A stretch of 64,000 bases of DNA from an uncultured Macellibacteroides sp. (GTDB taxonomy: Bacteria > Bacteroidota > Bacteroidia > Bacteroidales > Tannerellaceae). Shown here piece after piece: positions 1 to 64,000 of the stretch. Where the stretch lies: the NCBI RefSeq assembly GCF_963667135.1, contig NZ_OY762974.1, forward strand, positions 1,364,001-1,428,000, read 5' to 3'. The notes beneath the pieces were generated by a model. The model had not been told where the DNA came from, searched no databases, and saw only the letters and a list, made by a program, of their open reading frames with translations. Every line of letters begins with the position of its first letter. Within the stretch, counting starts at the first letter, position 1. Made by a program: the position numbers and the translations under genes.

Positions 1-938
1 ATAGCACCTGTAACAGGTATACCTCCAAAAATGGGGACTATTATATTGGCAGCTCCCTGAGCAATAAGTTCGGTATTGGAATTATGCTTATCACCCGTTA
101 CACCGTCGGCCACTGTTGCAGAAAGCAAGGACTCTATGGCTCCCAAAATCGCGATGGTGAAAGCAGAAGGCAAGAGCTTGTTGATTGTTTCCATTGAAAA
201 GGGAATAGACTCGGGTGAAGGGATAGAGGCGTTAATGGTAAAACGGTCTCCAATCGTTTCTACTCCCGTAATCCCGGCATAATTCTTCATCGCATAAACA
301 ATCACTGTAACAACAACAATTGCAACCAGAGACCCGGGGATTTTTTTTAGAAACTTTGGTGTGATAACAATGATAAAAATACTGATAATTCCAATTAAGA
401 AAGACCAGTGATTAATGGTTCCAAAGCTATCACCATAAGCAATCCATTTGGAAATAAAATCGGCAGGAACCTTGTCCATCGTAAGGCCAAATAAATCTTT
501 CATCTGGGTAGTAAAGATGGTAAGCGCGATACCGCTGGTAAATCCAACTACAATCGGATAAGGAATAAATTTAATTACCGTCCCTAGCTTAAGAACCCCC
601 ATCAAAACGAGGAAAATACCGGCAAGGACCGTTGCGATAGCGAGCCCTTCTATTCCAAAGTTCTGAATAATTCCATAAACAATTACAATAAAAGCACCTG
701 TGGGTCCACCAATCTGGACAGAACTACCACCTAACAAAGAAACAATAAAACCGCCTAAAATGGCTGTAATCAAACCCTTCTCCGGGCTAACCCCTGATGC
801 AATACCAAATGCAATTGCAAGCGGCAGGGCAACAATACCCACGATAATGCCGGCCATAAGGTCGGTCATAAACCTCTCTTTGGAATAATTTTTCAGCACA
901 GCAAATAGCTTGGGCTGAAAATCAAACTTACTCTTCAT
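1..938 (-). CDS. SulP-family anion transporter, 3' end cut by window edge
   Basis: Inner-membrane permease of the SulP family (sulfate, bicarbonate or similar anions, usually with H+ or Na+). Reading the minus strand from ATG at 938 gives an open frame to the left edge, about 312 residues, beginning MKSKFDFQPKLFAVLKNY. It shows the family's N-terminal stretch (DLMAGIIVGIVALPLAIAFG, then GGSSVQIGGPTGAF) and repeated hydrophobic segments, as in the SulP transmembrane core. The C-terminal half, including any STAS domain, is outside the window. A TACCTTTG -7 element lies at 975-968 on the minus strand, though no good TTG is placed upstream of it. The family call is firm; the substrate cannot be told from this part. 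Confidence 0.88.
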   Translation of the reverse strand, partial: MKSKFDFQPKLFAVLKNYSKERFMTDLMAGIIVGIVALPLAIAFGIASGVSPEKGLITAILGGFIVSLLGGSSVQIGGPTGAFIVIVYGIIQNFGIEGLAIATVLAGIFLVLMGVLKLGTVIKFIPYPIVVGFTSGIALTIFTTQMKDLFGLTMDKVPADFISKWIAYGDSFGTINHWSFLIGIISIFIIVITPKFLKKIPGSLVAIVVVTVIVYAMKNYAGITGVETIGDRFTINASIPSPESIPFSMETINKLLPSAFTIAILGAIESLLSATVADGVTGDKHNSNTELIAQGAANIIVPIFGGIPVTGA

Positions 939-1108
939 TCTTTTTGCCTGTTAAATTAATGAGTTTGCAAAGGTATGAATAAAAACAACACCTCTAAAAT
1001 ATAAATTTCTTCAATTAATGCGCTGAAATTTCCTATTATATTCCTATATTTGGACTTATAACACTTCTTTAGAAAGAATTTTCTCATTAAAATATCATAT
1101 TTAAAATT

Positions 1109-1687
1109 ATGGAAAAAAGTATTAAAGGTACAGAAACCGAAAAAAACTTATTGAAATCGTTTGCCGGAGAATCTCAGGCAAGAAGCCGTTACACATTCTT
1201 CGCAAGTGTTGCAAAGAAAGAGGGTTTCGAACAAATTGCAGGTGTTTTTGCTGAAACAGCCGAACAGGAAAAAGAGCATGCGGAACGGTTCTTTAAATTT
1301 TTAGAAGGTGGTATGCTTGAAATTACTGCTTCTTATCCTGCAGGATCAATAGGTACAACTGCCGAAAACCTTGCAGCAGCTGCCGCCGGTGAAAACGAAG
1401 AATGGACTGAATTGTATCCTGAGTTTGCCAGAATTGCAGAAGAAGAAGGATTTAAAGCTATTGCTGTTGCATATCGCCAGATTGCCAAAGTAGAAGCTGA
1501 ACATGAAGCTCGTTACCGTAAATTACTTGCTAATGTAACTGAAGGTAAAGTATTTGAAAAAGACGAAGAAATTATGTGGCAATGCCGCAACTGCGGTTGG
1601 GTATTCAAGGGAAAGAAAGCGCCTAAAACTTGTCCGGCCTGCGAGCACGCTCAATCTTATTTTGAACCGATGAAGCAGAACTATTAA
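1109..1687 (+). CDS. rbr: Rubrerythrin
   Basis: Cytoplasmic non-haem iron peroxidase that reduces hydrogen peroxide in anaerobes, taking electrons through its rubredoxin domain. 192 residues, the normal length. The N-terminal ferritin-like four-helix bundle carries the di-iron ligands (E21, E54, H57, E95, E98, E129, H132 by motif position). The C-terminal rubredoxin domain has the two Cys pairs C159/C162 and C175/C178. Upstream at 1045-1052 is TATATTTG, a good Bacteroidetes -7 element, with CTG 19 nt before it. It is a single-gene unit ending in a strong terminator at 1711. Peroxide stress is the expected regulator in this phylum, but no operator was recognised. Confidence 0.96.
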   Translation: MEKSIKGTETEKNLLKSFAGESQARSRYTFFASVAKKEGFEQIAGVFAETAEQEKEHAERFFKFLEGGMLEITASYPAGSIGTTAENLAAAAAGENEEWTELYPEFARIAEEEGFKAIAVAYRQIAKVEAEHEARYRKLLANVTEGKVFEKDEEIMWQCRNCGWVFKGKKAPKTCPACEHAQSYFEPMKQNY

Positions 1688-1710
1688 TTCTGTATCGCTA
1701 AAAAACTCAA

Positions 1711-1750
1711 TCCCCCTTAGGTGCTTACTAATTCGCCTAAGGGGGATTTT
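1711..1750. terminator. Bidirectional terminator between rbr and nadB
   Basis: An 11-bp perfect stem (1711-1721 with 1736-1746, TCCCCCTTAGG against its complement) encloses a 14-nt loop. It is followed by a T-rich run on the plus strand and preceded by an A-run that becomes a T-run on the minus strand, so it can end both convergent genes. Confidence 0.88.
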
Positions 1751-1758
1751 AATTTTTA

Positions 1759-3342
1759 TTACTCGTATTCCTTAATAGAAATCTTATCCGGATAATCCAG
1801 GGTATAATGCAGTCCCCTGCTTTCTTTTCTTTCCATAGCCTGTCTGATAACCAGGTAAGCCGTATTGATAATATTGCGGAGTTCACAAATTTCCTTCGAA
1901 ACGACAGATCGCATGAATAAGTTCTCTGTTTCTATATACAATATATCCAATCGGTCGAAAGCACGTTTTAAACGAAGATTCGAACGTACGATACCTACAT
2001 AAGTAGACATAATCTGCTGTACCTCTTTTGTACTTTGCGTTATAAGCACCATCTCCTCTGTAAGAGAAGTTCCTTCATCATTCCAATCCGGAATAGATTC
2101 TTTAAACGTATAGTTATCAATGTTAGCCATGGCATTTTTGGCTGCAGCGTCGGCATATACAACTGCTTCAATCAAAGAGTTGGAGGCAAGACGGTTAGCT
2201 CCATGCAATCCGGTACATGAACATTCGCCCGCGGCATACAAGCGGTTAATGGAAGACTGTCCGTTTAAATCGACCTGAATTCCCCCACAAAGATAGTGAG
2301 CAGCCGGAGCTACCGGAATAAAGTCTTTGGTAATATCGATTCCCAGGCTCAAGCACTTTTCATAGATAGTAGGAAAATGCTTTTTGGTCTCTTCCGGGTC
2401 TTTATGCGTAACATCCAGATAAACATGATCATCTCCGCGACTTTTCATTTCGGAGTCAATAGCCCTCGACACAATGTCGCGTGGAGCAAGCTCCAGTCTG
2501 CTATCGTATTTTTGCATAAACTGTTTGCCATCCATGGTCCGCAATTTAGCTCCGTAACCTCGCATTGCTTCGGTAATAAGGAAAGAAGGGCGATCACCCG
2601 GATGGAATAGGGCTGTTGGATGAAATTGAACAAACTCCATGTCCTTCACTGTTCCCTTTGCCCTGTAAACCATTGCGATACCATCACCCGTAGCTACCAG
2701 CGGATTGGTTGTTGTGAGATAAACATTTCCGATACCTCCGGTGGCAATCATAGTCACCTTGGACAGAAATGTTTCCACCTTGCGGTTTCGTTCGTTTAAA
2801 ATATAGGCACCGTAGCACTCTATATCCTGAGTCTGACGTGTAACTTCTACGCCCAGATGGTGCTGAGTAAGAATTTCTACTGCAAAATGGTGATCAAAAA
2901 TCTTAATATTAGGGTGGCTCTTCAGCGCCTGAATAAGACTTTCCTGAATTTCGGCGCCCGTATTGTCTTTATGATGAAGAATACGGAACTCGGAATGCCC
3001 TCCTTCACGATGTAAATCGAAATCGCCCTCTGCCGTTTTATCAAACTTAACTCCCCACTCTATTAATTCATTAATCTGAGCGGGTGCTTCTTTCACCACT
3101 TTCTCTACAGCTGCCCGATCGCAATGACCATCACCTGCGATCAACGTATCCTGGATATGCTTTTCAAAATCGTCGATGGGGTTGGTTACAGAAGCAACTC
3201 CTCCCTGAGCATAATAGGTATTAGCTTCTTGCAGAGCAGTCTTGCATATAAGGGCTACCGATCCTTTATCGGCTACTTTAAGTGCGAAACTCATGCCGGC
3301 AATCCCGGAACCAATAACTAAGTAATCGAATCTTTGTACCAT
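1759..3342 (-). CDS. nadB: L-aspartate oxidase
   Basis: FAD enzyme that oxidises L-aspartate to iminoaspartate, the first step of de novo NAD synthesis; anaerobes use fumarate as electron acceptor. 527 residues, typical length. Visible features are the FAD-binding GSGIAG at residues 11-16, the SxxNTYYAQGG-type region near 40-50, GGHSEFR near 114-120, QFHPTAL near 240, the active-site APRDIVSRAID near 287-297, HYLCGGI near 347, and AAGECSCTGLHGANRLASNS near the FAD/substrate interface. The C-terminal third is the helical domain of the succinate dehydrogenase/fumarate reductase flavoprotein family; the ECSCTGLHGANRL signature favours NadB over FrdA. A TAACTTTG -7 element lies at 3370-3363. The partner nadA is not in the window. 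Confidence 0.96.
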   Translation of the reverse strand: MVQRFDYLVIGSGIAGMSFALKVADKGSVALICKTALQEANTYYAQGGVASVTNPIDDFEKHIQDTLIAGDGHCDRAAVEKVVKEAPAQINELIEWGVKFDKTAEGDFDLHREGGHSEFRILHHKDNTGAEIQESLIQALKSHPNIKIFDHHFAVEILTQHHLGVEVTRQTQDIECYGAYILNERNRKVETFLSKVTMIATGGIGNVYLTTTNPLVATGDGIAMVYRAKGTVKDMEFVQFHPTALFHPGDRPSFLITEAMRGYGAKLRTMDGKQFMQKYDSRLELAPRDIVSRAIDSEMKSRGDDHVYLDVTHKDPEETKKHFPTIYEKCLSLGIDITKDFIPVAPAAHYLCGGIQVDLNGQSSINRLYAAGECSCTGLHGANRLASNSLIEAVVYADAAAKNAMANIDNYTFKESIPDWNDEGTSLTEEMVLITQSTKEVQQIMSTYVGIVRSNLRLKRAFDRLDILYIETENLFMRSVVSKEICELRNIINTAYLVIRQAMERKESRGLHYTLDYPDKISIKEYE

Positions 3343-3586
3343 TATTCACTTATTTAGAGTCACAAAGTTAAAAATTAACTTTGCTAATCGTCCACTTTCA
3401 CAAATCTTTCATCTCCCTTCAATCTTTTTTTAACAACAAACAACATTGCAATCCGCCTGCTTTTGTCAATCAAAAAGACTGAATGTGCCATTTCGAAGAT
3501 AACTTTTGGTTTTTGAGTCTCTGTGGGTTATCTTCGTTACTTTCAAAATAATGGGTATATTTGCATTCACACCAATAATTTAAAAA

Positions 3587-4990
3587 ATGAACTTAAAAAA
3601 CTATATATACGTAACTTTTCTTTCGCTAGCCGCTATTACAGGATTTTCTTCTTGTGAAAAAGACCAGATTGCAGAGGAGGCGGTTGATGAAGAAACTGCT
3701 GTTGATAAGTGGATAGAGAGTACGATGCGCGAAAATTATTACTGGTACAAAGACATGCCTTCTGCCTCAGGCCTAAATTTCCTGACCGATCCCGAATCGT
3801 TCTTTGCCTCATTGCTTTCCAAAAGCGATGGCAAAGACAACTATGCCTATTCGTACATTGAAAGTACAGCTGCGACAACCCGCAGCATTTCTCAAACGGA
3901 CTACAGCTACGGATTCGAATTCGAAGGTTACAGATTAAATTCTTCCGGCGATCTAGTAGCTCATCTTTTGTACGTTGCCCCAAACTCTCCCGCATCCGAA
4001 GCCGGACTAAAAAGAGGTGACTGGATTGTTACGATGGATGGGAAATATATCACCAGCGAAAACTACCAAACACTTTACGGCGGCAAGTCAACCGAATTGC
4101 AGCTTGCTGATTATAATATGGTTGAAGGAGGACTCGAACTGGGCAAAAAAGTTCAATTGGGCACTGCCCGGGAAATAGAAGATAATCCGGTACATTACCA
4201 CAGCATCATCGAATGGGCTGGAAAGAAAGTAGGATATCTGGTATACAATCATTTTACAGCCGGAAAAACAGATGACGATGATACCTATGATAATGAATTG
4301 CTTTCCTTGTCAAAAGAATTCAAATCGGCCGGTGTTAATGAGTTCGTACTGGACCTTAGGTATAACAACGGCGGCTTGCTTACCTGCGCCCAACTTATTT
4401 GTACAATATTGGCTCCGGAAAGTGCTTTGGGAAAAACCATGTGTTACCTGGAATACAACGATAAACAGAGCCCGCAGAAAGGTAGTGTTTCGCTCAATAG
4501 AAACCTTATAACCAATGGGGCAAACCTGAATCTGCAAAAGGTTTATATCTTAGTAACTGAAAGCACGGCCTCAGCTTCCGAATTAGTCATAAACTGTCTC
4601 AAACCATACATGAATGTTGTGGTAATTGGAATGAAGACCGAAGGAAAAAATGTTGGTTCCGAAACTTACTCAGATGATAAATACGCATGGGAACTTCATC
4701 CCATTGTCTGCAAAATTTACAATTCGGCTAATCAATCGGATTATGAGAGCGGATTTACTCCCGAATACGAATACGACGAGGCAACAACCCTGAACAAATT
4801 TCTTCCGTTTGGTAATACAAACGAGATTCTTCTTGGCAAAGCGTTAAGTCTTATCGACGGAACCTATACTAAATCTGCAGAAACAAAGGCGATTCAAGAA
4901 TATCCCCTTAAATTGGTAAAGATTGCCAGTTCACTGGATAGAAAAGCAACAAACGGAGTTGTAATAACGGGAGCTCTTGTTAATGAATAA
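3587..4990 (+). CDS. S41-family (C-terminal processing type) peptidase, lipoprotein
   Basis: 467 residues. The N-terminus has a signal peptide with a lipobox ending at C23 (TGFSSC), so the protein is probably a lipoprotein of the periplasm or outer membrane. A PDZ-like segment covers about 105-185 (APNSPASEAGLKRGDWIVTMDGKYI). The S41 catalytic core follows: the TASASE serine motif at 327-332 and the lysine in MKTEGK (K354), the Ser-Lys dyad of tail-specific proteases. Bacteroidetes carry many such lipoprotein S41 peptidases of unknown substrate. A TATATTTG -7 element lies at 3556-3563, about 24 nt before the start codon. The gene stands alone between two minus-strand units. Substrate not known. 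Confidence 0.9.
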   Translation: MNLKNYIYVTFLSLAAITGFSSCEKDQIAEEAVDEETAVDKWIESTMRENYYWYKDMPSASGLNFLTDPESFFASLLSKSDGKDNYAYSYIESTAATTRSISQTDYSYGFEFEGYRLNSSGDLVAHLLYVAPNSPASEAGLKRGDWIVTMDGKYITSENYQTLYGGKSTELQLADYNMVEGGLELGKKVQLGTAREIEDNPVHYHSIIEWAGKKVGYLVYNHFTAGKTDDDDTYDNELLSLSKEFKSAGVNEFVLDLRYNNGGLLTCAQLICTILAPESALGKTMCYLEYNDKQSPQKGSVSLNRNLITNGANLNLQKVYILVTESTASASELVINCLKPYMNVVVIGMKTEGKNVGSETYSDDKYAWELHPIVCKIYNSANQSDYESGFTPEYEYDEATTLNKFLPFGNTNEILLGKALSLIDGTYTKSAETKAIQEYPLKLVKIASSLDRKATNGVVITGALVNE

Positions 4991-5045
4991 ACTAAAAAGA
5001 AGGCATTCCGGTAAACCTGGAATGCCTTCTTTTTAGTTTATTCAT
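4983..5045. terminator. 27-bp perfect hairpin terminator shared by convergent genes
   Basis: Arms 4983-5009 and 5019-5045 are exact reverse complements around a 9-nt loop. The core GAAGGCATTCC/GGAATGCCTTC is flanked by A5 and T5 runs, so it reads as a terminator from both sides. The left arm includes the stop codon of the S41 gene; the right arm lies just past the susD stop codon on the other strand. Confidence 0.9.
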
Positions 5046-5064
5046 CATTCTAAAATGGATCTTC

Positions 5065-6600
5065 TTACTTATCCCACCATACTTGGGTATTCAGTAAATC
5101 AGCCCCTTGCTGAGCTACCGCTTTCTGATACTGCACAGGATTAAGTTGCACTTCACTATTTGGATAAAGTAGTCGGGAAGGTACTGAAGTAACTCCAATT
5201 GGATCAAATACTTTAGTAACCTCTTGTCCGTTTACTACTCCTTTCCAAACCTCATCACCGGCTTTAACAAGAAAGTCGGGATAGCCGGTACGACGGTATT
5301 CAGCCCAACCCTCGTTACCCTGCATAAATAAAGCTGCCCATTTTTGGGTAAGCACCGTGGCTGCACTTGCCATTGGTACCTGTTGAATGAAGTTTTCTAT
5401 ATCGGATGTACCGACACCCCACTTTTGCATCGAAGCACGAATACCATTCAGGTAATGCTCCTGATTCCAGTTTTTGTACTCAGAGAGTATAAACTGGAGT
5501 TCTGCATACTCCATCAGCACCTCTTTATAGTCACTTTTATAAAAAGCCACCCCCGGTTTACTTACAGAATCGGGGCTCACCAAACTGGCGGTATACATAT
5601 CAATCCCATAAAACTGCCCAACATAGCTTCCTTTGGCATTCGGCTGCGCGTACACAGTCAGACGGGGATCCTGCACAGGGAACAAGGATTTCTTTCCCTT
5701 CAGAAAATCGACAAACACATTGCTTACCGCGTAATCGTTTCTGTTGGCCAATGTAGTTGCCTTATAAAACGGGGCTTGATTAGGGGCATTCGTCTCGAAA
5801 GCAAGTAAAGCATTATCGTCATTACTTTCGAATACAGGGTAGAGTCCGGGATTACTAATGATTTCCTGCATGCGGGCATCTGCCTCACTTAATTTATGTC
5901 TCACCCTATTGGCAATACGAATACTTAGCGAGTTGGCAAATTTTTTCCATTTCAATGCGTTACCCTTATAAATTGCATCCCCACTAGCAAAAGCAGAAGA
6001 AGAAGTATTAATCTGATCAGAAGCCTCCTTCAGTTCTTTCAGCAAGTCCTTATAAATATCCTGCTGGGTGGCATACTGAGCATAAATTATGCCCTGGTCT
6101 GCCTTGCCGGCATCAAAGGTTGAGTTGGTTCCCCCATACGAACTGTATGGAATATCACCCCAAATGTCTGTCATAACCTGATATGTAAATACTTTCAAGA
6201 TACGTGCTACTGCAATCTGATTATTATTGTCTCCATTCTGAGCTGCCTGCGCCCTGGTTGTTTCATTACTGTTCAACCGGATAATCTCATCGAGGTTACT
6301 TTGAGCCAGATAGAGATTTTTCCAGGAATCGTTTCCTGAAGAACTAATCCAGTAGTAACGATCTGCATCTGTATAGGTGTTGTTTGCCAGCCACTGCACA
6401 TACAAGTCGGAACGACCTATGGACAAATTGGTAGACCGGATCTCGTCGACGATACTTTTTTCCACATACGCAATCAGACTTTGAGTCGGGACCGTTTCCG
6501 GACTGTTAGGATTCTTGTTGATTGCTTCAAAGTCTGAGCAGGAAGTAGTAAGAACTAACAATAACGCTGCTATAAAATTTACACTATTTATTCGTTTCAT
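5065..6600 (-). CDS. SusD/RagB-like surface lipoprotein
   Basis: Glycan- or peptide-binding lipoprotein that forms the lid of a SusC transporter at the outer membrane. 511 residues. The signal peptide ends in a lipobox with C21 (LLVLTTSC). The start of the mature protein (FEAINKNPNSPETVP) and the overall make-up resemble the SusD-like group 2 (PF12771 type). The TPR-like helical fold is suggested by the helix-rich middle. The gene begins 19 nt after the susC stop, so the two are co-transcribed. No sigma/anti-sigma genes, sensor or glycoside hydrolase adjoin this pair, so the ligand cannot be inferred; a peptide or oligosaccharide is possible. Confidence 0.92.
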   Translation of the reverse strand: MKRINSVNFIAALLLVLTTSCSDFEAINKNPNSPETVPTQSLIAYVEKSIVDEIRSTNLSIGRSDLYVQWLANNTYTDADRYYWISSSGNDSWKNLYLAQSNLDEIIRLNSNETTRAQAAQNGDNNNQIAVARILKVFTYQVMTDIWGDIPYSSYGGTNSTFDAGKADQGIIYAQYATQQDIYKDLLKELKEASDQINTSSSAFASGDAIYKGNALKWKKFANSLSIRIANRVRHKLSEADARMQEIISNPGLYPVFESNDDNALLAFETNAPNQAPFYKATTLANRNDYAVSNVFVDFLKGKKSLFPVQDPRLTVYAQPNAKGSYVGQFYGIDMYTASLVSPDSVSKPGVAFYKSDYKEVLMEYAELQFILSEYKNWNQEHYLNGIRASMQKWGVGTSDIENFIQQVPMASAATVLTQKWAALFMQGNEGWAEYRRTGYPDFLVKAGDEVWKGVVNGQEVTKVFDPIGVTSVPSRLLYPNSEVQLNPVQYQKAVAQQGADLLNTQVWWDK

Positions 6601-6619
6601 TTCACTGTTCTTTTAATGG

Positions 6620-9600
6620 TTAAAACTTGGCACTGATATTGAATCCATAGGTAATAGGCGAAGGAATATTTCCCCCATCCAGTCCTTGAATATTACCTGA
6701 ACTCTGCGTAAAATCGGGATCGTAGTTTTTGTTTGCTTTCCAAATAGTCCACACATTGTTTGCAAACACAGAAAATCTCAACTCTTTTACAGCAGTATCC
6801 GCCAAACGAGGAATGGTATACCCTGCTGTAATCTCTCTCAGTTTCACGTAATCCGATTTAAACACGTTCTGCGCCTGTACTCCGCTGCTGTAAGAGCGTC
6901 CCCATTCAAAGGCAGATACATTTTTATCATTCAGACGAGTGTTTGAAACGGTATATGTACCATCGGCATTGTAGGTTACAGTACCTTGTACGCCATCCAG
7001 CACCAGCCCGTTTTCACGGATACCATTGGCTGCAGTCTCTTCCAATGTCCCGGAATACATTCCGTATTGTTGGGTAATGGAATAAAAGGATCCCCCTTTA
7101 CGCACATCAATCAGAAAGCCCGCATCGAAGTTTTTGTACTGGAAACTGTTGCGTACTCCTCCAAGCCAATCAGGCAATACACTACCCAAACCTTCTGTTT
7201 GAGCCGTTTTGGCATAAACACCATTGGAAGCCACAACTTTATTTCCATCCGTATCATATACATAATTGTATCCCATTAATTCACCGTAAGGACGACCAAC
7301 TGTCGCATGCAAGGCAACGAATGAAGAGGCTATTTGCAGTGTTTTCAACTGATCGTTCAGCTTTTCTACCTTGTTATTGTTTTTCGACCAGTTGAAAATA
7401 GCTTCCCATCGGAAATCTTTAGTCTGCACCGGAACAATATTCAATACGACTTCCACCCCTTTGTTACTTATTTCGCCGGCATTCATCCACTGGCTGGTGT
7501 ATCCGCTGGAAACGGCCAAAGGCACCTGCATAATCTGATTCTTAGTAAGGTTATTATAATAGGTAAAGTCTACGCCCACTCTGTTATTCAACAATTTTAG
7601 CTCCAGACCCGCCTCAACCGAGTTGGTTAGCTCGGGCTTCAAATGGGCATTGTTCAAAATCACATCTTGACCGTAATTGGGAACACCACCAAAGGAACTG
7701 TTTTTGTACTCGTACGTACGTGATAAGCTATACGGATCTGTATCGTTCCCAACCTGAGCCCATCCCAGACGCACTTTTCCGAAGTTCAACCATGAGATAG
7801 CCTTAACCGGTTCAAGCTCGGTGAAGATAAAGCTTCCTGAAAAAGAAGGGTAGAAATAAGAATTCTCTCCGGAAGGCAACGTAGATGACCAGTCATTACG
7901 GAAAGTAGCGTCAGCAAAAAGAAGGCTTTTCCAACCAAGGGATACACTTCCCAGCACAGAACGAATTTCTTTCCGGTAAGTCTTGTCCGTTATAAGTACA
8001 CTCGTTGCATTACTCAGGTTATAGTATTCGGGGATAATAAGTCCACCTTGCGTTTCTCCGTTATTGATATTGCGTCGCTGATGCATCAGGTTAGTTCCTA
8101 TAAATGCATTCAGCGTGAAATTTTTTAATGCCGTACCATAATGAAGCATCGCTTCATAGTTGAATTCCTGAAAGCGCTGAACCTTTTCACTGTACATAGA
8201 GGTTGTACGGGAATAGACAGCTATACGATCTTCCACCGAATAAGTATATACATCTCCGTGTACCTTCGCAGTAGCTTTCAATCCTTTGGCGATATTCCAT
8301 TCCAGTCCGGCATTACCATATACCCGGTCGCGTTTCTCATCCGAGTAACTTGTATACGAAGACCAGTAAGGATTATCAATATATTTGGCTTTCAGATTGT
8401 TCCAGGAAATAACATTCCAAAGACGCTGTGAGCCGTCCGGACGCATGTAATCCGACAGTTCTTTGTAATCCACCTGTGTTTGTCCCCACGAATACGCTTG
8501 TGTAATCACATTACGGTTGGAAGTCCCCGTCCAGGGACGGCCTACAACACCTGTGTTCATATAGTTTATGGAGGAAGAAAACAAGAAATTCTTATGTTTC
8601 AGGCTACCGCTTGCGCTAAGATTATTACGCGAAAGCTTTGAATTTGGAGTTGTGCCTGTAGCTGTCCGGTTCGTATAAGAAACGCGGTAGTTAGCAATAT
8701 CATTTCCTCCGCGAACCGAAATATTATTATCAAAAGCAACACCTGTTTTGAAATAATACATTAAATCATGCTCAGGATATTTCCACTCGGAAGTTTTAAG
8801 GTAGCGGGATTCGTCCTCTGGATACAGATTCTCCCAAGAAAGCACCTGCTGTCCATCATACTTTGGTCCCCAACTTTCGTCAATGGCATAAGCCGGCACA
8901 TTGTATGCCTGTCCGTTGATAGTAACCTGATTAAAGGTCTGCTGATTACTAGCCCCACCACCGTACAACTTCTGCATAGGAGCAAAACTACTTCTGAGCT
9001 GATTCTCGAGACTGATACCCGTACTGAGAGAAATCTCTGTTTTGTTTTTATTCGTTCCCTTTTTGGTTGTAATAAGAATCACGCCGTTGTTGGCACGTGA
9101 ACCATACAGGGCTGTTGCCGAAGCTCCTTTTAAGACCGACATACTTTCAATATCGTCCGGGTTAATATCTGCAGCCGTATTACCATAGTCTTTTTCTCCG
9201 TAACCAATAGCGGTTGTATTGCTTCCCAATTGAGAATTGTCAATGGGTGTCCCATCAATTACATACAAAGGTTGGTTATTTCCCAAAACGGAACTTACAC
9301 CGCGAACCAACACCCGACTCGATCCACCCAAGGCTCCTCCGGAAGTAATAACCTGCAAACCAGCCACCTTTCCTGAAAGCAGACCGATGGCATTTGTCTG
9401 ACGGGATTTAGTCAGTTCCGCCCCTTTAACATCCTGTACGGAATAACTTAAAGCCTTTTTCTCTCTGGAAATTCCTAACGCAGTTACTACTACTTCATCG
9501 ATAGAAATCAGGTCTGGAAAAAGAATAAATCGAAGATCTTTCCCAACTGTTGCATTTATTTCCTGTGTCTTGTATCCGAGTGAAGAAGCAACAATCGTTG

Positions 9601-9817
9601 CCTTGCTATCGCCAAGATTTATTGAGAACCTGCCGTCCACATCGGTTACAACCCCATTGGTTTTTCCCTTTTCATACACTGTTACAAAAGGGATTGGACT
9701 ATTGTCCTCGCCATTAATAACCTGACCTTTTACTGTAATCTGCGCCCCGGCTTTGGCCAGTATTAACAGTGAAAAAACAAGGAACAAGGCTCTTCTGAAG
9801 AATTCTTTGTTTCGCAT
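6620..9817 (-). CDS. SusC/RagA-like TonB-dependent outer-membrane transporter
   Basis: Outer-membrane beta-barrel importer energised by TonB, partner of the downstream SusD-like lipoprotein. 1,065 residues. In order: signal peptide (about 1-25), a carboxypeptidase-regulatory-like Ig domain (about 28-110, with DEVVVTALG as TonB-box region at its end), the plug domain (about 120-250, including GKVAGLQV and VIDGTPIDN), then the barrel to the C-terminal aromatic ending in KF. It has no N-terminal STN domain, which fits the lack of FecR/sigma genes beside it. Divergent from lpdA; TATCTTTG at 9859-9852 is the likely -7 element. Confidence 0.95.
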   Translation of the reverse strand: MRNKEFFRRALFLVFSLLILAKAGAQITVKGQVINGEDNSPIPFVTVYEKGKTNGVVTDVDGRFSINLGDSKATIVASSLGYKTQEINATVGKDLRFILFPDLISIDEVVVTALGISREKKALSYSVQDVKGAELTKSRQTNAIGLLSGKVAGLQVITSGGALGGSSRVLVRGVSSVLGNNQPLYVIDGTPIDNSQLGSNTTAIGYGEKDYGNTAADINPDDIESMSVLKGASATALYGSRANNGVILITTKKGTNKNKTEISLSTGISLENQLRSSFAPMQKLYGGGASNQQTFNQVTINGQAYNVPAYAIDESWGPKYDGQQVLSWENLYPEDESRYLKTSEWKYPEHDLMYYFKTGVAFDNNISVRGGNDIANYRVSYTNRTATGTTPNSKLSRNNLSASGSLKHKNFLFSSSINYMNTGVVGRPWTGTSNRNVITQAYSWGQTQVDYKELSDYMRPDGSQRLWNVISWNNLKAKYIDNPYWSSYTSYSDEKRDRVYGNAGLEWNIAKGLKATAKVHGDVYTYSVEDRIAVYSRTTSMYSEKVQRFQEFNYEAMLHYGTALKNFTLNAFIGTNLMHQRRNINNGETQGGLIIPEYYNLSNATSVLITDKTYRKEIRSVLGSVSLGWKSLLFADATFRNDWSSTLPSGENSYFYPSFSGSFIFTELEPVKAISWLNFGKVRLGWAQVGNDTDPYSLSRTYEYKNSSFGGVPNYGQDVILNNAHLKPELTNSVEAGLELKLLNNRVGVDFTYYNNLTKNQIMQVPLAVSSGYTSQWMNAGEISNKGVEVVLNIVPVQTKDFRWEAIFNWSKNNNKVEKLNDQLKTLQIASSFVALHATVGRPYGELMGYNYVYDTDGNKVVASNGVYAKTAQTEGLGSVLPDWLGGVRNSFQYKNFDAGFLIDVRKGGSFYSITQQYGMYSGTLEETAANGIRENGLVLDGVQGTVTYNADGTYTVSNTRLNDKNVSAFEWGRSYSSGVQAQNVFKSDYVKLREITAGYTIPRLADTAVKELRFSVFANNVWTIWKANKNYDPDFTQSSGNIQGLDGGNIPSPITYGFNISAKF

Positions 9818-9881
9818 ATACTATCTATTTTAATTGATTCATTTCTTGAGGCAAAGATATGTTGGACAACATATTCTGGAA

Positions 9882-9899
9882 ATACCACACGTATGGTAT
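9882..9899. promoter_or_regulatory. Short palindrome upstream of susC (possible operator)
   Basis: The half-sites ATACCA and TGGTAT are separated by 6 nt, in the 164-bp space between the divergent susC and lpdA genes, and lie around the expected -33 region of the susC promoter. The position would suit a regulator, but the half-sites are short and no partner protein is encoded next to it. Confidence 0.3.
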
Positions 9900-9981
9900 A
9901 TTTATAAATTGTAATTGTCGGTAAAAAGAGTTAATATTGCAGCAAATCTGACAAAGCATAAAAACCATAATTAAATTAAAC

Positions 9982-11334
9982 ATGAAGTACGATGTTGCTA
10001 TAATCGGAGGGGGACCTGCCGGATACACTGCTGCAGAAAAAGCCGCAGCCAAGGGACTCTCTACTATTTTATTCGAAAAAAACGCGCTGGGGGGCGTTTG
10101 CCTAAACGAAGGATGTGTACCTACAAAAACTCTGCTTTACTCGGCCAAAGTTTATGATACAATCAAACATGCCTCCAAATACGGCATCTCAGCCGAAAGC
10201 TTTTCATTCGATCTGGACAAGATTATTGCCAGGAAAAATAAAATAATCAAAAAACTTACCGGAGGAATCAAACTAAAGATGAAAGAGCACGGCGTAACCA
10301 TGATACAGGGAGAAGCATGCATTGAAGGGCGTAGCGAAGATGGAACCGTTTCCATTACTTGTCTTGGCGAAACCTACGAAGCGTCTAATCTGTTGATATG
10401 CTCCGGTTCGGAAACCGTAATTCCGCCCATTCCCGGACTAAGCGACACGAGCTACTGGACCAACAAAGAAGCTCTTTTATCCAAAGAACTTCCATCATCC
10501 CTTATTATAATAGGTGGAGGTGTGATTGGCATGGAGTTTGCCTCTTTCTTCAACAGCATGGGTACCGAAGTACATGTGGTTGAGATGCTGGATGAGATTC
10601 TGGGAGGAATGGATCGCGAAATTTCGGCGATGCTTCGGGCTGAATATACAAAAAAGGGTATTAAATTTTATATGGGTCATACTGTTACGGCTGTTAACGG
10701 AAATGAAGTTGAAATAAAAAAAGACGGAGAAACCTTTTTGCTTTCAGGAGAAAAGATTTTGGTTAGTGTTGGAAGGCGCCCTGTATCAAAGGGATTCGGT
10801 TTAGAATCATTGAATTTAGAAATGAACCGAAACGGAATAAAGGTAAATCCCTACTTGCAGACCTCTCTTCCTAATGTGTATGCCTGCGGTGATATTACCG
10901 GGTTTTCTCTGCTGGCGCATACCGCCGTTAGCGAAGCCGAACTTGCGGTTAAACATCTTTTAGGCAAAGCGCCTGCAGGAATGAACTATAATACTGTCCC
11001 CGGAGTTGTTTACACTAATCCGGAAGTGGCCGGTGTGGGTAGAACAGAAGAACAACTAATGTTGGAAGGAACAGAATATGTTGTTAAAAAGCTACCGATG
11101 GCCTTTTCGGGAAGGTTTGTGGCAGAAAACGAGCAAGGCAACGGATTATGTAAAATCCTCCTTGCCACAGACGGAACCATTTTGGGAGCTCATCTGCTGG
11201 GCAACCCGGCTTCCGAGCTGATTGTCAATTTGGGAATGGCTATCGAGAAGAAAATGACAGGCGACCAACTTAATTCAATTATTTTTCCTCATCCAACTGT
11301 AGGAGAAATAATAAAGGAGACTTTATTTGCGTAG
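9982..11334 (+). CDS. lpdA: Dihydrolipoyl dehydrogenase
   Basis: Flavoprotein disulfide reductase, E3 of 2-oxoacid dehydrogenase or glycine-cleavage complexes; it re-oxidises dihydrolipoamide using NAD+. 450 residues, slightly short for the family but complete. FAD-binding GGGPAG at 9-14; redox disulfide C40/C45 in GGVCLNEGCVPTK; NAD-binding GGGVIGME in the middle; the second FAD motif (VYACGDITG); and the catalytic His-Glu pair H437/E442 in FPHPTVGE. No E1/E2 or glycine-cleavage genes lie beside it. Other pyridine-nucleotide disulfide oxidoreductases are possible, but the GGVCLNEGCVPTK signature is that of lipoamide dehydrogenase. Confidence 0.93.
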   Translation: MKYDVAIIGGGPAGYTAAEKAAAKGLSTILFEKNALGGVCLNEGCVPTKTLLYSAKVYDTIKHASKYGISAESFSFDLDKIIARKNKIIKKLTGGIKLKMKEHGVTMIQGEACIEGRSEDGTVSITCLGETYEASNLLICSGSETVIPPIPGLSDTSYWTNKEALLSKELPSSLIIIGGGVIGMEFASFFNSMGTEVHVVEMLDEILGGMDREISAMLRAEYTKKGIKFYMGHTVTAVNGNEVEIKKDGETFLLSGEKILVSVGRRPVSKGFGLESLNLEMNRNGIKVNPYLQTSLPNVYACGDITGFSLLAHTAVSEAELAVKHLLGKAPAGMNYNTVPGVVYTNPEVAGVGRTEEQLMLEGTEYVVKKLPMAFSGRFVAENEQGNGLCKILLATDGTILGAHLLGNPASELIVNLGMAIEKKMTGDQLNSIIFPHPTVGEIIKETLFA

Positions 11335-11375
11335 AATTGCCTACCTTTGTACCCGAAATTCATAACATATACTAA

Positions 11376-12134
11376 TTGGGTACAATTGCAGCCATACAAG
11401 CAAACGGGACCGGCGGATTCGAAGGATTTGTCGGAATACGACTCTGGGATGGACAACTGATTGACGATGTAATGTTCGCATTACTCGTTGTTCAGCTGTC
11501 CGTCTTTGCCATTGTATACCGCAGTTACTTACGTCATTTTATAAAGATGGTAAAAGACGTGTTTCTTGTAAAAGAACGTCACAGCCTTTTTACACAAACA
11601 GTTTCCAACGACGGCTTCTTCAGAAACTTCATGATTTACCAGTCCCTGCTATTGTGCACATTGGCAATCTACTCCATAGCCCGGGCGTATGGGTATATCT
11701 CTCATTTAAGTGAAAAACAGCTCCTGCTAACCATCGGAGCCATCTTTAGCATTGCCTTTCTTTTTTTTCAGTTCAAACAATTACTATATATACTACTGGG
11801 AGTAATCATTGGCGATCACTATAAATACAAACTGTGGAAAACAAGTTATAACGCTATTATCGGACTTTGGGGTGTTCTTTTATATCTTCCCGTATTATGG
11901 CTTTCATTTGTGGGATCGTACACCCTAATACCCATAATATTGTTTATAATTCTCTATATATTATGTCGATTTGCAATTATTTACAAAACGATTAGGATAT
12001 TTTATAAGAAAAACAACGATTTATTCTACTTAAGTTTGTACCTTTGCGGCCAAGAAATTTTACCTCTGGTATTTTTGTACGAAGGTTTGACTTATTTGTA
12101 TAACTTTATCGAGACAAGTACTTTATGGCATTGA
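11376..12134 (+). CDS. DUF4271 integral membrane protein
   Basis: 252 residues with about six to seven hydrophobic segments, matching the Bacteroidetes family DUF4271, which is of unknown function and regularly precedes hemD. The frame opens directly after a TAA at 11373, and the only initiator before the conserved region is TTG at 11376; the next ATG (near 11472) would drop the conserved stretch GFVGIRLWDGQLIDDVMF. TTG is therefore the likely start. TACCTTTG at 11342-11349 is a -7 element overlapping the end of lpdA. The reading frame overlaps hemD by 10 nt, so the genes are probably translated together. Confidence 0.8.
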   Translation: MGTIAAIQANGTGGFEGFVGIRLWDGQLIDDVMFALLVVQLSVFAIVYRSYLRHFIKMVKDVFLVKERHSLFTQTVSNDGFFRNFMIYQSLLLCTLAIYSIARAYGYISHLSEKQLLLTIGAIFSIAFLFFQFKQLLYILLGVIIGDHYKYKLWKTSYNAIIGLWGVLLYLPVLWLSFVGSYTLIPIILFIILYILCRFAIIYKTIRIFYKKNNDLFYLSLYLCGQEILPLVFLYEGLTYLYNFIETSTLWH

Positions 12135-12886
12135 AGATAAAAAAATTATTGGTCTCACAACCCAAGCCTGCAACCGAGAAATCTCCGTATTTCGATATCG
12201 CAGAGAAATATGGTGTGGAAATTGATTTCCGCCCATTTTTTAAAGTAGAACCTTTATCATCTAAAGAGTTCAGACAACAAAAAATTACAATACTAGATCA
12301 TACCGCTGTAATTTTTACGTCGCGGCATGCAATCAATTACTTCTTCCATTTATGTGAAGAATTACGCGTGAGCATACCTGAAACAATGAAATATTTCTGC
12401 ATAACAGAAGCAATTGCTGTTTATTTGCAAAAATACATTGTTTACCGTAAACGTAAAATCTTTTTTAGTCAAACTGGAAAAGTGGATGATCTGGGAGTAA
12501 TCGTTGGCAAACATGCTAAGGAGAAATACCTTGTACCTGTTTCCGACGTGCACAAGGAAGATTTACTGTCTTTACTTGAAACTAAAAAGATTTCCTTTAC
12601 AAAAGCCGTGATGTACCGTACCGTAAGCAACGACTTCACCGATGATGAAAAGTTTGATTACGACATGCTTGTATTTTTCAGTCCGTCCGGGATTTCTTCG
12701 TTATTTAAGAATTTCCCCAATTTCGACCAGAAAGATATAAAGATAGGATGTTTCGGACCTACTACAGCGAAAGCCGTAAAAGACGCCGGATTACGTCTGG
12801 ACGTTGAAGCTCCGACGCCTGAAGCTCCTTCAATGACAGCTGCTCTGGAGCAGTATCTGAAGAAACAGATGTCAGAAAAAGGATGA
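12125..12886 (+). CDS. hemD: Uroporphyrinogen-III synthase
   Basis: Closes and isomerises hydroxymethylbilane to uroporphyrinogen III in tetrapyrrole synthesis. 253 residues, the normal length; this family is poorly conserved, and the call rests on the two-lobe pattern (AVIFTSRHAINYFF in the first lobe, MLVFFSPSGISSLFKNFP in the second), the conserved late stretch GCFGPTTAKAVKDAGL, and the usual Bacteroidetes position between DUF4271 and rnpA. It overlaps the upstream gene by 10 nt and rnpA by 4 nt (ATGA). No other haem genes are nearby. Confidence 0.85.
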   Translation: MALKIKKLLVSQPKPATEKSPYFDIAEKYGVEIDFRPFFKVEPLSSKEFRQQKITILDHTAVIFTSRHAINYFFHLCEELRVSIPETMKYFCITEAIAVYLQKYIVYRKRKIFFSQTGKVDDLGVIVGKHAKEKYLVPVSDVHKEDLLSLLETKKISFTKAVMYRTVSNDFTDDEKFDYDMLVFFSPSGISSLFKNFPNFDQKDIKIGCFGPTTAKAVKDAGLRLDVEAPTPEAPSMTAALEQYLKKQMSEKG

Positions 12887-13269
12887 CAATAAAAAGGTTC
12901 ACCCTTTCAAAAGAAGAACGCCTTTCGTGGAAACGTCATATTGATCTGTTGTTTGCTGAGGGTCATTCATTTATGGCCTTTCCACTAAGGGTGGTATATC
13001 TTCCGGTTGAAGAAAAGGACCTGTCTTCGCAGGTCGCGATTATGGTGAGTGTACCTAAAAAGAAATTCAAGCGCGCCAATAAGCGTAACCTGATAAAAAG
13101 ACTGGTTCGGGAAGCATACCGCATACATAAATATGAGCTGACAGAGCCCCTTGAAGAAAAAAATACAAGAATGCTTGTTGCCTTTCTCTATGTGGATAAA
13201 GAGATCAGAACCTTTACCGAAATAGAAAAAGCGATGGGTAAAGCCCTGAAAGCGCTAAAAGATAAATGA
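12883..13269 (+). CDS. rnpA: Ribonuclease P protein component
   Basis: Basic protein subunit of RNase P, which trims the 5' leader of pre-tRNAs. 128 residues. The family signature is the RNR motif in [19 protein letters not shown], residues 62-80, preceded by the MVSVPKK strand. The start codon overlaps the hemD stop as ATGA, and the stop overlaps the yidD start in the same way, so the three are translationally coupled. In many other phyla rnpA follows rpmH near the origin; rpmH is not here. Confidence 0.95.
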
Positions 13270-13487
13270 AGAAATTCTTCACCTATATCCTGTTACTGCC
13301 GGTTTATTTCTATAAATATTTTATTTCACCCATGACTCCGGCAGCGTGCAGGTTTACTCCAACCTGCTCCGAATACGCAGTGCAGGCACTAAAGAAACAC
13401 GGTCCTTTTAAAGGACTATACCTGGCAATTAAAAGAATTCTCCGCTGTAATCCCTGGGGAGGTAGCGGTTACGATCCGGTTCCCTGA
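13266..13487 (+). CDS. yidD: YidD, membrane protein insertion efficiency factor
   Basis: Small membrane-associated protein that helps YidC insert membrane proteins. 73 residues; typical signature [22 protein letters not shown], with the three conserved cysteines (two here, one in the later ILRCNPW) and the end [10 protein letters not shown]. It overlaps rnpA by 4 nt, the usual neighbour of yidD in bacteria. Confidence 0.96.
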
Positions 13488-13488
13488 C

Positions 13489-14142
13489 ATGGATTATTTC
13501 GATATACATACCCATCGCCTTCCTGATAAAGAGAAAGAAATTCTGTTTATACTGAATTGCATGCCGGACAACGGCAACCCTCTCTCCGATCAGCTTGTTT
13601 CAGATTTTCGCGGCTATTATTCCATAGGAATTCATCCCGGATACATCGCCGACACCGAACGTCAGCTTCAGGAGGTTCGTGAATCCTGTACTCACCGGCT
13701 CGTTATTGCCATTGGAGAAGCTGGATTGGACAAACTGGCCGACGCATTTCTTCCCGAACAGATAAAGATATTCAAAATTCAGGCGCTGCTGGCAGAAGAA
13801 TTCAGCAAGCCTCTCATTATTCACTGCGTGAAAGCCTGGGCAGAACTTATTTCAGTCAAGAAGGAGTTGAAACCTAAGATGCCATGGATAATCCATGGCT
13901 TTCGCGGAAATGGACAATTGGCCGGTCAGCTTATTAAGCAAGGATTCTATCTCTCCTTCGGAGGTTTGTTTAATCCGGAAGCACTGCAAAAGGAGTATTT
14001 AAACCGCATACTGGCAGAAACCGACAACAGCGATCTGTCTATCTGCAACGTGTATCAGCGGCTTGCCACATCCATGCAGATAGATGCAGTGCTATTTTCC
14101 AACACATTAAGAGATAATGTTCGCAAGGTTTTTGCTATCTGA
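13489..14142 (+). CDS. TatD-family metal-dependent hydrolase
   Basis: Predicted nuclease or phosphoesterase of the TatD family, a metal-dependent TIM barrel. 217 residues, about 40 shorter than E. coli TatD, as in the Bacteroidetes branch found next to yidD. Metal-ligand positions seen: DIHTHR (H7, H9), IGEAGLD with the conserved Glu, IIHCVKAW, IIHGFRGN and AETDNSD with the final Asp. It begins one base after yidD, as the last gene of the hemD-rnpA-yidD run. Substrate not known; roles in DNA repair or 3' end processing are described for relatives. Confidence 0.85.
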   Translation: MDYFDIHTHRLPDKEKEILFILNCMPDNGNPLSDQLVSDFRGYYSIGIHPGYIADTERQLQEVRESCTHRLVIAIGEAGLDKLADAFLPEQIKIFKIQALLAEEFSKPLIIHCVKAWAELISVKKELKPKMPWIIHGFRGNGQLAGQLIKQGFYLSFGGLFNPEALQKEYLNRILAETDNSDLSICNVYQRLATSMQIDAVLFSNTLRDNVRKVFAI

Positions 14143-14198
14143 TTTAAAAAATAAGTCGTAACTTTGCCAGCATTGAAATAACACAATAATTATATACG

Positions 14199-15491
14199 AT
14201 GAATTTTGTTGAAGAATTAAGATGGAGAGGCATGATTCATGACATGATGCCTGGTACAGAAGAACAGTTACAAAAAGAGATGACATCTGCTTATGTGGGC
14301 ATCGACCCTACCGCAGATTCTTTACATATTGGACACCTTGTTGGAGTAATGATGTTAAAACACCTGCAGCGTGCTGGTCACCGCCCTATCGCATTGATAG
14401 GCGGAGCAACAGGTATGATTGGTGACCCATCTTTAAAATCCGCAGAGCGTAATTTGCTGGACGAAGCGACCCTGCGTCACAACCAGGATAGCATCAAAAA
14501 CCAGCTGGCCAAGTTTTTGGATTTCGATTCGGACGCACCTAACGCAGCCAAGCTGGTTAATAACTACGACTGGATGAAAGATTATTCTTTCCTAAATTTC
14601 ATTCGCGATATCGGCAAACACCTTACGGTAAACTACATGATGTCTAAAGACTCTGTAAAGAAACGCCTCAGCTCCGAATCGAACGTAGGGATGTCTTTCA
14701 CCGAATTTTCCTACCAATTGCTTCAGGGCTATGACTTCCTTTATCTGTATCAGCACGAAGGATGTCGCCTGCAAATGGGAGGTTCGGACCAGTGGGGTAA
14801 TATCACTACCGGAACTGAATTAATCAGACGCAAACAGGGAGGCGAAGCTTTTGCTCTTACCTGTCCGCTTATTACAAAGGCTGATGGAGGTAAATTTGGC
14901 AAAACGGAATCAGGTAATGTTTGGCTGGACCGCCGCTATACTTCTCCTTATAAATTCTATCAGTTTTGGTTAAATGTTAGTGATGCCGATGCAGCCAAAT
15001 ACATCAAAATCTTTACTGCACTGGAAAAAGAAGGAATAATCGCGCTGGAAGCAGAACAAGCAGCAGCACCACATCTTCGTCCTTTACAAAAACGTCTGGC
15101 CAAAGAGGTAACAGTTATGGTTCACTCTGAAGAAGATTATAATGCAGCGGTAGAAGCTTCCAATATTTTGTTCGGCAACTCCACCTCTGACGCTTTGAAG
15201 AAAATTGACGAAGACACTTTGTTGGCTGTATTCGAAGGTGTTCCTCAATTCGAAGTATCGAAAGAAGATATGGGCGCAGGAATCAAAGCGGTTGATCTGC
15301 TTACAGAAAAGGCACCTGTCTTTCCTTCAAAAGGTGAAATGCGCAAGTTGGTTCAAAGCGGAGGAGTAAGTGTAAACAAGGAGAAGCTTGTGCAACCAGA
15401 TGAATTAATTACAGAAGATTCCTTGCTAAACAGCAAGTACTTACTGGTTCAAAAGGGAAAGAAGAACTACTTTTTGCTCATCGTAAAGTAA
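14199..15491 (+). CDS. tyrS: Tyrosyl-tRNA synthetase
   Basis: Charges tRNA-Tyr with tyrosine in the cytoplasm. 430 residues, normal for bacterial TyrRS. The class I HIGH signature is at 43-46 (SLHIGHLVG), the tyrosine site lies in the YQLLQGYDF and [10 protein letters not shown] region, the KMSKS loop appears as KFGKTESG, and an S4-type RNA-binding domain closes the protein ([13 protein letters not shown]). TAACTTTG at 14159-14166 is a -7 element just after the TatD gene, so tyrS probably has its own promoter. Confidence 0.97.
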
Positions 15492-15508
15492 AAATTTGAA
15501 CGAGATAC

Positions 15509-15538
15509 TTGCAAAATAAAAATAAATGTTTACCTTTG
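15509..15538 (+). promoter_or_regulatory. Promoter of tRNA-Gln
   Basis: TTG at 15509-15511, exactly 19 nt, then TACCTTTG at 15531-15538: a full match to the Bacteroidetes primary sigma consensus, 26 nt before the mature tRNA. It serves as an internal standard for the promoter-like sequence in the CRISPR repeats. Confidence 0.8.
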
Positions 15539-15564
15539 CAACGCTTTAGAATAAAGCATCGGAT

Positions 15565-15635
15565 TGTCTCATGGTGTAATGGTAGCACTACAGTTTTTGG
15601 TTCTGTCTGTCGAAGTTCGAATCTTCGTGAGACAA
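15565..15635 (+). tRNA. tRNA-Gln (anticodon TTG)
   Basis: Cloverleaf found by eye: acceptor stem TGTCTCA (15565-15571) pairs with TGAGACA (15628-15634), discriminator base A at 15635. The anticodon loop TTTTGGT carries TTG, reading CAA. The T31-T39 mismatch at the base of the anticodon loop and the T/A acceptor pair are the same as in other bacterial tRNA-Gln. The T arm is GAAG-T-TCGAATC-TTCG-like. CCA is not encoded. Confidence 0.94.
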
Positions 15636-15646
15636 CAATCTAAGAA

Positions 15647-15688
15647 AAGAAAAGCGTTAAGGATTTAATCCTTGACGCTTTTCTTATT
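15647..15688 (+). terminator. Terminator after tRNA-Gln
   Basis: A long stem of AAGAAAAGCG (15647-15656) with CGCTTTTCTT (15676-15685), continued inward by AAGGAT/ATCCTT with one mismatch, ends in a T-rich tail. Confidence 0.85.
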
Positions 15689-15706
15689 TAATATATCCTT
15701 CGTCTT

Positions 15707-15736
15707 TTGTCGCTGATCCCAAAAAAACTATATTTG
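15707..15736 (+). promoter_or_regulatory. Promoter of the GH31 gene
   Basis: TTG at 15707-15709, 19 nt, TATATTTG at 15729-15736: a full Bacteroidetes-type promoter 50 nt before the GH31 start codon. Confidence 0.75.
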
Positions 15737-15786
15737 CAAAATCAATTATCAATTGACGCCATATACAATATTCAAAACGAAACAAT

Positions 15787-17394
15787 ATGTATTTACGAAA
15801 AGGATTTATTCTTTCTCTCATGGCCATACTGTTGGCACTCCCTTGCATGGCACAAAACAAGTATGAAACAAGAATCACTTCCGCCGACGGAGAAAAATGG
15901 TGGGGAGGAATGGTTGCTTTGGGTTCAAAAATGCCATTCGACGGAAACCTTCGTCTGGTAGACCTGGCTTCCGAGAATCTAAATAATCAGAACGTGCCTC
16001 TGTTTCTGTCCTCCAAGGGCCGTTTTATCTGGAGCGATAAGCCATTCTCTTTTAAAACGGAAAACGGTCAGTTACATATTTATTCCGAATACGAAAAAGT
16101 AACCCCTGTACAGGCAGGCAAAACATTAAAGGATGCCTATAGGACCGCCTCTTCCAAATTTTTCCCGCCTTCGGGTAAACTGCCGGATCCTTTATTCTTT
16201 TCCATGCCGCAATACAACACATGGATTGAACTTATGTACAACCAAAATCAGGAAGACATTCTGAAATATGCCGATAATGTACTTAAAAACAATTTCCCGG
16301 TAGGTGTTTTTATGGTAGACGATAACTGGCAGAAATATTATGGAAACTTCGACTTCAAACCAGAACGTTTCGCGGATCCTAAAGGAATGATTGATCGTTT
16401 GCACAAAGACGGATTCCGCATTATGTTATGGATATGCCCCTTCGTAAGTCCGGACAGTCCCGAATTCAGGGAGCTTCAGAAAAAGGGCTATCTGATAAAA
16501 AAGAAAGGAACTAACGAGGCTGCTATTATTCCCTGGTGGAATGGATATAGTGCCTGCTACGATTTAAGCAACCCACAAGCTGTATCACATCTGAAAGGGA
16601 ACTTGAAGAATTTACAAGAAAAATATGGAGTCGACGGTTTTAAATTTGATGCCGGAGATGTAAGTCATTTTAATGACCCGACTCTTGAGTTTTACGATAA
16701 AGCGGCAACCTCTGTTGATATGTGTCAGTATTGGGCAAAGATTGGGCTGGACTTCCCGTTCAATGAATATCGCGCAGGCTGGAAGATGGGTGGTCAGGCA
16801 TTGGTGCAGCGACTGGGAGATAAGGATTACTCCTGGGATGCCGTAGGTCTGCTGATCACGGACATGATTTCCGCTGGTTTACTTGGATATGCCTATACAT
16901 GCCCGGATATGATCGGAGGAGGCCAATTTGGTTCATTCTTAGATATCGATCAGACGAAGCTGGACCAGGAATTAATTGTCCGTTCTTGTCAGGTTCACGC
17001 ATTAATGCCTATGATGCAATTCTCTGTTGCTCCGTGGCGTATCCTTGACGAAAAACATTTAGCCATATGCCGCAGTTATGCATCCCTACACGAAAAGATG
17101 GGTAACTATATACTCGAACAAGCCCATCAGTCGGCAAAAAACGGAGAACCAATAATCAGGCATATGGAATACGAATTCCCGAATCAGGGTTTTGCCGAAT
17201 GTAAAGATCAGTTTATGTTGGGAGACAGGTATCTGGTAGCTCCTGTTTTGACTAAAGAGCATACGCGCAAGGTTGTTCTTCCCAAAGGTTTGTGGAAAGA
17301 CGACACCGGCAAAAAATTCAAAGGACCAAAAACTATCGAAGTGAATGCTCCTTTGGAGCGATTACCTTACTATGAACGAATCATTTCGCTTTAA
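15787..17394 (+). CDS. Glycoside hydrolase family 31 protein (exported)
   Basis: Retaining alpha-glycosidase family (alpha-glucosidase, alpha-xylosidase, sulfoquinovosidase and related enzymes). 535 residues with an N-terminal signal peptide (MYLRKGFILSLMAILLALPCMAQ), so it probably acts in the periplasm. A beta-sandwich N-domain is followed by the TIM barrel: FMVDDNWQ near 176-182, GFRIMLWICPFVSPDSPEF near 209-227, the nucleophile D288 in DGFKFDAGD, and a candidate acid/base D351 in YSWDAVG. Shorter than typical GH31 enzymes (650-800), with a reduced C-terminal part. It has its own promoter and a bidirectional terminator. The exact substrate cannot be read from the sequence. Confidence 0.9.
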   Translation: MYLRKGFILSLMAILLALPCMAQNKYETRITSADGEKWWGGMVALGSKMPFDGNLRLVDLASENLNNQNVPLFLSSKGRFIWSDKPFSFKTENGQLHIYSEYEKVTPVQAGKTLKDAYRTASSKFFPPSGKLPDPLFFSMPQYNTWIELMYNQNQEDILKYADNVLKNNFPVGVFMVDDNWQKYYGNFDFKPERFADPKGMIDRLHKDGFRIMLWICPFVSPDSPEFRELQKKGYLIKKKGTNEAAIIPWWNGYSACYDLSNPQAVSHLKGNLKNLQEKYGVDGFKFDAGDVSHFNDPTLEFYDKAATSVDMCQYWAKIGLDFPFNEYRAGWKMGGQALVQRLGDKDYSWDAVGLLITDMISAGLLGYAYTCPDMIGGGQFGSFLDIDQTKLDQELIVRSCQVHALMPMMQFSVAPWRILDEKHLAICRSYASLHEKMGNYILEQAHQSAKNGEPIIRHMEYEFPNQGFAECKDQFMLGDRYLVAPVLTKEHTRKVVLPKGLWKDDTGKKFKGPKTIEVNAPLERLPYYERIISL

Positions 17395-17395
17395 T

Positions 17396-17433
17396 AAAAA
17401 GAGAGGGCGCCCTGATAGGCGTCCTCTCTTTTT
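17396..17433. terminator. Bidirectional terminator after GH31
   Basis: AAAAAGAGAGG (17396-17406) pairs with CCTCTCTTTTT (17423-17433), with an inner CGCC/GGCG stem. A-run and T-run flanks serve GH31 on the plus strand and the convergent gene on the minus strand. Confidence 0.9.
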
Positions 17434-17436
17434 ATC

Positions 17437-19446
17437 TTATAATTTTACAATCAGCGTTTCTCCGTCTTTCATACTCTTTCGTATTACTTTTCCTTTTTCA
17501 GGTTTAATCACAACAACTATGTTTGTTTTGTTTCGGGAGACTTCTATATCCGCGCTATTACCAAAGGCGTTCATTTTCTTTAACGACATCTCGTTCCATT
17601 CTTTGGGGAGACGGGGAGTGAGGGAAAAGGAATGAAGTCCGGTTGGACGGATACCGAAAAGTCCTTCGGTGATAATCCGGCAGTATAATCCGCTTTCGGC
17701 CGACAAATGGCGTTGGTCTCCTTCCGGCCAGGCTTCGATGGGATAGGGCACATGTTCGCCAAGCAAACGGTGTTCCGAGTAATATTTGAGGTAATCCGTT
17801 GCTTTTTCGGTTTCGCCGCAAGCATAAACACCCCTAAGCGCGTACAAAGTAGAACGATCCCAGAAGGTTTCGCTTCCAGCCTGGGTAAGCAATCCCTCTT
17901 TAGTCCATAAACGAGGCGAAAACAACGCCTTGATTGTCTCTGCCTTTCGGTCATAGATGCCAACTGTAAGCGGCATACATATCCACGAACGGAGCACCTC
18001 ATTCCCTTCGTAATACCGATAGGTTTCAAAACCCTCTACCTTCGCTCCAAAATAGGCATCCATATTTGTACGAAGTACACCAGCCTGCTTTGCATAAGAC
18101 GACAGCTTGTTTGCGGGTTTCCCTAAATCTTTTCCCAGATAAACAGCCGATAGTAAGGCATCGTAATACAGAGACGAGGTACACAGATTGGCCTTGCCGG
18201 CAGGGAAACGTCCTTCCAGTTCGTCGGCATCCGACTTTACCACACCCTGTTCGTTCAGGTTACGGCAGCAATACTCCAGACACCATTCAATAAGAGGCCA
18301 AAGTTCGAGAGCCTCTTGTTTGTCTCCCCTGGCCAGCGCATAACGGGAAGCACCGTAAGCAATCATAGCCGCATCGCCACGGTCGCCCGCCCCATTCCAT
18401 ATATCTGTACCTTCGGCAATAATTGAACTGGGTATGGGTTTATATTCGTCGTTCATAAAACGGGCAAAGTGCTTATAGGAATTGAGCGCAGACTTATTAC
18501 CTGTTTCATACCCCAGAAAAGGGAAAAAGGGATTAATATATTCTGCCTGGTCGTTTGCCCAAATGGCAGCGTAGTAAGATTCGCCGCCCGGTCCATGCAG
18601 TAACCCGCCTTTGGTATCGTAAATACTTTCGGCTCCGCGAATTTTGGCAAAGGCGAATTGAGCATTGATTGCAGGATCGGGAGTCTGAAGAACCAGGTTA
18701 TCCCAAAAACCGGCGACAAGAGCAACTCTTTCGGTATACTCATCCTCTACATTGATTGCAGCTTCTTTCTCCGAAGGCTTGTATCCCGAAAAAGTAGCCC
18801 CGAAAGAAAGCGACTCACCCGGTTTAAGGACGGCAGCAGTCTGTCCGCCTACTTCGGATACGAGCGAATAACTCCCATCCACTCCTCTTTTCGGATCTGT
18901 TTTACTAACAGATCTGGCTGCGGGAACTTCCAGATACAGTTCGGAATCTCCTTTGTTTGCCAGTGTGTATTTCTCACAAAAGGCAGGCTTGGAAACAGAA
19001 GGAAACAGAATACGAGTCATCTCCAGTTTTCCTTTTCCCGGAAGATTGAACTCACTGCGTACCGTCATAAGTCCTTTTAAATTGATCTCTTTAACCTGCT
19101 CTCCTGTCAGCGACCGGCCATTTACCGAAATCATCTCCACCACGTTTAAGTCTACGCGCCGCATCAGACTGGCGTGGGTATTGTTAGGCACGGTACGCAG
19201 CAAAGGCCAGACCATTCCACGGCTTAAATGAAAAGCGCCGGCATCGTCTACACCATACCGAAGCACTGTCGAAACTTTAAGTCCGCTCATCTCGATATGA
19301 TCGCTATGAGGAAGACTTCCATTAACTATCCAGGAGATACTTCCGTCCGAATTGATTTTCCATCGGTTATCCGGACTCCCCACGGCTGCAGACATGGGCA
19401 ACAAATAAAAAAGAGTAAGCAAGGCAACAAGACAAATTCTTTTCAT
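17437..19446 (-). CDS. Exported six-hairpin glycosidase-like protein
   Basis: 669 residues with a signal peptide (MKRICLVALLTLFYLLPMSAA). The N-terminal 260 residues look like a beta-sandwich domain; the rest has the make-up of an (alpha/alpha)6 barrel of the six-hairpin glycosidase superfamily, with GGESYYAAIWANDQAEY, NGAGDRGDAAMIAYGASRYA and the late YPIEAWPEGDQRHLSAESGLYCRIITEGLFGI, which carries likely acid residues. The closest classes would be alpha-L-rhamnosidase-like or GH95/GH65-like proteins, but none could be assigned. It converges on the GH31 gene, so the two may belong to one sugar-use locus despite opposite strands. Confidence 0.7.
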   Translation of the reverse strand: MKRICLVALLTLFYLLPMSAAVGSPDNRWKINSDGSISWIVNGSLPHSDHIEMSGLKVSTVLRYGVDDAGAFHLSRGMVWPLLRTVPNNTHASLMRRVDLNVVEMISVNGRSLTGEQVKEINLKGLMTVRSEFNLPGKGKLEMTRILFPSVSKPAFCEKYTLANKGDSELYLEVPAARSVSKTDPKRGVDGSYSLVSEVGGQTAAVLKPGESLSFGATFSGYKPSEKEAAINVEDEYTERVALVAGFWDNLVLQTPDPAINAQFAFAKIRGAESIYDTKGGLLHGPGGESYYAAIWANDQAEYINPFFPFLGYETGNKSALNSYKHFARFMNDEYKPIPSSIIAEGTDIWNGAGDRGDAAMIAYGASRYALARGDKQEALELWPLIEWCLEYCCRNLNEQGVVKSDADELEGRFPAGKANLCTSSLYYDALLSAVYLGKDLGKPANKLSSYAKQAGVLRTNMDAYFGAKVEGFETYRYYEGNEVLRSWICMPLTVGIYDRKAETIKALFSPRLWTKEGLLTQAGSETFWDRSTLYALRGVYACGETEKATDYLKYYSEHRLLGEHVPYPIEAWPEGDQRHLSAESGLYCRIITEGLFGIRPTGLHSFSLTPRLPKEWNEMSLKKMNAFGNSADIEVSRNKTNIVVVIKPEKGKVIRKSMKDGETLIVKL

Positions 19447-19625
19447 AACTATTCGAATTGACTGAGATTAAGGTAACTATTTTCGCATCCAAAGAAATGC
19501 GGAAACAAAGATAACTTTTAATTAAAAAGAGAAAGATAATTCATTTACTTTTTCTCTTTTAATCAGAATCAGATGTATTATCAATAATAATTAAGTATGT
19601 TTGTGCACTCATTTTTAAATCTTTT

Positions 19626-20924
19626 ATGCTCATGAAAATTACTAAAAAACTCGTTAACAGATTGGGATCTGCCTGTGTATGCGCAGCGGCTTGTGTATTA
19701 ACCTTGACAAGTTGTGGAGAAGCTCAGCAAAATGTCCTCACTCCTCAGGAAGAAGCCGACGGATGGAAATTATTATTTGATGGCAAAACATTGGCCGGAT
19801 GGAAGGATTACAACGGAACAACCCTTACTCAACCTTGGGGAGTTGTTGACGGATGTATCCAGGCAACGGGCGGTGGCAGCGATGCCAGTGGTTATATTGT
19901 AACCGACAAGCAGTACGAAAACTTTGAACTATCCTGGGATTGGAAACTATCCAAAGGCGGAAACAGCGGTATGTTATATCACGTGGTTGAACGTCCGGAC
20001 TTTGCTGTTCCTTACGTAACCGGTCCGGAATATCAGCTGATAGACGAACCTAATTTTGCCGAACCATTGGAAGCCTGGCAGAAATTAGGTGTAGATTACG
20101 CCATGCATTTGCCGGATACAACAAAAATGAAAGTAAATCCGCAGGGAGAATGGAACAACTCTAAAATTGTATTCGATAATGGCCATGTTGAACATTGGCT
20201 AAACGGACAAAAAATCGTTGAATTCGAAGCATGGACCGACGATTGGTTTGCTAAGAAAAACAGTGGAAAATGGAATGATGCTCCCGAGTACGGATTGGCC
20301 AAAAAAGGCGTAATTTGTCTTCAGGATCATGGATATCCTGCCTCTTTCCGCAATATCAAGATCAAAGAATTACCAAGAAAGACCAAGGAAACAGCTTTGT
20401 TTAACGGCGTAGATCTTACCGGATGGGAAGTTTACGGAACAGAACAGTGGTACGTAAAAGATAGTCTGTTAATTTGCGAAAGTGGTCCGGATAAACAATA
20501 CGGTTACCTGGGAACCCGCGAATATTACGACGATTTCGACTTTACTGCAGAATTCAAACAGGAAGCAGATGGCAACTCGGGCATCTTTATCCGTTCTACC
20601 GTAGGCGATAGTGTAAAGGTTAACGGCTGGCAGGTTGAAGTGGCTCCCAAGGGAATGGATACCGGTGGTATTTATGAATCTTATGGCCGCGAATGGCTGG
20701 TTCAGATCCCGGACGAAAAAGAAAATATCCTTAAACCGGGCGAATGGAATACCATGCGCATCAAGGTTCAGGGCGACAATGTAACTACCTGGCTGAACGG
20801 ACAGGAAATGGTTAACCTAACCGACGAAAAGATAGGAAAAGGTCAGGGACGCATTGCTCTTCAGATCCATGATGGTGGCGGAATTAAAGTTCTCTGGCGG
20901 AATCTTGTTGTAAAGACGTTATAA
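19626..20924 (+). CDS. Lipoprotein with two DUF1080 domains (3-keto-disaccharide hydrolase type)
   Basis: 432 residues. The N-terminal signal peptide has a lipobox (VLTLTSC), so the protein is probably a membrane lipoprotein. Two DUF1080 domains follow, about 45-250 (WKLLFDGKTLAGW ... NIKIKELPR) and about 255-430 (ALFNGVDLTGWEVYG ... LWRNLVVK). DUF1080 proteins are concanavalin-like beta-sandwiches; some hydrolyse 3-keto-glycosides. The domains are alike in plan but not close copies. ATG at 19626 or 19632 could start it; the second gives a shorter, more standard signal peptide. TATGTTTG at 19596-19603 is a -7 element. No 3-dehydrogenase partner gene is nearby. Confidence 0.87.
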   Translation: MLMKITKKLVNRLGSACVCAAACVLTLTSCGEAQQNVLTPQEEADGWKLLFDGKTLAGWKDYNGTTLTQPWGVVDGCIQATGGGSDASGYIVTDKQYENFELSWDWKLSKGGNSGMLYHVVERPDFAVPYVTGPEYQLIDEPNFAEPLEAWQKLGVDYAMHLPDTTKMKVNPQGEWNNSKIVFDNGHVEHWLNGQKIVEFEAWTDDWFAKKNSGKWNDAPEYGLAKKGVICLQDHGYPASFRNIKIKELPRKTKETALFNGVDLTGWEVYGTEQWYVKDSLLICESGPDKQYGYLGTREYYDDFDFTAEFKQEADGNSGIFIRSTVGDSVKVNGWQVEVAPKGMDTGGIYESYGREWLVQIPDEKENILKPGEWNTMRIKVQGDNVTTWLNGQEMVNLTDEKIGKGQGRIALQIHDGGGIKVLWRNLVVKTL

Positions 20925-20952
20925 TTTTATACAAGATATACTACCTTTATAG

Positions 20953-21016
20953 AAAACCATGTACATGTAAATTAAAAAGCATGTACATGGTTTTTAATTT
21001 ACATGTACATGCTTTT
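20953..21016 (+). terminator. Terminator with three overlapping, mutually exclusive hairpins
   Basis: Three perfect pairings share the same sequence. Arms 20953-20967/20980-20994 (15 bp, followed by T5) form a terminator for the DUF1080 gene. Arms 20975-20989/21002-21016 (15 bp) form a second. Arms 20958-20978/20991-21011 (21 bp) form a third. All are built from the palindrome CATGTACATG, present three times. The first reads as a plain terminator; alternative folds would compete with it. Confidence 0.75.
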
Positions 21017-21193
21017 CTAAGCCGCTCACTGGATTAATGTAAAAAAGTATATATCTGTATACATCTTTTTAGTATTCCAATTGCAATTTATAGAGTTGCA
21101 GAACGTTGAAATTAAGGTTATTTCTTACCTTTGTCCCCGTTGCCTTGATGAAAGGCGCATACAATCGAATTAATTATCACTATATACTATCGT

Positions 21194-24100
21194 ATGGGAA
21201 AATATAAACTAATCAACAACGCACTGGGCTGGCTTACTTTTGCCATCTCTTCGATCGTTTATTTGATGACTATGGAACCCACCGCCAGCTTTTGGGATTG
21301 CGGTGAGTTTATCTCTTCTGCCTTTAAACTGGAAGTAGGACACCCCCCCGGAGCACCGTTCTTTATGCTGACAGCCAACCTGTTCACCCAGTTTGCTTCG
21401 GATCCTTCGCAGGTAGCCGTGATGGTTAACTCGATGAGTGCCCTGTTCAGCGGACTCACCATCTTATTCTTGTTCTGGAGTATCACTCACCTTGCCCGCC
21501 GGATTATTGTAAAAGAAGGCGAAGAGGTAACAACCGCCCAGCTTATTGCCATTATGGGCAGTGGTCTTGTGGGAGCATTGGCCTACGCATTTAGCGATAC
21601 GTTCTGGTTCAGTGCGGTGGAAGGCGAAGTATATGCTTACTCGTCGCTGTTTACTGCCGTTGTATTCTGGCTGATCCTGAAATGGGAAGCCGTTGCCGAC
21701 AAACCTCATGCCGACAGATGGATGGTGTTGATTGCTTATCTGATGGGACTTAGTATTGGTGTTCACTTGCTGAACCTGCTTTGTATTCCTGCCATTGTAC
21801 TGGTGTATTATTATAAGAAATTCCCTAACCCTACACTTAAAGGTACTGCCGTATCACTGTTGATATCCTTTGCAATTATCGCCATCATGATGTATGGTGT
21901 TGTTCAAGGTCTGGTTGAAGTATGCGGCTGGTTTGAATTGTTGCTGGTAAACCAAATGGGCATGCCTTATAATTCGGGTGTATTTGCCTATGTAGTTGTA
22001 TTGCTGGGAGTTCTTGCCTGGGCAATCTACGAAACCATGGTTGCCGAACCCAATAAAACGCGTCTTAATATTGCCTTTATTCTTTCAGTAACTCTTATCG
22101 GTATCCCATTTATTGGGAGTGGCTATGTATTAGGTATTATCCTTATTATTGCCTTGACAGCCTATTTGTTTGTTGCCAAAAAGACTAACATTCAGCTGTT
22201 GAATACCATTCTGGTATCCTTGCTGGTTATCGTTGTTGGTTATTCTTCGTATGCACTGATACTGGTTCGTTCGTCGGCCGAAACGCCTATGGATCAGAAC
22301 TCACCCAAAGATATCTTTACTTTACGCACGTATCTTGCCCGCGAACAGTACGGCAAAGTGCCTCTTATCTACGGTCAGACATACGTTTCTGAAGTAAAAC
22401 GCGAAAATCAGGGAGGTACTTGTGCCGCTGTAACGAAGGAAGGAGCGCCTACCTGGAGCCGCGTAATCAAGAAAGACAAATCAGAAAAAGACAAGTACTA
22501 CGTATCCCGTTACGAAACGGAATACGAATACATAGACGAACTTGACATGCTTTTCCCTCGTATGCACAGTAATGACGGTCGTCATGTTAGCGCTTATCAG
22601 GAATGGGCTCAGGTAAAAGGCGAGCCGGTCAGATTTAACCGTTGTGGCGAAGATGTGACGGTTATGAAGCCTACTTTTGCCGAAAACATCCGGTTCTTCG
22701 TTTCTTATCAGCTTAATTTTATGTACTGGCGTTACTTTATGTGGAACTTCTCCGGTCGCCAGAACGACCTTCAGGGTAATGGCGAAGTGGACAAAGGAAA
22801 CTGGATTACCGGAATCAGTGCCATCGATTCGGTTATGGTTGGTCCGCAGGATGAAATGCCTTACGACATTGCCAATAATAAAGGGCACAACGTTTACTAT
22901 CTGCTGCCATTGTTGTTGGGTATAATCGGACTTCTTTACCAGGCCTATGCAGGCGATAAGGGAATTCAATCCTTCTGGGTTACTTTCTTTTTGTTCTTTA
23001 TGACCGGTATTGCCATTGTTCTTTATCTGAATCAGACTCCTTACCAACCGCGCGAACGAGACTACGCCTATGCCGGTTCGTTCTATGCATTTTGTATCTG
23101 GATAGGATTCGGTGTGGCTGGATTAGCCAAAGTTCTGGAAAAATACGGAAAGATGCCTGCCATTGCCGCAGCTTCTGTTGCAACTGTTGCCAGTTTGCTT
23201 GTTCCCATTCAGATGGCTGCTCAAAACTGGGACGATCACGACCGTTCGGACCGTTATGTTGCCCGCGACTTTGGTATCAATTACCTGGAATCCTGCGAGC
23301 CTAATGCCGTTATATTTACAAATGGAGATAACGATACTTTCCCATTGTGGTATGCACAGGAAGTGGAAGGCGTTCGTACAGATATACGTGTATGTAATAC
23401 CAGCTATCTGCAGACCGACTGGTACATCGATCAGATGAAACGTCAGGCTTACGAGTCGGAGCCGCTGCCTATTTCATGGAACAGATCCGATTACGTGCAG
23501 GGAACCCGCGATGTAGCTTATATATTCCCGATGACCGACCAGGCTATCGATCTGAATACGGCATTGAACTTCGTTCGCAGCAACGATCCTAAATACAAAA
23601 AGATTCCCGGAATCAATCAGGCACTGGATTATATTCCTTCGCAAAAACTGATTTATAAGGTTGATTCGGCCGCTGCGCTTAAAAGCGGAGTGATTAAGTC
23701 GGAAGATGCTGGTCTTATGCTTAAGGAAATGACCATTGATTTGAAGGACAAGGAAGTTCTTGGAAAGCAGGAACTGATTGTTTTGGATATGTTGCAGACC
23801 AACAACTGGAAGCGCCCCATCTATTATGCGGTAACTGTTAGTCCCGATCAGTTTGTAAAACTGGATGGATATTTCCAACAGACAGGTCTGGCCTATCAGA
23901 TTGTTCCGATGCATACGCAAGGAACCGATAAGGCTGTAAACTCCGAGCGCATGTTCGACAATGTGATGAACAAGTTCAAATGGGGAGGTGTAAGCAATCC
24001 CAATGTATACCTGGACGAAAATACAATGCGCATGTGTAAAAGCTTCCGTATGGCATTGTTCAGCAAATTGGCTTCTACCCTGATCAACGAAGGAAAGAAC

Positions 24101-24451
24101 GATAAAGCACTTCAGGTACTTGATAAAGCGATGGAAGTTCTTCCCGCTAAGACCGTTCCGCTGGATTACAGCGCCCTTTCGCTGGGAGAATTCTACTTTA
24201 CCTTGAATCAGCCGAAGAAAGCCGAGGCAATTTTCAACGGTATTGCTGATAATTCTATTCGCAGCCTGCGTTGGTACTTCCGTTTAAATCCGAATCAGAT
24301 GGCTTCCATTATGGGCGATGTTGAACACAACCTGGCCGTATTGCAGGAAGTTCTTCGGATTGCAAAACAGTACAACCCGGAATTTGGCAAAGCATTCCAG
24401 GAAGAATTTGATAATTACCGTATGGCTTACGGTTCAGTACGCAAACAGTAA
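21194..24451 (+). CDS. DUF2723 multi-pass membrane protein (TMEM260-like, predicted glycosyltransferase)
   Basis: 1,085 residues. The N-terminal about 600 residues hold many membrane segments with the family hallmark TASFWDCGEFISSAFKLEVG and HPPGAPFF, the acidic first-loop pattern of GT-C type transferases. The C-terminal part is soluble, with a helical TPR-like tail (ALQVLDKAMEVLPA, AEAIFNGIAD). The human homologue TMEM260 is a protein O-mannosyltransferase; Bacteroidetes glycosylate many periplasmic proteins by O-mannose-based glycans, so a related role is plausible but inferred. TACCTTTG lies at 21126-21133, with TTG only 17 nt upstream. The stop is 3 nt before the deacetylase gene. Confidence 0.85.
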   Translation: MGKYKLINNALGWLTFAISSIVYLMTMEPTASFWDCGEFISSAFKLEVGHPPGAPFFMLTANLFTQFASDPSQVAVMVNSMSALFSGLTILFLFWSITHLARRIIVKEGEEVTTAQLIAIMGSGLVGALAYAFSDTFWFSAVEGEVYAYSSLFTAVVFWLILKWEAVADKPHADRWMVLIAYLMGLSIGVHLLNLLCIPAIVLVYYYKKFPNPTLKGTAVSLLISFAIIAIMMYGVVQGLVEVCGWFELLLVNQMGMPYNSGVFAYVVVLLGVLAWAIYETMVAEPNKTRLNIAFILSVTLIGIPFIGSGYVLGIILIIALTAYLFVAKKTNIQLLNTILVSLLVIVVGYSSYALILVRSSAETPMDQNSPKDIFTLRTYLAREQYGKVPLIYGQTYVSEVKRENQGGTCAAVTKEGAPTWSRVIKKDKSEKDKYYVSRYETEYEYIDELDMLFPRMHSNDGRHVSAYQEWAQVKGEPVRFNRCGEDVTVMKPTFAENIRFFVSYQLNFMYWRYFMWNFSGRQNDLQGNGEVDKGNWITGISAIDSVMVGPQDEMPYDIANNKGHNVYYLLPLLLGIIGLLYQAYAGDKGIQSFWVTFFLFFMTGIAIVLYLNQTPYQPRERDYAYAGSFYAFCIWIGFGVAGLAKVLEKYGKMPAIAAASVATVASLLVPIQMAAQNWDDHDRSDRYVARDFGINYLESCEPNAVIFTNGDNDTFPLWYAQEVEGVRTDIRVCNTSYLQTDWYIDQMKRQAYESEPLPISWNRSDYVQGTRDVAYIFPMTDQAIDLNTALNFVRSNDPKYKKIPGINQALDYIPSQKLIYKVDSAAALKSGVIKSEDAGLMLKEMTIDLKDKEVLGKQELIVLDMLQTNNWKRPIYYAVTVSPDQFVKLDGYFQQTGLAYQIVPMHTQGTDKAVNSERMFDNVMNKFKWGGVSNPNVYLDENTMRMCKSFRMALFSKLASTLINEGKNDKALQVLDKAMEVLPAKTVPLDYSALSLGEFYFTLNQPKKAEAIFNGIADNSIRSLRWYFRLNPNQMASIMGDVEHNLAVLQEVLRIAKQYNPEFGKAFQEEFDNYRMAYGSVRKQ

Positions 24452-24454
24452 AGT

Positions 24455-25066
24455 ATGTTTATAGAACAACCCCCGTTCCTTTACAGAGCGTTGTTTCCAG
24501 GGGTAATCTGGAGAATTCCCGCCAAGAAGAAGTGTGTATATCTCACCTTCGACGACGGACCAATTCCCGAGGTTACCCCTTGGGTTTTGGATACTCTCGA
24601 CAAATATGGTATAAAGGCCACCTTCTTTTGTGTTGGCGACAATGTCCGCAAGTACCCCGAAGTCTACCAGATGGTGCTTGACCGGGGACATAAAGTGGGC
24701 AACCACACCTTCAACCATATTCAGGGTATCAGATTCTGGACAAAGAATTATGTGGCCAATGTAAAGAAAGCCGCAGAGTTGATAAAGAGCAATTTGTTTC
24801 GCCCTCCTCACGGTCACATGCGGTTTCCGCAAGTGATGTGGCTGCGGCTCAACTATAAAATTATTATGTGGGACGTGGTAACACGCGATTATAGTCCGCA
24901 TATGACGCCCAACGGCGTATTTAATGTCGTTAAGAACTATACACGCAACGGCTCCATCATTGTGTTTCACGATTCCTTGAAATCGGAGAATAACATGAAG
25001 AATGCGTTGCCCCGTTCTATCGAATGGCTTCAAAAAGAAGGATACGAGTTTAAAATATTGGAATGA
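24455..25066 (+). CDS. Polysaccharide deacetylase (NodB/CE4 family)
   Basis: 203 residues, little more than the NodB domain. Metal ligands D34 (TFDDGP at 31-36), H84 and H88 (GNHTFNH) are all present, as are the catalytic Asp, the FRPPHGH motif and the later SIIVFHDS. Such enzymes remove acetyl groups from peptidoglycan, chitin oligomers or other N-acetylated sugars. There is no clear signal peptide (the N-terminus is MFIEQPPFLYRALFPGVIW), so it may be membrane-attached or cytoplasmic. It starts 3 nt after the DUF2723 gene and overlaps queG by 4 nt; the run DUF2723-deacetylase-queG-S37 is probably one operon. Confidence 0.9.
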   Translation: MFIEQPPFLYRALFPGVIWRIPAKKKCVYLTFDDGPIPEVTPWVLDTLDKYGIKATFFCVGDNVRKYPEVYQMVLDRGHKVGNHTFNHIQGIRFWTKNYVANVKKAAELIKSNLFRPPHGHMRFPQVMWLRLNYKIIMWDVVTRDYSPHMTPNGVFNVVKNYTRNGSIIVFHDSLKSENNMKNALPRSIEWLQKEGYEFKILE

Positions 25067-25992
25067 TTTCCGAACAACGGATAAAGGAAGAGGCTATGCG
25101 CCTGGGGTTCGCTGCTTGCGGGATCTCGGAAGCCGGCCCGGCCAGCAGCGAAGCATCCTATTTTGACAACTGGCTGGCCGAAGGGAATCATGCGGGTATG
25201 AGGTTCATGGAAAACTACCGTGACCTTCGTCTTGATCCTGCCGGATTACTGGATGGCGCCCGTTCTATTATATCCGTTGCGATGAATTACTATCCTGCGG
25301 TAAGACAACCGGAGGATGTTCCTCAGCTTGCTTACTACGCGTATGGCAAAGATTACCACGACGTGATGAAGGAAAAGCTTGCTCAACTGGTTGCCTTTAT
25401 TCGTCGCGAAGTGGATATGAACGCCCGTTGTTTTACCGACTCAGCTCCCATTTTGGAAAGATACTGGGCCTGGAAAGCCGGACTTGGCTGGATTGGGAAA
25501 AACACCCACCTCATCATTCCCGGCAAAGGTTCTTACTTTTTCCTTGGAGAGATCGTTACCGACCTGTACCTCACACCGGACAGCCCTATGGAAAATAGGT
25601 GCGGCCAATGTACCCGTTGCATGGATGCTTGTCCCACAAAGGCAATCGAAGCTCCAAAAAAGCTGAACGCAGGAAAGTGTATCTCGTACCTCACCATCGA
25701 AAACCAGGAAGAGATTCCCGAAGAGCTTGCTTCGTTAACGGGAAACCGTATATACGGTTGCGATACCTGCCAGCAGGTTTGCCCCTGGAACCGGTTTGCA
25801 CACCCCGCCGACGAAGCTTCTTTCAGGATGAACGACGAGCTTGCCGCCATGACAGCTCAGAAGTGGTACTCTCTATCCCGTGAAGAGTACACCCGCCTCT
25901 TCAAAGGATCGGCCGTGAAGCGTGCCAAGTTTGAGGGGTTACAACGTAACATTGCAAATTATCAAAAGAATAATAACACAACTAAGATTTAG
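25063..25992 (+). CDS. queG: Epoxyqueuosine reductase
   Basis: Last step of queuosine synthesis in tRNA: reduces epoxyqueuosine to queuosine, using cobalamin and two 4Fe-4S clusters. 309 residues, normal for QueG. The two cluster motifs are CGQCTRCMDACPTKAI and CDTCQQVCPWN in the C-terminal half; the conserved Asp near ARCFTDSAPILER is the proton donor region. The start overlaps the deacetylase stop (ATGA). No other que genes in the window. Confidence 0.96.
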   Translation: MISEQRIKEEAMRLGFAACGISEAGPASSEASYFDNWLAEGNHAGMRFMENYRDLRLDPAGLLDGARSIISVAMNYYPAVRQPEDVPQLAYYAYGKDYHDVMKEKLAQLVAFIRREVDMNARCFTDSAPILERYWAWKAGLGWIGKNTHLIIPGKGSYFFLGEIVTDLYLTPDSPMENRCGQCTRCMDACPTKAIEAPKKLNAGKCISYLTIENQEEIPEELASLTGNRIYGCDTCQQVCPWNRFAHPADEASFRMNDELAAMTAQKWYSLSREEYTRLFKGSAVKRAKFEGLQRNIANYQKNNNTTKI

Positions 25993-27276
25993 ATGAAAAG
26001 AATCAGCCATCTGCTTCTCCTGTTTCTGCTTATTGCGGTAACGGCAGGCGCAGCACCTAAAGCACTAAAGGAAAAACTTGCTTCCTTGCAGGGAATCGAA
26101 TCTGTCGACACCTTGTCGTCCGACTATTTTACTGAGAAATACGTAGTAACGGTTCGCCAGCCTCTGGATCACCAGCACCCCGAAAAGGGATCGTTCACAC
26201 AGCGTGTGGTGGTTAGCCACGTTGGATACGACCGCCCCACGGTACTGATTACCGAAGGATACAGCGGCGACTACGGACTTAATCCGCGTTACCGTGAGGA
26301 ACTTTCAGGCATTTTCAATACCAATATGATATTTGTAGAGCACCGCTACTTCTCTGGTTCTGTTCCTGATTCACTCAACTGGGACTATCTTACTGCCGAA
26401 AACTCGGCATACGACCTGCATCATATCACCCAACTTTTCAAACAAATCTATCAGGAGAAATGGATCAGCACCGGAATTAGCAAAGGCGGACAAACAGCCT
26501 TGATCTACCGGGCTTTCTTTCCAAATGATGTAGATATAACCGTTCCCTACGTAGCTCCCGTAAGCCGTTCGGCCGAAGATGGGCGTCACGAGCCATTTAT
26601 CAGCCACGTATCCGACACGCAATCAAGAGAAACAATCCTGAACTTTCAGCGCGAAGTATTGAAACGAAGAGAGACCATGCTTCCTCTGCTCGAAAAACTC
26701 TGCAACGAGAAGCAACTAACCTTCCGCATTCCGATGAATGAAGTGCTGGATTATTGCGTGCTGGAATACTCATTCGCCTTCTGGCAATGGGGAACTCCCG
26801 TATCAACCATTCCGGCAACATCGGCAACAGACGATGAACTATTCAGACACCTTGCGGAGATAAGCGGTCCGGAATACTTTGCAAAAGATCAGCCTACCCA
26901 GGCATTCTTTATTCAGGCAGCCCGCGAACTTGGCTATTACGGATATGATACCGAACCGTTCAAAGGGCTCCTTTCCATCCAAAGCAGCAAAGGATACCTG
27001 GAACGAATCATGCTGCCCGAAGGCGTTCGCATTTCATTCCGGCCGGAACTCTACCAAAAGTTAACCCGATTTGTTGCGGAATCCGATCCAAAACTTATCT
27101 TTGTATACGGAGAGTACGATCCATGGACTTCGGTAGGGATGACCCAATTAAAAGGAAAGAAAAATATGTTTGCCGCCGTTCAACCGAAGGGTAGTCACCG
27201 GGCACGTATAAATTCCCTGCCCGACTCCCTGCGCAATAAAGTTATCAAGCGCCTAACAAAATGGCTGGAAGAATAA
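25993..27276 (+). CDS. Exported S37-family (PS-10) aminopeptidase
   Basis: 427 residues with a signal peptide (MKRISHLLLLFLLIAVTAGAA). Alpha/beta-hydrolase serine peptidase of the S37 family, known from Streptomyces tripeptidyl aminopeptidases and common in Bacteroidetes. Nucleophile S163 in STGISKGGQ, likely Asp in VYGEYDPWTS and His in KGSHRARI; the N-terminal domain motif VRQPLDHQHPEKGSF and EGYSGDYGLNPRY are typical. Starts directly after the queG stop, so it is likely co-transcribed. Predicted to remove short N-terminal peptides in the periplasm; substrate not known. Confidence 0.88.
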   Translation: MKRISHLLLLFLLIAVTAGAAPKALKEKLASLQGIESVDTLSSDYFTEKYVVTVRQPLDHQHPEKGSFTQRVVVSHVGYDRPTVLITEGYSGDYGLNPRYREELSGIFNTNMIFVEHRYFSGSVPDSLNWDYLTAENSAYDLHHITQLFKQIYQEKWISTGISKGGQTALIYRAFFPNDVDITVPYVAPVSRSAEDGRHEPFISHVSDTQSRETILNFQREVLKRRETMLPLLEKLCNEKQLTFRIPMNEVLDYCVLEYSFAFWQWGTPVSTIPATSATDDELFRHLAEISGPEYFAKDQPTQAFFIQAARELGYYGYDTEPFKGLLSIQSSKGYLERIMLPEGVRISFRPELYQKLTRFVAESDPKLIFVYGEYDPWTSVGMTQLKGKKNMFAAVQPKGSHRARINSLPDSLRNKVIKRLTKWLEE

Positions 27277-27348
27277 CTATATTTGCATTCAGATTTCCGG
27301 CATATCAACTTTTAAACGCTTAAGAACTTATTATCAACTAATACTATT

Positions 27349-28950
27349 ATGAAATTAAAACTCATCTCGGGGATATTACTCTCCATTTTCCTGGTTTCTT
27401 GCAAGACCGACACGCTTGTTACTTATGAAGTAATTCCGGCACCTCAATCGGTTGAATACAAAAGTGGCGTCTTGAAATTAGATAAAGTAGTGAAAGTCGC
27501 TTACTCAGCCGACCTTTCCAAAGAAGCATCCTTCATTAAAGAGGCTTTAAAATCCGATTTTGGAGTTGAAGCAGAACTGGTAAAGGAGGCTAAAAATGCG
27601 GACATCTCTTTGGTGATGGGTAAGTCAGGAACCTCAGAAAAAGAAGACGGATATGCAGTAAATGTAAGTTCGAAAGGTATAAAAGTTTCTTCTTCCTCTG
27701 CAACAGGTATATTTTACGGAATACAGACCCTGAGACAAATTATACAGAAGAAAGAAGAAATGCTGATTGTTCAAAAAGGGACTGTTAGCGATTCTCCCCG
27801 ATTTTCATGGCGTTCCTTCATGTTGGACGAAGGTCGCCACTTCAAAGGAAAAGAGGTTGTCAAACAATTACTTGACGAAATGGCTCTTCTTAAAATGAAT
27901 GTTTTCCATTGGCATTTAACCGAAGACCAGGGATGGAGAATTGAAATAAAGAAATATCCAAAGCTCACCGAAATAGGTTCGTTCCGCGACTCCACCGAAA
28001 TCAATCACTTTGAAAGCAACGTATTTGACGGAAAGCCTCATAGCGGTTTCTATACACAGGAAGACATAAAGGAAATAGTAGCTTACGCCGCCGACCGTCA
28101 TATCCTGGTGGTACCCGAAATAGAAATGCCCGGACATGCCAGTGCTGCGATAGCCGCTTATCCATGGCTTGGAACAACCGGTAAACAGATAAATGTTCCT
28201 TGCAAATTCGGTGTTCAATACGATATATTCAACGTAACAGATCCCAAAGTAATCGAATTCTTTACAGATGTGATCGACGAAGTAATTGCGCTGTTCCCTT
28301 CTCCCGTATTCCATATCGGCGGAGATGAGGTAAGATACAACCAGTGGAACGAATCTCCCGAAGTTAAATCGTACATGGAAAAGAACAACATAAAGACTCC
28401 TGCCGAATTACAGGTATTCTTCACCAACAAGATTTCAAACATACTTGCGGCCAAGAATAAAAGAATGATGGGCTGGAATGAAATTACGGGAGCTAAATTG
28501 CATGAGTATCAATCGGAAAATGACACCAAAGAGGGTAATGAAAAGTTGGCAGACGGAACGATCGTACACTTTTGGAAAGGTGATTCAAGCTTGATTTTGA
28601 ATACCATCCACAAAGGTTATGATATTGTAAACTCCGATAACGTATATACCTACCTTGATTATGACTATAAAGCAATCTCTTTACAAAATGCTTACGACTT
28701 TAATCCTATTCCCGCCGGACTTCCCAAAGAATTAGAAACAAAAGTTTTAGGAACAGGTTGCCAGATGTGGGGAGAATTTATTCCTACCGTCGAAACCATG
28801 AATTATAAGGTTTATCCCCGTCTGGCTGCTTACGCAGAAGGAGGATGGACTGCTGCGGAGAATAAAAATTACAGCCGGTTTAAGAAAGCTTTGCCTCATT
28901 TTTTAAACCGCTGGTCAGCCATGGGAATTAAATACGGACCCGTTGAATAA
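27349..28950 (+). CDS. Beta-N-acetylhexosaminidase, GH20 lipoprotein
   Basis: 533 residues; the signal peptide ends in a lipobox (SIFLVSCK), so the protein is probably anchored in the outer or inner membrane facing the periplasm. The N-terminal domain (25-145) is the GH20b type; the TIM barrel follows (SPRFSWRSFMLDEGRHF ... MNVFHWHLTEDQGWR). The catalytic pair is D326-E327 in HIGGDEV, the Asp polarising the acetamido group and Glu the acid/base. Substrates are terminal GlcNAc or GalNAc residues of host glycans, chitin oligomers or glycosaminoglycans. TATATTTG lies at 27278-27285. The gene precedes an ECF sigma gene but has its own transcription signals. Confidence 0.94.
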   Translation: MKLKLISGILLSIFLVSCKTDTLVTYEVIPAPQSVEYKSGVLKLDKVVKVAYSADLSKEASFIKEALKSDFGVEAELVKEAKNADISLVMGKSGTSEKEDGYAVNVSSKGIKVSSSSATGIFYGIQTLRQIIQKKEEMLIVQKGTVSDSPRFSWRSFMLDEGRHFKGKEVVKQLLDEMALLKMNVFHWHLTEDQGWRIEIKKYPKLTEIGSFRDSTEINHFESNVFDGKPHSGFYTQEDIKEIVAYAADRHILVVPEIEMPGHASAAIAAYPWLGTTGKQINVPCKFGVQYDIFNVTDPKVIEFFTDVIDEVIALFPSPVFHIGGDEVRYNQWNESPEVKSYMEKNNIKTPAELQVFFTNKISNILAAKNKRMMGWNEITGAKLHEYQSENDTKEGNEKLADGTIVHFWKGDSSLILNTIHKGYDIVNSDNVYTYLDYDYKAISLQNAYDFNPIPAGLPKELETKVLGTGCQMWGEFIPTVETMNYKVYPRLAAYAEGGWTAAENKNYSRFKKALPHFLNRWSAMGIKYGPVE

Positions 28951-28960
28951 AAATATAATT

Positions 28961-28991
28961 TTGTTTTTAAATTAAAAAAAATGTAATATTG
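28961..28991 (+). promoter_or_regulatory. Promoter of the ECF sigma gene at 29035
   Basis: TTG at 28961-28963, 20 nt, TAATATTG at 28984-28991, one base off the -7 consensus TAnnTTTG, 43 nt before the start codon. Confidence 0.55.
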
Positions 28992-29034
28992 CAGACCTTA
29001 TAGAACAAAAAGAAGATTCGGGTGGTGGATAAAT

Positions 29035-29601
29035 ATGGAAGATAAGATTTTAATAGCAGAAATTGTGGACGGACAAGAGGCTTCCTATGCTTGTTTATAC
29101 AACAAATATGTAAAAGATCTTTTTTCATATGGAATGGGACTGGGTTTCGAAAGAGAAGTTATAAAAGATGCCATTCAAGATGTCTTTCTTAAATTATTAT
29201 CCAATACTAAAATTATAAAAGAGGTTACCAATGTTAAATTTTACCTTCTCAGAAGTTTAAAAAACAGGCTGCTGGATATACATAAAAACAAAATAATCTA
29301 CAACGAAATAGATGCGGAGGGACTGGAATTCAGCATTAAGGTTTCTGTACTGGACGATTTGATTGAAAAAGAAGATCGAAATATCCTGGAACATCGAATC
29401 CAAAACCTTTTAAGCAACCTTACCAACAGACAAAGAGAAGCAATCAGTCTCCGCTATATGCATGAAATGGAGTACGAAGAGATCGCGTTGCTTTTGGAAA
29501 TGACACCAAAAGCAACGCGCAAACTCGTTTCCAGGGCAATGGAACGTCTGCGGGATCAGAACTTAATTTTAATTTATTTTCTTCTTTTTTGTAAAATCTG
29601 A
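29035..29601 (+). CDS. ECF-type RNA polymerase sigma factor
   Basis: 188 residues, sigma-70 family without region 1 or 3. Region 2 covers about 10-80 (YACLYNKYVKDLFSYGMGLG ... IKDAIQDVFLKLL), region 4 about 120-175 (LSNLTNRQREAISLRYMHEMEYEEIALLLEMTPKATRKLVSRAMERL, an HTH). In Bacteroidetes such factors sit before FecR and SusC/SusD genes and switch them on when the SusC partner binds its glycan at the surface. Here the order sigma, FecR, SusC, SusD is complete on one strand. The N-terminus begins directly with MEDKILIAEIV, the normal form. Confidence 0.93.
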   Translation: MEDKILIAEIVDGQEASYACLYNKYVKDLFSYGMGLGFEREVIKDAIQDVFLKLLSNTKIIKEVTNVKFYLLRSLKNRLLDIHKNKIIYNEIDAEGLEFSIKVSVLDDLIEKEDRNILEHRIQNLLSNLTNRQREAISLRYMHEMEYEEIALLLEMTPKATRKLVSRAMERLRDQNLILIYFLLFCKI

Positions 29602-29671
29602 ATTTTTTTGGGGACAAAAAACAAATGCTGTCGTCTTCTATGTATTATTATGAAGCTTCAACATCTATTTT

Positions 29672-30856
29672 ATGCACCAAGAAGATAACTATTCTGAAAA
29701 GCATTTTCTAAATAACGATCGTTTTCTGTTATGGAGGATTTCTCCTGATTCGGAATTGGATACCTATTGGGATAATTACATAAAAACTCATCCCGAACAC
29801 CTGGATGGTTTTAACCGCGCCATCGAAATCATGTCGTCTGTCAAAATGAATGAATACTCCCTTTCATCCAAAGAAACAGACGGGATGTATGCGCTGCTTC
29901 AGCAAGAATTCAAGAAGAAATCAAAAGGCAAAACCCGCCGTCTTATTTTCAACTACTCGGCCGCCGCCTGTTTTGCACTGCTCTGTTTAATCGGGTCCTT
30001 GTACTATATACATACATCTTCATCTTTATCTAATCAACTGGCAGCAGTTGCAGATATGAAGATAGACAGTACACAAGTTGATGTTGAACTTATCATCCGC
30101 AACGATAAGAAGATGATTCTCGCGGAGCAATCCACCATTAAATACAATTCGCAGGGAAAAGTATTGGTTAACGATAAAGAAGCAGACGTAGAAAACAAGG
30201 CAGTTGAAGGAGAATCCAATATTAACACATTGAAAGTCCCCTACGGAAAACGTTCCGTACTAATCCTAGAAGACGGAACTAAAGTCTGGGTAAATTCAGG
30301 AACAACCTTACAGTTTCCCTCCTCATTCGAACCAAACAAACGAACCATCAGTGTAAACGGAGAAATTTACATCGAGGTAGCAAAAGATGCCAATCGTCCC
30401 TTCTTTATAAAAACAACCTCTTTCGATGTACGCGTACTTGGCACAAAATTCAACATAACCGCTTACAGTGAAGATGCCACCCAGCAATTAGTTCTTGTAC
30501 AGGGCAGTGTGGAAGTAAATACAGCAGCCAAGCAACAAGTAATTATGCGTCCAAACGAATTATTTAGCTTAACCAACAACAAGGTAAGTACAAAAATGGT
30601 CGATGTATACGATTATATCAGCTGGAAAGACGGCCTATTTAAATTCAACAGCGAATCTCTTGATGTTGTACTGCATCGACTATCCAGATATTATAGGCTA
30701 AAAATAAATTGCGACGAAGCCTCAAAGAAAAAAATATGTTCCGGTAAACTTGTATTGTTTGATGATTTTGATAGTGTTATGAAAACAATTTCAGAAATAC
30801 TACCCATACAATACGAGCGAAAAGGCGATGTGATTAATATAAGTAGTAACCCATAA
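29672..30856 (+). CDS. FecR-family anti-sigma factor (transmembrane)
   Basis: 394 residues. A cytoplasmic N-terminal part (about 1-85) would hold the sigma factor; one membrane segment follows (about 92-112, FNYSAAACFALLCLIGSLYY), then a periplasmic FecR domain (about 185-290: GKRSVLILEDGTKVWVNSGT, GEIYIEVAKDANRPFFI, VRVLGTKFNITAY) and the DUF4974-type C-terminal domain (DGLFKFNSESLDVVLHRLSRYY), which contacts the STN domain of SusC. The gene lies 70 nt after the sigma gene and 153 nt before susC. Confidence 0.93.
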   Translation: MHQEDNYSEKHFLNNDRFLLWRISPDSELDTYWDNYIKTHPEHLDGFNRAIEIMSSVKMNEYSLSSKETDGMYALLQQEFKKKSKGKTRRLIFNYSAAACFALLCLIGSLYYIHTSSSLSNQLAAVADMKIDSTQVDVELIIRNDKKMILAEQSTIKYNSQGKVLVNDKEADVENKAVEGESNINTLKVPYGKRSVLILEDGTKVWVNSGTTLQFPSSFEPNKRTISVNGEIYIEVAKDANRPFFIKTTSFDVRVLGTKFNITAYSEDATQQLVLVQGSVEVNTAAKQQVIMRPNELFSLTNNKVSTKMVDVYDYISWKDGLFKFNSESLDVVLHRLSRYYRLKINCDEASKKKICSGKLVLFDDFDSVMKTISEILPIQYERKGDVINISSNP

Positions 30857-30923
30857 ATAGTGTGCGAATGAAATATACCTGATCAATCTTATTCAACTAT
30901 ACTGGAAAACACAAAAAAGAAAA

Positions 30924-30949
30924 GTCGGACAATGGGCATATTGTCCGAC
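30924..30949. promoter_or_regulatory. Perfect 10-bp inverted repeat between FecR and SusC genes
   Basis: GTCGGACAAT (30924-30933), 6-nt loop, ATTGTCCGAC (30940-30949). No T-run follows on the plus strand, so it does not look like a simple terminator. It lies 60 nt before the susC start, in the probable untranslated leader. Confidence 0.6.
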
Positions 30950-31009
30950 CTGAAATTCCAGTTAATCTAGTTTATTCAACAAGAGAAAAACTTAAATCAA
31001 TACAAATGT

Positions 31010-34000
31010 ATGAAAAATAATTTATATACAATTAGAAATAAAACAAATAGAACCCTTAAGAAGCTAATCACTGCGTTGTTTATCGTGATGCTTATGAGCA
31101 GCTATCCTGGCATGGGTTATTCAAAAACAAACAGTGACACAAAAGTTCGTTTATCCATTGAATTATCTCAGGTTTCAATAAAAGATGCATTAGCTACAAT
31201 TGAAAGTAAAAGCGACTACGTCTTTTTCTATTCAGATGAAATCAGTAGTGAATTAAACAGACGGGTAAGTATCGATGTAAAATCGAAAACAATCAACGAA
31301 ATTCTTGCCAATTTACTGAATGACACCAATCTATCATTCAGATTTAATGAGAATCAGGTTGCCATTGTAAGAAAGCAGGCTACTAGTGCGGCTAATTCCA
31401 TCAGGGTTAACGGATCTGTAAAAGACAAAGACAAGAATCCACTACCGGGGGTGAATATTACAATCAAAGGGACAAGTGTTGGAACGGCTTCCGATATAAA
31501 CGGTAACTTCTTTTTAGAGGTTCCCGATAAAAACGCAGTATTACAATTCCAGTTTATCGGATTCGAACCACAGGAAATCAAAGTGGGTAACCAAATCAAT
31601 ATCAACGTAACTTTGAAGGAAAACGAAACCGAGCTGGAGGAAGTTGTGGTAGTTGGTTACGGTTCACAAAAGAGAGTCTCTGTTGTGGGTTCCATAACAA
31701 CCATCGAGCCGGGTAAATTACAAGCTGGGACAACCCGTTCAATGAGTAACAATTTAGCCGGACAACTTGCCGGTGTAATTGGTGTGCAACGTTCGGGAGA
31801 GCCGGGTTACGACAATTCCAATTTCTGGATTCGTGGTATTTCTTCTTTTGCAGGTAACAACAATCCTCTTGTATTAGTGGATGGGGTTGAACGGTCATTA
31901 AATAATATTGACCCTGCGGAAATTGAATCTTTTTCTGTATTGAAAGATGCTTCTGCCAGTGCAGTATATGGTGTTCGCGGAGCGAACGGTGTAATCATCA
32001 TCAACACCAAACGGGGAGAAATCGGAAAACCTAAAGTAAGCGTACGTCTTGATCAGGGAATCACTAAATTAGGTAAATTACCTGAGTTTGTAGGGTCGGC
32101 CGATTACCTGAGTTTACTCAACGAAATAGCCCGCGACGAAAATAAGCCTGAAAGGTACACAGAAGAACAAATTGAGAAATACCGCACAGGCGAAGATCCC
32201 GACTTGTATCCCGATGTTGATTGGGTAGATGCCATAACCGATGATTATGGACATAATACTCGTGGAAATGTGACCGTATCCGGAGGTAGCGACCTTCTTA
32301 GATACTCGTTAGTAGGATCATTCTACAACGAAAAAGGGATTATCTCCCGCGATTCTAAACAGGCATGGAATTCAAGTTCTAACCTGAACAGGTACAATGT
32401 ACGTTCCAATGTAGATGTTGATATCACAAAGACAACCGTATTCCGGGTTAATATCGGCGGATATCTGCAAGACCGCAGACGTGCACCTCAGAGTGTGGAC
32501 GGGTTGTTCTCTTTGGCATTTGACACACCTCCGTTTGTACATCCCCAACAATACTCTTCGGGAGAAATACCTGTTGTACCAGAGCGAGCCAATCCATGGG
32601 CGTGGGCAACACAAACCGGATACGAAACTTTCAGTGACAGTAAGTTAGAGTCTTTATTCTCTATCGAGCAAAACCTGAATTTTATTACAAAAGGCTTAAA
32701 GACAAAAGCCATGTTTTCTTTCGACCGTTTTCAGGGAAATGGGGTATCAAGAAATAAAACGCCAGATCTTTATAACCCCACTACCGGGCGAAATGAAGAT
32801 GGCAGTTTGAATCTCTTAATCTATCGTTACGGACAAAACTTCCTGAACCATAGTAATTCTTCCGATTGGGGAGATAAACGAACTTACATCGAGTGGACTG
32901 TTTCTTACGATCGTACGTTTGGAAAGCATACCCTCAACGGGATGTTCCTTTTCAACAGAAGTAACTTCGAAGATGGAAGTAAACTTCCTTACCGTAATCA
33001 AGGTATTGCAGGACGTGCATCCTATACCTTCGATAGCCGCTATGTGGCCGAAGTGAACTTTGGATACAACGGTTCCGAAAACTTTGCGAAAGGAAGTCGT
33101 TACGGCTTCTTCCCCTCAATTGCACTGGGATGGTTACTTTCCGAAGAACCTTTTATGAAGCCGTATAAAGAAACGTTCTCAAAAATTAAGTTCAGAGGTT
33201 CTTACGGTCTGGTTGGTAACGACCAGTTAGGTGCTAACAGAGGCGACTATCGTTTTGCTTATCTGACAACAATTGGTGATACAGATGGCTACCGCTGGGG
33301 CGTTGATAATGATTATTATCGGGCAGGACGTTGGGAAGGAAATGTCGGAGTTCCAAATCTTACCTGGGAAACAGTGAAAAAAGCAAATCTAGGTTTTGAA
33401 TTAGGCCTTTGGAATGCAATCGAATTACAAGCAGACTTCTTTAAAGACCGACGTGAGAATATCTTCTTGCAACGTCAGACTATGCCAGGCTCTGCCGGAT
33501 TTATCCAGACTCCATTTCAGAATTTTGGTATTGTGAACAATCAAGGTGTCGATTTGTCGCTTACAGCAAACAAACAAGTCACTAAAGATTTTATGATATC
33601 CGCCAGAGGAACATTTACCTACGCGAAGAATAAGATTATCGAACAGGATGAACCATTAGGTATTCTGGGAACAAACCGTTCAAGCACAGGATACCCGATC
33701 GGACAAATCTTTGGGTTACTGGACGATGGTTTATTTACTGATGCAGACTTTGTGGATGGAGAATTGATAGAAGGCATACCTGAACATACGTTTAGTCCGG
33801 TCCGTCCAGGAGATATCAAATATAAAGACGTAAATGAGGATGGCGTTATAAATGATTTAGACCGAACCGCTATTGGTGGGACATGGAATCCCCAGATTGT
33901 TTATGGTTTTGGATTGAACCTTCAATACAAGAATATTGACTTCGGATTCTTCTTTCAGGGTAATGCAAAAACTAACCGCATGATTGGAGGAAGTAACTTT

Positions 34001-34375
34001 ATTCCAGGTAGCGGAGATGGTTCTATGGGTAACATTATGTCTAATTACCAAGACCATTGGACGGTGGACAATCCAAGTCAGGATGTTTTCTGGCCACGTT
34101 TGTCAAGTTCAAGAAATGCGAATAATACACAAGAGTCAACCTGGTGGCTTCATGATATGAGCATGTTACGTTTAAAGAATGTAGAAATAGGATATAATTT
34201 CTCTAAAAAGAAATTATTACCAAACTTTATTCAGAGTGCCCGCCTATTTGTAACGGGATCAAACCTGCTGCAGTTCTCCGGATTCAAACTATGGGATCCA
34301 GAGTTGGATACTTCTAACGGACTTCGTTACCCTATTATGAAATCGGCTTCTTTTGGATTAGAAATTAATTTTTAA
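31010..34375 (+). CDS. SusC-like TonB-dependent transporter with STN domain (sigma-regulated)
   Basis: 1,121 residues. Signal peptide (about 1-42, LFIVMLMSSYPGMGYS), then the STN signalling domain (about 48-125, VRLSIELSQVSIKDALATIESKSDYVFFY), a carboxypeptidase-regulatory Ig-like domain (about 130-215), a TonB-box region EEVVVVGYGSQK, the plug (about 225-335) and the beta-barrel to the C-terminal NF. The STN domain marks this as a transducer that signals to the FecR protein encoded just upstream. With the SusD-like protein 18 nt downstream it forms a glycan importer. Confidence 0.96.
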   Translation: MKNNLYTIRNKTNRTLKKLITALFIVMLMSSYPGMGYSKTNSDTKVRLSIELSQVSIKDALATIESKSDYVFFYSDEISSELNRRVSIDVKSKTINEILANLLNDTNLSFRFNENQVAIVRKQATSAANSIRVNGSVKDKDKNPLPGVNITIKGTSVGTASDINGNFFLEVPDKNAVLQFQFIGFEPQEIKVGNQININVTLKENETELEEVVVVGYGSQKRVSVVGSITTIEPGKLQAGTTRSMSNNLAGQLAGVIGVQRSGEPGYDNSNFWIRGISSFAGNNNPLVLVDGVERSLNNIDPAEIESFSVLKDASASAVYGVRGANGVIIINTKRGEIGKPKVSVRLDQGITKLGKLPEFVGSADYLSLLNEIARDENKPERYTEEQIEKYRTGEDPDLYPDVDWVDAITDDYGHNTRGNVTVSGGSDLLRYSLVGSFYNEKGIISRDSKQAWNSSSNLNRYNVRSNVDVDITKTTVFRVNIGGYLQDRRRAPQSVDGLFSLAFDTPPFVHPQQYSSGEIPVVPERANPWAWATQTGYETFSDSKLESLFSIEQNLNFITKGLKTKAMFSFDRFQGNGVSRNKTPDLYNPTTGRNEDGSLNLLIYRYGQNFLNHSNSSDWGDKRTYIEWTVSYDRTFGKHTLNGMFLFNRSNFEDGSKLPYRNQGIAGRASYTFDSRYVAEVNFGYNGSENFAKGSRYGFFPSIALGWLLSEEPFMKPYKETFSKIKFRGSYGLVGNDQLGANRGDYRFAYLTTIGDTDGYRWGVDNDYYRAGRWEGNVGVPNLTWETVKKANLGFELGLWNAIELQADFFKDRRENIFLQRQTMPGSAGFIQTPFQNFGIVNNQGVDLSLTANKQVTKDFMISARGTFTYAKNKIIEQDEPLGILGTNRSSTGYPIGQIFGLLDDGLFTDADFVDGELIEGIPEHTFSPVRPGDIKYKDVNEDGVINDLDRTAIGGTWNPQIVYGFGLNLQYKNIDFGFFFQGNAKTNRMIGGSNFIPGSGDGSMGNIMSNYQDHWTVDNPSQDVFWPRLSSSRNANNTQESTWWLHDMSMLRLKNVEIGYNFSKKKLLPNFIQSARLFVTGSNLLQFSGFKLWDPELDTSNGLRYPIMKSASFGLEINF

Positions 34376-34393
34376 ATCATTAATCGAAAACGT

Positions 34394-36304
34394 ATGAAAC
34401 TTATTAAATATGCATTATTAGCCTTTGGGCTTACAGCATTCAGCTCCTGTTCTGACTATTTGGATAAACAGCCTGATGATATGCTTACCCTCGAAATGGT
34501 TTTCAACGACAAAACAAGAACAGAAGATTGGTTAGCCGGCTGTTATTCAAGTATACCAGACCCGTTATGGGGCGGAGCATACGGTAACGGACAGAATGGA
34601 TTAGGTCCGTTAGGCGACGATGCCGCTCCTTCAACTGGATGGGAAAAATTTGGTTGGAATATTATTGCCAAACAAACCGGTAACTGGAGTCCTAATTCAG
34701 GAGATGGCCATGGTTATTGGGCTTTGCTTCCAAAGCGAATCCGTACTGCTCTTATTTTTATAGAAAATGTAAAGCCTAATCCAGCTCAACTTATACTTGA
34801 AGCGGATGTGGAAAACATGAAAAATGAAGCTCGTTTCTTAATTGCCTACTATAACACTCTTTTGGTGGAAATTTACGGACCAGTTCCATTTAATCCAAAC
34901 AAGCTGCTTACCGGAGAAAGTACTTCCGAAGAAATTATGGCAGGTCAGACTCCCTATGATCAGATAGTAGATTGGATTGATAAGGAGCTAGTAGACTTGT
35001 CTAAAAAACTACCTGCCTCGTATACTGATAAAAAGAAGTATGGCCGCGCCACTTCCATTATGTGTTTGGCAGTAAGAGCCCGTTTATTACTGTTTGCCGC
35101 AAGTCCGTTGGTTAATGGAAATCCAGATTACAAAGGGCATGTAAACTTCAAAGGCGAAGAGCTCTTTAATTCAACCTACGATCCTCAGAAATGGGTAAGA
35201 GCGGCTAACGCCTGCAAGGAACTTATCGACGCAGCCCAGGCTGCAGGACATGGATTATATTATGAATACAATCCCGACGGCAGCATCGATCCATTCTTGT
35301 CATACCAAAATATGCAATTCAAAAAGTCAACCGAAGGCAACAAGGAAATTCTGTTTGCCCGTCCGGATTGCGACTATGGATCAATAAACAGACACGCAAC
35401 ACCGAGAGGTTGCGCCGGTAACGGTGGATACGGAGTTACCCAATCATTGGTAGACGCCTTCTTTATGGAAAATGGCTTGCCTCCAATTTTAGGATACAAT
35501 GCAGACGGCAGTCCAATTATTAACCAGGCTTCCGGTTACAAAGAAAAGGGATTCTCCGAAGCACCCGAAATCCGTAAAACACAATGGATCGAATCTCAAG
35601 GAGACGGTAAGGTCACATTGGAAGGTACCTATAACATGTACACGCACAGAGAGCCACGTTTTTATGTTTCCGTGTTGTACAACCGTGCCTGGTATCGTTC
35701 AGAAAACAGAACAACCCGTTTCATGATTGGAGAATGGGACGGTGGACCAACACACGATGCTCCGCAAAATGGCTATTTGATGAGAAAATCAGTTCATCCT
35801 GATCATGAAGCACGTAACAACGTATTCCCTTACTACCCGGGCATCCTGTACCGTATGGGTGAAGCTTATCTGAACTATGCGGAAGCATTAAACGAAGCCA
35901 AACCAGGCGATCCTGATATCCTTAAATATTTGAATCTCATCAGAGAAAGAGCTGGTGTTCCTCAATATGGTTCTGGTCAGGGAATGATTGCAGCTCCTTC
36001 CAATCAAAATGATATGCGCGTAGCCATTCATCGAGAACGTCGCGTTGAATTAAACTGCGAGAACATTATCCGTTACTTTGATATCCGCCGTTGGAAAGAA
36101 GGCGAAAAGTGTCTGAACGGACCATTCTACGGAATGAACTTTATGGGCGAAAAAGTAAGCGACGACGATAGCGATCCTAAAGCTTTCTTTACCCGTAAGG
36201 TATATCAACGCCGTGTATTCGAAAAGAAACAATACTGGTTCCCGGTTCCGCAATGGGAAATGGATAAGAACCCCAATCTGGTTCAGAATCCGTTCTGGAA
36301 ATAA
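34394..36304 (+). CDS. SusD/RagB-like surface lipoprotein
   Basis: 636 residues. Lipobox at FSSCSDYLDKQP (C19-C20 region), then the usual SusD N-terminal line DYLDKQPDDMLTLEMVFNDKTRTEDWLAG. The conserved RagB end is seen in LNLIRERAGVPQYG, AIHRERRVELNCENIIRYFDIRRW and the final FPVPQWEMDKNPNLVQNPFW. Co-transcribed with susC (18-nt gap). Binds a glycan at the surface. No glycoside hydrolase lies downstream on this strand, so the substrate is not indicated; the nearby GH20 gene is the only degradative enzyme upstream. Confidence 0.95.
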   Translation: MKLIKYALLAFGLTAFSSCSDYLDKQPDDMLTLEMVFNDKTRTEDWLAGCYSSIPDPLWGGAYGNGQNGLGPLGDDAAPSTGWEKFGWNIIAKQTGNWSPNSGDGHGYWALLPKRIRTALIFIENVKPNPAQLILEADVENMKNEARFLIAYYNTLLVEIYGPVPFNPNKLLTGESTSEEIMAGQTPYDQIVDWIDKELVDLSKKLPASYTDKKKYGRATSIMCLAVRARLLLFAASPLVNGNPDYKGHVNFKGEELFNSTYDPQKWVRAANACKELIDAAQAAGHGLYYEYNPDGSIDPFLSYQNMQFKKSTEGNKEILFARPDCDYGSINRHATPRGCAGNGGYGVTQSLVDAFFMENGLPPILGYNADGSPIINQASGYKEKGFSEAPEIRKTQWIESQGDGKVTLEGTYNMYTHREPRFYVSVLYNRAWYRSENRTTRFMIGEWDGGPTHDAPQNGYLMRKSVHPDHEARNNVFPYYPGILYRMGEAYLNYAEALNEAKPGDPDILKYLNLIRERAGVPQYGSGQGMIAAPSNQNDMRVAIHRERRVELNCENIIRYFDIRRWKEGEKCLNGPFYGMNFMGEKVSDDDSDPKAFFTRKVYQRRVFEKKQYWFPVPQWEMDKNPNLVQNPFWK

Positions 36305-36312
36305 GCATAATC

Positions 36313-36347
36313 AAAAACGCCCGGCCTATAAAGACCGGGCGTTTTTT
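36313..36347. terminator. Bidirectional terminator between the two convergent PULs
   Basis: AAAAACGCCCGG (36313-36324) pairs with CCGGGCGTTTTT (36335-36346) around a 10-nt loop, with an A-run and a T-run on either side. It separates the plus-strand susCD unit from the minus-strand GH105/susDC unit. Confidence 0.93.
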
Positions 36348-36392
36348 TATTCGTACCAGTAAACCTGTAATCAGATCAAAGACATGTACTTC

Positions 36393-37508
36393 TTATTTTT
36401 CTAATAAGGCAACAGTGCACCAAAGATAAGGGGCTTGTCCATGAAAGTCACCTATACGGCGCGGTCGATCATAATAGTACTGTTTGTCGTTCTTCTTGTT
36501 AGTTCCAACACAAACCTCCGTTACGTCGCCATTTTCATTGATGTATGAAACCAACGCCATCCAGGCCTTTCGGGCAGCCGGTGCATATTCCTTCGCATCC
36601 AGCCATCCATGCTTTACACCCGTGATAAAGGCAAAAGTAAACATGGCAGATCCGGAAGTTTCAGCCCAGCAATCCGGTTCGTCAATCAACTGATTCCACA
36701 AACCGTTGGGCATCTGAAATTTTTTAAGGCTACTCATCATTGTACGGTAACCTGTCAGTATACGAGGACGATCCTTATGGTCTTTTGGTAAACAACGAAG
36801 TAATTCTGCCATCCCAGCAGCCATCCAACCATTTCCGCGTCCCCAATAGAAAGGAACATCCGGCGCATGATAGAACAATCCGTTTGGCCGTTGCAGTTCT
36901 TCCAGATAAAGCACCATTTCCTTAGCCGCACGATCCAGGTATTTACGATCGCCTGTCACTTTATAGGCTTGCGTCTGCACAATGGTAATCATATACATGT
37001 CGTCAATCCACATACGCGTTTGCCAGGTATATCCTTTTTCAGCCCAGGCTTTTTCTTCCGGTTTCGCATTTTCTGGAACTTGCCACTGAGTATCTGCATA
37101 CGATATCCCAAGATCGAGGTATCTCTTCTCTTTTGTTATCCGATAAAGCTCCAATGGTAAACTTCCAAACATATTCAGATCGACATGATTCTTTATAGGC
37201 AACAGCTCTTTTTCTGTTGTAAACAAAGGCTCAAACTTGTCTTGCAACAATTTACCAAGTTCCTTATTATTTGTTACCGCGGCAAATTTAAGAGACCCGT
37301 TCCAGTTAAAAGTTTCCGGATAGCTAATCCATTTACCCCCGTGAAGCATGTGCTTACTTTCCGTAAAACGGTACGCCAGCCGCTTTCCTACTTCTTGGGG
37401 CGTAAATCCTTTGGGAAAGTCTGTCAGCATCGCATCCTGCGCAAACAACAACTGGAAAGGTAAAAAAAATAATAATGCAACTGTTTTCTTATTTATAATC
37501 ATAGCCAT
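36393..37508 (-). CDS. Unsaturated glucuronyl/rhamnogalacturonyl hydrolase (GH105/GH88 type), exported
   Basis: About 371 residues from the ATG at 37508 (MAMIINKKTVALLFFLPFQLLFAQ, a signal peptide); an upstream TTG at 37535 keeps the frame open but would put the signal peptide 9 residues in. (alpha/alpha)6-barrel enzyme that hydrates the unsaturated uronic acid left at the end of an oligosaccharide by polysaccharide lyases. Recognisable: WTYPETFNW-like start, KGYTWQTRMWIDDMYMITIVQTQAY with the catalytic Asp region, FYWGRGNGWMAAGMAELL, and ETSGSAMFTFAFITGVKHGWL. Follows the SusD-like gene closely. It points to a uronic-acid polysaccharide (pectin, ulvan or glycosaminoglycan) as substrate of this locus; no lyase is seen. 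Confidence 0.88.
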   Translation of the reverse strand: MAMIINKKTVALLFFLPFQLLFAQDAMLTDFPKGFTPQEVGKRLAYRFTESKHMLHGGKWISYPETFNWNGSLKFAAVTNNKELGKLLQDKFEPLFTTEKELLPIKNHVDLNMFGSLPLELYRITKEKRYLDLGISYADTQWQVPENAKPEEKAWAEKGYTWQTRMWIDDMYMITIVQTQAYKVTGDRKYLDRAAKEMVLYLEELQRPNGLFYHAPDVPFYWGRGNGWMAAGMAELLRCLPKDHKDRPRILTGYRTMMSSLKKFQMPNGLWNQLIDEPDCWAETSGSAMFTFAFITGVKHGWLDAKEYAPAARKAWMALVSYINENGDVTEVCVGTNKKNDKQYYYDRPRRIGDFHGQAPYLWCTVALLEK

Positions 37509-37531
37509 ACTATTTATATGTAAATCAGAGA

Positions 37532-39544
37532 TCAATTTGTCGTTTTATCTTCATCAGCAACCGCATCTTCCCAATTATCCCATTTAGGAGTAGCCGGGTC
37601 GTACCCTTCATAACCATAGTTCTGACTCAGTATACCTTTGTTGTTAGCCGTAATTGCCGCATAAGGAATTGGCCAATAAAGATTCTTTTTGTCCATGGTA
37701 TAATTGGGATTACTGTTACCGGTAGCATCAATCTGCACAGCACCCTTGTTATACATGCTGTAGTGAAAAATGCGTTGATACCAATAACTTCCCCCCGCTG
37801 GATCAACCCCGCTTTGCTTGTCGAAGTTATCAAGGGTATAAATGTTCCCCCATTCGTCGGGTTTACCACTACGTGCAAGACAAAGCGACACACGAGTCAG
37901 TTCCACATTACGCCATTCTTCCCAAAACAATTCACGGGCACGCTCATTCATAATGTCTCCAATGGTAACAGCCCCTTTATACAACTCGGCACATTTTGCC
38001 CTCTGTCTCAGTACATTCAAATCATCCTTAATTGTAGCATCGTTCTCATTCATGTAATATTTGGCCTCTGCCCGAAGAAGATACGCTTCCGCCAAACGAT
38101 AAAGATACCAATCGGCAATACCGCCGTTCGTTGCACCTCTGTTACCATCGGAACCTCCTATGTTCGCTTCATTCATAGGGTCATCCAAATACAATTTGTA
38201 ATGGGGGAAATCGAACCATCGGCGAATGGTGTCGCTACACAACAGCGTACCGTTTGAAGGATTATACAGTTTGATGTACTTACCAAATTCCGATGATGCT
38301 TTGTTATTTACATAGAAAGAATCCATACGCATCCAGTTACCCACTTCCGAATTGTGGCGCAAGTCAGCGTTATCCACCACACCATTCACATTCCACAAAG
38401 CATTGGTATAAAAATAAGTAGGACGGAATGTTGCAATACCACGTCCAAATGCCCTCATATAATCATACTTCGGATTATAATCGGCATGGTTCCGCTTTAA
38501 ATTCAGCATAGCCTGTTTACCATCCTTCGTTTTTACCCTACCATCGAAAAACATAGGATACAAAATACGCATTGTAAGCATTTTAACAAAGGACTCCTGA
38601 TCCGAACCACGATTTGGCATACCCATGATAACCTCCTTATTGGCAGAGATAAGCTTGTTCTCGGCTCGATGTAAATCCCAGATCACATTACGGGTAATCT
38701 TCCATGTCTGCGGCTCTCCACCGTCATTAAATGTACCAAAGTTATTTTGCATGAGCGAAAAGCCCGACTGATCAATCAAGATATCAGTTTGCTCTTTGGC
38801 TTTGGCATACTCGCCCATGGCCAGATAACACTTGGCCAACAACATGCGACACGCACCCTTGTTCACCATACCAATCATACTCATGTTTTTTTGATCGGGC
38901 ACCCATTGCACAGCAAACTCCATATCCTTGGTAATCATTTGCAGAATAGCATCACGCTTTGTGCTGCGGTAATTCTGCTTAGGAACCTCCAGCACCTTGG
39001 TTACAAGAGGCACATCACCAAATTGAAACACCAAAGACATATAACGGAAGGCACGATGAAAATAAGCCCTTCCTTTATAGGCGTTTTTTGTAGCATCATC
39101 TAAGCTCTCAACATTATCCACAAACTGAATAACAGTATTAGCATACATGATCCCTTTATAAGATTCTTCCCAAAAAAACCAGATACTGTTTGTCCTGTCA
39201 AGATTTTGCTGCGTAGTTTCACTTGTAGGCGTGAGCATATTGGCCACATCGCAGAGCATATTTCGCTTGTCGGTCGCACTGGCAACCATCAAATCGGAAA
39301 AGATATACTCCGTTCCAAGGGAAAGCATTTCGTTATGATCGGTCGCCCAATACAGTTTAAGGTGACGGTCACATATCGCCATGGCCGACATCAAGCCCGT
39401 TTCGGTACTGAATGTGGCCCCCGGTTCGTAAAACGACAGAGGTTCGGGCTTCAAAAATTCCTCTTCGCAGCTGCTAAACAACATTAAGCTGCCCATGACT
39501 ATGGCGAGGCATATACGATTCAATTTATGAGTTATCAATTTCAT
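37532..39544 (-). CDS. SusD/RagB-like surface lipoprotein
   Basis: 670 residues, the largest SusD here. Lipobox LMLFSSCEEEFLKPEP; typical helical body (YKGIMYANTVIQFVDNVESLDDATKNAYKGRAYFHRA region, read in pieces) and the C-terminal signature ADWYLYRLAEAYLLRAEAKYY, VLRQRAKCAELYKG, ERARELFWEEWRNVELTRV. Starts 17 nt after the susC stop and ends just before the GH105 gene, so susC-susD-GH105 is probably one transcript under the sigma/FecR pair further upstream. Confidence 0.95.
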   Translation of the reverse strand: MKLITHKLNRICLAIVMGSLMLFSSCEEEFLKPEPLSFYEPGATFSTETGLMSAMAICDRHLKLYWATDHNEMLSLGTEYIFSDLMVASATDKRNMLCDVANMLTPTSETTQQNLDRTNSIWFFWEESYKGIMYANTVIQFVDNVESLDDATKNAYKGRAYFHRAFRYMSLVFQFGDVPLVTKVLEVPKQNYRSTKRDAILQMITKDMEFAVQWVPDQKNMSMIGMVNKGACRMLLAKCYLAMGEYAKAKEQTDILIDQSGFSLMQNNFGTFNDGGEPQTWKITRNVIWDLHRAENKLISANKEVIMGMPNRGSDQESFVKMLTMRILYPMFFDGRVKTKDGKQAMLNLKRNHADYNPKYDYMRAFGRGIATFRPTYFYTNALWNVNGVVDNADLRHNSEVGNWMRMDSFYVNNKASSEFGKYIKLYNPSNGTLLCSDTIRRWFDFPHYKLYLDDPMNEANIGGSDGNRGATNGGIADWYLYRLAEAYLLRAEAKYYMNENDATIKDDLNVLRQRAKCAELYKGAVTIGDIMNERARELFWEEWRNVELTRVSLCLARSGKPDEWGNIYTLDNFDKQSGVDPAGGSYWYQRIFHYSMYNKGAVQIDATGNSNPNYTMDKKNLYWPIPYAAITANNKGILSQNYGYEGYDPATPKWDNWEDAVADEDKTTN

Positions 39545-39561
39545 TTCTGTTACTATTAAAG

Positions 39562-42500
39562 TTAAAAAGATAAATTCAATCCCAATGAATAAACACGTGT
39601 GGCCAATCCGCCGGTTTCAGGATCACCGTATTCCCAGTCTTTTGCCCAGACTGCAACGTTACGGATATTGCCATACACCTTCACACGTTCAACATCCAGT
39701 TTTGATGTCCACTTTTTCGGAAGCGTATAACCCACCGAAATATTGTCAAGACGAATAAACGAGCGGTCGTACAATTTTTCTGCTCCTGCAGCACCCGTAG
39801 GTCCCTTAGCCTCAATACGCGCGTACTTGTTGGTAGGGTTATCAATTGTCCAGTATTCTTTGGCAGGCAGATTTAACAAACCGTAATTCAAACGCCCGCC
39901 ATCGTCATCATTATTAAGATAATTACCCGACAAACTTTTGTGTCCCATTCTGGAATAGATGTTAAACGAAACACTGAGGTTTTGCCAAAATACAAACTCG
40001 TTGCGAATAGACCAATGAATAGGCGGTGTAGTTTGTCCGAGAAACTCCTTATCCTTATCATTATACACAGGCACTACAGTACCATCGGCCTTAACCACAT
40101 CGTCGGCCGTATAATTGTTCGCCACTTTCGGATCGCCGGGTACCTGTCCATATTTTTTGGCTTCCTCAACCTCATTGGCCTGCCAGATTCCCTTAACACG
40201 ATAGTTCCATATCGAGCTGATAGGCTGTCCGATAAACCATCCGTTTGATATATCGTCCATTTCTTTCGTCCCGATAACATTCCCTTGTGCATCAAGTGTA
40301 TTCTGGTTCTCGTAATAAAGATGCTTAATCTCATTCTTGTTATATGAGAAACCCAAAGTGGTAGTCCATTCCAGCGTTCTATTCTTGATATTAAGCGTCC
40401 TTAATGAAATTTCAAACCCACGGTTATCTACCTGACCCAAATTGGTTGTAATGTTTGTAAATCCGGTAAAACTTGGCAGACGCTGATTCATAATCATATC
40501 ATTGGTACGCATGTCGTAGTATTCCAGACTTCCCGAAATACGGTCGTTTAGAAACCCAAAATCAAGTCCAAAGTTCCATGATGCGGTTTTTTCCCACTGC
40601 AAATTAGGATTTGCCAACCTGTCGGCCATTAAATAACGCATTAACTCCAATTCACCCGCCTGGTTAAGATATCCTTGCATTTTACCGGCGCCTTCGTAAA
40701 GATTAGCCAGTGCTACATAAGGATTATCCAGCGAGCGGTTTCCATTTTTACCGTAAGAGGCGCGCAATTTACCAGTGTTCATAATATGCTCCCATTTGAA
40801 GAATTTTTCATCTGCAAACGACCAGGCCAACGCCACTGAAGGGAAAGTAGCATATGGATTAGAAGCCCCGAATGCAGAATAACCATCCCGACGGATCGAT
40901 GTGGTAAGCATATACCGGTTGTCGTACGAATAAAACAAACGAGCCAACAACGCATCTGCCGTCTGACGTGAGTCGCTGGACGAGTAAGAACTGTTTTCTT
41001 TGCTTCCGTTCTTGGTATTATGGAATCCTAACGCATCAGACGGCAAGATATTACGAGCCTCAATACGGTCGGTCCACGAACTACGTTCCTCGGCTTCCTG
41101 CACCAACGTCAGGATGGTACGATGTTTTTCTTTGAACGTATTTTCCCAGGTAATGGTGTTATTTAACGACCAGTCAAAGTTCTTAGTCTGCTCGCGGTTA
41201 GCACCCCGATCTACAGGATTAGAGTCCGGCAAGGAAGCCGACATAAAATAACGATCATAAAAGAATTGATAGCGGGGCGAAGCATTAAACGTGTAAGTAA
41301 CATTAAAAGGTAATAAAACCTTCGCGTTCAAAATACTGTTAAGCACCGTATATCCCTTTTCCAGTTCCAGGTATTGCTTCTGAAAATCGTAGTTATAACC
41401 CCTTTGGTTATAATCGGAACTCAGCGGATACTGCACAAGATTGCCCGCTTCATCCGTATAATCGGCATAAGGACTGTTACGTAACGATTGATCCAGATCC
41501 ATATCGATATTACCATCCGAGCGGTCCTGAAAGTTTACATTGGCACCAATTTCGAACCACTTGTTCACCTTAGCGTCTATTTTCATGTTTGCGCGCACGG
41601 CTCGGTACGCATCACTAACAACAACGCCCTCATTATTCAAATAGCCCATAGATAAATAATAGTTTACCTTTTCACTGGCACCACTTACGCTGGCATTATA
41701 ATCTTGATTGAAACCCGTTCGGAAACTTTTCTTAGCCCAATCAACGGTTTTACCAGCCAGGTAATTCTCAAGCGCATTACCTTTAAAGCCAATTCGTTTC
41801 GCCCAGATGCTCAAGTCGGACTCATCACTCTCATTAGAAGTATAAGCACGCCAATTATCGATGGAAACCGAAGAAGACAGCTGATCCGGACGCATAAAAT
41901 AGCCAGGCTGACTAGCATAAACGCCGGTTTGATAAGCATCATAAGCCCCGGTCTGAGGATTTACACCATACGTATTTTTTGTGAACCAATCCTGGCGATG
42001 TTGTAAATAAGCATCCGTGCCGAATCTTTCGCGGTACGTACTCGTTTCCGTCCACCCGATATTCGTGGTAACATTAATAACCGGTTTACCCTGCTTACCC
42101 TTTTTGGTAACGATAATGATAACACCACTTGCCGCCCGGGCGCCATAAATAGCCGTTGCCGAAGCATCTTTAAGAATATCAATCTGAGCAATATCGTCGG
42201 GGTTTATTTCCGAAAGCTCACCATAAAAAATCATTCCATCCAGGATAAGTAACGGATTGTTGTGCCCACCATCGGTATAAACCGAACGCTGTCCGCGTAG
42301 CATCATGGAACCTCCCCCTTTGGCCGAAGCTTCATAACCTACCTGCAAACCCGGAGTACCCCTCAGGATATCCTGCACTGTTTTTGGCGTTTCGTTCGCG
42401 ATATTACCCGGACGAATCTGCAAAATGGAACCGGTCAGGTCCTTTTTCCGCATCGTACCGTAACCTACCACCACCACTTCTTCCAAATTCATTAAATCCT

Positions 42501-43125
42501 CCTTCATAACAACACGGATATCAGACTGATCCCGAACCGTTACATTCTGAGGCACATACCCAATGAAAGACACTTGTAACACGACCCCATTAGAAGGAAC
42601 CTGCAAGCTAAATGCCCCATTTATATCGGAAATCACCCCGTTGGTAGTCCCCTTTTCAATAACACTGGCACCGATGATAAACTCGCCCTTCTCGTCGGTA
42701 ACAATACCTTTGATAAGCCTTTTGTTTACCTGCTGTCTCTCTGCCGAACGAGAAGTTCCCGGTTTGTAAATCAATATTACATTATTTTCTACCGAGTAAG
42801 CTAAATTCTGATTTTTTAAAAGGAGATTGAGTACATTATCTACCGAGTTATCGCGCACATTTAATGTCACACGTTCACTATCGTTCAATTCTTTGTTGTT
42901 GTAAAGAAACGAGACGTTTGTTTGCTTCTTAATTTCCAAAAGGACCTCCTTGATGGTCCCGTTTTCTATGTTCAGATCCAATTTCATATTTTGTGAAAAA
43001 GAAGTGGATGCCACCATGGAAAAGGTTGAAATGATTATAAAAAGAGTGAATAATTTCATGGTTCTTAGTATTTTCTTTGAAGTAAAAAAATAGCCGTAAA
43101 ACCTTCCTATAAAAGATTTTTTCAT
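39562..43125 (-). CDS. SusC-like TonB-dependent transporter with STN domain (sigma-regulated)
   Basis: About 1,187 residues from ATG at 43125 (MKKSFIGRFYGYFFTSKKIL); the frame opens 25 residues earlier, but that extension is atypical. The N-terminal stretch then has a signal segment MKLFTLFIIISTFSMVASTS, the STN domain (LDLNIENGTIKEVLLEIKKQ, FLYNNKELND), a carboxypeptidase-regulatory Ig-like domain, the TonB-box line LEEVVVVGYGTMRKKDLTG, the plug and the barrel ending LNLSF. The start of its STN region is closely repeated in the relic gene at 46063-46296. It works with the SusD downstream and signals to the FecR protein encoded upstream. Confidence 0.95.
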   Translation of the reverse strand: MKKSFIGRFYGYFFTSKKILRTMKLFTLFIIISTFSMVASTSFSQNMKLDLNIENGTIKEVLLEIKKQTNVSFLYNNKELNDSERVTLNVRDNSVDNVLNLLLKNQNLAYSVENNVILIYKPGTSRSAERQQVNKRLIKGIVTDEKGEFIIGASVIEKGTTNGVISDINGAFSLQVPSNGVVLQVSFIGYVPQNVTVRDQSDIRVVMKEDLMNLEEVVVVGYGTMRKKDLTGSILQIRPGNIANETPKTVQDILRGTPGLQVGYEASAKGGGSMMLRGQRSVYTDGGHNNPLLILDGMIFYGELSEINPDDIAQIDILKDASATAIYGARAASGVIIIVTKKGKQGKPVINVTTNIGWTETSTYRERFGTDAYLQHRQDWFTKNTYGVNPQTGAYDAYQTGVYASQPGYFMRPDQLSSSVSIDNWRAYTSNESDESDLSIWAKRIGFKGNALENYLAGKTVDWAKKSFRTGFNQDYNASVSGASEKVNYYLSMGYLNNEGVVVSDAYRAVRANMKIDAKVNKWFEIGANVNFQDRSDGNIDMDLDQSLRNSPYADYTDEAGNLVQYPLSSDYNQRGYNYDFQKQYLELEKGYTVLNSILNAKVLLPFNVTYTFNASPRYQFFYDRYFMSASLPDSNPVDRGANREQTKNFDWSLNNTITWENTFKEKHRTILTLVQEAEERSSWTDRIEARNILPSDALGFHNTKNGSKENSSYSSSDSRQTADALLARLFYSYDNRYMLTTSIRRDGYSAFGASNPYATFPSVALAWSFADEKFFKWEHIMNTGKLRASYGKNGNRSLDNPYVALANLYEGAGKMQGYLNQAGELELMRYLMADRLANPNLQWEKTASWNFGLDFGFLNDRISGSLEYYDMRTNDMIMNQRLPSFTGFTNITTNLGQVDNRGFEISLRTLNIKNRTLEWTTTLGFSYNKNEIKHLYYENQNTLDAQGNVIGTKEMDDISNGWFIGQPISSIWNYRVKGIWQANEVEEAKKYGQVPGDPKVANNYTADDVVKADGTVVPVYNDKDKEFLGQTTPPIHWSIRNEFVFWQNLSVSFNIYSRMGHKSLSGNYLNNDDDGGRLNYGLLNLPAKEYWTIDNPTNKYARIEAKGPTGAAGAEKLYDRSFIRLDNISVGYTLPKKWTSKLDVERVKVYGNIRNVAVWAKDWEYGDPETGGLATRVYSLGLNLSF

Positions 43126-43266
43126 ACTTTTGTTATAAATTATAGTTAGAAAATCTGAGAATTTTAAAACTGTATGCTGAATCGGGAAATGTGTCCGCAT
43201 TTCCTGATTCTTTTTATTTTAAGAAGAATTCATTTGCTACTAAGTGATTTAAGGTTCAACAATTAT

Positions 43267-44262
43267 TTATTTTCTCTCAAATATTTCTATTCCATTATCC
43301 GTTTCACGATATTCGAAATTTCGTATTTTCTTAAACGAATTAAGTATATGAAAAAGCCCCTCCTGTTTACTAAAAAAGCCTGAGTACAACTGGTTCTCCA
43401 GGTTTGGAGACAAGATGGAGATCTTCACGCCATATTGTCGACCCAGAATCTTTATAATATCGATAAACTCTTCATTTTCAAAGAAACACTCCCCGTTCTT
43501 CCAGGAAGAATAAAGTTCCGATTTCACATCAGAAACAGCCGCTTTATTGGTCGTTTTGTCGAATACGAACTGCTGATCAGGCTTTAATAAAACCTCCTTG
43601 GCGGATGAATACTCCGGCCGATCAATCTTTACCCGAACCGATCCCTCCATAAGAGTCGTGATTACCTCCATGTCGTCATCATACGCCTTTATATCGAAAT
43701 GAGTACCCAACACCCTTATTTTCATCTGATCCGTCTCCACGATAAAAGGATGCTTAGCATCTTTGGCAACCTCAAAATAGGCCTCCCCGTTTAATGTAAC
43801 CACCCTGTTTCTGCCATCGAAAGACAAAGGATAACGAATAGACGACTCCGCATTTAGCTCAACCACCGTACCATCACTAAGAGTCAGGCGGGAAGTACTT
43901 CCGGCAGGAGTTTTCGACTCCACATAAACAGGCTCCACAAGCTCTGCATTCCAAAAAGTAAGTCCGCCAATGGCTAACAAAAGCGTAATGGAAGCCGCCG
44001 CCACATATTGCCACAGCCGCAGTTTTTTCTTTAGCTGCATCCGGCTTATCTTTTCCCGGGTCTGCCAATACACCCGTTCCTTAGCCGCTCCGGCCTTCAA
44101 TTCTACCTCTTGGCTGAAAGAAGTCTTCTTAAGCTTATCAAAAAACGTTTGGTTTTTGGTATCTTCAAGCAACCAATCATCAACCAACTGCTTTTCTTCA
44201 GCCGAATAAACTCCTCCCAGAACAGAAGAAATAGGTCCCCATATATCTTTATTGTTATCCAT
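43267..44262 (-). CDS. FecR-family anti-sigma factor (transmembrane)
   Basis: 331 residues. Cytoplasmic N-terminal part (about 1-80), one membrane helix (about 85-103, LWQYVAAASITLLLAIGGLTF), the periplasmic FecR domain (GSTSRLTLSDGTVVELNAES, GEAYFEVAKDAKHPFIV, IRVLGTHFDIKAY) and the C-terminal domain (NGECFFENEEFIDIIKILGRQYGVKI) that meets the STN domain of SusC. It lies between the sigma gene and susC on the minus strand, completing the second four-part signalling locus. Confidence 0.94.
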   Translation of the reverse strand: MDNNKDIWGPISSVLGGVYSAEEKQLVDDWLLEDTKNQTFFDKLKKTSFSQEVELKAGAAKERVYWQTREKISRMQLKKKLRLWQYVAAASITLLLAIGGLTFWNAELVEPVYVESKTPAGSTSRLTLSDGTVVELNAESSIRYPLSFDGRNRVVTLNGEAYFEVAKDAKHPFIVETDQMKIRVLGTHFDIKAYDDDMEVITTLMEGSVRVKIDRPEYSSAKEVLLKPDQQFVFDKTTNKAAVSDVKSELYSSWKNGECFFENEEFIDIIKILGRQYGVKISILSPNLENQLYSGFFSKQEGLFHILNSFKKIRNFEYRETDNGIEIFERK

Positions 44263-44370
44263 ATCAATCTTTTAACAACGGTTCTTAAAGAAACCCTCAC
44301 CTATAAAGAGTCTCAAAATAAAAAATACATCTAAGCGGTTTTCAATTATTTTTTGGAATCCCGAAAAAAA

Positions 44371-44928
44371 CTACAAAATGAAAAGAATAATATCCCCAAG
44401 ACGCTTGGTTAACTTCTTTATAGCCAGCACCATCTGCGCATTAACGGTTTTTTCGGATATGGATAGAATTTCTGCGATTTCTTTATATTTCAAACCCTCT
44501 TCGCGCGCCATCATAAAAATCAAACGGCATCGTTCAGGCAAATCATCAACAGCCTCTTTCAACGAAACCGTCAATTCCTTGTCGACTACCAAATATTCCG
44601 GATCTTCCTCATCCGCAAACCGGGCAGAAAGAGGATCCAGCTCAGTCAGGGTTATTTTACTCTCATTACGAAGATAATAAAAGGCCTTATTTTTGGTGAT
44701 TGTGTAAAGATACCGTTCAAAGAAATCAATCTGGGAAAGCTTTTCCCTACGTTGCCAAATAATGCAGAAAACATCGGAGACTATCTCCTCTATCAACAAA
44801 GAAGAATCCACAAAATAGGAAGCAAAGCGATATACCTGCAAATAATAACGGTCATAAAATAGCCTGAACGCATCATTATCACCTGCTGCAATCTGTTTCA
44901 ATAAAACATTCGTATTCTTTTCTTCCAT
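44371..44928 (-). CDS. ECF-type RNA polymerase sigma factor
   Basis: 185 residues from ATG at 44928 (MEEKNTNVLLKQIAAGDNDAF, the usual start). The frame is open for a further 32 residues upstream, but these do not resemble the family. Region 2 (RLFYDRYYLQVYRFASYFV ... IEEIVSDVFCIIWQRREKL) and region 4 HTH (LPERCRLIFMMAREEGLKYKEIAEILSISEKTVNAQMVLAIKKL, read in pieces) are complete. The minus-strand sequence TATTTTTG at 44957-44950 is a likely -7 element 22 nt before the start. Governs the FecR/SusC/SusD/GH105 genes that follow. Confidence 0.93.
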   Translation of the reverse strand: MEEKNTNVLLKQIAAGDNDAFRLFYDRYYLQVYRFASYFVDSSLLIEEIVSDVFCIIWQRREKLSQIDFFERYLYTITKNKAFYYLRNESKITLTELDPLSARFADEEDPEYLVVDKELTVSLKEAVDDLPERCRLIFMMAREEGLKYKEIAEILSISEKTVNAQMVLAIKKLTKRLGDIILFIL

Positions 44929-45198
44929 TACCTGGACCTCTCTTTGGGGCAAAAATACAACTTTTTTTGGATCTTTAACAGGCAACTTATAAATGACTTC
45001 AAAATCCAGATAATGAAACAGCAAGCGTTCATAAACCTTTTATCCTTCATCTCTGATGACAAAAAAAAGTTATGGAAAAGTTAAATAGTTAAATAATTTT
45101 ATATCTTTGAACTTTCTAATTAGCAAGTGCACACTTACTAACTGATAAAATCCTTTGAACACTCTTGAGAATTATAAAATAGATTGATTAACATCATT

Positions 45199-46050
45199 AT
45201 GGACATCCTACAATTTATACCATGCTTTATCTGTATTGCCATAGCTTTAATCGTTATGTTTCGCATGATGCACTATGCCAAATTTTACGCACCGTCTTAT
45301 TTCTTTTGGATAGGAGCTATTATAACCATTGTCGGCCTGATTTCACTTGTTCATCCATTATCTTTTCTGTTTATCTTGAACCGAACCATTGCAATTATTG
45401 TGATAGTAGAAGGCGTGCTTATTTCTGTAACATCGCTTCTTAGTCCGGTAACAATAAAGCATTCTGCAACCAATAATCAGAAAGCAGACGAATTATTGCC
45501 CGAGTACACTTTTAATGAAGTTCACGAAGTGCAAGTAAAAGCCTCTGTCGAAAGGGCAAAACAGATACTACAAACCACAGGAGTAAAAGATATTCCGGCA
45601 GCCCATTTATTGATGAAAATCAGAGGCATAGCCAACGAAGATGCAGATACGAGCAACTTTGCCGCAAAGAGCAATGTTAGTTCGGATACGGTTTCTACAC
45701 CCGATTTCAATTATTTTGTTGTATCGCCCAACGAATGGATTACGGGAATGATTCTAAAATCGGCCATCATAAGCAACGGCGACATGAAACCCGCACCGCC
45801 CGAAATTACATCGCTTCAACAATTTGCCTCATTTAACGAGCCCGGCTATGTAAAAGTAACCGCCAATTTCCGTTTTATCGCAACCGACCCCCATAACACC
45901 TTGCTAACCACCGAAACGCGCGTGAAAGGAATAACCCTGAACGACAACCGAACTTTCGGTTATTACTGGCGCATTATCTATCCCGGAAGCGCCATTATTC
46001 GCCGTGTGTGGTTAGATACAATAAAAAAGAGAGCCGAGAAAAAACAATAA
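45199..46050 (+). CDS. Membrane-anchored protein with SRPBCC-like C-terminal domain, unknown function
   Basis: About 283 residues from ATG at 45199 (a TTG at 45184 would add five). Three hydrophobic segments fill the first 85 residues, then a soluble domain: ASVERAKQILQTTGVKDIPAAH, FVVSPNEWITGMI, FASFNEPGYVKVTANFRF, LLTTETRVKGIT, YYWRIIYPGSAIIRRVWLDTI. This last run (acidic TETRV, then a tyrosine-rich line with PGS and IRR) is that of a widespread SRPBCC-like family of unknown function; I infer a ligand-binding helix-grip fold. TATCTTTG at 45102-45109 is a -7 element. No partner genes on its strand. Confidence 0.65.
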   Translation: MDILQFIPCFICIAIALIVMFRMMHYAKFYAPSYFFWIGAIITIVGLISLVHPLSFLFILNRTIAIIVIVEGVLISVTSLLSPVTIKHSATNNQKADELLPEYTFNEVHEVQVKASVERAKQILQTTGVKDIPAAHLLMKIRGIANEDADTSNFAAKSNVSSDTVSTPDFNYFVVSPNEWITGMILKSAIISNGDMKPAPPEITSLQQFASFNEPGYVKVTANFRFIATDPHNTLLTTETRVKGITLNDNRTFGYYWRIIYPGSAIIRRVWLDTIKKRAEKKQ

Positions 46051-46062
46051 TAGTTTTATAAC

Positions 46063-46296
46063 CTAACGCACCACTTCAACCGAGCTATCGCGTACCTGCA
46101 ATGTAACACGCGTACTATCGTTCAATTCCTTGTAATTGTAAAGAAACCGAACATTCGTCTGCTTCATAATATCCAAAAAGACCTACTTGAAAGTCCCGTT
46201 TTCTATGTTTAGATCCACTTTCGCATCTTGCGAAAAAGAACGGGACGCCACCATAGAAAAAGTCGAAATAAGAATAACAAGAGTAGTTAATTTCAT
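46063..46296 (-). pseudogene. Relic of a SusC-type STN domain, with internal stop
   Basis: Reading the minus strand from ATG at 46296 gives MKLTTLVILISTFSMVASRS, then FSQDAKVDLNIENGTFK, a TAG stop, then VFLDIMKQTNVRFLYNYKEL, NDSTRVTLQVRDSSVEVV and a stop at 46063. It follows the start of the SusC protein encoded at 39562-43125 (MKLFTLFIIISTFSMVAS ... LNIENGTIKEVLLEIKKQTN ... NDSERVTLNVRDNSVDNV) without gaps. The single stop replaces the Glu after FK, and the copy ends before the rest of the STN domain. The ATG overlaps the stop of the upstream gene as ATGA. It is probably a decayed partial duplication, not a working gene. Confidence 0.85.
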
Positions 46297-48029
46297 GGCT
46301 TTTGTTCAATAGTTTTATTTTTTATACAAGCAATTCGGTAAGATTCAATAGCAATATAACTGGGATTCAGATTTTGTTTTAGCACTTCTTCATTCTTGTG
46401 AATTTCAGAAACCTGTTTAAAGAATATAATACCATCCATTCTTATTTTGGGCGCTATAAATCTAAACTGTCCATTTCGGTCTGCATTTCCTATCATTCTG
46501 CATTTTAAAACATCTTCGCAGTGAAGTTTATCCACAGAAAAATAACAGGTATCAAGATTCAATTGATCTAAATGATACTCCAGACTGTTAGTGGGAGGAG
46601 CCTGTACCGATGCAATTTTAAAATTTGTGACTGTACTATTTGAAGTAACAAAACGGCCAGATCCTGCCATCAAAGAAATACATGAATAATCATCCTTGTA
46701 TTTGTTTCTCATGTAGTATCCAAAAGAATAGCCCTCTATATCAGATGCTTCTTGGCCATATAAGTAGTTTGAGTGGCCCCAATGACTAAATATAGTAACT
46801 GTTTCATTTGCTTTAAGCAAGCTCTTCATTATTAACTCTGTATTTTCATACATTAAGGTATCTCTATGGATAAAATTCTGAAAGGGAGTATTGTTTTGAT
46901 AGATTTTTGTCAGACAATATCTCGCTAATTCCGATTCGCTTTTGTCCAGCATGTTTTCAAATCCATTGTTTTCGTTAAACAAGGAGATTATATCTTCAAG
47001 CGGTGTTTTATACCCAAGCAACAGGTTACAGATCTTCGCCAACTCTTCGTTATTTCTGCCCGTATTAAGGGAGAAAAAGAAATCAAACAGATCAACTTGC
47101 CCTTTCATTGAGATGATATTGGAATCAATACCTAAAAAGTTTACTTTTTGCTCCGAATGCAGGTTGTAATTCTTAATCCATTCTATGAGAGAAGTGAAAG
47201 AATGAGAAAAAAATGTGATGTCAAAAAAAGAAGAAATACTATCCAATTTAAAGTTCTGGTCACCGTGTATGTATCGATTAATATACAGTGAATACTCCAA
47301 AGGAATTTCCACCAGAACCAGCTTACAATTCTTATTCTCAATTCGGTTCTTAATGATCTCGATAGCCATGTTGTTCATCGACTCGGTACCATGAATCGAT
47401 TCGCCGATAGAGAGAATCCTTTTGTCCATAAAAGGGAGACTATTAATAGTTTCCCCATTTAAAGGAACAACATCTTCTTTCTTCAAACAAATATCCTCCG
47501 TATAGTCGGCCGGCAAATAGTCGTATATATTCTTTCCATCAACAAATAAGTCTAATTTATTAACCCAAATCATTCCTCTTTTTTCTTTACTATTTCCACT
47601 TGCTTCAATGCTCAGGCTTACTAATTTAGGATTATTCGCGCAGACGAACGTATCTAATGTACACCAATCAACATTTGGAGTAATATAGAGGGTATCAATC
47701 GCTTGTACCGTTTCACAATCACCAATACCCGCCACCTTCAAATACAGTTCTTTGCATCTCTCTGTTTTATATTTTATTCTTATTTGAACTGTCGACACGT
47801 TCGTCTTTGGGAAAGGAACCAAACAGCTAATAGATCCTTTCTGTTCACCGAATGTTTCTAAAACGATTGAAAGCGGATTTGATGTGCTGTCTATTCTAAA
47901 TTGGAGATAAGAAATTTTGGATTGTACGTTCCAACCATAATCCAATATACCTTTATCGCCCGTTTTATTAGCCGATATTCCACATACACAATACGTTGCA
48001 AGCAGCAATATGATTACTAGTTTATTCAT
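46293..48029 (-). CDS. Erythromycin-esterase-like (EreA/ChaN-type) exported protein
   Basis: 578 residues with a signal peptide (MNKLVIILLLATYCVCGISA). The first about 180 residues look like a beta-sandwich, then the erythromycin esterase-like domain (PF05139 type) begins: LSIGESIHGTESMNNMAIEI carries the Glu and His of the active site, LVLVEIPLEYSLYINRYIHG, FLGIDSN, and VTIFSHWGHSNYLYG the later His. True Ere enzymes hydrolyse the lactone of macrolides, but most relatives in Bacteroidetes have no known substrate, so resistance should not be assumed. The stop overlaps the start of the STN relic. Confidence 0.78.
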   Translation of the reverse strand: MNKLVIILLLATYCVCGISANKTGDKGILDYGWNVQSKISYLQFRIDSTSNPLSIVLETFGEQKGSISCLVPFPKTNVSTVQIRIKYKTERCKELYLKVAGIGDCETVQAIDTLYITPNVDWCTLDTFVCANNPKLVSLSIEASGNSKEKRGMIWVNKLDLFVDGKNIYDYLPADYTEDICLKKEDVVPLNGETINSLPFMDKRILSIGESIHGTESMNNMAIEIIKNRIENKNCKLVLVEIPLEYSLYINRYIHGDQNFKLDSISSFFDITFFSHSFTSLIEWIKNYNLHSEQKVNFLGIDSNIISMKGQVDLFDFFFSLNTGRNNEELAKICNLLLGYKTPLEDIISLFNENNGFENMLDKSESELARYCLTKIYQNNTPFQNFIHRDTLMYENTELIMKSLLKANETVTIFSHWGHSNYLYGQEASDIEGYSFGYYMRNKYKDDYSCISLMAGSGRFVTSNSTVTNFKIASVQAPPTNSLEYHLDQLNLDTCYFSVDKLHCEDVLKCRMIGNADRNGQFRFIAPKIRMDGIIFFKQVSEIHKNEEVLKQNLNPSYIAIESYRIACIKNKTIEQKP

Positions 48030-48288
48030 ATAAATATATTTTCCCGGTTAACTGTACACCGAAACAGATTGGTATACAGTTCTTCTAATTAGGCATCTCC
48101 CTTTAAAGCAAAAATAGAACTATTCTTGGATATTTAACCGAAAACTCATGAATAACTCCTTTAACAAGTATAATATGTTATTATTCTAAATAAATCGAAA
48201 TTAACTGATGTAAAAAGTTTAGGAATACGTACATTTGATGCACAAGAGACGTATTAAGAATGAAGATTAGTTGTAAAATAAAAAAAGT

Positions 48289-48579
48289 ATGTACATCGTA
48301 TCATTAACTTACAAAGCTTCATTGGAGGCCATTGATAAAGAGCTAAATAATCATATCGATTACTTAAAGAAACAATATGCCGCCGGTAATTTTCTGGCAT
48401 CGGGACGAAAAATTCCAAGAAACGGAGGCGTGATCCTTGCCAAAGCTCAAAGCAGGGAAGAGCTGGACGAAATTTTGAAACAAGACCCATTCAATCAAAA
48501 CAACCTGGCCGACTACGAAGTGATAGAATTTGTGCCCTCGATGACCAGCAAAGAATTAAGCTATCTGTTAGAGCAATAA
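48289..48579 (+). CDS. YciI-family protein
   Basis: 96 residues, close to the YciI/YCII domain length. The ferredoxin-like fold motif begins MYIVSLTYKASLEAIDKELNNH with the conserved His (H22), then FLASGRKIPRNGGVILAKA and the Asp-rich DPFNQNNLADYEVIEF typical of the family (DPF.. near the end). Small cytoplasmic protein of largely unknown function, some members linked to chlorinated-compound metabolism. TACATTTG at 48230-48237 is a -7 element. It is the last gene before the array flank. Confidence 0.85.
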   Translation: MYIVSLTYKASLEAIDKELNNHIDYLKKQYAAGNFLASGRKIPRNGGVILAKAQSREELDEILKQDPFNQNNLADYEVIEFVPSMTSKELSYLLEQ

Positions 48580-48695
48580 TCCCAAACAAAAAGCATTACG
48601 AAAATATAACACACAGCGGACAAGGCTCTGGCGTATGAAACAAGACGGTGGAATGCGAGTGGCTCAAATTGGGTATTCTTTAACACGTTCAAATT

Positions 48696-48768
48696 CTCAT
48701 GTTAACAAAAGGCGTTTTTTTTAACATGAGAAAAGTGCCATGTTAAGAAAATCGCATTTCTTTAACAT
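48696..48768. repeat. Two neighbouring hairpins with TTAACAT arms
   Basis: CTCATGTTAA (48696-48705) pairs with TTAACATGAG (48721-48730) around a 15-nt loop. ATGTTAA plus GAAA (48740-48750) pairs with TTTC, a bulged T, and TTAACAT (48757-48768). Both share the TTAACAT arm; a third TTCTTTAACA lies at about 48676. They could be terminators for YciI, protein sites or small-RNA stems. Confidence 0.6.
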
Positions 48769-48850
48769 AAGTATATTATTGGCTAATACAGTGATAATGG
48801 ATATCCTTAAACAAGGAATTACGGATATGAAAACAACTAAACTGAGGGGT

Positions 48851-48880
48851 TTTGGTAGGGAAATTTATTTCCTTACCAAA
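48851..48880. repeat. 13-bp hairpin
   Basis: TTTGGTAGGGAAA (48851-48863) and TTTCCTTACCAAA (48868-48880) pair around a 4-nt loop, with one G-T pair on the plus strand. No T-run follows. Confidence 0.6.
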
Positions 48881-49090
48881 CGACTCTACTGATGCTAACT
48901 TATAACATTTCAGTCTTTTACCATTCAATACAACGTAACCTTTTTTGTCAATTTTTGAAGAGGATATAATCTATAACTCTTACTGAATTTGATTACAGTA
49001 TACCCAGATAAAAGGGATTTCTTGCATTTGATATTTCATATATATACTAAATGAGCAAGTCTATATAAATGTCTTGCGTGGTATTGCTAG

Positions 49091-49114
49091 CATTTTCCTG
49101 ACATCAGGAAAATG
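49091..49114. terminator. Terminator-like hairpin
   Basis: CATTTTCCTG (49091-49100), loop ACAT, CAGGAAAATG (49105-49114), followed by GTTTTATT. A perfect 10-bp stem with a T-rich tail on the plus strand, but no gene ends here, so the transcript it would stop is not known. Confidence 0.5.
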
Positions 49115-49168
49115 GTTTTATTAAAATTCAAGCATTGTACGATAAAAAGAGAATTACCTAGTCTTTAG

Positions 49169-49216
49169 CTTGATCATTAACTTGGTCTATAGCTTGGTCT
49201 ATAGCTTGGTCTATAG
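49169..49216 (+). repeat. 12-bp tandem repeat, three exact copies and one degenerate
   Basis: Exact units CTTGGTCTATAG at 49181-49192, 49193-49204 and 49205-49216, preceded by a related unit CTTGATCATTAA at 49169-49180. Each holds the palindrome CTATAG. Confidence 0.8.
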
Positions 49217-49356
49217 CTTTACCCTACCCTTTGAGAAATGCAAGACATTGTTTGTAATATTATAAGAAAGATCATGCTAAGAGCCTTTTACTTTAGTCTT
49301 AAGAAGTGTATTATTCAATTGATTTCGCTCCATATTGGCTTTTAAATTTAAAGGGC

Positions 49357-49389
49357 TATGAACTATCCGGAAATTCAGGATAGTTCATA
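49357..49389. repeat. 12-bp hairpin with 9-nt loop
   Basis: TATGAACTATCC (49357-49368) pairs exactly with GGATAGTTCATA (49378-49389). Confidence 0.65.
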
Positions 49390-49465
49390 ATGAAGAATAA
49401 AGTAATGTTAATCCGTTAATCTATACTTCTTAAGCGGTCTTTGTCATTCTTCATTTCAATTCAAG

Positions 49466-49493
49466 TATTGTATATAGAAACTATTATACAATA
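49466..49493. repeat. 9-bp inverted repeat
   Basis: TATTGTATA (49466-49474) pairs exactly with TATACAATA (49485-49493) around 10 nt. Confidence 0.55.
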
Positions 49494-49500
49494 ACGAATC

Positions 49501-49550
49501 TACTTGTACGGTTACTTGTACAGTTGTCTGACCAGTTAACCGTACAAGTA
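49501..49550. repeat. 14-bp inverted repeat near the array start
   Basis: TACTTGTACGGTTA (49501-49514) pairs exactly with TAACCGTACAAGTA (49537-49550), 22 nt apart. The left arm is followed by a near copy TTACTTGTACAGTT. It lies about 130 bp before repeat 1. Confidence 0.7.
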
Positions 49551-49676
49551 AGCTAAATTTCATACAGAGAGAGGATTAAATAAAAGATACTCGATTATTG
49601 ATTTGTTAACTTATAAATAACTGTTCAAAAGTATACCAGCTAATACATTACTTCTTTTCTTATATAATCCATAATA

Positions 49677-52600
49677 GTTGTGATTAGCTTGCAAAATTGT
49701 ATCTTTGGCTTATTAGCAACAACCCTCGATAAGTTCGAAATGGTAGATACCTTGTTGTGATTAGCTTGCAAAATTGTATCTTTGGCTTATTAGCAACAAC
49801 AAAAAGCATTTGACAAAAGCGGATTGAGCCGTTGTGATTAGCTTGCAAAATTGTATCTTTGGCTTATTAGCAACAACGGGACGTGTATAACGCTGCAAAT
49901 GAGTTGTGTTGTGATTAGCTTGCAAAATTGTATCTTTGGCTTATTAGCAACAACAAGACGTCAATGATCTGCTTTTCTTATGTTGTTGTGATTAGCTTGC
50001 AAAATTGTATCTTTGGCTTATTAGCAACAACTCGCCTTTTGAATCAAATAACTTATCTGAAGTTGTGATTAGCTTGCAAAATTGTATCTTTGGCTTATTA
50101 GCAACAACAGGCACAACGACCTTCTCCCTATTTGCATGTTGTGATTAGCTTGCAAAATTGTATCTTTGGCTTATTAGCTACAACTGTCTAGCCGAATATC
50201 CACCTCCGGACTAGGTTGTGATTAGCTTGCAAAATTGTATCTTTGGCTTATTAGCAACAACATCATTCATTTAATACATTCAATTTTATGTGTTGTGATT
50301 AGCTTGCAAAATTGTATCTTTGGCTTATTAGCAACAACTGCCGCCAATCCGGAACAATGGGACTTGCTGTTGTGATTAGCTTGCAAAATTGTATCTTTGG
50401 CTTATTAGCAACAACCCATCCGTAGATTGATGATGTCCCAATAGCGTTGTGATTAGCTTGCAAAATTGTATCTTTGGCTTATTAGCAACAACAAATTCAA
50501 TTCATAAATTGTCATTTCATCGGTTGTGATTAGCTTGCAAAATTGTATCTTTGGCTTATTAGCAACAACTATAAGGATAAGTTGCTGATTCCGAATTAAG
50601 TTGTGATTAGCTTGCAAAATTGTATCTTTGGCTTATTAGCAACAACCCCGCTCCGTTTTTCTTGCGGTTAATTGGTGTTGTGATTAGCTTGCAAAATTGT
50701 ATCTTTGGCTTATTAGCAACAACATAGTGATAAGAATCAGCATGCGTTGTATGGTTGTGATTAGCTTGCAAAATTGTATCTTTGGCTTATTAGCAACAAC
50801 ACATAATTCCCATAACTATACCGTGTTCAGTTGTGATTAGCTTGCAAAATTGTATCTTTGGCTTATTAGCAACAACTGTCAACAGAATCAAAAGAGGGAT
50901 CATCATGTTGTGATTAGCTTGCAAAATTGTATCTTTGGCTTATTAGCAACAACCGCCTCGCAAGGTTTATGCTCAGGCAATCAGTTGTGATTAGCTTGCA
51001 AAATTGTATCTTTGGCTTATTAGCAACAACCCCACGCATCCAAGTCCTTGGCATACGAAAGTTGTGATTAGCTTGCAAAATTGTATCTTTGGCTTATTAG
51101 CAACAACGTGGCGGGCCTGTTTGAGCAGCTAAAAACCGTTGTGATTAGCTTGCAAAATTGTATCTTTGGCTTATTAGCAACAACTAATTCAAATTGTCCA
51201 AGTATTGTTACACCGTTGTGATTAGCTTGCAAAATTGTATCTTTGGCTTATTAGCAACAACTTGCTATTTCATAAGGTAACAAAACATCTTGTTGTGATT
51301 AGCTTGCAAAATTGTATCTTTGGCTTATTAGCAACAACTCCAGTCAGTCGGATCCGCAGAGCATGGACGTTGTGATTAGCTTGCAAAATTGTATCTTTGG
51401 CTTATTAGCAACAACAAGGCCTGTAATGCCGACTTGGCGGAAGATGTTGTGATTAGCTTGCAAAATTGTATCTTTGGCTTATTAGCAACAACCTAACAAG
51501 TTTCTGGATCTACTCCCAAATGTTGTGATTAGCTTGCAAAATTGTATCTTTGGCTTATTAGCAACAACGAATTACTTTTAATGTTTGCCGAACTAGATGT
51601 TGTGATTAGCTTGCAAAATTGTATCTTTGGCTTATTAGCAACAACTTAATAGCCGCGTACGACGCACCACCTAAGTTGTGATTAGCTTGCAAAATTGTAT
51701 CTTTGGCTTATTAGCAACAACGAGCGGGTATGGGACTTACAATCGGATTCCGTTGTGATTAGCTTGCAAAATTGTATCTTTGGCTTATTAGCAACAACGT
51801 AAGTACAACAGTACCCTACCAGGCAGCAGTTGTGATTAGCTTGCAAAATTGTATCTTTGGCTTATTAGCAACAACTCTCCCAGCGATCCCAGTACCCAAA
51901 TTACGTTGTGATTAGCTTGCAAAATTGTATCTTTGGCTTATTAGCAACAACAATGAAATAATAGATACGGTATCATTATTTGTTGTGATTAGCTTGCAAA
52001 ATTGTATCTTTGGCTTATTAGCAACAACGCTATCATCATCAGAAGCTCAAACTTACCAGTTGTGATTAGCTTGCAAAATTGTATCTTTGGCTTATTAGCA
52101 ACAACGGTCTACATTTTAAGTCATGTAAGACACCCGTTGTGATTAGCTTGCAAAATTGTATCTTTGGCTTATTAGCAACAACATATACGAGAGAAACACA
52201 TCTCCCTATGAAGTTGTGATTAGCTTGCAAAATTGTATCTTTGGCTTATTAGCAACAACGTTTTTTCTTTTCACCGTAAACAACAACCTGTTGTGATTAG
52301 CTTGCAAAATTGTATCTTTGGCTTATTAGCAACAACCTTTTCATCATCGCGCAATTTGTCTGCTCCGTTGTGATTAGCTTGCAAAATTGTATCTTTGGCT
52401 TATTAGCAACAACATCCTGAAGGATTATAACAGCGTATGGCTTGTTGTGATTAGCTTGCAAAATTGTATCTTTGGCTTATTAGCAACAACCAGGGAGACG
52501 TTATTTCAAATAGTCTTCAAGTTGTGATTAGCTTGCAAAATTGTATCTTTGGCTTATTAGCAACAACTTATCATTCACATTCTTCACGTAATCCGTCGTT

Positions 52601-55600
52601 GTGATTAGCTTGCAAAATTGTATCTTTGGCTTATTAGCAACAACCATTCATTAAAAGGGATGATCCTGTCTATAGTTGTGATTAGCTTGCAAAATTGTAT
52701 CTTTGGCTTATTAGCAACAACATATGTTAATGAATCAGAAGCGGAGTTGGTGTTGTGATTAGCTTGCAAAATTGTATCTTTGGCTTATTAGCAACAACAA
52801 TTATACATTGTATCACGTCACACAATCTGTTGTGATTAGCTTGCAAAATTGTATCTTTGGCTTATTAGCAACAACAGATGTTAAAATAAATGACGAAAAA
52901 CATAGTTGTGATTAGCTTGCAAAATTGTATCTTTGGCTTATTAGCAACAACTATAAACTCTTTTTCTTTCTCGATCTGTCTGTTGTGATTAGCTTGCAAA
53001 ATTGTATCTTTGGCTTATTAGCAACAACCGGTTAAAATTGGATTAGACACCGAATTGGTTGTGATTAGCTTGCAAAATTGTATCTTTGGCTTATTAGCAA
53101 CAACAAAGCCGGACAGATACTCCAGAAAGAAACTGTTGTGATTAGCTTGCAAAATTGTATCTTTGGCTTATTAGCAACAACGCGATGCTGAGCACCTGTT
53201 AAGACAGATCGGTTGTGATTAGCTTGCAAAATTGTATCTTTGGCTTATTAGCAACAACATAACATTAAAAACGTTAAGCCGGTTAATGGTTGTGATTAGC
53301 TTGCAAAATTGTATCTTTGGCTTATTAGCAACAACGCAGATACGTATCCGAAAACACTATCACCTGTTGTGATTAGCTTGCAAAATTGTATCTTTGGCTT
53401 ATTAGCAACAACGCATCTTCTAAGTAATGCCCGGCTTTCATAGTTGTGATTAGCTTGCAAAATTGTATCTTTGGCTTATTAGCAACAACAGACACAGAGC
53501 AAAACTCGCAAGACTTAATGTTGTGATTAGCTTGCAAAATTGTATCTTTGGCTTATTAGCAACAACAGATGGCAATGTAGACCCATGGGAGATAAGTTGT
53601 GATTAGCTTGCAAAATTGTATCTTTGGCTTATTAGCAACAACCGCTTTGGTGCGGATATCGTTAGAGACGACGTTGTGATTAGCTTGCAAAATTGTATCT
53701 TTGGCTTATTAGCAACAACACACGACAATAACATACAGTGTAACAGTAGTTGTGATTAGCTTGCAAAATTGTATCTTTGGCTTATTAGCAACAACAAATC
53801 AAAATCAAATTCATGATCTTGTTTGTTGTGATTAGCTTGCAAAATTGTATCTTTGGCTTATTAGCAACAACATTTTCATTTAAACCAACCGAAGGATATA
53901 GTTGTGATTAGCTTGCAAAATTGTATCTTTGGCTTATTAGCAACAACTCTTATATTATTGGATGAAAGTGTGCGTAGTTGTGATTAGCTTGCAAAATTGT
54001 ATCTTTGGCTTATTAGCAACAACTGTTTGGTGTATTTGATCCATACTTTTTTTGTTGTGATTAGCTTGCAAAATTGTATCTTTGGCTTATTAGCAACAAC
54101 TGATTTTGAAATCTTATGCTACGAAGAACGGTTGTGATTAGCTTGCAAAATTGTATCTTTGGCTTATTAGCAACAACGGTGCAGTTGTCGTTTGTATTAG
54201 GCCGTTCGTTGTGATTAGCTTGCAAAATTGTATCTTTGGCTTATTAGCAACAACTTTAGTGCGGTATACAGACATACGGACATAGTTGTGATTAGCTTGC
54301 AAAATTGTATCTTTGGCTTATTAGCAACAACATAAGGATGCATCGCTGTATGTAAGCAACAGTTGTGATTAGCTTGCAAAATTGTATCTTTGGCTTATTA
54401 GCAACAACTGGTATCTTATGATATACAACGGAACGGGTGTTGTGATTAGCTTGCAAAATTGTATCTTTGGCTTATTAGCAACAACAAAAACCTTTGAACC
54501 TGAGTTTTATGCATAGTTGTGATTAGCTTGCAAAATTGTATCTTTGGCTTATTAGCAACAACGACCAAATACAATTAGCTTTTGCTCCATTGGTTGTGAT
54601 TAGCTTGCAAAATTGTATCTTTGGCTTATTAGCAACAACTTGGACGGTTGTCAGCTACATGGGAAAACTGTTGTGATTAGCTTGCAAAATTGTATCTTTG
54701 GCTTATTAGCAACAACTGATTGTCTTTGAATTTGTGCGATTAAGAAGTTGTGATTAGCTTGCAAAATTGTATCTTTGGCTTATTAGCAACAACTTAATAA
54801 ACAAAATAATATGGGACGGAATGTTGTGATTAGCTTGCAAAATTGTATCTTTGGCTTATTAGCAACAACTAGAGTGTAAAAGCGCTGGCAAATCCCTTGT
54901 TGTGATTAGCTTGCAAAATTGTATCTTTGGCTTATTAGCAACAACTGCGTATTGCTGCAGCAATCACAAAAATGGGTTGTGATTAGCTTGCAAAATTGTA
55001 TCTTTGGCTTATTAGCAACAACGTTATCTAATTCAGGCGTATGTTGGCTTGAGTTGTGATTAGCTTGCAAAATTGTATCTTTGGCTTATTAGCAACAACA
55101 TACAATACCTTGGTTGCAATATATCTATGTTGTGATTAGCTTGCAAAATTGTATCTTTGGCTTATTAGCAACAACTCAATTGTTGACATCCGGAACCAGA
55201 TGGCTGTTGTGATTAGCTTGCAAAATTGTATCTTTGGCTTATTAGCAACAACTCTCTATGAGTTAATCTACATACGCCTTTTGTTGTGATTAGCTTGCAA
55301 AATTGTATCTTTGGCTTATTAGCAACAACGTAGCGGAATGTATGTGTCTGTTTGGTATAGTTGTGATTAGCTTGCAAAATTGTATCTTTGGCTTATTAGC
55401 AACAACTTCAACACGACTATAATCCAACGTCAGATGTTGTGATTAGCTTGCAAAATTGTATCTTTGGCTTATTAGCAACAACATACTGTTGTGGAACGCA
55501 TCAAATAGCAACGTTGTGATTAGCTTGCAAAATTGTATCTTTGGCTTATTAGCAACAACACAACGAGTTGATACGAGAAAGCACCCTATGTTGTGATTAG

Positions 55601-55789
55601 CTTGCAAAATTGTATCTTTGGCTTATTAGCAACAACGCTAATGTTGGTGATGTTAGATACTCACAGTTGTGATTAGCTTGCAAAATTGTATCTTTGGCTT
55701 ATTAGCAACAACGTTTTTTCTTTTCACCGTAAACAACAACCTGTTGTGATTAGCTTGCAAAATTGTATCTTTGGCTTATTAGCAACAAC
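49677..55789 (+). CRISPR. Type II-C CRISPR array, main part: 80 repeats, 79 spacers
   Basis: Repeat of 47 bp starting GTTGTGATTAGCTTGC and ending TTATTAGCAACAAC; spacers 29 nt (17) or 30 nt (62). The count was checked by listing each spacer and agrees with the total length (80 repeats x 47 plus 2,353 nt of spacer). Repeats are nearly identical; the one change I noticed is A42T in repeat 7, at 50179. There is no decayed end repeat. Each repeat includes TTG (position 2-4), 19 nt, TATCTTTG (24-31), a full Bacteroidetes promoter on the plus strand. In type II systems the mature crRNA is spacer followed by the repeat's 5' part, and GTTGTG at the repeat start is as in Neisseria-type II-C repeats, so the plus strand is the likely crRNA strand. 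One spacer occurs twice (52260-52289 and 55713-55742). Confidence 0.98.
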
Positions 55790-55792
55790 AGT

Positions 55793-55800
55793 AGACAAAC
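55793..55800 (+). repeat. Target site duplication, left copy (AGACAAAC)
   Basis: Same 8 bases as at 58306-58313, directly outside the element ends. IS66-family elements make 8-bp duplications. Confidence 0.95.
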
Positions 55801-55832
55801 GTAAGCCTCTGGTAAAGTACATATCATATACT

Positions 55833-55881
55833 ACAAGTTCCGCCAACTTTAACAAAGTCGTCTAAAGTTGGCGGAACTTGT
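55833..55881. terminator. 18-bp hairpin after tnpC, inside the IS66 end
   Basis: Arms 55833-55850 and 55864-55881 (core TTCCGCCAACTTT) are exact reverse complements around 13 nt, just past the tnpC stop. No T-run is seen, so it may protect against outside transcription or act as a transcript end. Confidence 0.6.
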
Positions 55882-55900
55882 TTAAAGTTTGTTCAAGTAG

Positions 55901-57433
55901 TTACGAGTTTGCCGTATTTAAACTCTTCTCCCAGTATTTTGGGAGTAATTCGCAGATATTCTTTTTTGATTCTTTATATATCGGTAGTTTTCTCAAGACA
56001 TCTATCATCCATTCTCGAGGATCTACATTTACAGCCTTACAACTGCTGATAAGCGAGTAAATTATGGCAGCACGTATCGCTGCATCATCATTACCACAGA
56101 AGAGATAATTTTTCCTGCCGATGGCTAAAGGACGTATCGCATTTTCAATAAGATTATTATCGATATTAATCCTTCCGTCATTCACATAACGGGCCAGACG
56201 TGGCAGTAACGTATAAGAATATTGTATAGCCTTACCGACTCGGCTTGTACGAAGGACTTTCAGCCATGTATCACTCAGCCATTTTTCAAATTCGCAGATG
56301 ACGGGATAAGCTTCTTTTCTGCGTTTCTCTCTTCTCTCTTCAGGGGTAAGTTTCTGCTCGTCAGCCAGACTTTCAATCCGGTATAGTTTCTTGATATAGA
56401 CTATTGCCTGGGTGGCTTTTTCGTCATCCTCATCAAGAGCTTCTACAAACTTACGACGTGCATGCGCCCAACATCCGTAAAGCGTAATCCCTTCCTTCCC
56501 TTCAAAACTATCGTAAACGTTATATCCGTCTGTCTGAATATTGCCATGATAGCCCAGCAGTAACTTCTGAGCTGTGGATTTGCTCCTTGATCCGAAGTCA
56601 TAGCTGAAGCATACAGATCCATGCAGCGCGTCTCTCACACACCACATATAACCCTTTACGGCACGATGTTTCTCATTGTCTATTACGGGGATTGTACTTT
56701 CGTCAACCTGTATATAATCACTTGACAGTATTTCTGCCTTTAGTTTGTCGTACAACGGCTTTAGTCTTTCGCAAGTAGCGGCGAACCATCCGTTAATGGT
56801 AGAATCATTAAGTATGACGCCATTTTCTTTATACTTCTGTATCACCCTGTAGAAAGGCAGGTGATACATGAACTTATCCATGATGATATCGGTAAGAACA
56901 GATGCTCCGGCAATGCATTTATCTATTGCCACAGGCGGTATTTCTGCTATTTCAAAGGCTCTTCTTTCCGGATGTTGGATCTGGATGTTGGATTTGAGAA
57001 CGTATTTATGACGTATGATCCGTCTGATATATACCATTGCAGGAATCCTCTCAAGCGAGTCTGTAACTTCAGGTGCCAATTCCGTATATTCCTCTTCGTT
57101 TATTCCTTTGGGATAGATATGTTCCTCCTTAACAGGAAGCTTGGAAGTATCAAGGGGCTTGCGTGAAGGTTTCTCATTATGGCGGCTTACTTTTTTTTCA
57201 ATATTTTCTTGCTCCAGGGCCACCTCGGCCTCAAGTCTTGCTTTCTCATCAGCACTCATCTGTTCTGGGAAGAGGTTAAGCTGGAGATTATCCGGATTCA
57301 GAGGTAGATGTTTTTCGCTCATGCTGCCGAATATCTTTTTACGAAGCCATGCGAGCTGGTTCTCCAAACTGGCTACCAAACCCTTAAGTCGTTCATTCTC
57401 TTCTCGTAATATTTTTGCTTCCGATTCTGTCAT
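55901..57433 (-). CDS. tnpC: IS66 transposase TnpC
   Basis: 510 residues, the full length of the DDE transposase of IS66 elements. Order: a coiled-coil-rich start (REENERLKGLVASLENQLAWL), a linker domain with KPLDTSKLP-type basic part, the zinc-binding/IS66 middle, and the catalytic triad: first Asp in YIQVDESTIPV, second Asp in NIQTDGYNVYD and Glu in NNLIENAIRPLAIGRKNYLF. Ends with the usual IS66 C-terminal domain (ALIYSLISSCKAVNVDPREWM-like). 80 nt after tnpB. Intact. Confidence 0.96.
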   Translation of the reverse strand: MTESEAKILREENERLKGLVASLENQLAWLRKKIFGSMSEKHLPLNPDNLQLNLFPEQMSADEKARLEAEVALEQENIEKKVSRHNEKPSRKPLDTSKLPVKEEHIYPKGINEEEYTELAPEVTDSLERIPAMVYIRRIIRHKYVLKSNIQIQHPERRAFEIAEIPPVAIDKCIAGASVLTDIIMDKFMYHLPFYRVIQKYKENGVILNDSTINGWFAATCERLKPLYDKLKAEILSSDYIQVDESTIPVIDNEKHRAVKGYMWCVRDALHGSVCFSYDFGSRSKSTAQKLLLGYHGNIQTDGYNVYDSFEGKEGITLYGCWAHARRKFVEALDEDDEKATQAIVYIKKLYRIESLADEQKLTPEERREKRRKEAYPVICEFEKWLSDTWLKVLRTSRVGKAIQYSYTLLPRLARYVNDGRINIDNNLIENAIRPLAIGRKNYLFCGNDDAAIRAAIIYSLISSCKAVNVDPREWMIDVLRKLPIYKESKKNICELLPKYWEKSLNTANS

Positions 57434-57513
57434 TCCCCCGTTTTATTTACAGGGTAAATGTAGTGAATATCAATTGTTTATACAAATTATTAACTAATTA
57501 TTTGCTGTTATAA

Positions 57514-57876
57514 TTACAGATTTCTCAGATGTTCCAGTCGGGTTTGCCTACTATCGGGTTTCTCCATGATTCCTTCCACCAGAAGAACCAGGTCACGCCA
57601 TTGCATCGGGTATGACGCATTATTCACTGAAGAACAATCTGGTAATACGAAGGTACCTCGGTCCAGCATCTTGCAGTATATCACCATTCCTCCTGGTTCC
57701 CAATGAAGCAGTTTGATACGGTTACGGCTCTTATTAATAAAGATGAACACTTCCCCGTTATGAGGATTTGAACCCATCCTGTTCGTAACAAGGCCACTTA
57801 ATGTGTGGAAGCTTTTTCGCATATCCGTAGGCTCGCTATATAGTAGGTAGCGGTTACTGTCACCCAGACTAAACAT
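57514..57876 (-). CDS. tnpB: IS66 accessory protein TnpB
   Basis: About 120 residues from the ATG at 57876 (MFSLGDSNRYLLYSEPTDMRKS, the family start); an ATG four codons earlier at 57888 is also in frame. The IS66 Orf2 signature is clear: SGLVTNRMGSNPHNGEVFIF and KLLHWEPGGMVIYCKMLDRGTF. Needed with TnpC for transposition of IS66 elements that carry three genes; the exact function is not known. It overlaps the end of tnpA by a few bases. Confidence 0.94.
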   Translation of the reverse strand: MFSLGDSNRYLLYSEPTDMRKSFHTLSGLVTNRMGSNPHNGEVFIFINKSRNRIKLLHWEPGGMVIYCKMLDRGTFVLPDCSSVNNASYPMQWRDLVLLVEGIMEKPDSRQTRLEHLRNL

Positions 57877-58234
57877 GACCCACAGCACATAAGATTATAC
57901 TTCTGAGCTGAGAGCTGTCAAGCTCACCTTGTATTCTGATCATTACACCGCCTGCAGTCTGCAGTTCGATATTCAGATTGCAATTGGTTTCACTTTGAGA
58001 GGCTGATGCTTTCTTAGCCTTTCGTGTAAGGGGCGGACACGGTATAAAAGTACCTTTATCTCCAAGTTCAAGCAGTTCATTGGGTGAACACGCATCTTTA
58101 GCCTTCTCGTACCTGCCTTTTGCCTCATAAAATCGCCATTGGGCAATTCCAAGTTCTTCAAGACGGGATTTAAAACTTACTTTTTGCTCCGTACAATGAA
58201 GTACAATGGAGGCTACTTCTTCTTTTGTCATCAT
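57869..58234 (-). CDS. tnpA: IS66 accessory protein TnpA
   Basis: 121 residues. Small basic protein with an N-terminal HTH-like part (EEVASIVLHCTEQKVSFKSRL, GIAQWRFYEAKGRYEKAK), typical of the IS66 TnpA of Bacteroidetes, and a C-terminal line GGVMIRIQGELDSSQLRSI. First gene of the element; TATCTTTG at 58259-58252 on the minus strand is a -7 element just upstream. Role assumed to be DNA binding. Confidence 0.88.
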   Translation of the reverse strand: MMTKEEVASIVLHCTEQKVSFKSRLEELGIAQWRFYEAKGRYEKAKDACSPNELLELGDKGTFIPCPPLTRKAKKASASQSETNCNLNIELQTAGGVMIRIQGELDSSQLRSIILCAVGHV

Positions 58235-58305
58235 AATCTTATTGTTTTTGGCAAAGATAACAGCCTAACAATAATAAAAAAAGATGGATTTCACCGGAGG
58301 CTTAC

Positions 58306-58313
58306 AGACAAAC
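58306..58313 (+). repeat. Target site duplication, right copy (AGACAAAC)
   Basis: Exact match to 55793-55800; together they fix the element as 55801-58305. Confidence 0.95.
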
Positions 58314-58332
58314 CCACCACCCTCTTTTCGCC

Positions 58333-58456
58333 GTTGTGATTAGCTTGCAAAATTGTATCTTTGGCTTATTAGCAACAACACGTTTATCAGCAAATACTTC
58401 ACCACGATTGTTGTGATTAGCTTGCAAAATTGTATCTTTGGCTTATTAGCAACAAC
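58333..58456 (+). CRISPR. CRISPR array, part beyond the IS: repeats 81-82 and spacer 81
   Basis: Repeats at 58333-58379 and 58410-58456, both the consensus sequence, with one 30-nt spacer between (58380-58409). They belong to the same array as the main block, as the split spacer shows. Next to cas2, 107 nt from its stop codon. Confidence 0.97.
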
Positions 58457-58563
58457 AGGATGTTCACATCTCACTGTTGCATAGATGTTTAAGCAAAGAA
58501 TTAGAAACAAAAAAAATTGGCGTTTCTTTAATAAATCCTGCTCATTGAGTGGGATTTATTATT
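58457..58563. other. Spacer region between repeat 82 and cas2
   Basis: 107 nt that hold an A-rich stretch and the hairpin at 58530-58560. No promoter with both elements was seen. It may be a leader remnant or the untranslated end of cas2. Confidence 0.6.
58530..58560. terminator. Hairpin after cas2
   Basis: AATAAATCC (58530-58538) pairs with GGATTTATT (58552-58560), with an inner CTC/GAG stem. It lies just past the cas2 stop on the minus strand and before the array on the other; it could end the cas operon or transcripts from the array. Confidence 0.55.
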
Positions 58564-58899
<336 letters not shown>

Positions 58900-58917
58900 T
58901 CAATGTAAATAATCCGT

Positions 58918-59853
58918 TTAACCCCATTCGGGATAACTAATCTTTCTTACTTCTCCACTAAAACATTTATATAAAGAAGCCGTGGTCTGTGAAACAGCAA
59001 TCATTAAAGGACTGCGTTTTCCATTAATTACAACATCTAAGACAGGTATTGACAGCAACTTCATCTTTAATTCTGAAGTCAGATTCTCACCCCTTAATTC
59101 ATTCTCTGGTAATTCTACTATCAATTTATCGACAAACGGACGATAAGGTTCCATAATATCGTCTGCCAAACAATAAGCGTTATATTTATTATGATGGTGA
59201 ATTCCAAGTGTTGGCAAAAGTCCACTGCTCACTAATGACTTCGCAACTATGGCACGAAGTATGGCATATCCGTAATTGAGTAATGCATTTGGAGCTACAC
59301 CCTCTCGATGCCTTGTAAAATCAGAAATATGAGGAAACAGATTTGCCCAGTAATAAACTGCAGCTCGGGCCTCATAATTATCAGGATCACCGCTTTTTAC
59401 ATCATTTGCCCATATCCTCATATTATTAACTATGACTCTCCTCGTATCTTCCAAAAGAAAAGCTTGATTTTCAATTTTAGACTTGATTGTTTGTTGCCAT
59501 AATTGTTTTTTAAGAGGGATTGAGGCATCAATTTGTTCTCTGAATCGCTCGCTCTGGGTTGTATTACCACAAAGAGGCAGCATAAGTCCAACAGGTAGAT
59601 GTGAAGAGTCACAGGTAATTATAGCGCAATTATTTTCAAGGAGCATTTCCAACAGCCCATGGGTAATTGTAATTTGTTTATGGTCCAATATAATTACGCC
59701 AATATCTTCTATAGGAATGGTACGTTCCGACTCCTTTTTAAAGGAATCGGACACCGTGTCATTCTTTTCTATTTCAGGTAATCGTAACACTAACTGTGTA
59801 TTTCGAAGACTCAAATAGACTGGATTTCCAAAGTACAATGTTTTTTTAATCAT
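58918..59853 (-). CDS. cas1: CRISPR integrase Cas1
   Basis: 311 residues, type II form. Metal ligands by motif: E161 in YEARAAVYYW, a His in LGIHHHNKYNAY (H219-221), and E235 in DDIMEPYRP. The N-terminal beta domain begins KKTLYFGNPVYLSLRNTQL. Together with Cas2 it integrates spacers at the leader end of the array. The start codon overlaps the cas9 stop (ATGA-type, 4 nt), so it is translationally coupled to cas9. No csn2 or cas4 is present, which places the locus in subtype II-C. Confidence 0.97.
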   Translation of the reverse strand: MIKKTLYFGNPVYLSLRNTQLVLRLPEIEKNDTVSDSFKKESERTIPIEDIGVIILDHKQITITHGLLEMLLENNCAIITCDSSHLPVGLMLPLCGNTTQSERFREQIDASIPLKKQLWQQTIKSKIENQAFLLEDTRRVIVNNMRIWANDVKSGDPDNYEARAAVYYWANLFPHISDFTRHREGVAPNALLNYGYAILRAIVAKSLVSSGLLPTLGIHHHNKYNAYCLADDIMEPYRPFVDKLIVELPENELRGENLTSELKMKLLSIPVLDVVINGKRSPLMIAVSQTTASLYKCFSGEVRKISYPEWG

Positions 59854-62800
59854 AGCTTAACAATTTGACCTAATCTGTTTGTCTTAATTTTTATACAGAT
59901 TTCTTTTATCATTTCTCCACTCCATGTTCGCTGAGCTTTATTATTCGATCCAAGTTCAGTAGTCTGTAGTATTGGAGATGCAACGAAGTGAGGAATACAG
60001 TGACATTCATTATCTGTGCAAGAAACAAACTTATAAATTCGATCTTGAATAATATTATCAATCTCTATAACACGCCCTTCTTCATCAAATGAAGGAACAT
60101 AAACCAAATCTCCTGGTGAAAGCCAAAAAAGTAATTTTTCTTCCTTACTATTCTTTTCCGGAACAGGAATTAAACCTTGTTTTTGTCTTTCTGCCACTTC
60201 GTTTAAAGGCACAGTAAAGTAGCTTCTTGAACCTTCATCCGAAACATAAACAGCAAAGAAAAGATTGGTTCCTTTTGCTGCCTCCACGTACTTAGTTTTT
60301 TTATTACCCGTTTGACCAACAGTAAATTTATTGCCCATTATCTCGTAGGTCCTTACTTTTTTGATTGGCTTATGAAACTTGCCATCATTTAATGCAGTCA
60401 TATTTACATTTAATGTATCTAAGCCATCTGTTGAAAATGCAAGTTCTGGATGCTCAATAATTTTATCCCCTTTAATCTCATTATAGGAGGCTAGGTGTTT
60501 GAGTAATATCTTTTGAATACCAGTATCTGTTATAGATTCTATTCTTGAAGAAGTAAACGAATCATCGAGTGTTACGCGAGATGCAGCACAATCATTGTCA
60601 AAGTAATAGATATCAACTTTTGTAACATCTGCTCCGTTGTGTTTATTTTCTCTATCTTTGAAAAACTTGACAATATATTTGCTTCCCTTTTCACCATATT
60701 TTGAGTAAAGAAAACCTATTTCTTTCCTTAATGACTTATCAACAATATTTCTCCAATCTTCAATAGCTTGGCTAAGTCGCACCGTTTTAGTTTTACGTAA
60801 AGATACAGCTGCCGAAACAGTATCCTTATGCATTGGTTTTCTGATGGCCCAACTCTCTCCTTTTGATTGTTTTACAATTTCTTTTTTCCCATTAACAAAA
60901 CACTCATATCTATTAGTCGCTTTATTCACTACACGTAGATTTTGTTTAAAACTAACTATAATAGACTGAAGAACTTCATGAGCATCTTGAGTAAATGTAG
61001 GCCAAGGCTTATAAAACTCTTTCGCAACCTCAATCTTTTTTGTAACAGTTACACCATCCTTTAGCTCCTGTTTTTCCAAAATCTCTATACGTCTCAGTTT
61101 TCTTCTTAAATCATAACGTTTGTCTTTCGATTTGGAGTGAGCTGATTCGTTGTTCAGGTAATTAACATGACTCCGCGTCGCACAAGCAATTACAATTGCA
61201 TCCATGGCATGATGCCTATGGTCAATTCTCTTTTTGTTAAATCCTTTCTGTAATTCTAAAGGCATTTCAATTTGGAAAACTCTTTTACCCTGTTTATTCT
61301 CCCATTGTCCAAATTTATCGCTATTTGTTAGCCGATTGAGTCTTTCAAAACGTGGGTATATAATTGTATTCCAGATATCATTTAACCCCCAATCTCTTTT
61401 CAGTTTGTCAGTAATTGATCCGGTACATACAATTACATTTTTAGAAATGGCCTCCTCTTCGTCTTTTTCTCTTACCACACTGGACAATAGCTTCTTAATT
61501 TCACGACTTATATATCTGCTATCATTTAATTGCCTCTCAATAAAAGAATCCGGAATTGTATCCATTAATAATTTCTTCTTTTTAGCAACAGAACCTGCAT
61601 AATGAGATTGAATAAACTCAGTATAGGAGTCTGCTGTAAAAAGTTTCACTTTCTTTCCCAAACCAATTTCAATTATTTTTCCTTCATTTTGCTTAATATA
61701 TTCGTATGCCAGCAGATTATCCTTGTCTTTGTTTACTGCAGACTCGCAAATTACTTTATTAGAAAAAGAGTCATCAAAATAACGTGATTGGGGAATAACG
61801 TGTTCTATTTCATAATCGGAAGTAAAAAGACGTGCCAATGGTATCATCTGCCCCGTATAAGGTGACCGATATTTTTGTTCCAACCAACATTTATATTTTA
61901 TAAGATCTGATGCTGAAGGCTGTGCCATCTTAGATATCTTGCTAATTGCATCATAATCTGGATCTTCCTTTGTTAGCATATTTAAAACACCTTCTTCGTA
62001 AATCCTAAGAATTTCCTGCTGAGACGGTGAATAGGGCCTCACTCCTTCAATGTCTTTCTGATTGGCCAATTCTGCTAAAAGGGCTTTTATACGCAAATTG
62101 GTATTCTCATTTTCCACATTTTGAATAGTCATCCTTAAACGCTTATCAGCCGGATTTTTCATTTCCCGCCCCAGCTCTATATGTATTTCATTAAAGTATC
62201 CATAGGTTTTCCACAAGTCTTTTACCACCTTTAATGTCTCCACAACAACAACCTCTACTATCGGATTTCGGAGTCCGTGTTGTTTGAACACATGTTTTAA
62301 GTAATAATCAATATCCTCGGGAGTTTCCCATTTCATAACATCACCAGATTCAGAATGGCGATCGTACACAATATAGCTGGCAAGCCATAGAGGCAAGCCC
62401 TGAAAATCTTTTATTTCATTTAACTTTAGAGCTTTATCCCTGGTTCTTATTTTAATAGTTTCATCACATTCGCCATCAATCATCTTTTGGATTCGATCCT
62501 TTGTTAAATCGGCTATCTCATTTTCAGACCAGCGACTTCCCATACGCATAAGTTGCAGTAATTTCTTAATTGCTTTGGCAGAATAAGAACCGTATTCTTT
62601 CTTGAAAGGAGGAAAATTTTTGAACTGTTCAACAAAAGCTACCTTTTGCTCTTCGTTTAGCTCTTTTTTAATAGCAAAAGAAGTTAGTGCTTTCTCTATA
62701 TCATACTTATCTTCAACCGAGTAGAGAATATGCCACAACGATTCTTCTGTGTCTTTATCAAAGAACTCAGCAGGAATATTCCCTGCTTTATTTAGTCTGG

Positions 62801-64000
62801 TTTTCAACACTGAACGAGTTTCATTACAAGGATAAGCTTTGTCTTCAACATAATTCCAGCGATATTTATCTATATTCTTTTTTAAACCTAATACAGGATA
62901 TTTTAGAAATCCCTTTTGATCAATTTCCTTGTGTTCGTTTAACCAATCAAAAAGCAAAACATATTCTTCTTGAGTGGGGAAAAATTCAGGAGTTACATCC
63001 TGGTCAAACTTCATCGTATCACCCACCATTTTTTCACGTTCTATAATTCGCAAATTTTTAATAAACTGCCAAAGTCTGAATTCCTGAAATAAAGGATGCG
63101 ATTTAGCAATGCATTTTATGGGAGAATAAGCTAATTCTTTTGTTACTGGATCCACAAAACAACGCCTTTCGAATGAACAATTTTCAATCAGCGATTTTTT
63201 GCTTTTTAGCGGTCTTTGATAAAAAATCACATCCTCTGTTATAAATCTTGTAAAATCATAGTTAGCCACAGAAAGCCTGCGAGATTCATTACTGCGATAT
63301 AATTCTTCAACACATTTACTGTAAATCATTTTATCATTCAGCTCCGGATGGAACTCTTTTTGTTTATTCAAAATAGCTATAAGTTCGCATTTATAAAATT
63401 TGCGTTCTATAGTACGAATCAATCCTCCCTTAATTTTTTGATCAGGAGTTTCCAAAAGTGTATCATATATATAAGAACCAACAGTTTTACCACTTTTACC
63501 CAAATCAGATTCCGTTTTCTTTTTGAGTAAAGTCCAGTCATTTTCGGCAGGAGCCCTAAATTTTCTTTTTTCTTTTCCTTCTTTATCTTTTAGCGCATTT
63601 CCATTTTCATCAATATCTGTGGTAACGATAAATTCTTTTATTTTACCTACCCAATCTAAAGGTATTTTACTTGTACGCCTATAAATCCACCCATTTTCCA
63701 GAAAAACATTATACCAGATTTCTCCATTTTTTCCGGAAGATGAATTATCAGCTTCGACCCGAATAACCTTTAAAGCAAAATATTCCTCTTTTTTCCCTTC
63801 CTTTATAGTTTCATCTTCTTCGCCTCTTAGTTGGTAGTAACCTCTTTTATTGTTGAATTGGAGTATAATCCAGCCTAACTCTTCTTTAGTTATAGCTTTA
63901 TCCAATGCTTTCTTTCTTAAATAGTAAATCGTCCAATCGTAAGGTACTTTTTTGTTGTTTTGAACCAATTCAGGCTGATGCATTTGGAAATCTTTCAGCA
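59850..64000 (-). CDS. cas9: Cas9, subtype II-C, N-terminus beyond the right edge
   Basis: RNA-guided double-strand DNA endonuclease. The frame is open from the right edge to its stop, at least 1,382 residues, so the whole protein is probably near 1,450-1,550, larger than the II-C norm of about 1,000-1,100 and like the Bacteroides-type enzymes. Counting residues from the first visible ATG (63983): RuvC-II Glu E603 in IHIELGREMK, HNH His H728 in YEIEHVIPQSRYFDDS, with N in FSNKVICES and the following NKDKDN, and RuvC-III H924/H925-D928 in DHRHHAMDA. The RuvC-I Asp and bridge helix start are outside the window. The C-terminal PAM-interacting part runs to residue 1377. All visible catalytic residues are present. 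Confidence 0.97.
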   Translation of the reverse strand, partial: LKDFQMHQPELVQNNKKVPYDWTIYYLRKKALDKAITKEELGWIILQFNNKRGYYQLRGEEDETIKEGKKEEYFALKVIRVEADNSSSGKNGEIWYNVFLENGWIYRRTSKIPLDWVGKIKEFIVTTDIDENGNALKDKEGKEKRKFRAPAENDWTLLKKKTESDLGKSGKTVGSYIYDTLLETPDQKIKGGLIRTIERKFYKCELIAILNKQKEFHPELNDKMIYSKCVEELYRSNESRRLSVANYDFTRFITEDVIFYQRPLKSKKSLIENCSFERRCFVDPVTKELAYSPIKCIAKSHPLFQEFRLWQFIKNLRIIEREKMVGDTMKFDQDVTPEFFPTQEEYVLLFDWLNEHKEIDQKGFLKYPVLGLKKNIDKYRWNYVEDKAYPCNETRSVLKTRLNKAGNIPAEFFDKDTEESLWHILYSVEDKYDIEKALTSFAIKKELNEEQKVAFVEQFKNFPPFKKEYGSYSAKAIKKLLQLMRMGSRWSENEIADLTKDRIQKMIDGECDETIKIRTRDKALKLNEIKDFQGLPLWLASYIVYDRHSESGDVMKWETPEDIDYYLKHVFKQHGLRNPIVEVVVVETLKVVKDLWKTYGYFNEIHIELGREMKNPADKRLRMTIQNVENENTNLRIKALLAELANQKDIEGVRPYSPSQQEILRIYEEGVLNMLTKEDPDYDAISKISKMAQPSASDLIKYKCWLEQKYRSPYTGQMIPLARLFTSDYEIEHVIPQSRYFDDSFSNKVICESAVNKDKDNLLAYEYIKQNEGKIIEIGLGKKVKLFTADSYTEFIQSHYAGSVAKKKKLLMDTIPDSFIERQLNDSRYISREIKKLLSSVVREKDEEEAISKNVIVCTGSITDKLKRDWGLNDIWNTIIYPRFERLNRLTNSDKFGQWENKQGKRVFQIEMPLELQKGFNKKRIDHRHHAMDAIVIACATRSHVNYLNNESAHSKSKDKRYDLRRKLRRIEILEKQELKDGVTVTKKIEVAKEFYKPWPTFTQDAHEVLQSIIVSFKQNLRVVNKATNRYECFVNGKKEIVKQSKGESWAIRKPMHKDTVSAAVSLRKTKTVRLSQAIEDWRNIVDKSLRKEIGFLYSKYGEKGSKYIVKFFKDRENKHNGADVTKVDIYYFDNDCAASRVTLDDSFTSSRIESITDTGIQKILLKHLASYNEIKGDKIIEHPELAFSTDGLDTLNVNMTALNDGKFHKPIKKVRTYEIMGNKFTVGQTGNKKTKYVEAAKGTNLFFAVYVSDEGSRSYFTVPLNEVAERQKQGLIPVPEKNSKEEKLLFWLSPGDLVYVPSFDEEGRVIEIDNIIQDRIYKFVSCTDNECHCIPHFVASPILQTTELGSNNKAQRTWSGEMIKEICIKIKTNRLGQIVKL

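Follow-up and report, generated by a model that had tools for sequence, protein, structure and literature searches.

The window analysed here, a stretch of 64,000 nucleotides, ends in a CRISPR-Cas locus in which cas2 (58564..58896), cas1 (58918..59853) and cas9 (59850..64000, running past the window end) follow each other on the minus strand with nothing intervening. Taken over the whole genome, cas9 lies above the TIGR01865 cut-off. From cas2 to cas9 there is neither csn2 nor cas4, and a tracrRNA with an anti-repeat is found near cas9 at the level of sequence, so that the locus classifies as type II-C. This tracrRNA lies about 0.5 kb past the window end, with a promoter-like box at genome position 1428516 and a conserved tail from 1428552. 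A CRISPR array adjoins cas2. It extends from 49677 to 58456 and contains 82 copies of a 47-bp repeat; 81 copies have the same sequence, and the remaining one differs at a single position that is not part of the motif described below. Repeats 1-80 (49677..55789, plus strand) are separated by spacers of 29-30 nt; repeats 81-82 (58333..58456, plus strand) belong to the same array past an IS66 element (55801..58305, minus strand; Pfam IS66 transposase and TnpB_IS66), which interrupts the spacer that follows repeat 80 and is flanked by the two copies of its 8-bp target duplication, AGACAAAC. About 80 promoters in 8 kb had been claimed in an earlier note on this DNA; the corrected figures are 82 repeats over 8.78 kb, 2.5 kb of it IS66. 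Between the array end and cas2 lies a hairpin (58529..58561) that is terminator-like on both strands (folding of 58525-58575: -16.9 kcal/mol for the plus and -11.6 kcal/mol for the minus strand). The spacers of 49677-55789 (80 of the 82 repeats), compared with a phage collection for orientation and PAM, gave no match.

All 82 repeats carry, always on the plus strand and never on the minus strand (0/82), TTG at positions 2-4, 19 further nucleotides and TATCTTTG at positions 24-31, exactly as the earlier note had it; in repeat 1 the two elements occupy 49678..49680 and 49700..49707. Promoters of sigma ABfr, the primary sigma factor of Bacteroidota, are described as having TAnnTTTG at -7 and TTTG near -33 with variable spacing. 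The array repeat has the same TAnnTTTG, whereas its -33-like element, GTTG, departs from the published TTTG at one of four letters. The distance of 19 from GTTG to the box is in line with the tracrRNA promoters of related loci, but the letters themselves are dictated by how the repeat begins. In the window, TTG-N19-TAnnTTTG is found 85 times where 1.53 matches would be expected, the largest count in 100 shuffles being 5. Apart from the 82 repeats, matches start at 15509, 15707 and 27074. The first two (15509-15538 and 15707-15736) precede the tRNA-Gln at 15565 and an ORF at 15787-17394 (GH31, Pfam), which upholds the likeness to these two genes that had been pointed out before. The third (27074-27103) lies within an ORF (25993-27276), 245 nt 5' of the next ORF, and may be due to chance.

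Since the 82 repeats are copies of one sequence and amount to one independent observation, related loci were tested. Arrays were retained in 127 of 171 loci by the fit of the repeat start to a 17-nt anchor, without use of the box; L036, L067 and L124 were left out of the repeat count as belonging to another repeat family, and for L101 and L120 the repeat was defined manually. In a comparison of related II-C repeats with shuffled ones, which the earlier note had proposed for the TTG-to-box motif, the box is enriched: TAnnTTTG is present beyond position 17 in 78 of the 122 different repeat sequences (500 shuffles: mean 3.5, maximum 11). It occurs on the opposite strand in 0/122 and on either strand in 0/37 repeats of other CRISPR types; in these samples the box is specific to strand and system. 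In the class survey just 21 of 55 repeats contain it in exact form beyond position 17, some repeat families have no box even allowing one mismatch, and the exact box is absent from the repeat of Persicobacter (Bacteroidota). The 36-bp repeats L077, L080 and L083, which we take to be of the Flavobacterium columnare kind, contain no TAnnTTTG. When patterns of the form XXnnXXXX are ranked by the number of unique repeats that contain them, TAnnTTTG leads both overall and in the named set and comes second in the survey set. With cluster weighting it again leads the named set, but takes sixth place in the survey set and second place overall, counting 8.9/34 against 10.5 for ATnnTTGA, seven letters of which overlap the box; part of the 78/122 count is therefore shared ancestry. 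Parsimony on a Cas1 tree of 121 loci requires 12 and 13 steps for T and A, 22 and 23 for the two n positions, and 7, 9, 16 and 18 for TTTG, while repeat positions 32-40, the downstream flank, change most (30-42 steps). On the tree the box behaves as TAnnTTTG and not as a frozen 8-mer. Interior repeat variants, of which 77 arrays yielded just 15 different ones, were too few for a test.

Partly decayed first repeats provide a further view of the box. It is retained in 24 of 26 of them (24/29 before L184, L162 and L192 were dropped as register artefacts or 8-nt matches); L148 has lost it, and L059 was counted as a loss, although a gapped alignment reads its box as kept with nn changed. In the 24 arrays without L148 and L059, mismatches amount to 238/542 before the box, 0/144 in TA and TTTG and 4/48 in nn, the latter contrast having p 0.0035 (p 0.02 with all 26). 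The region 3' of the box is also kept (9/389 mismatches; p 0.12 against the box, not different), and retention is therefore box-specific in the nn contrast only. The -33 element is mostly lost in these repeats, TTG being found at a gap of 18-21 in only 6 of the 24 with box. Moreover, TTG is part of the GTTGT start common to related repeats and is therefore not independent evidence for a -33. The earlier claim of a full promoter per repeat thus overstated the -33 part. Extra first repeats of II-C arrays have been described as mutated mainly within their initial 15 nt and as pairing more weakly with the tracrRNA, and it was suggested that they have to remain promoters (Microlife 2025, PMC12080349); in the main text of that paper the strings 'Bacteroid', 'Flavobacter' and 'Capnocytophaga' are absent and 'Riemerella' appears once. 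Compared with the first repeats described there, the retained part here includes TAnnTTTG, and the box changes only at nn (24 arrays).

With a probability of roughly 0.8, we read the repeat as a composite element that bears a -7 box for the primary sigma factor of Bacteroidota and would provide each spacer with its own plus-strand promoter. Very probably the array repeat carries a primary-sigma promoter, and probably each stored spacer is transcribed separately; as in a II-C array with repeat-borne promoters, a putative main-sigma box stands in every repeat and reads into the next spacer (82/82). Positions 1-26 of the repeat (49677..49702 in repeat 1, plus strand; predicted RNA duplex with the tracrRNA anti-repeat, -26.8 kcal/mol) would be the tracrRNA-binding part of the crRNA made from the spacer before them. 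TATCTTTG would serve as -7 box, and the GTTG at the repeat start, 19 nt upstream, as partial -33. RNA polymerase would start near position 35, copy the rest of the repeat together with the spacer behind it, and then enter another repeat, to which the tracrRNA would pair. The earlier note had placed the start in the last 8-12 nt of the repeat; by the -7 convention it would fall slightly upstream of that. Each promoter would read toward cas2, and the hairpin before cas2 could stop convergent transcription. Sigma binding, start site, transcription and termination are what we infer from the evidence given above.

A single long precursor might instead be made from an upstream or unseen promoter, with the box a relic of ancestry without promoter function. 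This would agree with the likeness of repeats by descent within clusters, with the much lower cluster-weighted count and with the lack of the box in some related arrays. We consider it unlikely, since on the Cas1 tree the TA and TTTG columns change less than nn and the downstream flank, the box survives in 24 of 26 decayed first repeats with changes at nn only among the 24, the plus strand upstream of the array (49001-49676) contains no TAnnTTTG, and both halves of an IS-split F. psychrophilum II-C array are reported to be transcribed. The box might also be conserved for a role in the RNA, in tracrRNA pairing or as an RNase III site, or because Cas1-Cas2 recognise it, rather than for promoter function; in our judgement this is very unlikely. 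Its first letters do lie within or beside the own-locus duplex of positions 1-26, the aligned duplex extends past three box letters in 19 of 62 box-bearing loci, and the outer ends of the repeat (GTTGT, ACA) are conserved. However, CTTTG of the box falls outside the own duplex, the aligned duplex covers at most three of the eight box letters in 43/62 loci, and variation at the two n positions agrees with the sigma consensus. The same box also precedes tracrRNA genes, with TAnnTTTG 5' of the anti-repeat in 83 of 113 loci; there the commonest TTG-to-box gap is 20 (26 loci), then 19 (16 loci), and in most related repeats it is 18-19. Finally, the first repeat, which yields no useful crRNA and is distant from the cas2-side acquisition end, still keeps the box; new spacers have been reported at the 3' (cas2-side) array end of Riemerella anatipestifer.

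Transcription of the minus strand from cas2-side (leader) promoters, as in some annotations of Prevotella intermedia and R. anatipestifer, seems extremely improbable. Orientation methods are reported to disagree often on type II-C, such arrays are read with the cas2 side as their starting end in two papers, and the published leader (for Riemerella also putative promoters) is placed between cas2 and the array. Against this, the tracrRNA anti-repeat pairs with the plus-strand reading, just 4 of 119 loci have minus-strand TAnnTTTG in the stretch of up to 300 nt that lies past the cas2-side end of the array and none of the 122 repeats has it, and the P. intermedia repeat, reverse complemented, carries TATCTTTG at position 24. 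With a generic promoter predictor, Riemerella repeats are reported to lack promoters and the surroundings of the P. intermedia anti-repeats to lack strong ones; if the repeats are promoters, a phylum-specific box might explain these negatives.

If the repeats are indeed promoters, spacers in many Bacteroidota would be expressed singly, array length, spacer age and insertions like IS66 would matter little, and the box would give a simple sequence rule for array orientation. The array would then probably be a phylum-specific version of the Neisseria and Campylobacter arrangement. Campylobacter jejuni II-C is described with a -10 box per repeat, a start per crRNA, cas9-cas1-cas2 and a tracrRNA, and a review reports repeat-borne -10 boxes and separate crRNA starts for Neisseria meningitidis as well. 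The locus here has the same gene set and, read from sequence alone, a promoter box in each repeat. Their -10 box is of the ordinary kind and lies towards the 3' end of the repeat, whereas TAnnTTTG lies at positions 24-31 of 47 bp, 16 nt from the repeat end, and the transcript here would carry about 13 nt of repeat 5' of the spacer.

The novelty claimed in the earlier note was overstated, as repeat-encoded promoters had already been proposed within this phylum for F. columnare (TTG only, eight RNA-seq reads) and F. psychrophilum, whose CN46 array is IS-split like the array here, with both parts transcribed. As far as that proposal is available to us, it relies on TTG alone, 33 or 35 bp before the spacer, and assigns TAnnTTTG to cas9. 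The parallel solution suggested earlier fits the type II repeats of other phyla, though few arrays were available: the box occurs in 0/5, and 3/5 end in TATAAT or TACAAT. These five leave out L320, whose array adjoins csm genes, and L322, which is II-A, both without box; L319, L321 and L323 yielded no array, and L312 and L316 are unannotated, their subtype unchecked. At even odds, we suggest that II-C repeats are two-part elements with a promoter half matched to the host sigma factor: in many Bacteroidota this would be TAnnTTTG near positions 24-31, and in several other phyla TATAAT/TACAAT as the final six letters of the repeat. The first repeat, distal to the leader, would be kept as a promoter-only half-repeat driving spacer 1 without a spacerless crRNA, and the repeat length of 46-48 bp in Bacteroidota would reflect the promoter layout.

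Compensation by a leader promoter in box-less arrays was unsupported: bipartite promoters within 300 nt upstream were found in 2/9 arrays without box, 3/22 with one mismatch and 7/50 with the exact box. Most of the latter seven look by eye like decayed repeats at least one unit upstream.

The CRISPR array (49677-58456, plus strand) comprises 82 repeats of 47 bp, of which 81 are identical and the other differs at a single position, and its spacers measure 30 nt (63) or 29 nt (17), apart from one interrupted by an insertion. A whole-genome search found 82 matches to the repeat, every one inside this array. Beyond it, cas2, cas1 and cas9 are encoded in convergent orientation (minus strand), and a hairpin (58529-58561) is located between cas2 and the array end. 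The spacer after repeat 80 harbours an IS66 element (55801-58305) with the target duplication AGACAAAC on both flanks; on its minus strand, TATCTTTG starts at 58259, ahead of the first ORF (ATG 58234). One 30-nt spacer is present twice (52260 and 55713). Upstream of the array are short tandem repeats with a TAGCTTGGTCTA-like unit (49165-49220), and an erythromycin esterase family protein (Pfam) is encoded nearby (46293-48029, minus strand).

All 82 repeats contain TTG at positions 2-4, followed by 19 nt and TATCTTTG at 24-31, as the earlier note had described. The available part of PMC7366714 gives the primary-sigma consensus as a -7 box TAnnTTTG, with TTTG near -33 at a spacing that varies. 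The fixed pattern TTG-N19-TAnnTTTG occurs 85 times in the window versus 1.53 expected, although the 82 repeats count as one observation because they are copies of one sequence. Of the remaining three matches, one precedes tRNA-Gln, one precedes the GH31 gene and one lies within an ORF, 245 nt upstream of a GH20 gene. From the sequence we predict, with a probability of roughly 0.8, a sigma-matched promoter in each repeat. The evidence is good for its -7 box and its direction and weak for its -33 part; transcription from these putative promoters is a prediction.

Related II-C repeats were collected from a class survey, in which 395 same-class genomes were searched for Cas9 (93 with a match above cut-off; 91 regions from 89 genomes), and from a named set of 80 loci found by Cas1 alignment (the best 80 of at least 587), which were selected for a Cas1 resembling that of this group. 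An array of this II-C kind was obtained from 127 of the 171 loci. Once three had been excluded and two repeats defined manually, 124 arrays with 122 distinct repeats remained, one of these repeats being common to both sets. The II-C repeat of L101 measures 57 bp, about 10 bp above most others. The exact box past position 17 was present in 21/55 class survey repeats and in 58/68 repeats of the named set, and without position limit in 79/122 overall and 22/55 of the class survey. It starts mostly at 23 or 24 (range 18-27), and nn is TC in 61 occurrences and TT, CC, AC, CT or AG in the remaining 18. Three loci carry a displaced box-like sequence, namely GATCTTTG at 31 (L120), GATATTTG at 32 (L123) and TATCTTTG at 17 (L098); in L120 and L123, TTTG lies by eye 19-20 nt upstream.

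The box was absent from the opposite strand of the II-C repeats (0/122) and from either strand of 37 other-type arrays, obtained from 50 regions around non-II-C-type cas1 genes of the same 395 genomes (0/37 versus 22/55, Fisher p 1.4e-6, a test that ignores kinship). It was likewise absent from five arrays adjoining a type II cas1 in plasmid records of other phyla (three annotated cas9-cas1-cas2, two without annotation); in three of the five arrays the repeat finishes in TATAAT or TACAAT at 31-36. Among Bacteroidota plasmids, a Phocaeicola repeat carries TATCTTTG and a Persicobacter repeat does not. One type II repeat of a different kind (L036, on a 6.4 kb contig) ends in TACAATC and is presumably Neisseria-like; it could reflect contamination or transfer, and the same genome carries a Bacteroidota-type array (L084).

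The earlier note proposed a comparison with shuffled repeats; in related repeats the box was present in 78/122 (class survey plus the best 80 of at least 587) versus a mean of 3.5 and a maximum of 11 in 500 shuffles keeping the first 17 nt. Common descent inflates this raw count, since weighting by repeat cluster leaves the box at 8.9/34, with ATnnTTGA, which shares seven letters with it, at 10.5. On the Cas1 tree (121 loci), parsimony steps were T12 A13 n22 n23 T7 T9 T16 G18 within the box, 36-42 in the four positions after and 21-23 in the two before. In the named set (best 80 of at least 587), T was found at position 28 in 68/69 and at 24 in 64, the commonest letter at 26 in 52 and at 27 in 54. 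According to the accessible part of a 2025 paper, first repeats in II-C are mutated, and its authors suggest that a promoter role must persist. A partial repeat above the 99% level of shuffles was present at spacer distance upstream of the first intact copy in 49/89 arrays with enough upstream sequence, our own array having none upstream. Of these 49, 29 have the exact box, which was kept in 24/29, or 24/26 with three dropped; L148 lacks it. In 24 arrays (without L148 and L059), mismatches numbered 238/542 before the box, 9/389 after it, 0/144 in TA and TTTG and 4/48 in nn (fixed letters versus nn, p 0.0035; versus the region after, p 0.12); in all 26, fixed letters versus nn gave 6/156 versus 7/52 (p 0.02). 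TTG at a gap of 18-21 was kept in 6/24. The "full promoter" of the earlier note goes too far for the -33 part. Pairing with tracrRNA is an unlikely account of the box: our own tracrRNA, about 0.5 kb past the window end and preceded by TTTG-N19-TACATTTG, pairs through its anti-repeat with repeat positions 1-26, and the aligned duplex spans at most three of the eight box letters in 43/62 box-bearing loci, a gapped alignment extending further in 19/62. TAnnTTTG with variable nn also precedes the anti-repeat in 83/113 loci (those of the 171 with a recognisable tail), TTG lying most often 19-20 nt upstream.

The portions of the literature searched (including PMC10309648 and PMC7366714) contain no statement on a TAnnTTTG box in Bacteroidota repeats, and absence from print is not claimed. 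In the excerpts available, repeat promoters are shown by dRNA-seq for C. jejuni and proposed for F. psychrophilum and for F. columnare (in the latter TTG only, eight reads). The authors on R. anatipestifer, in the passages available, found no promoters in its 47-nt repeats. Those on P. intermedia, in the part seen, applied a generic predictor and took the array as read from cas2; its repeat, when reversed, carries TATCTTTG at 24.
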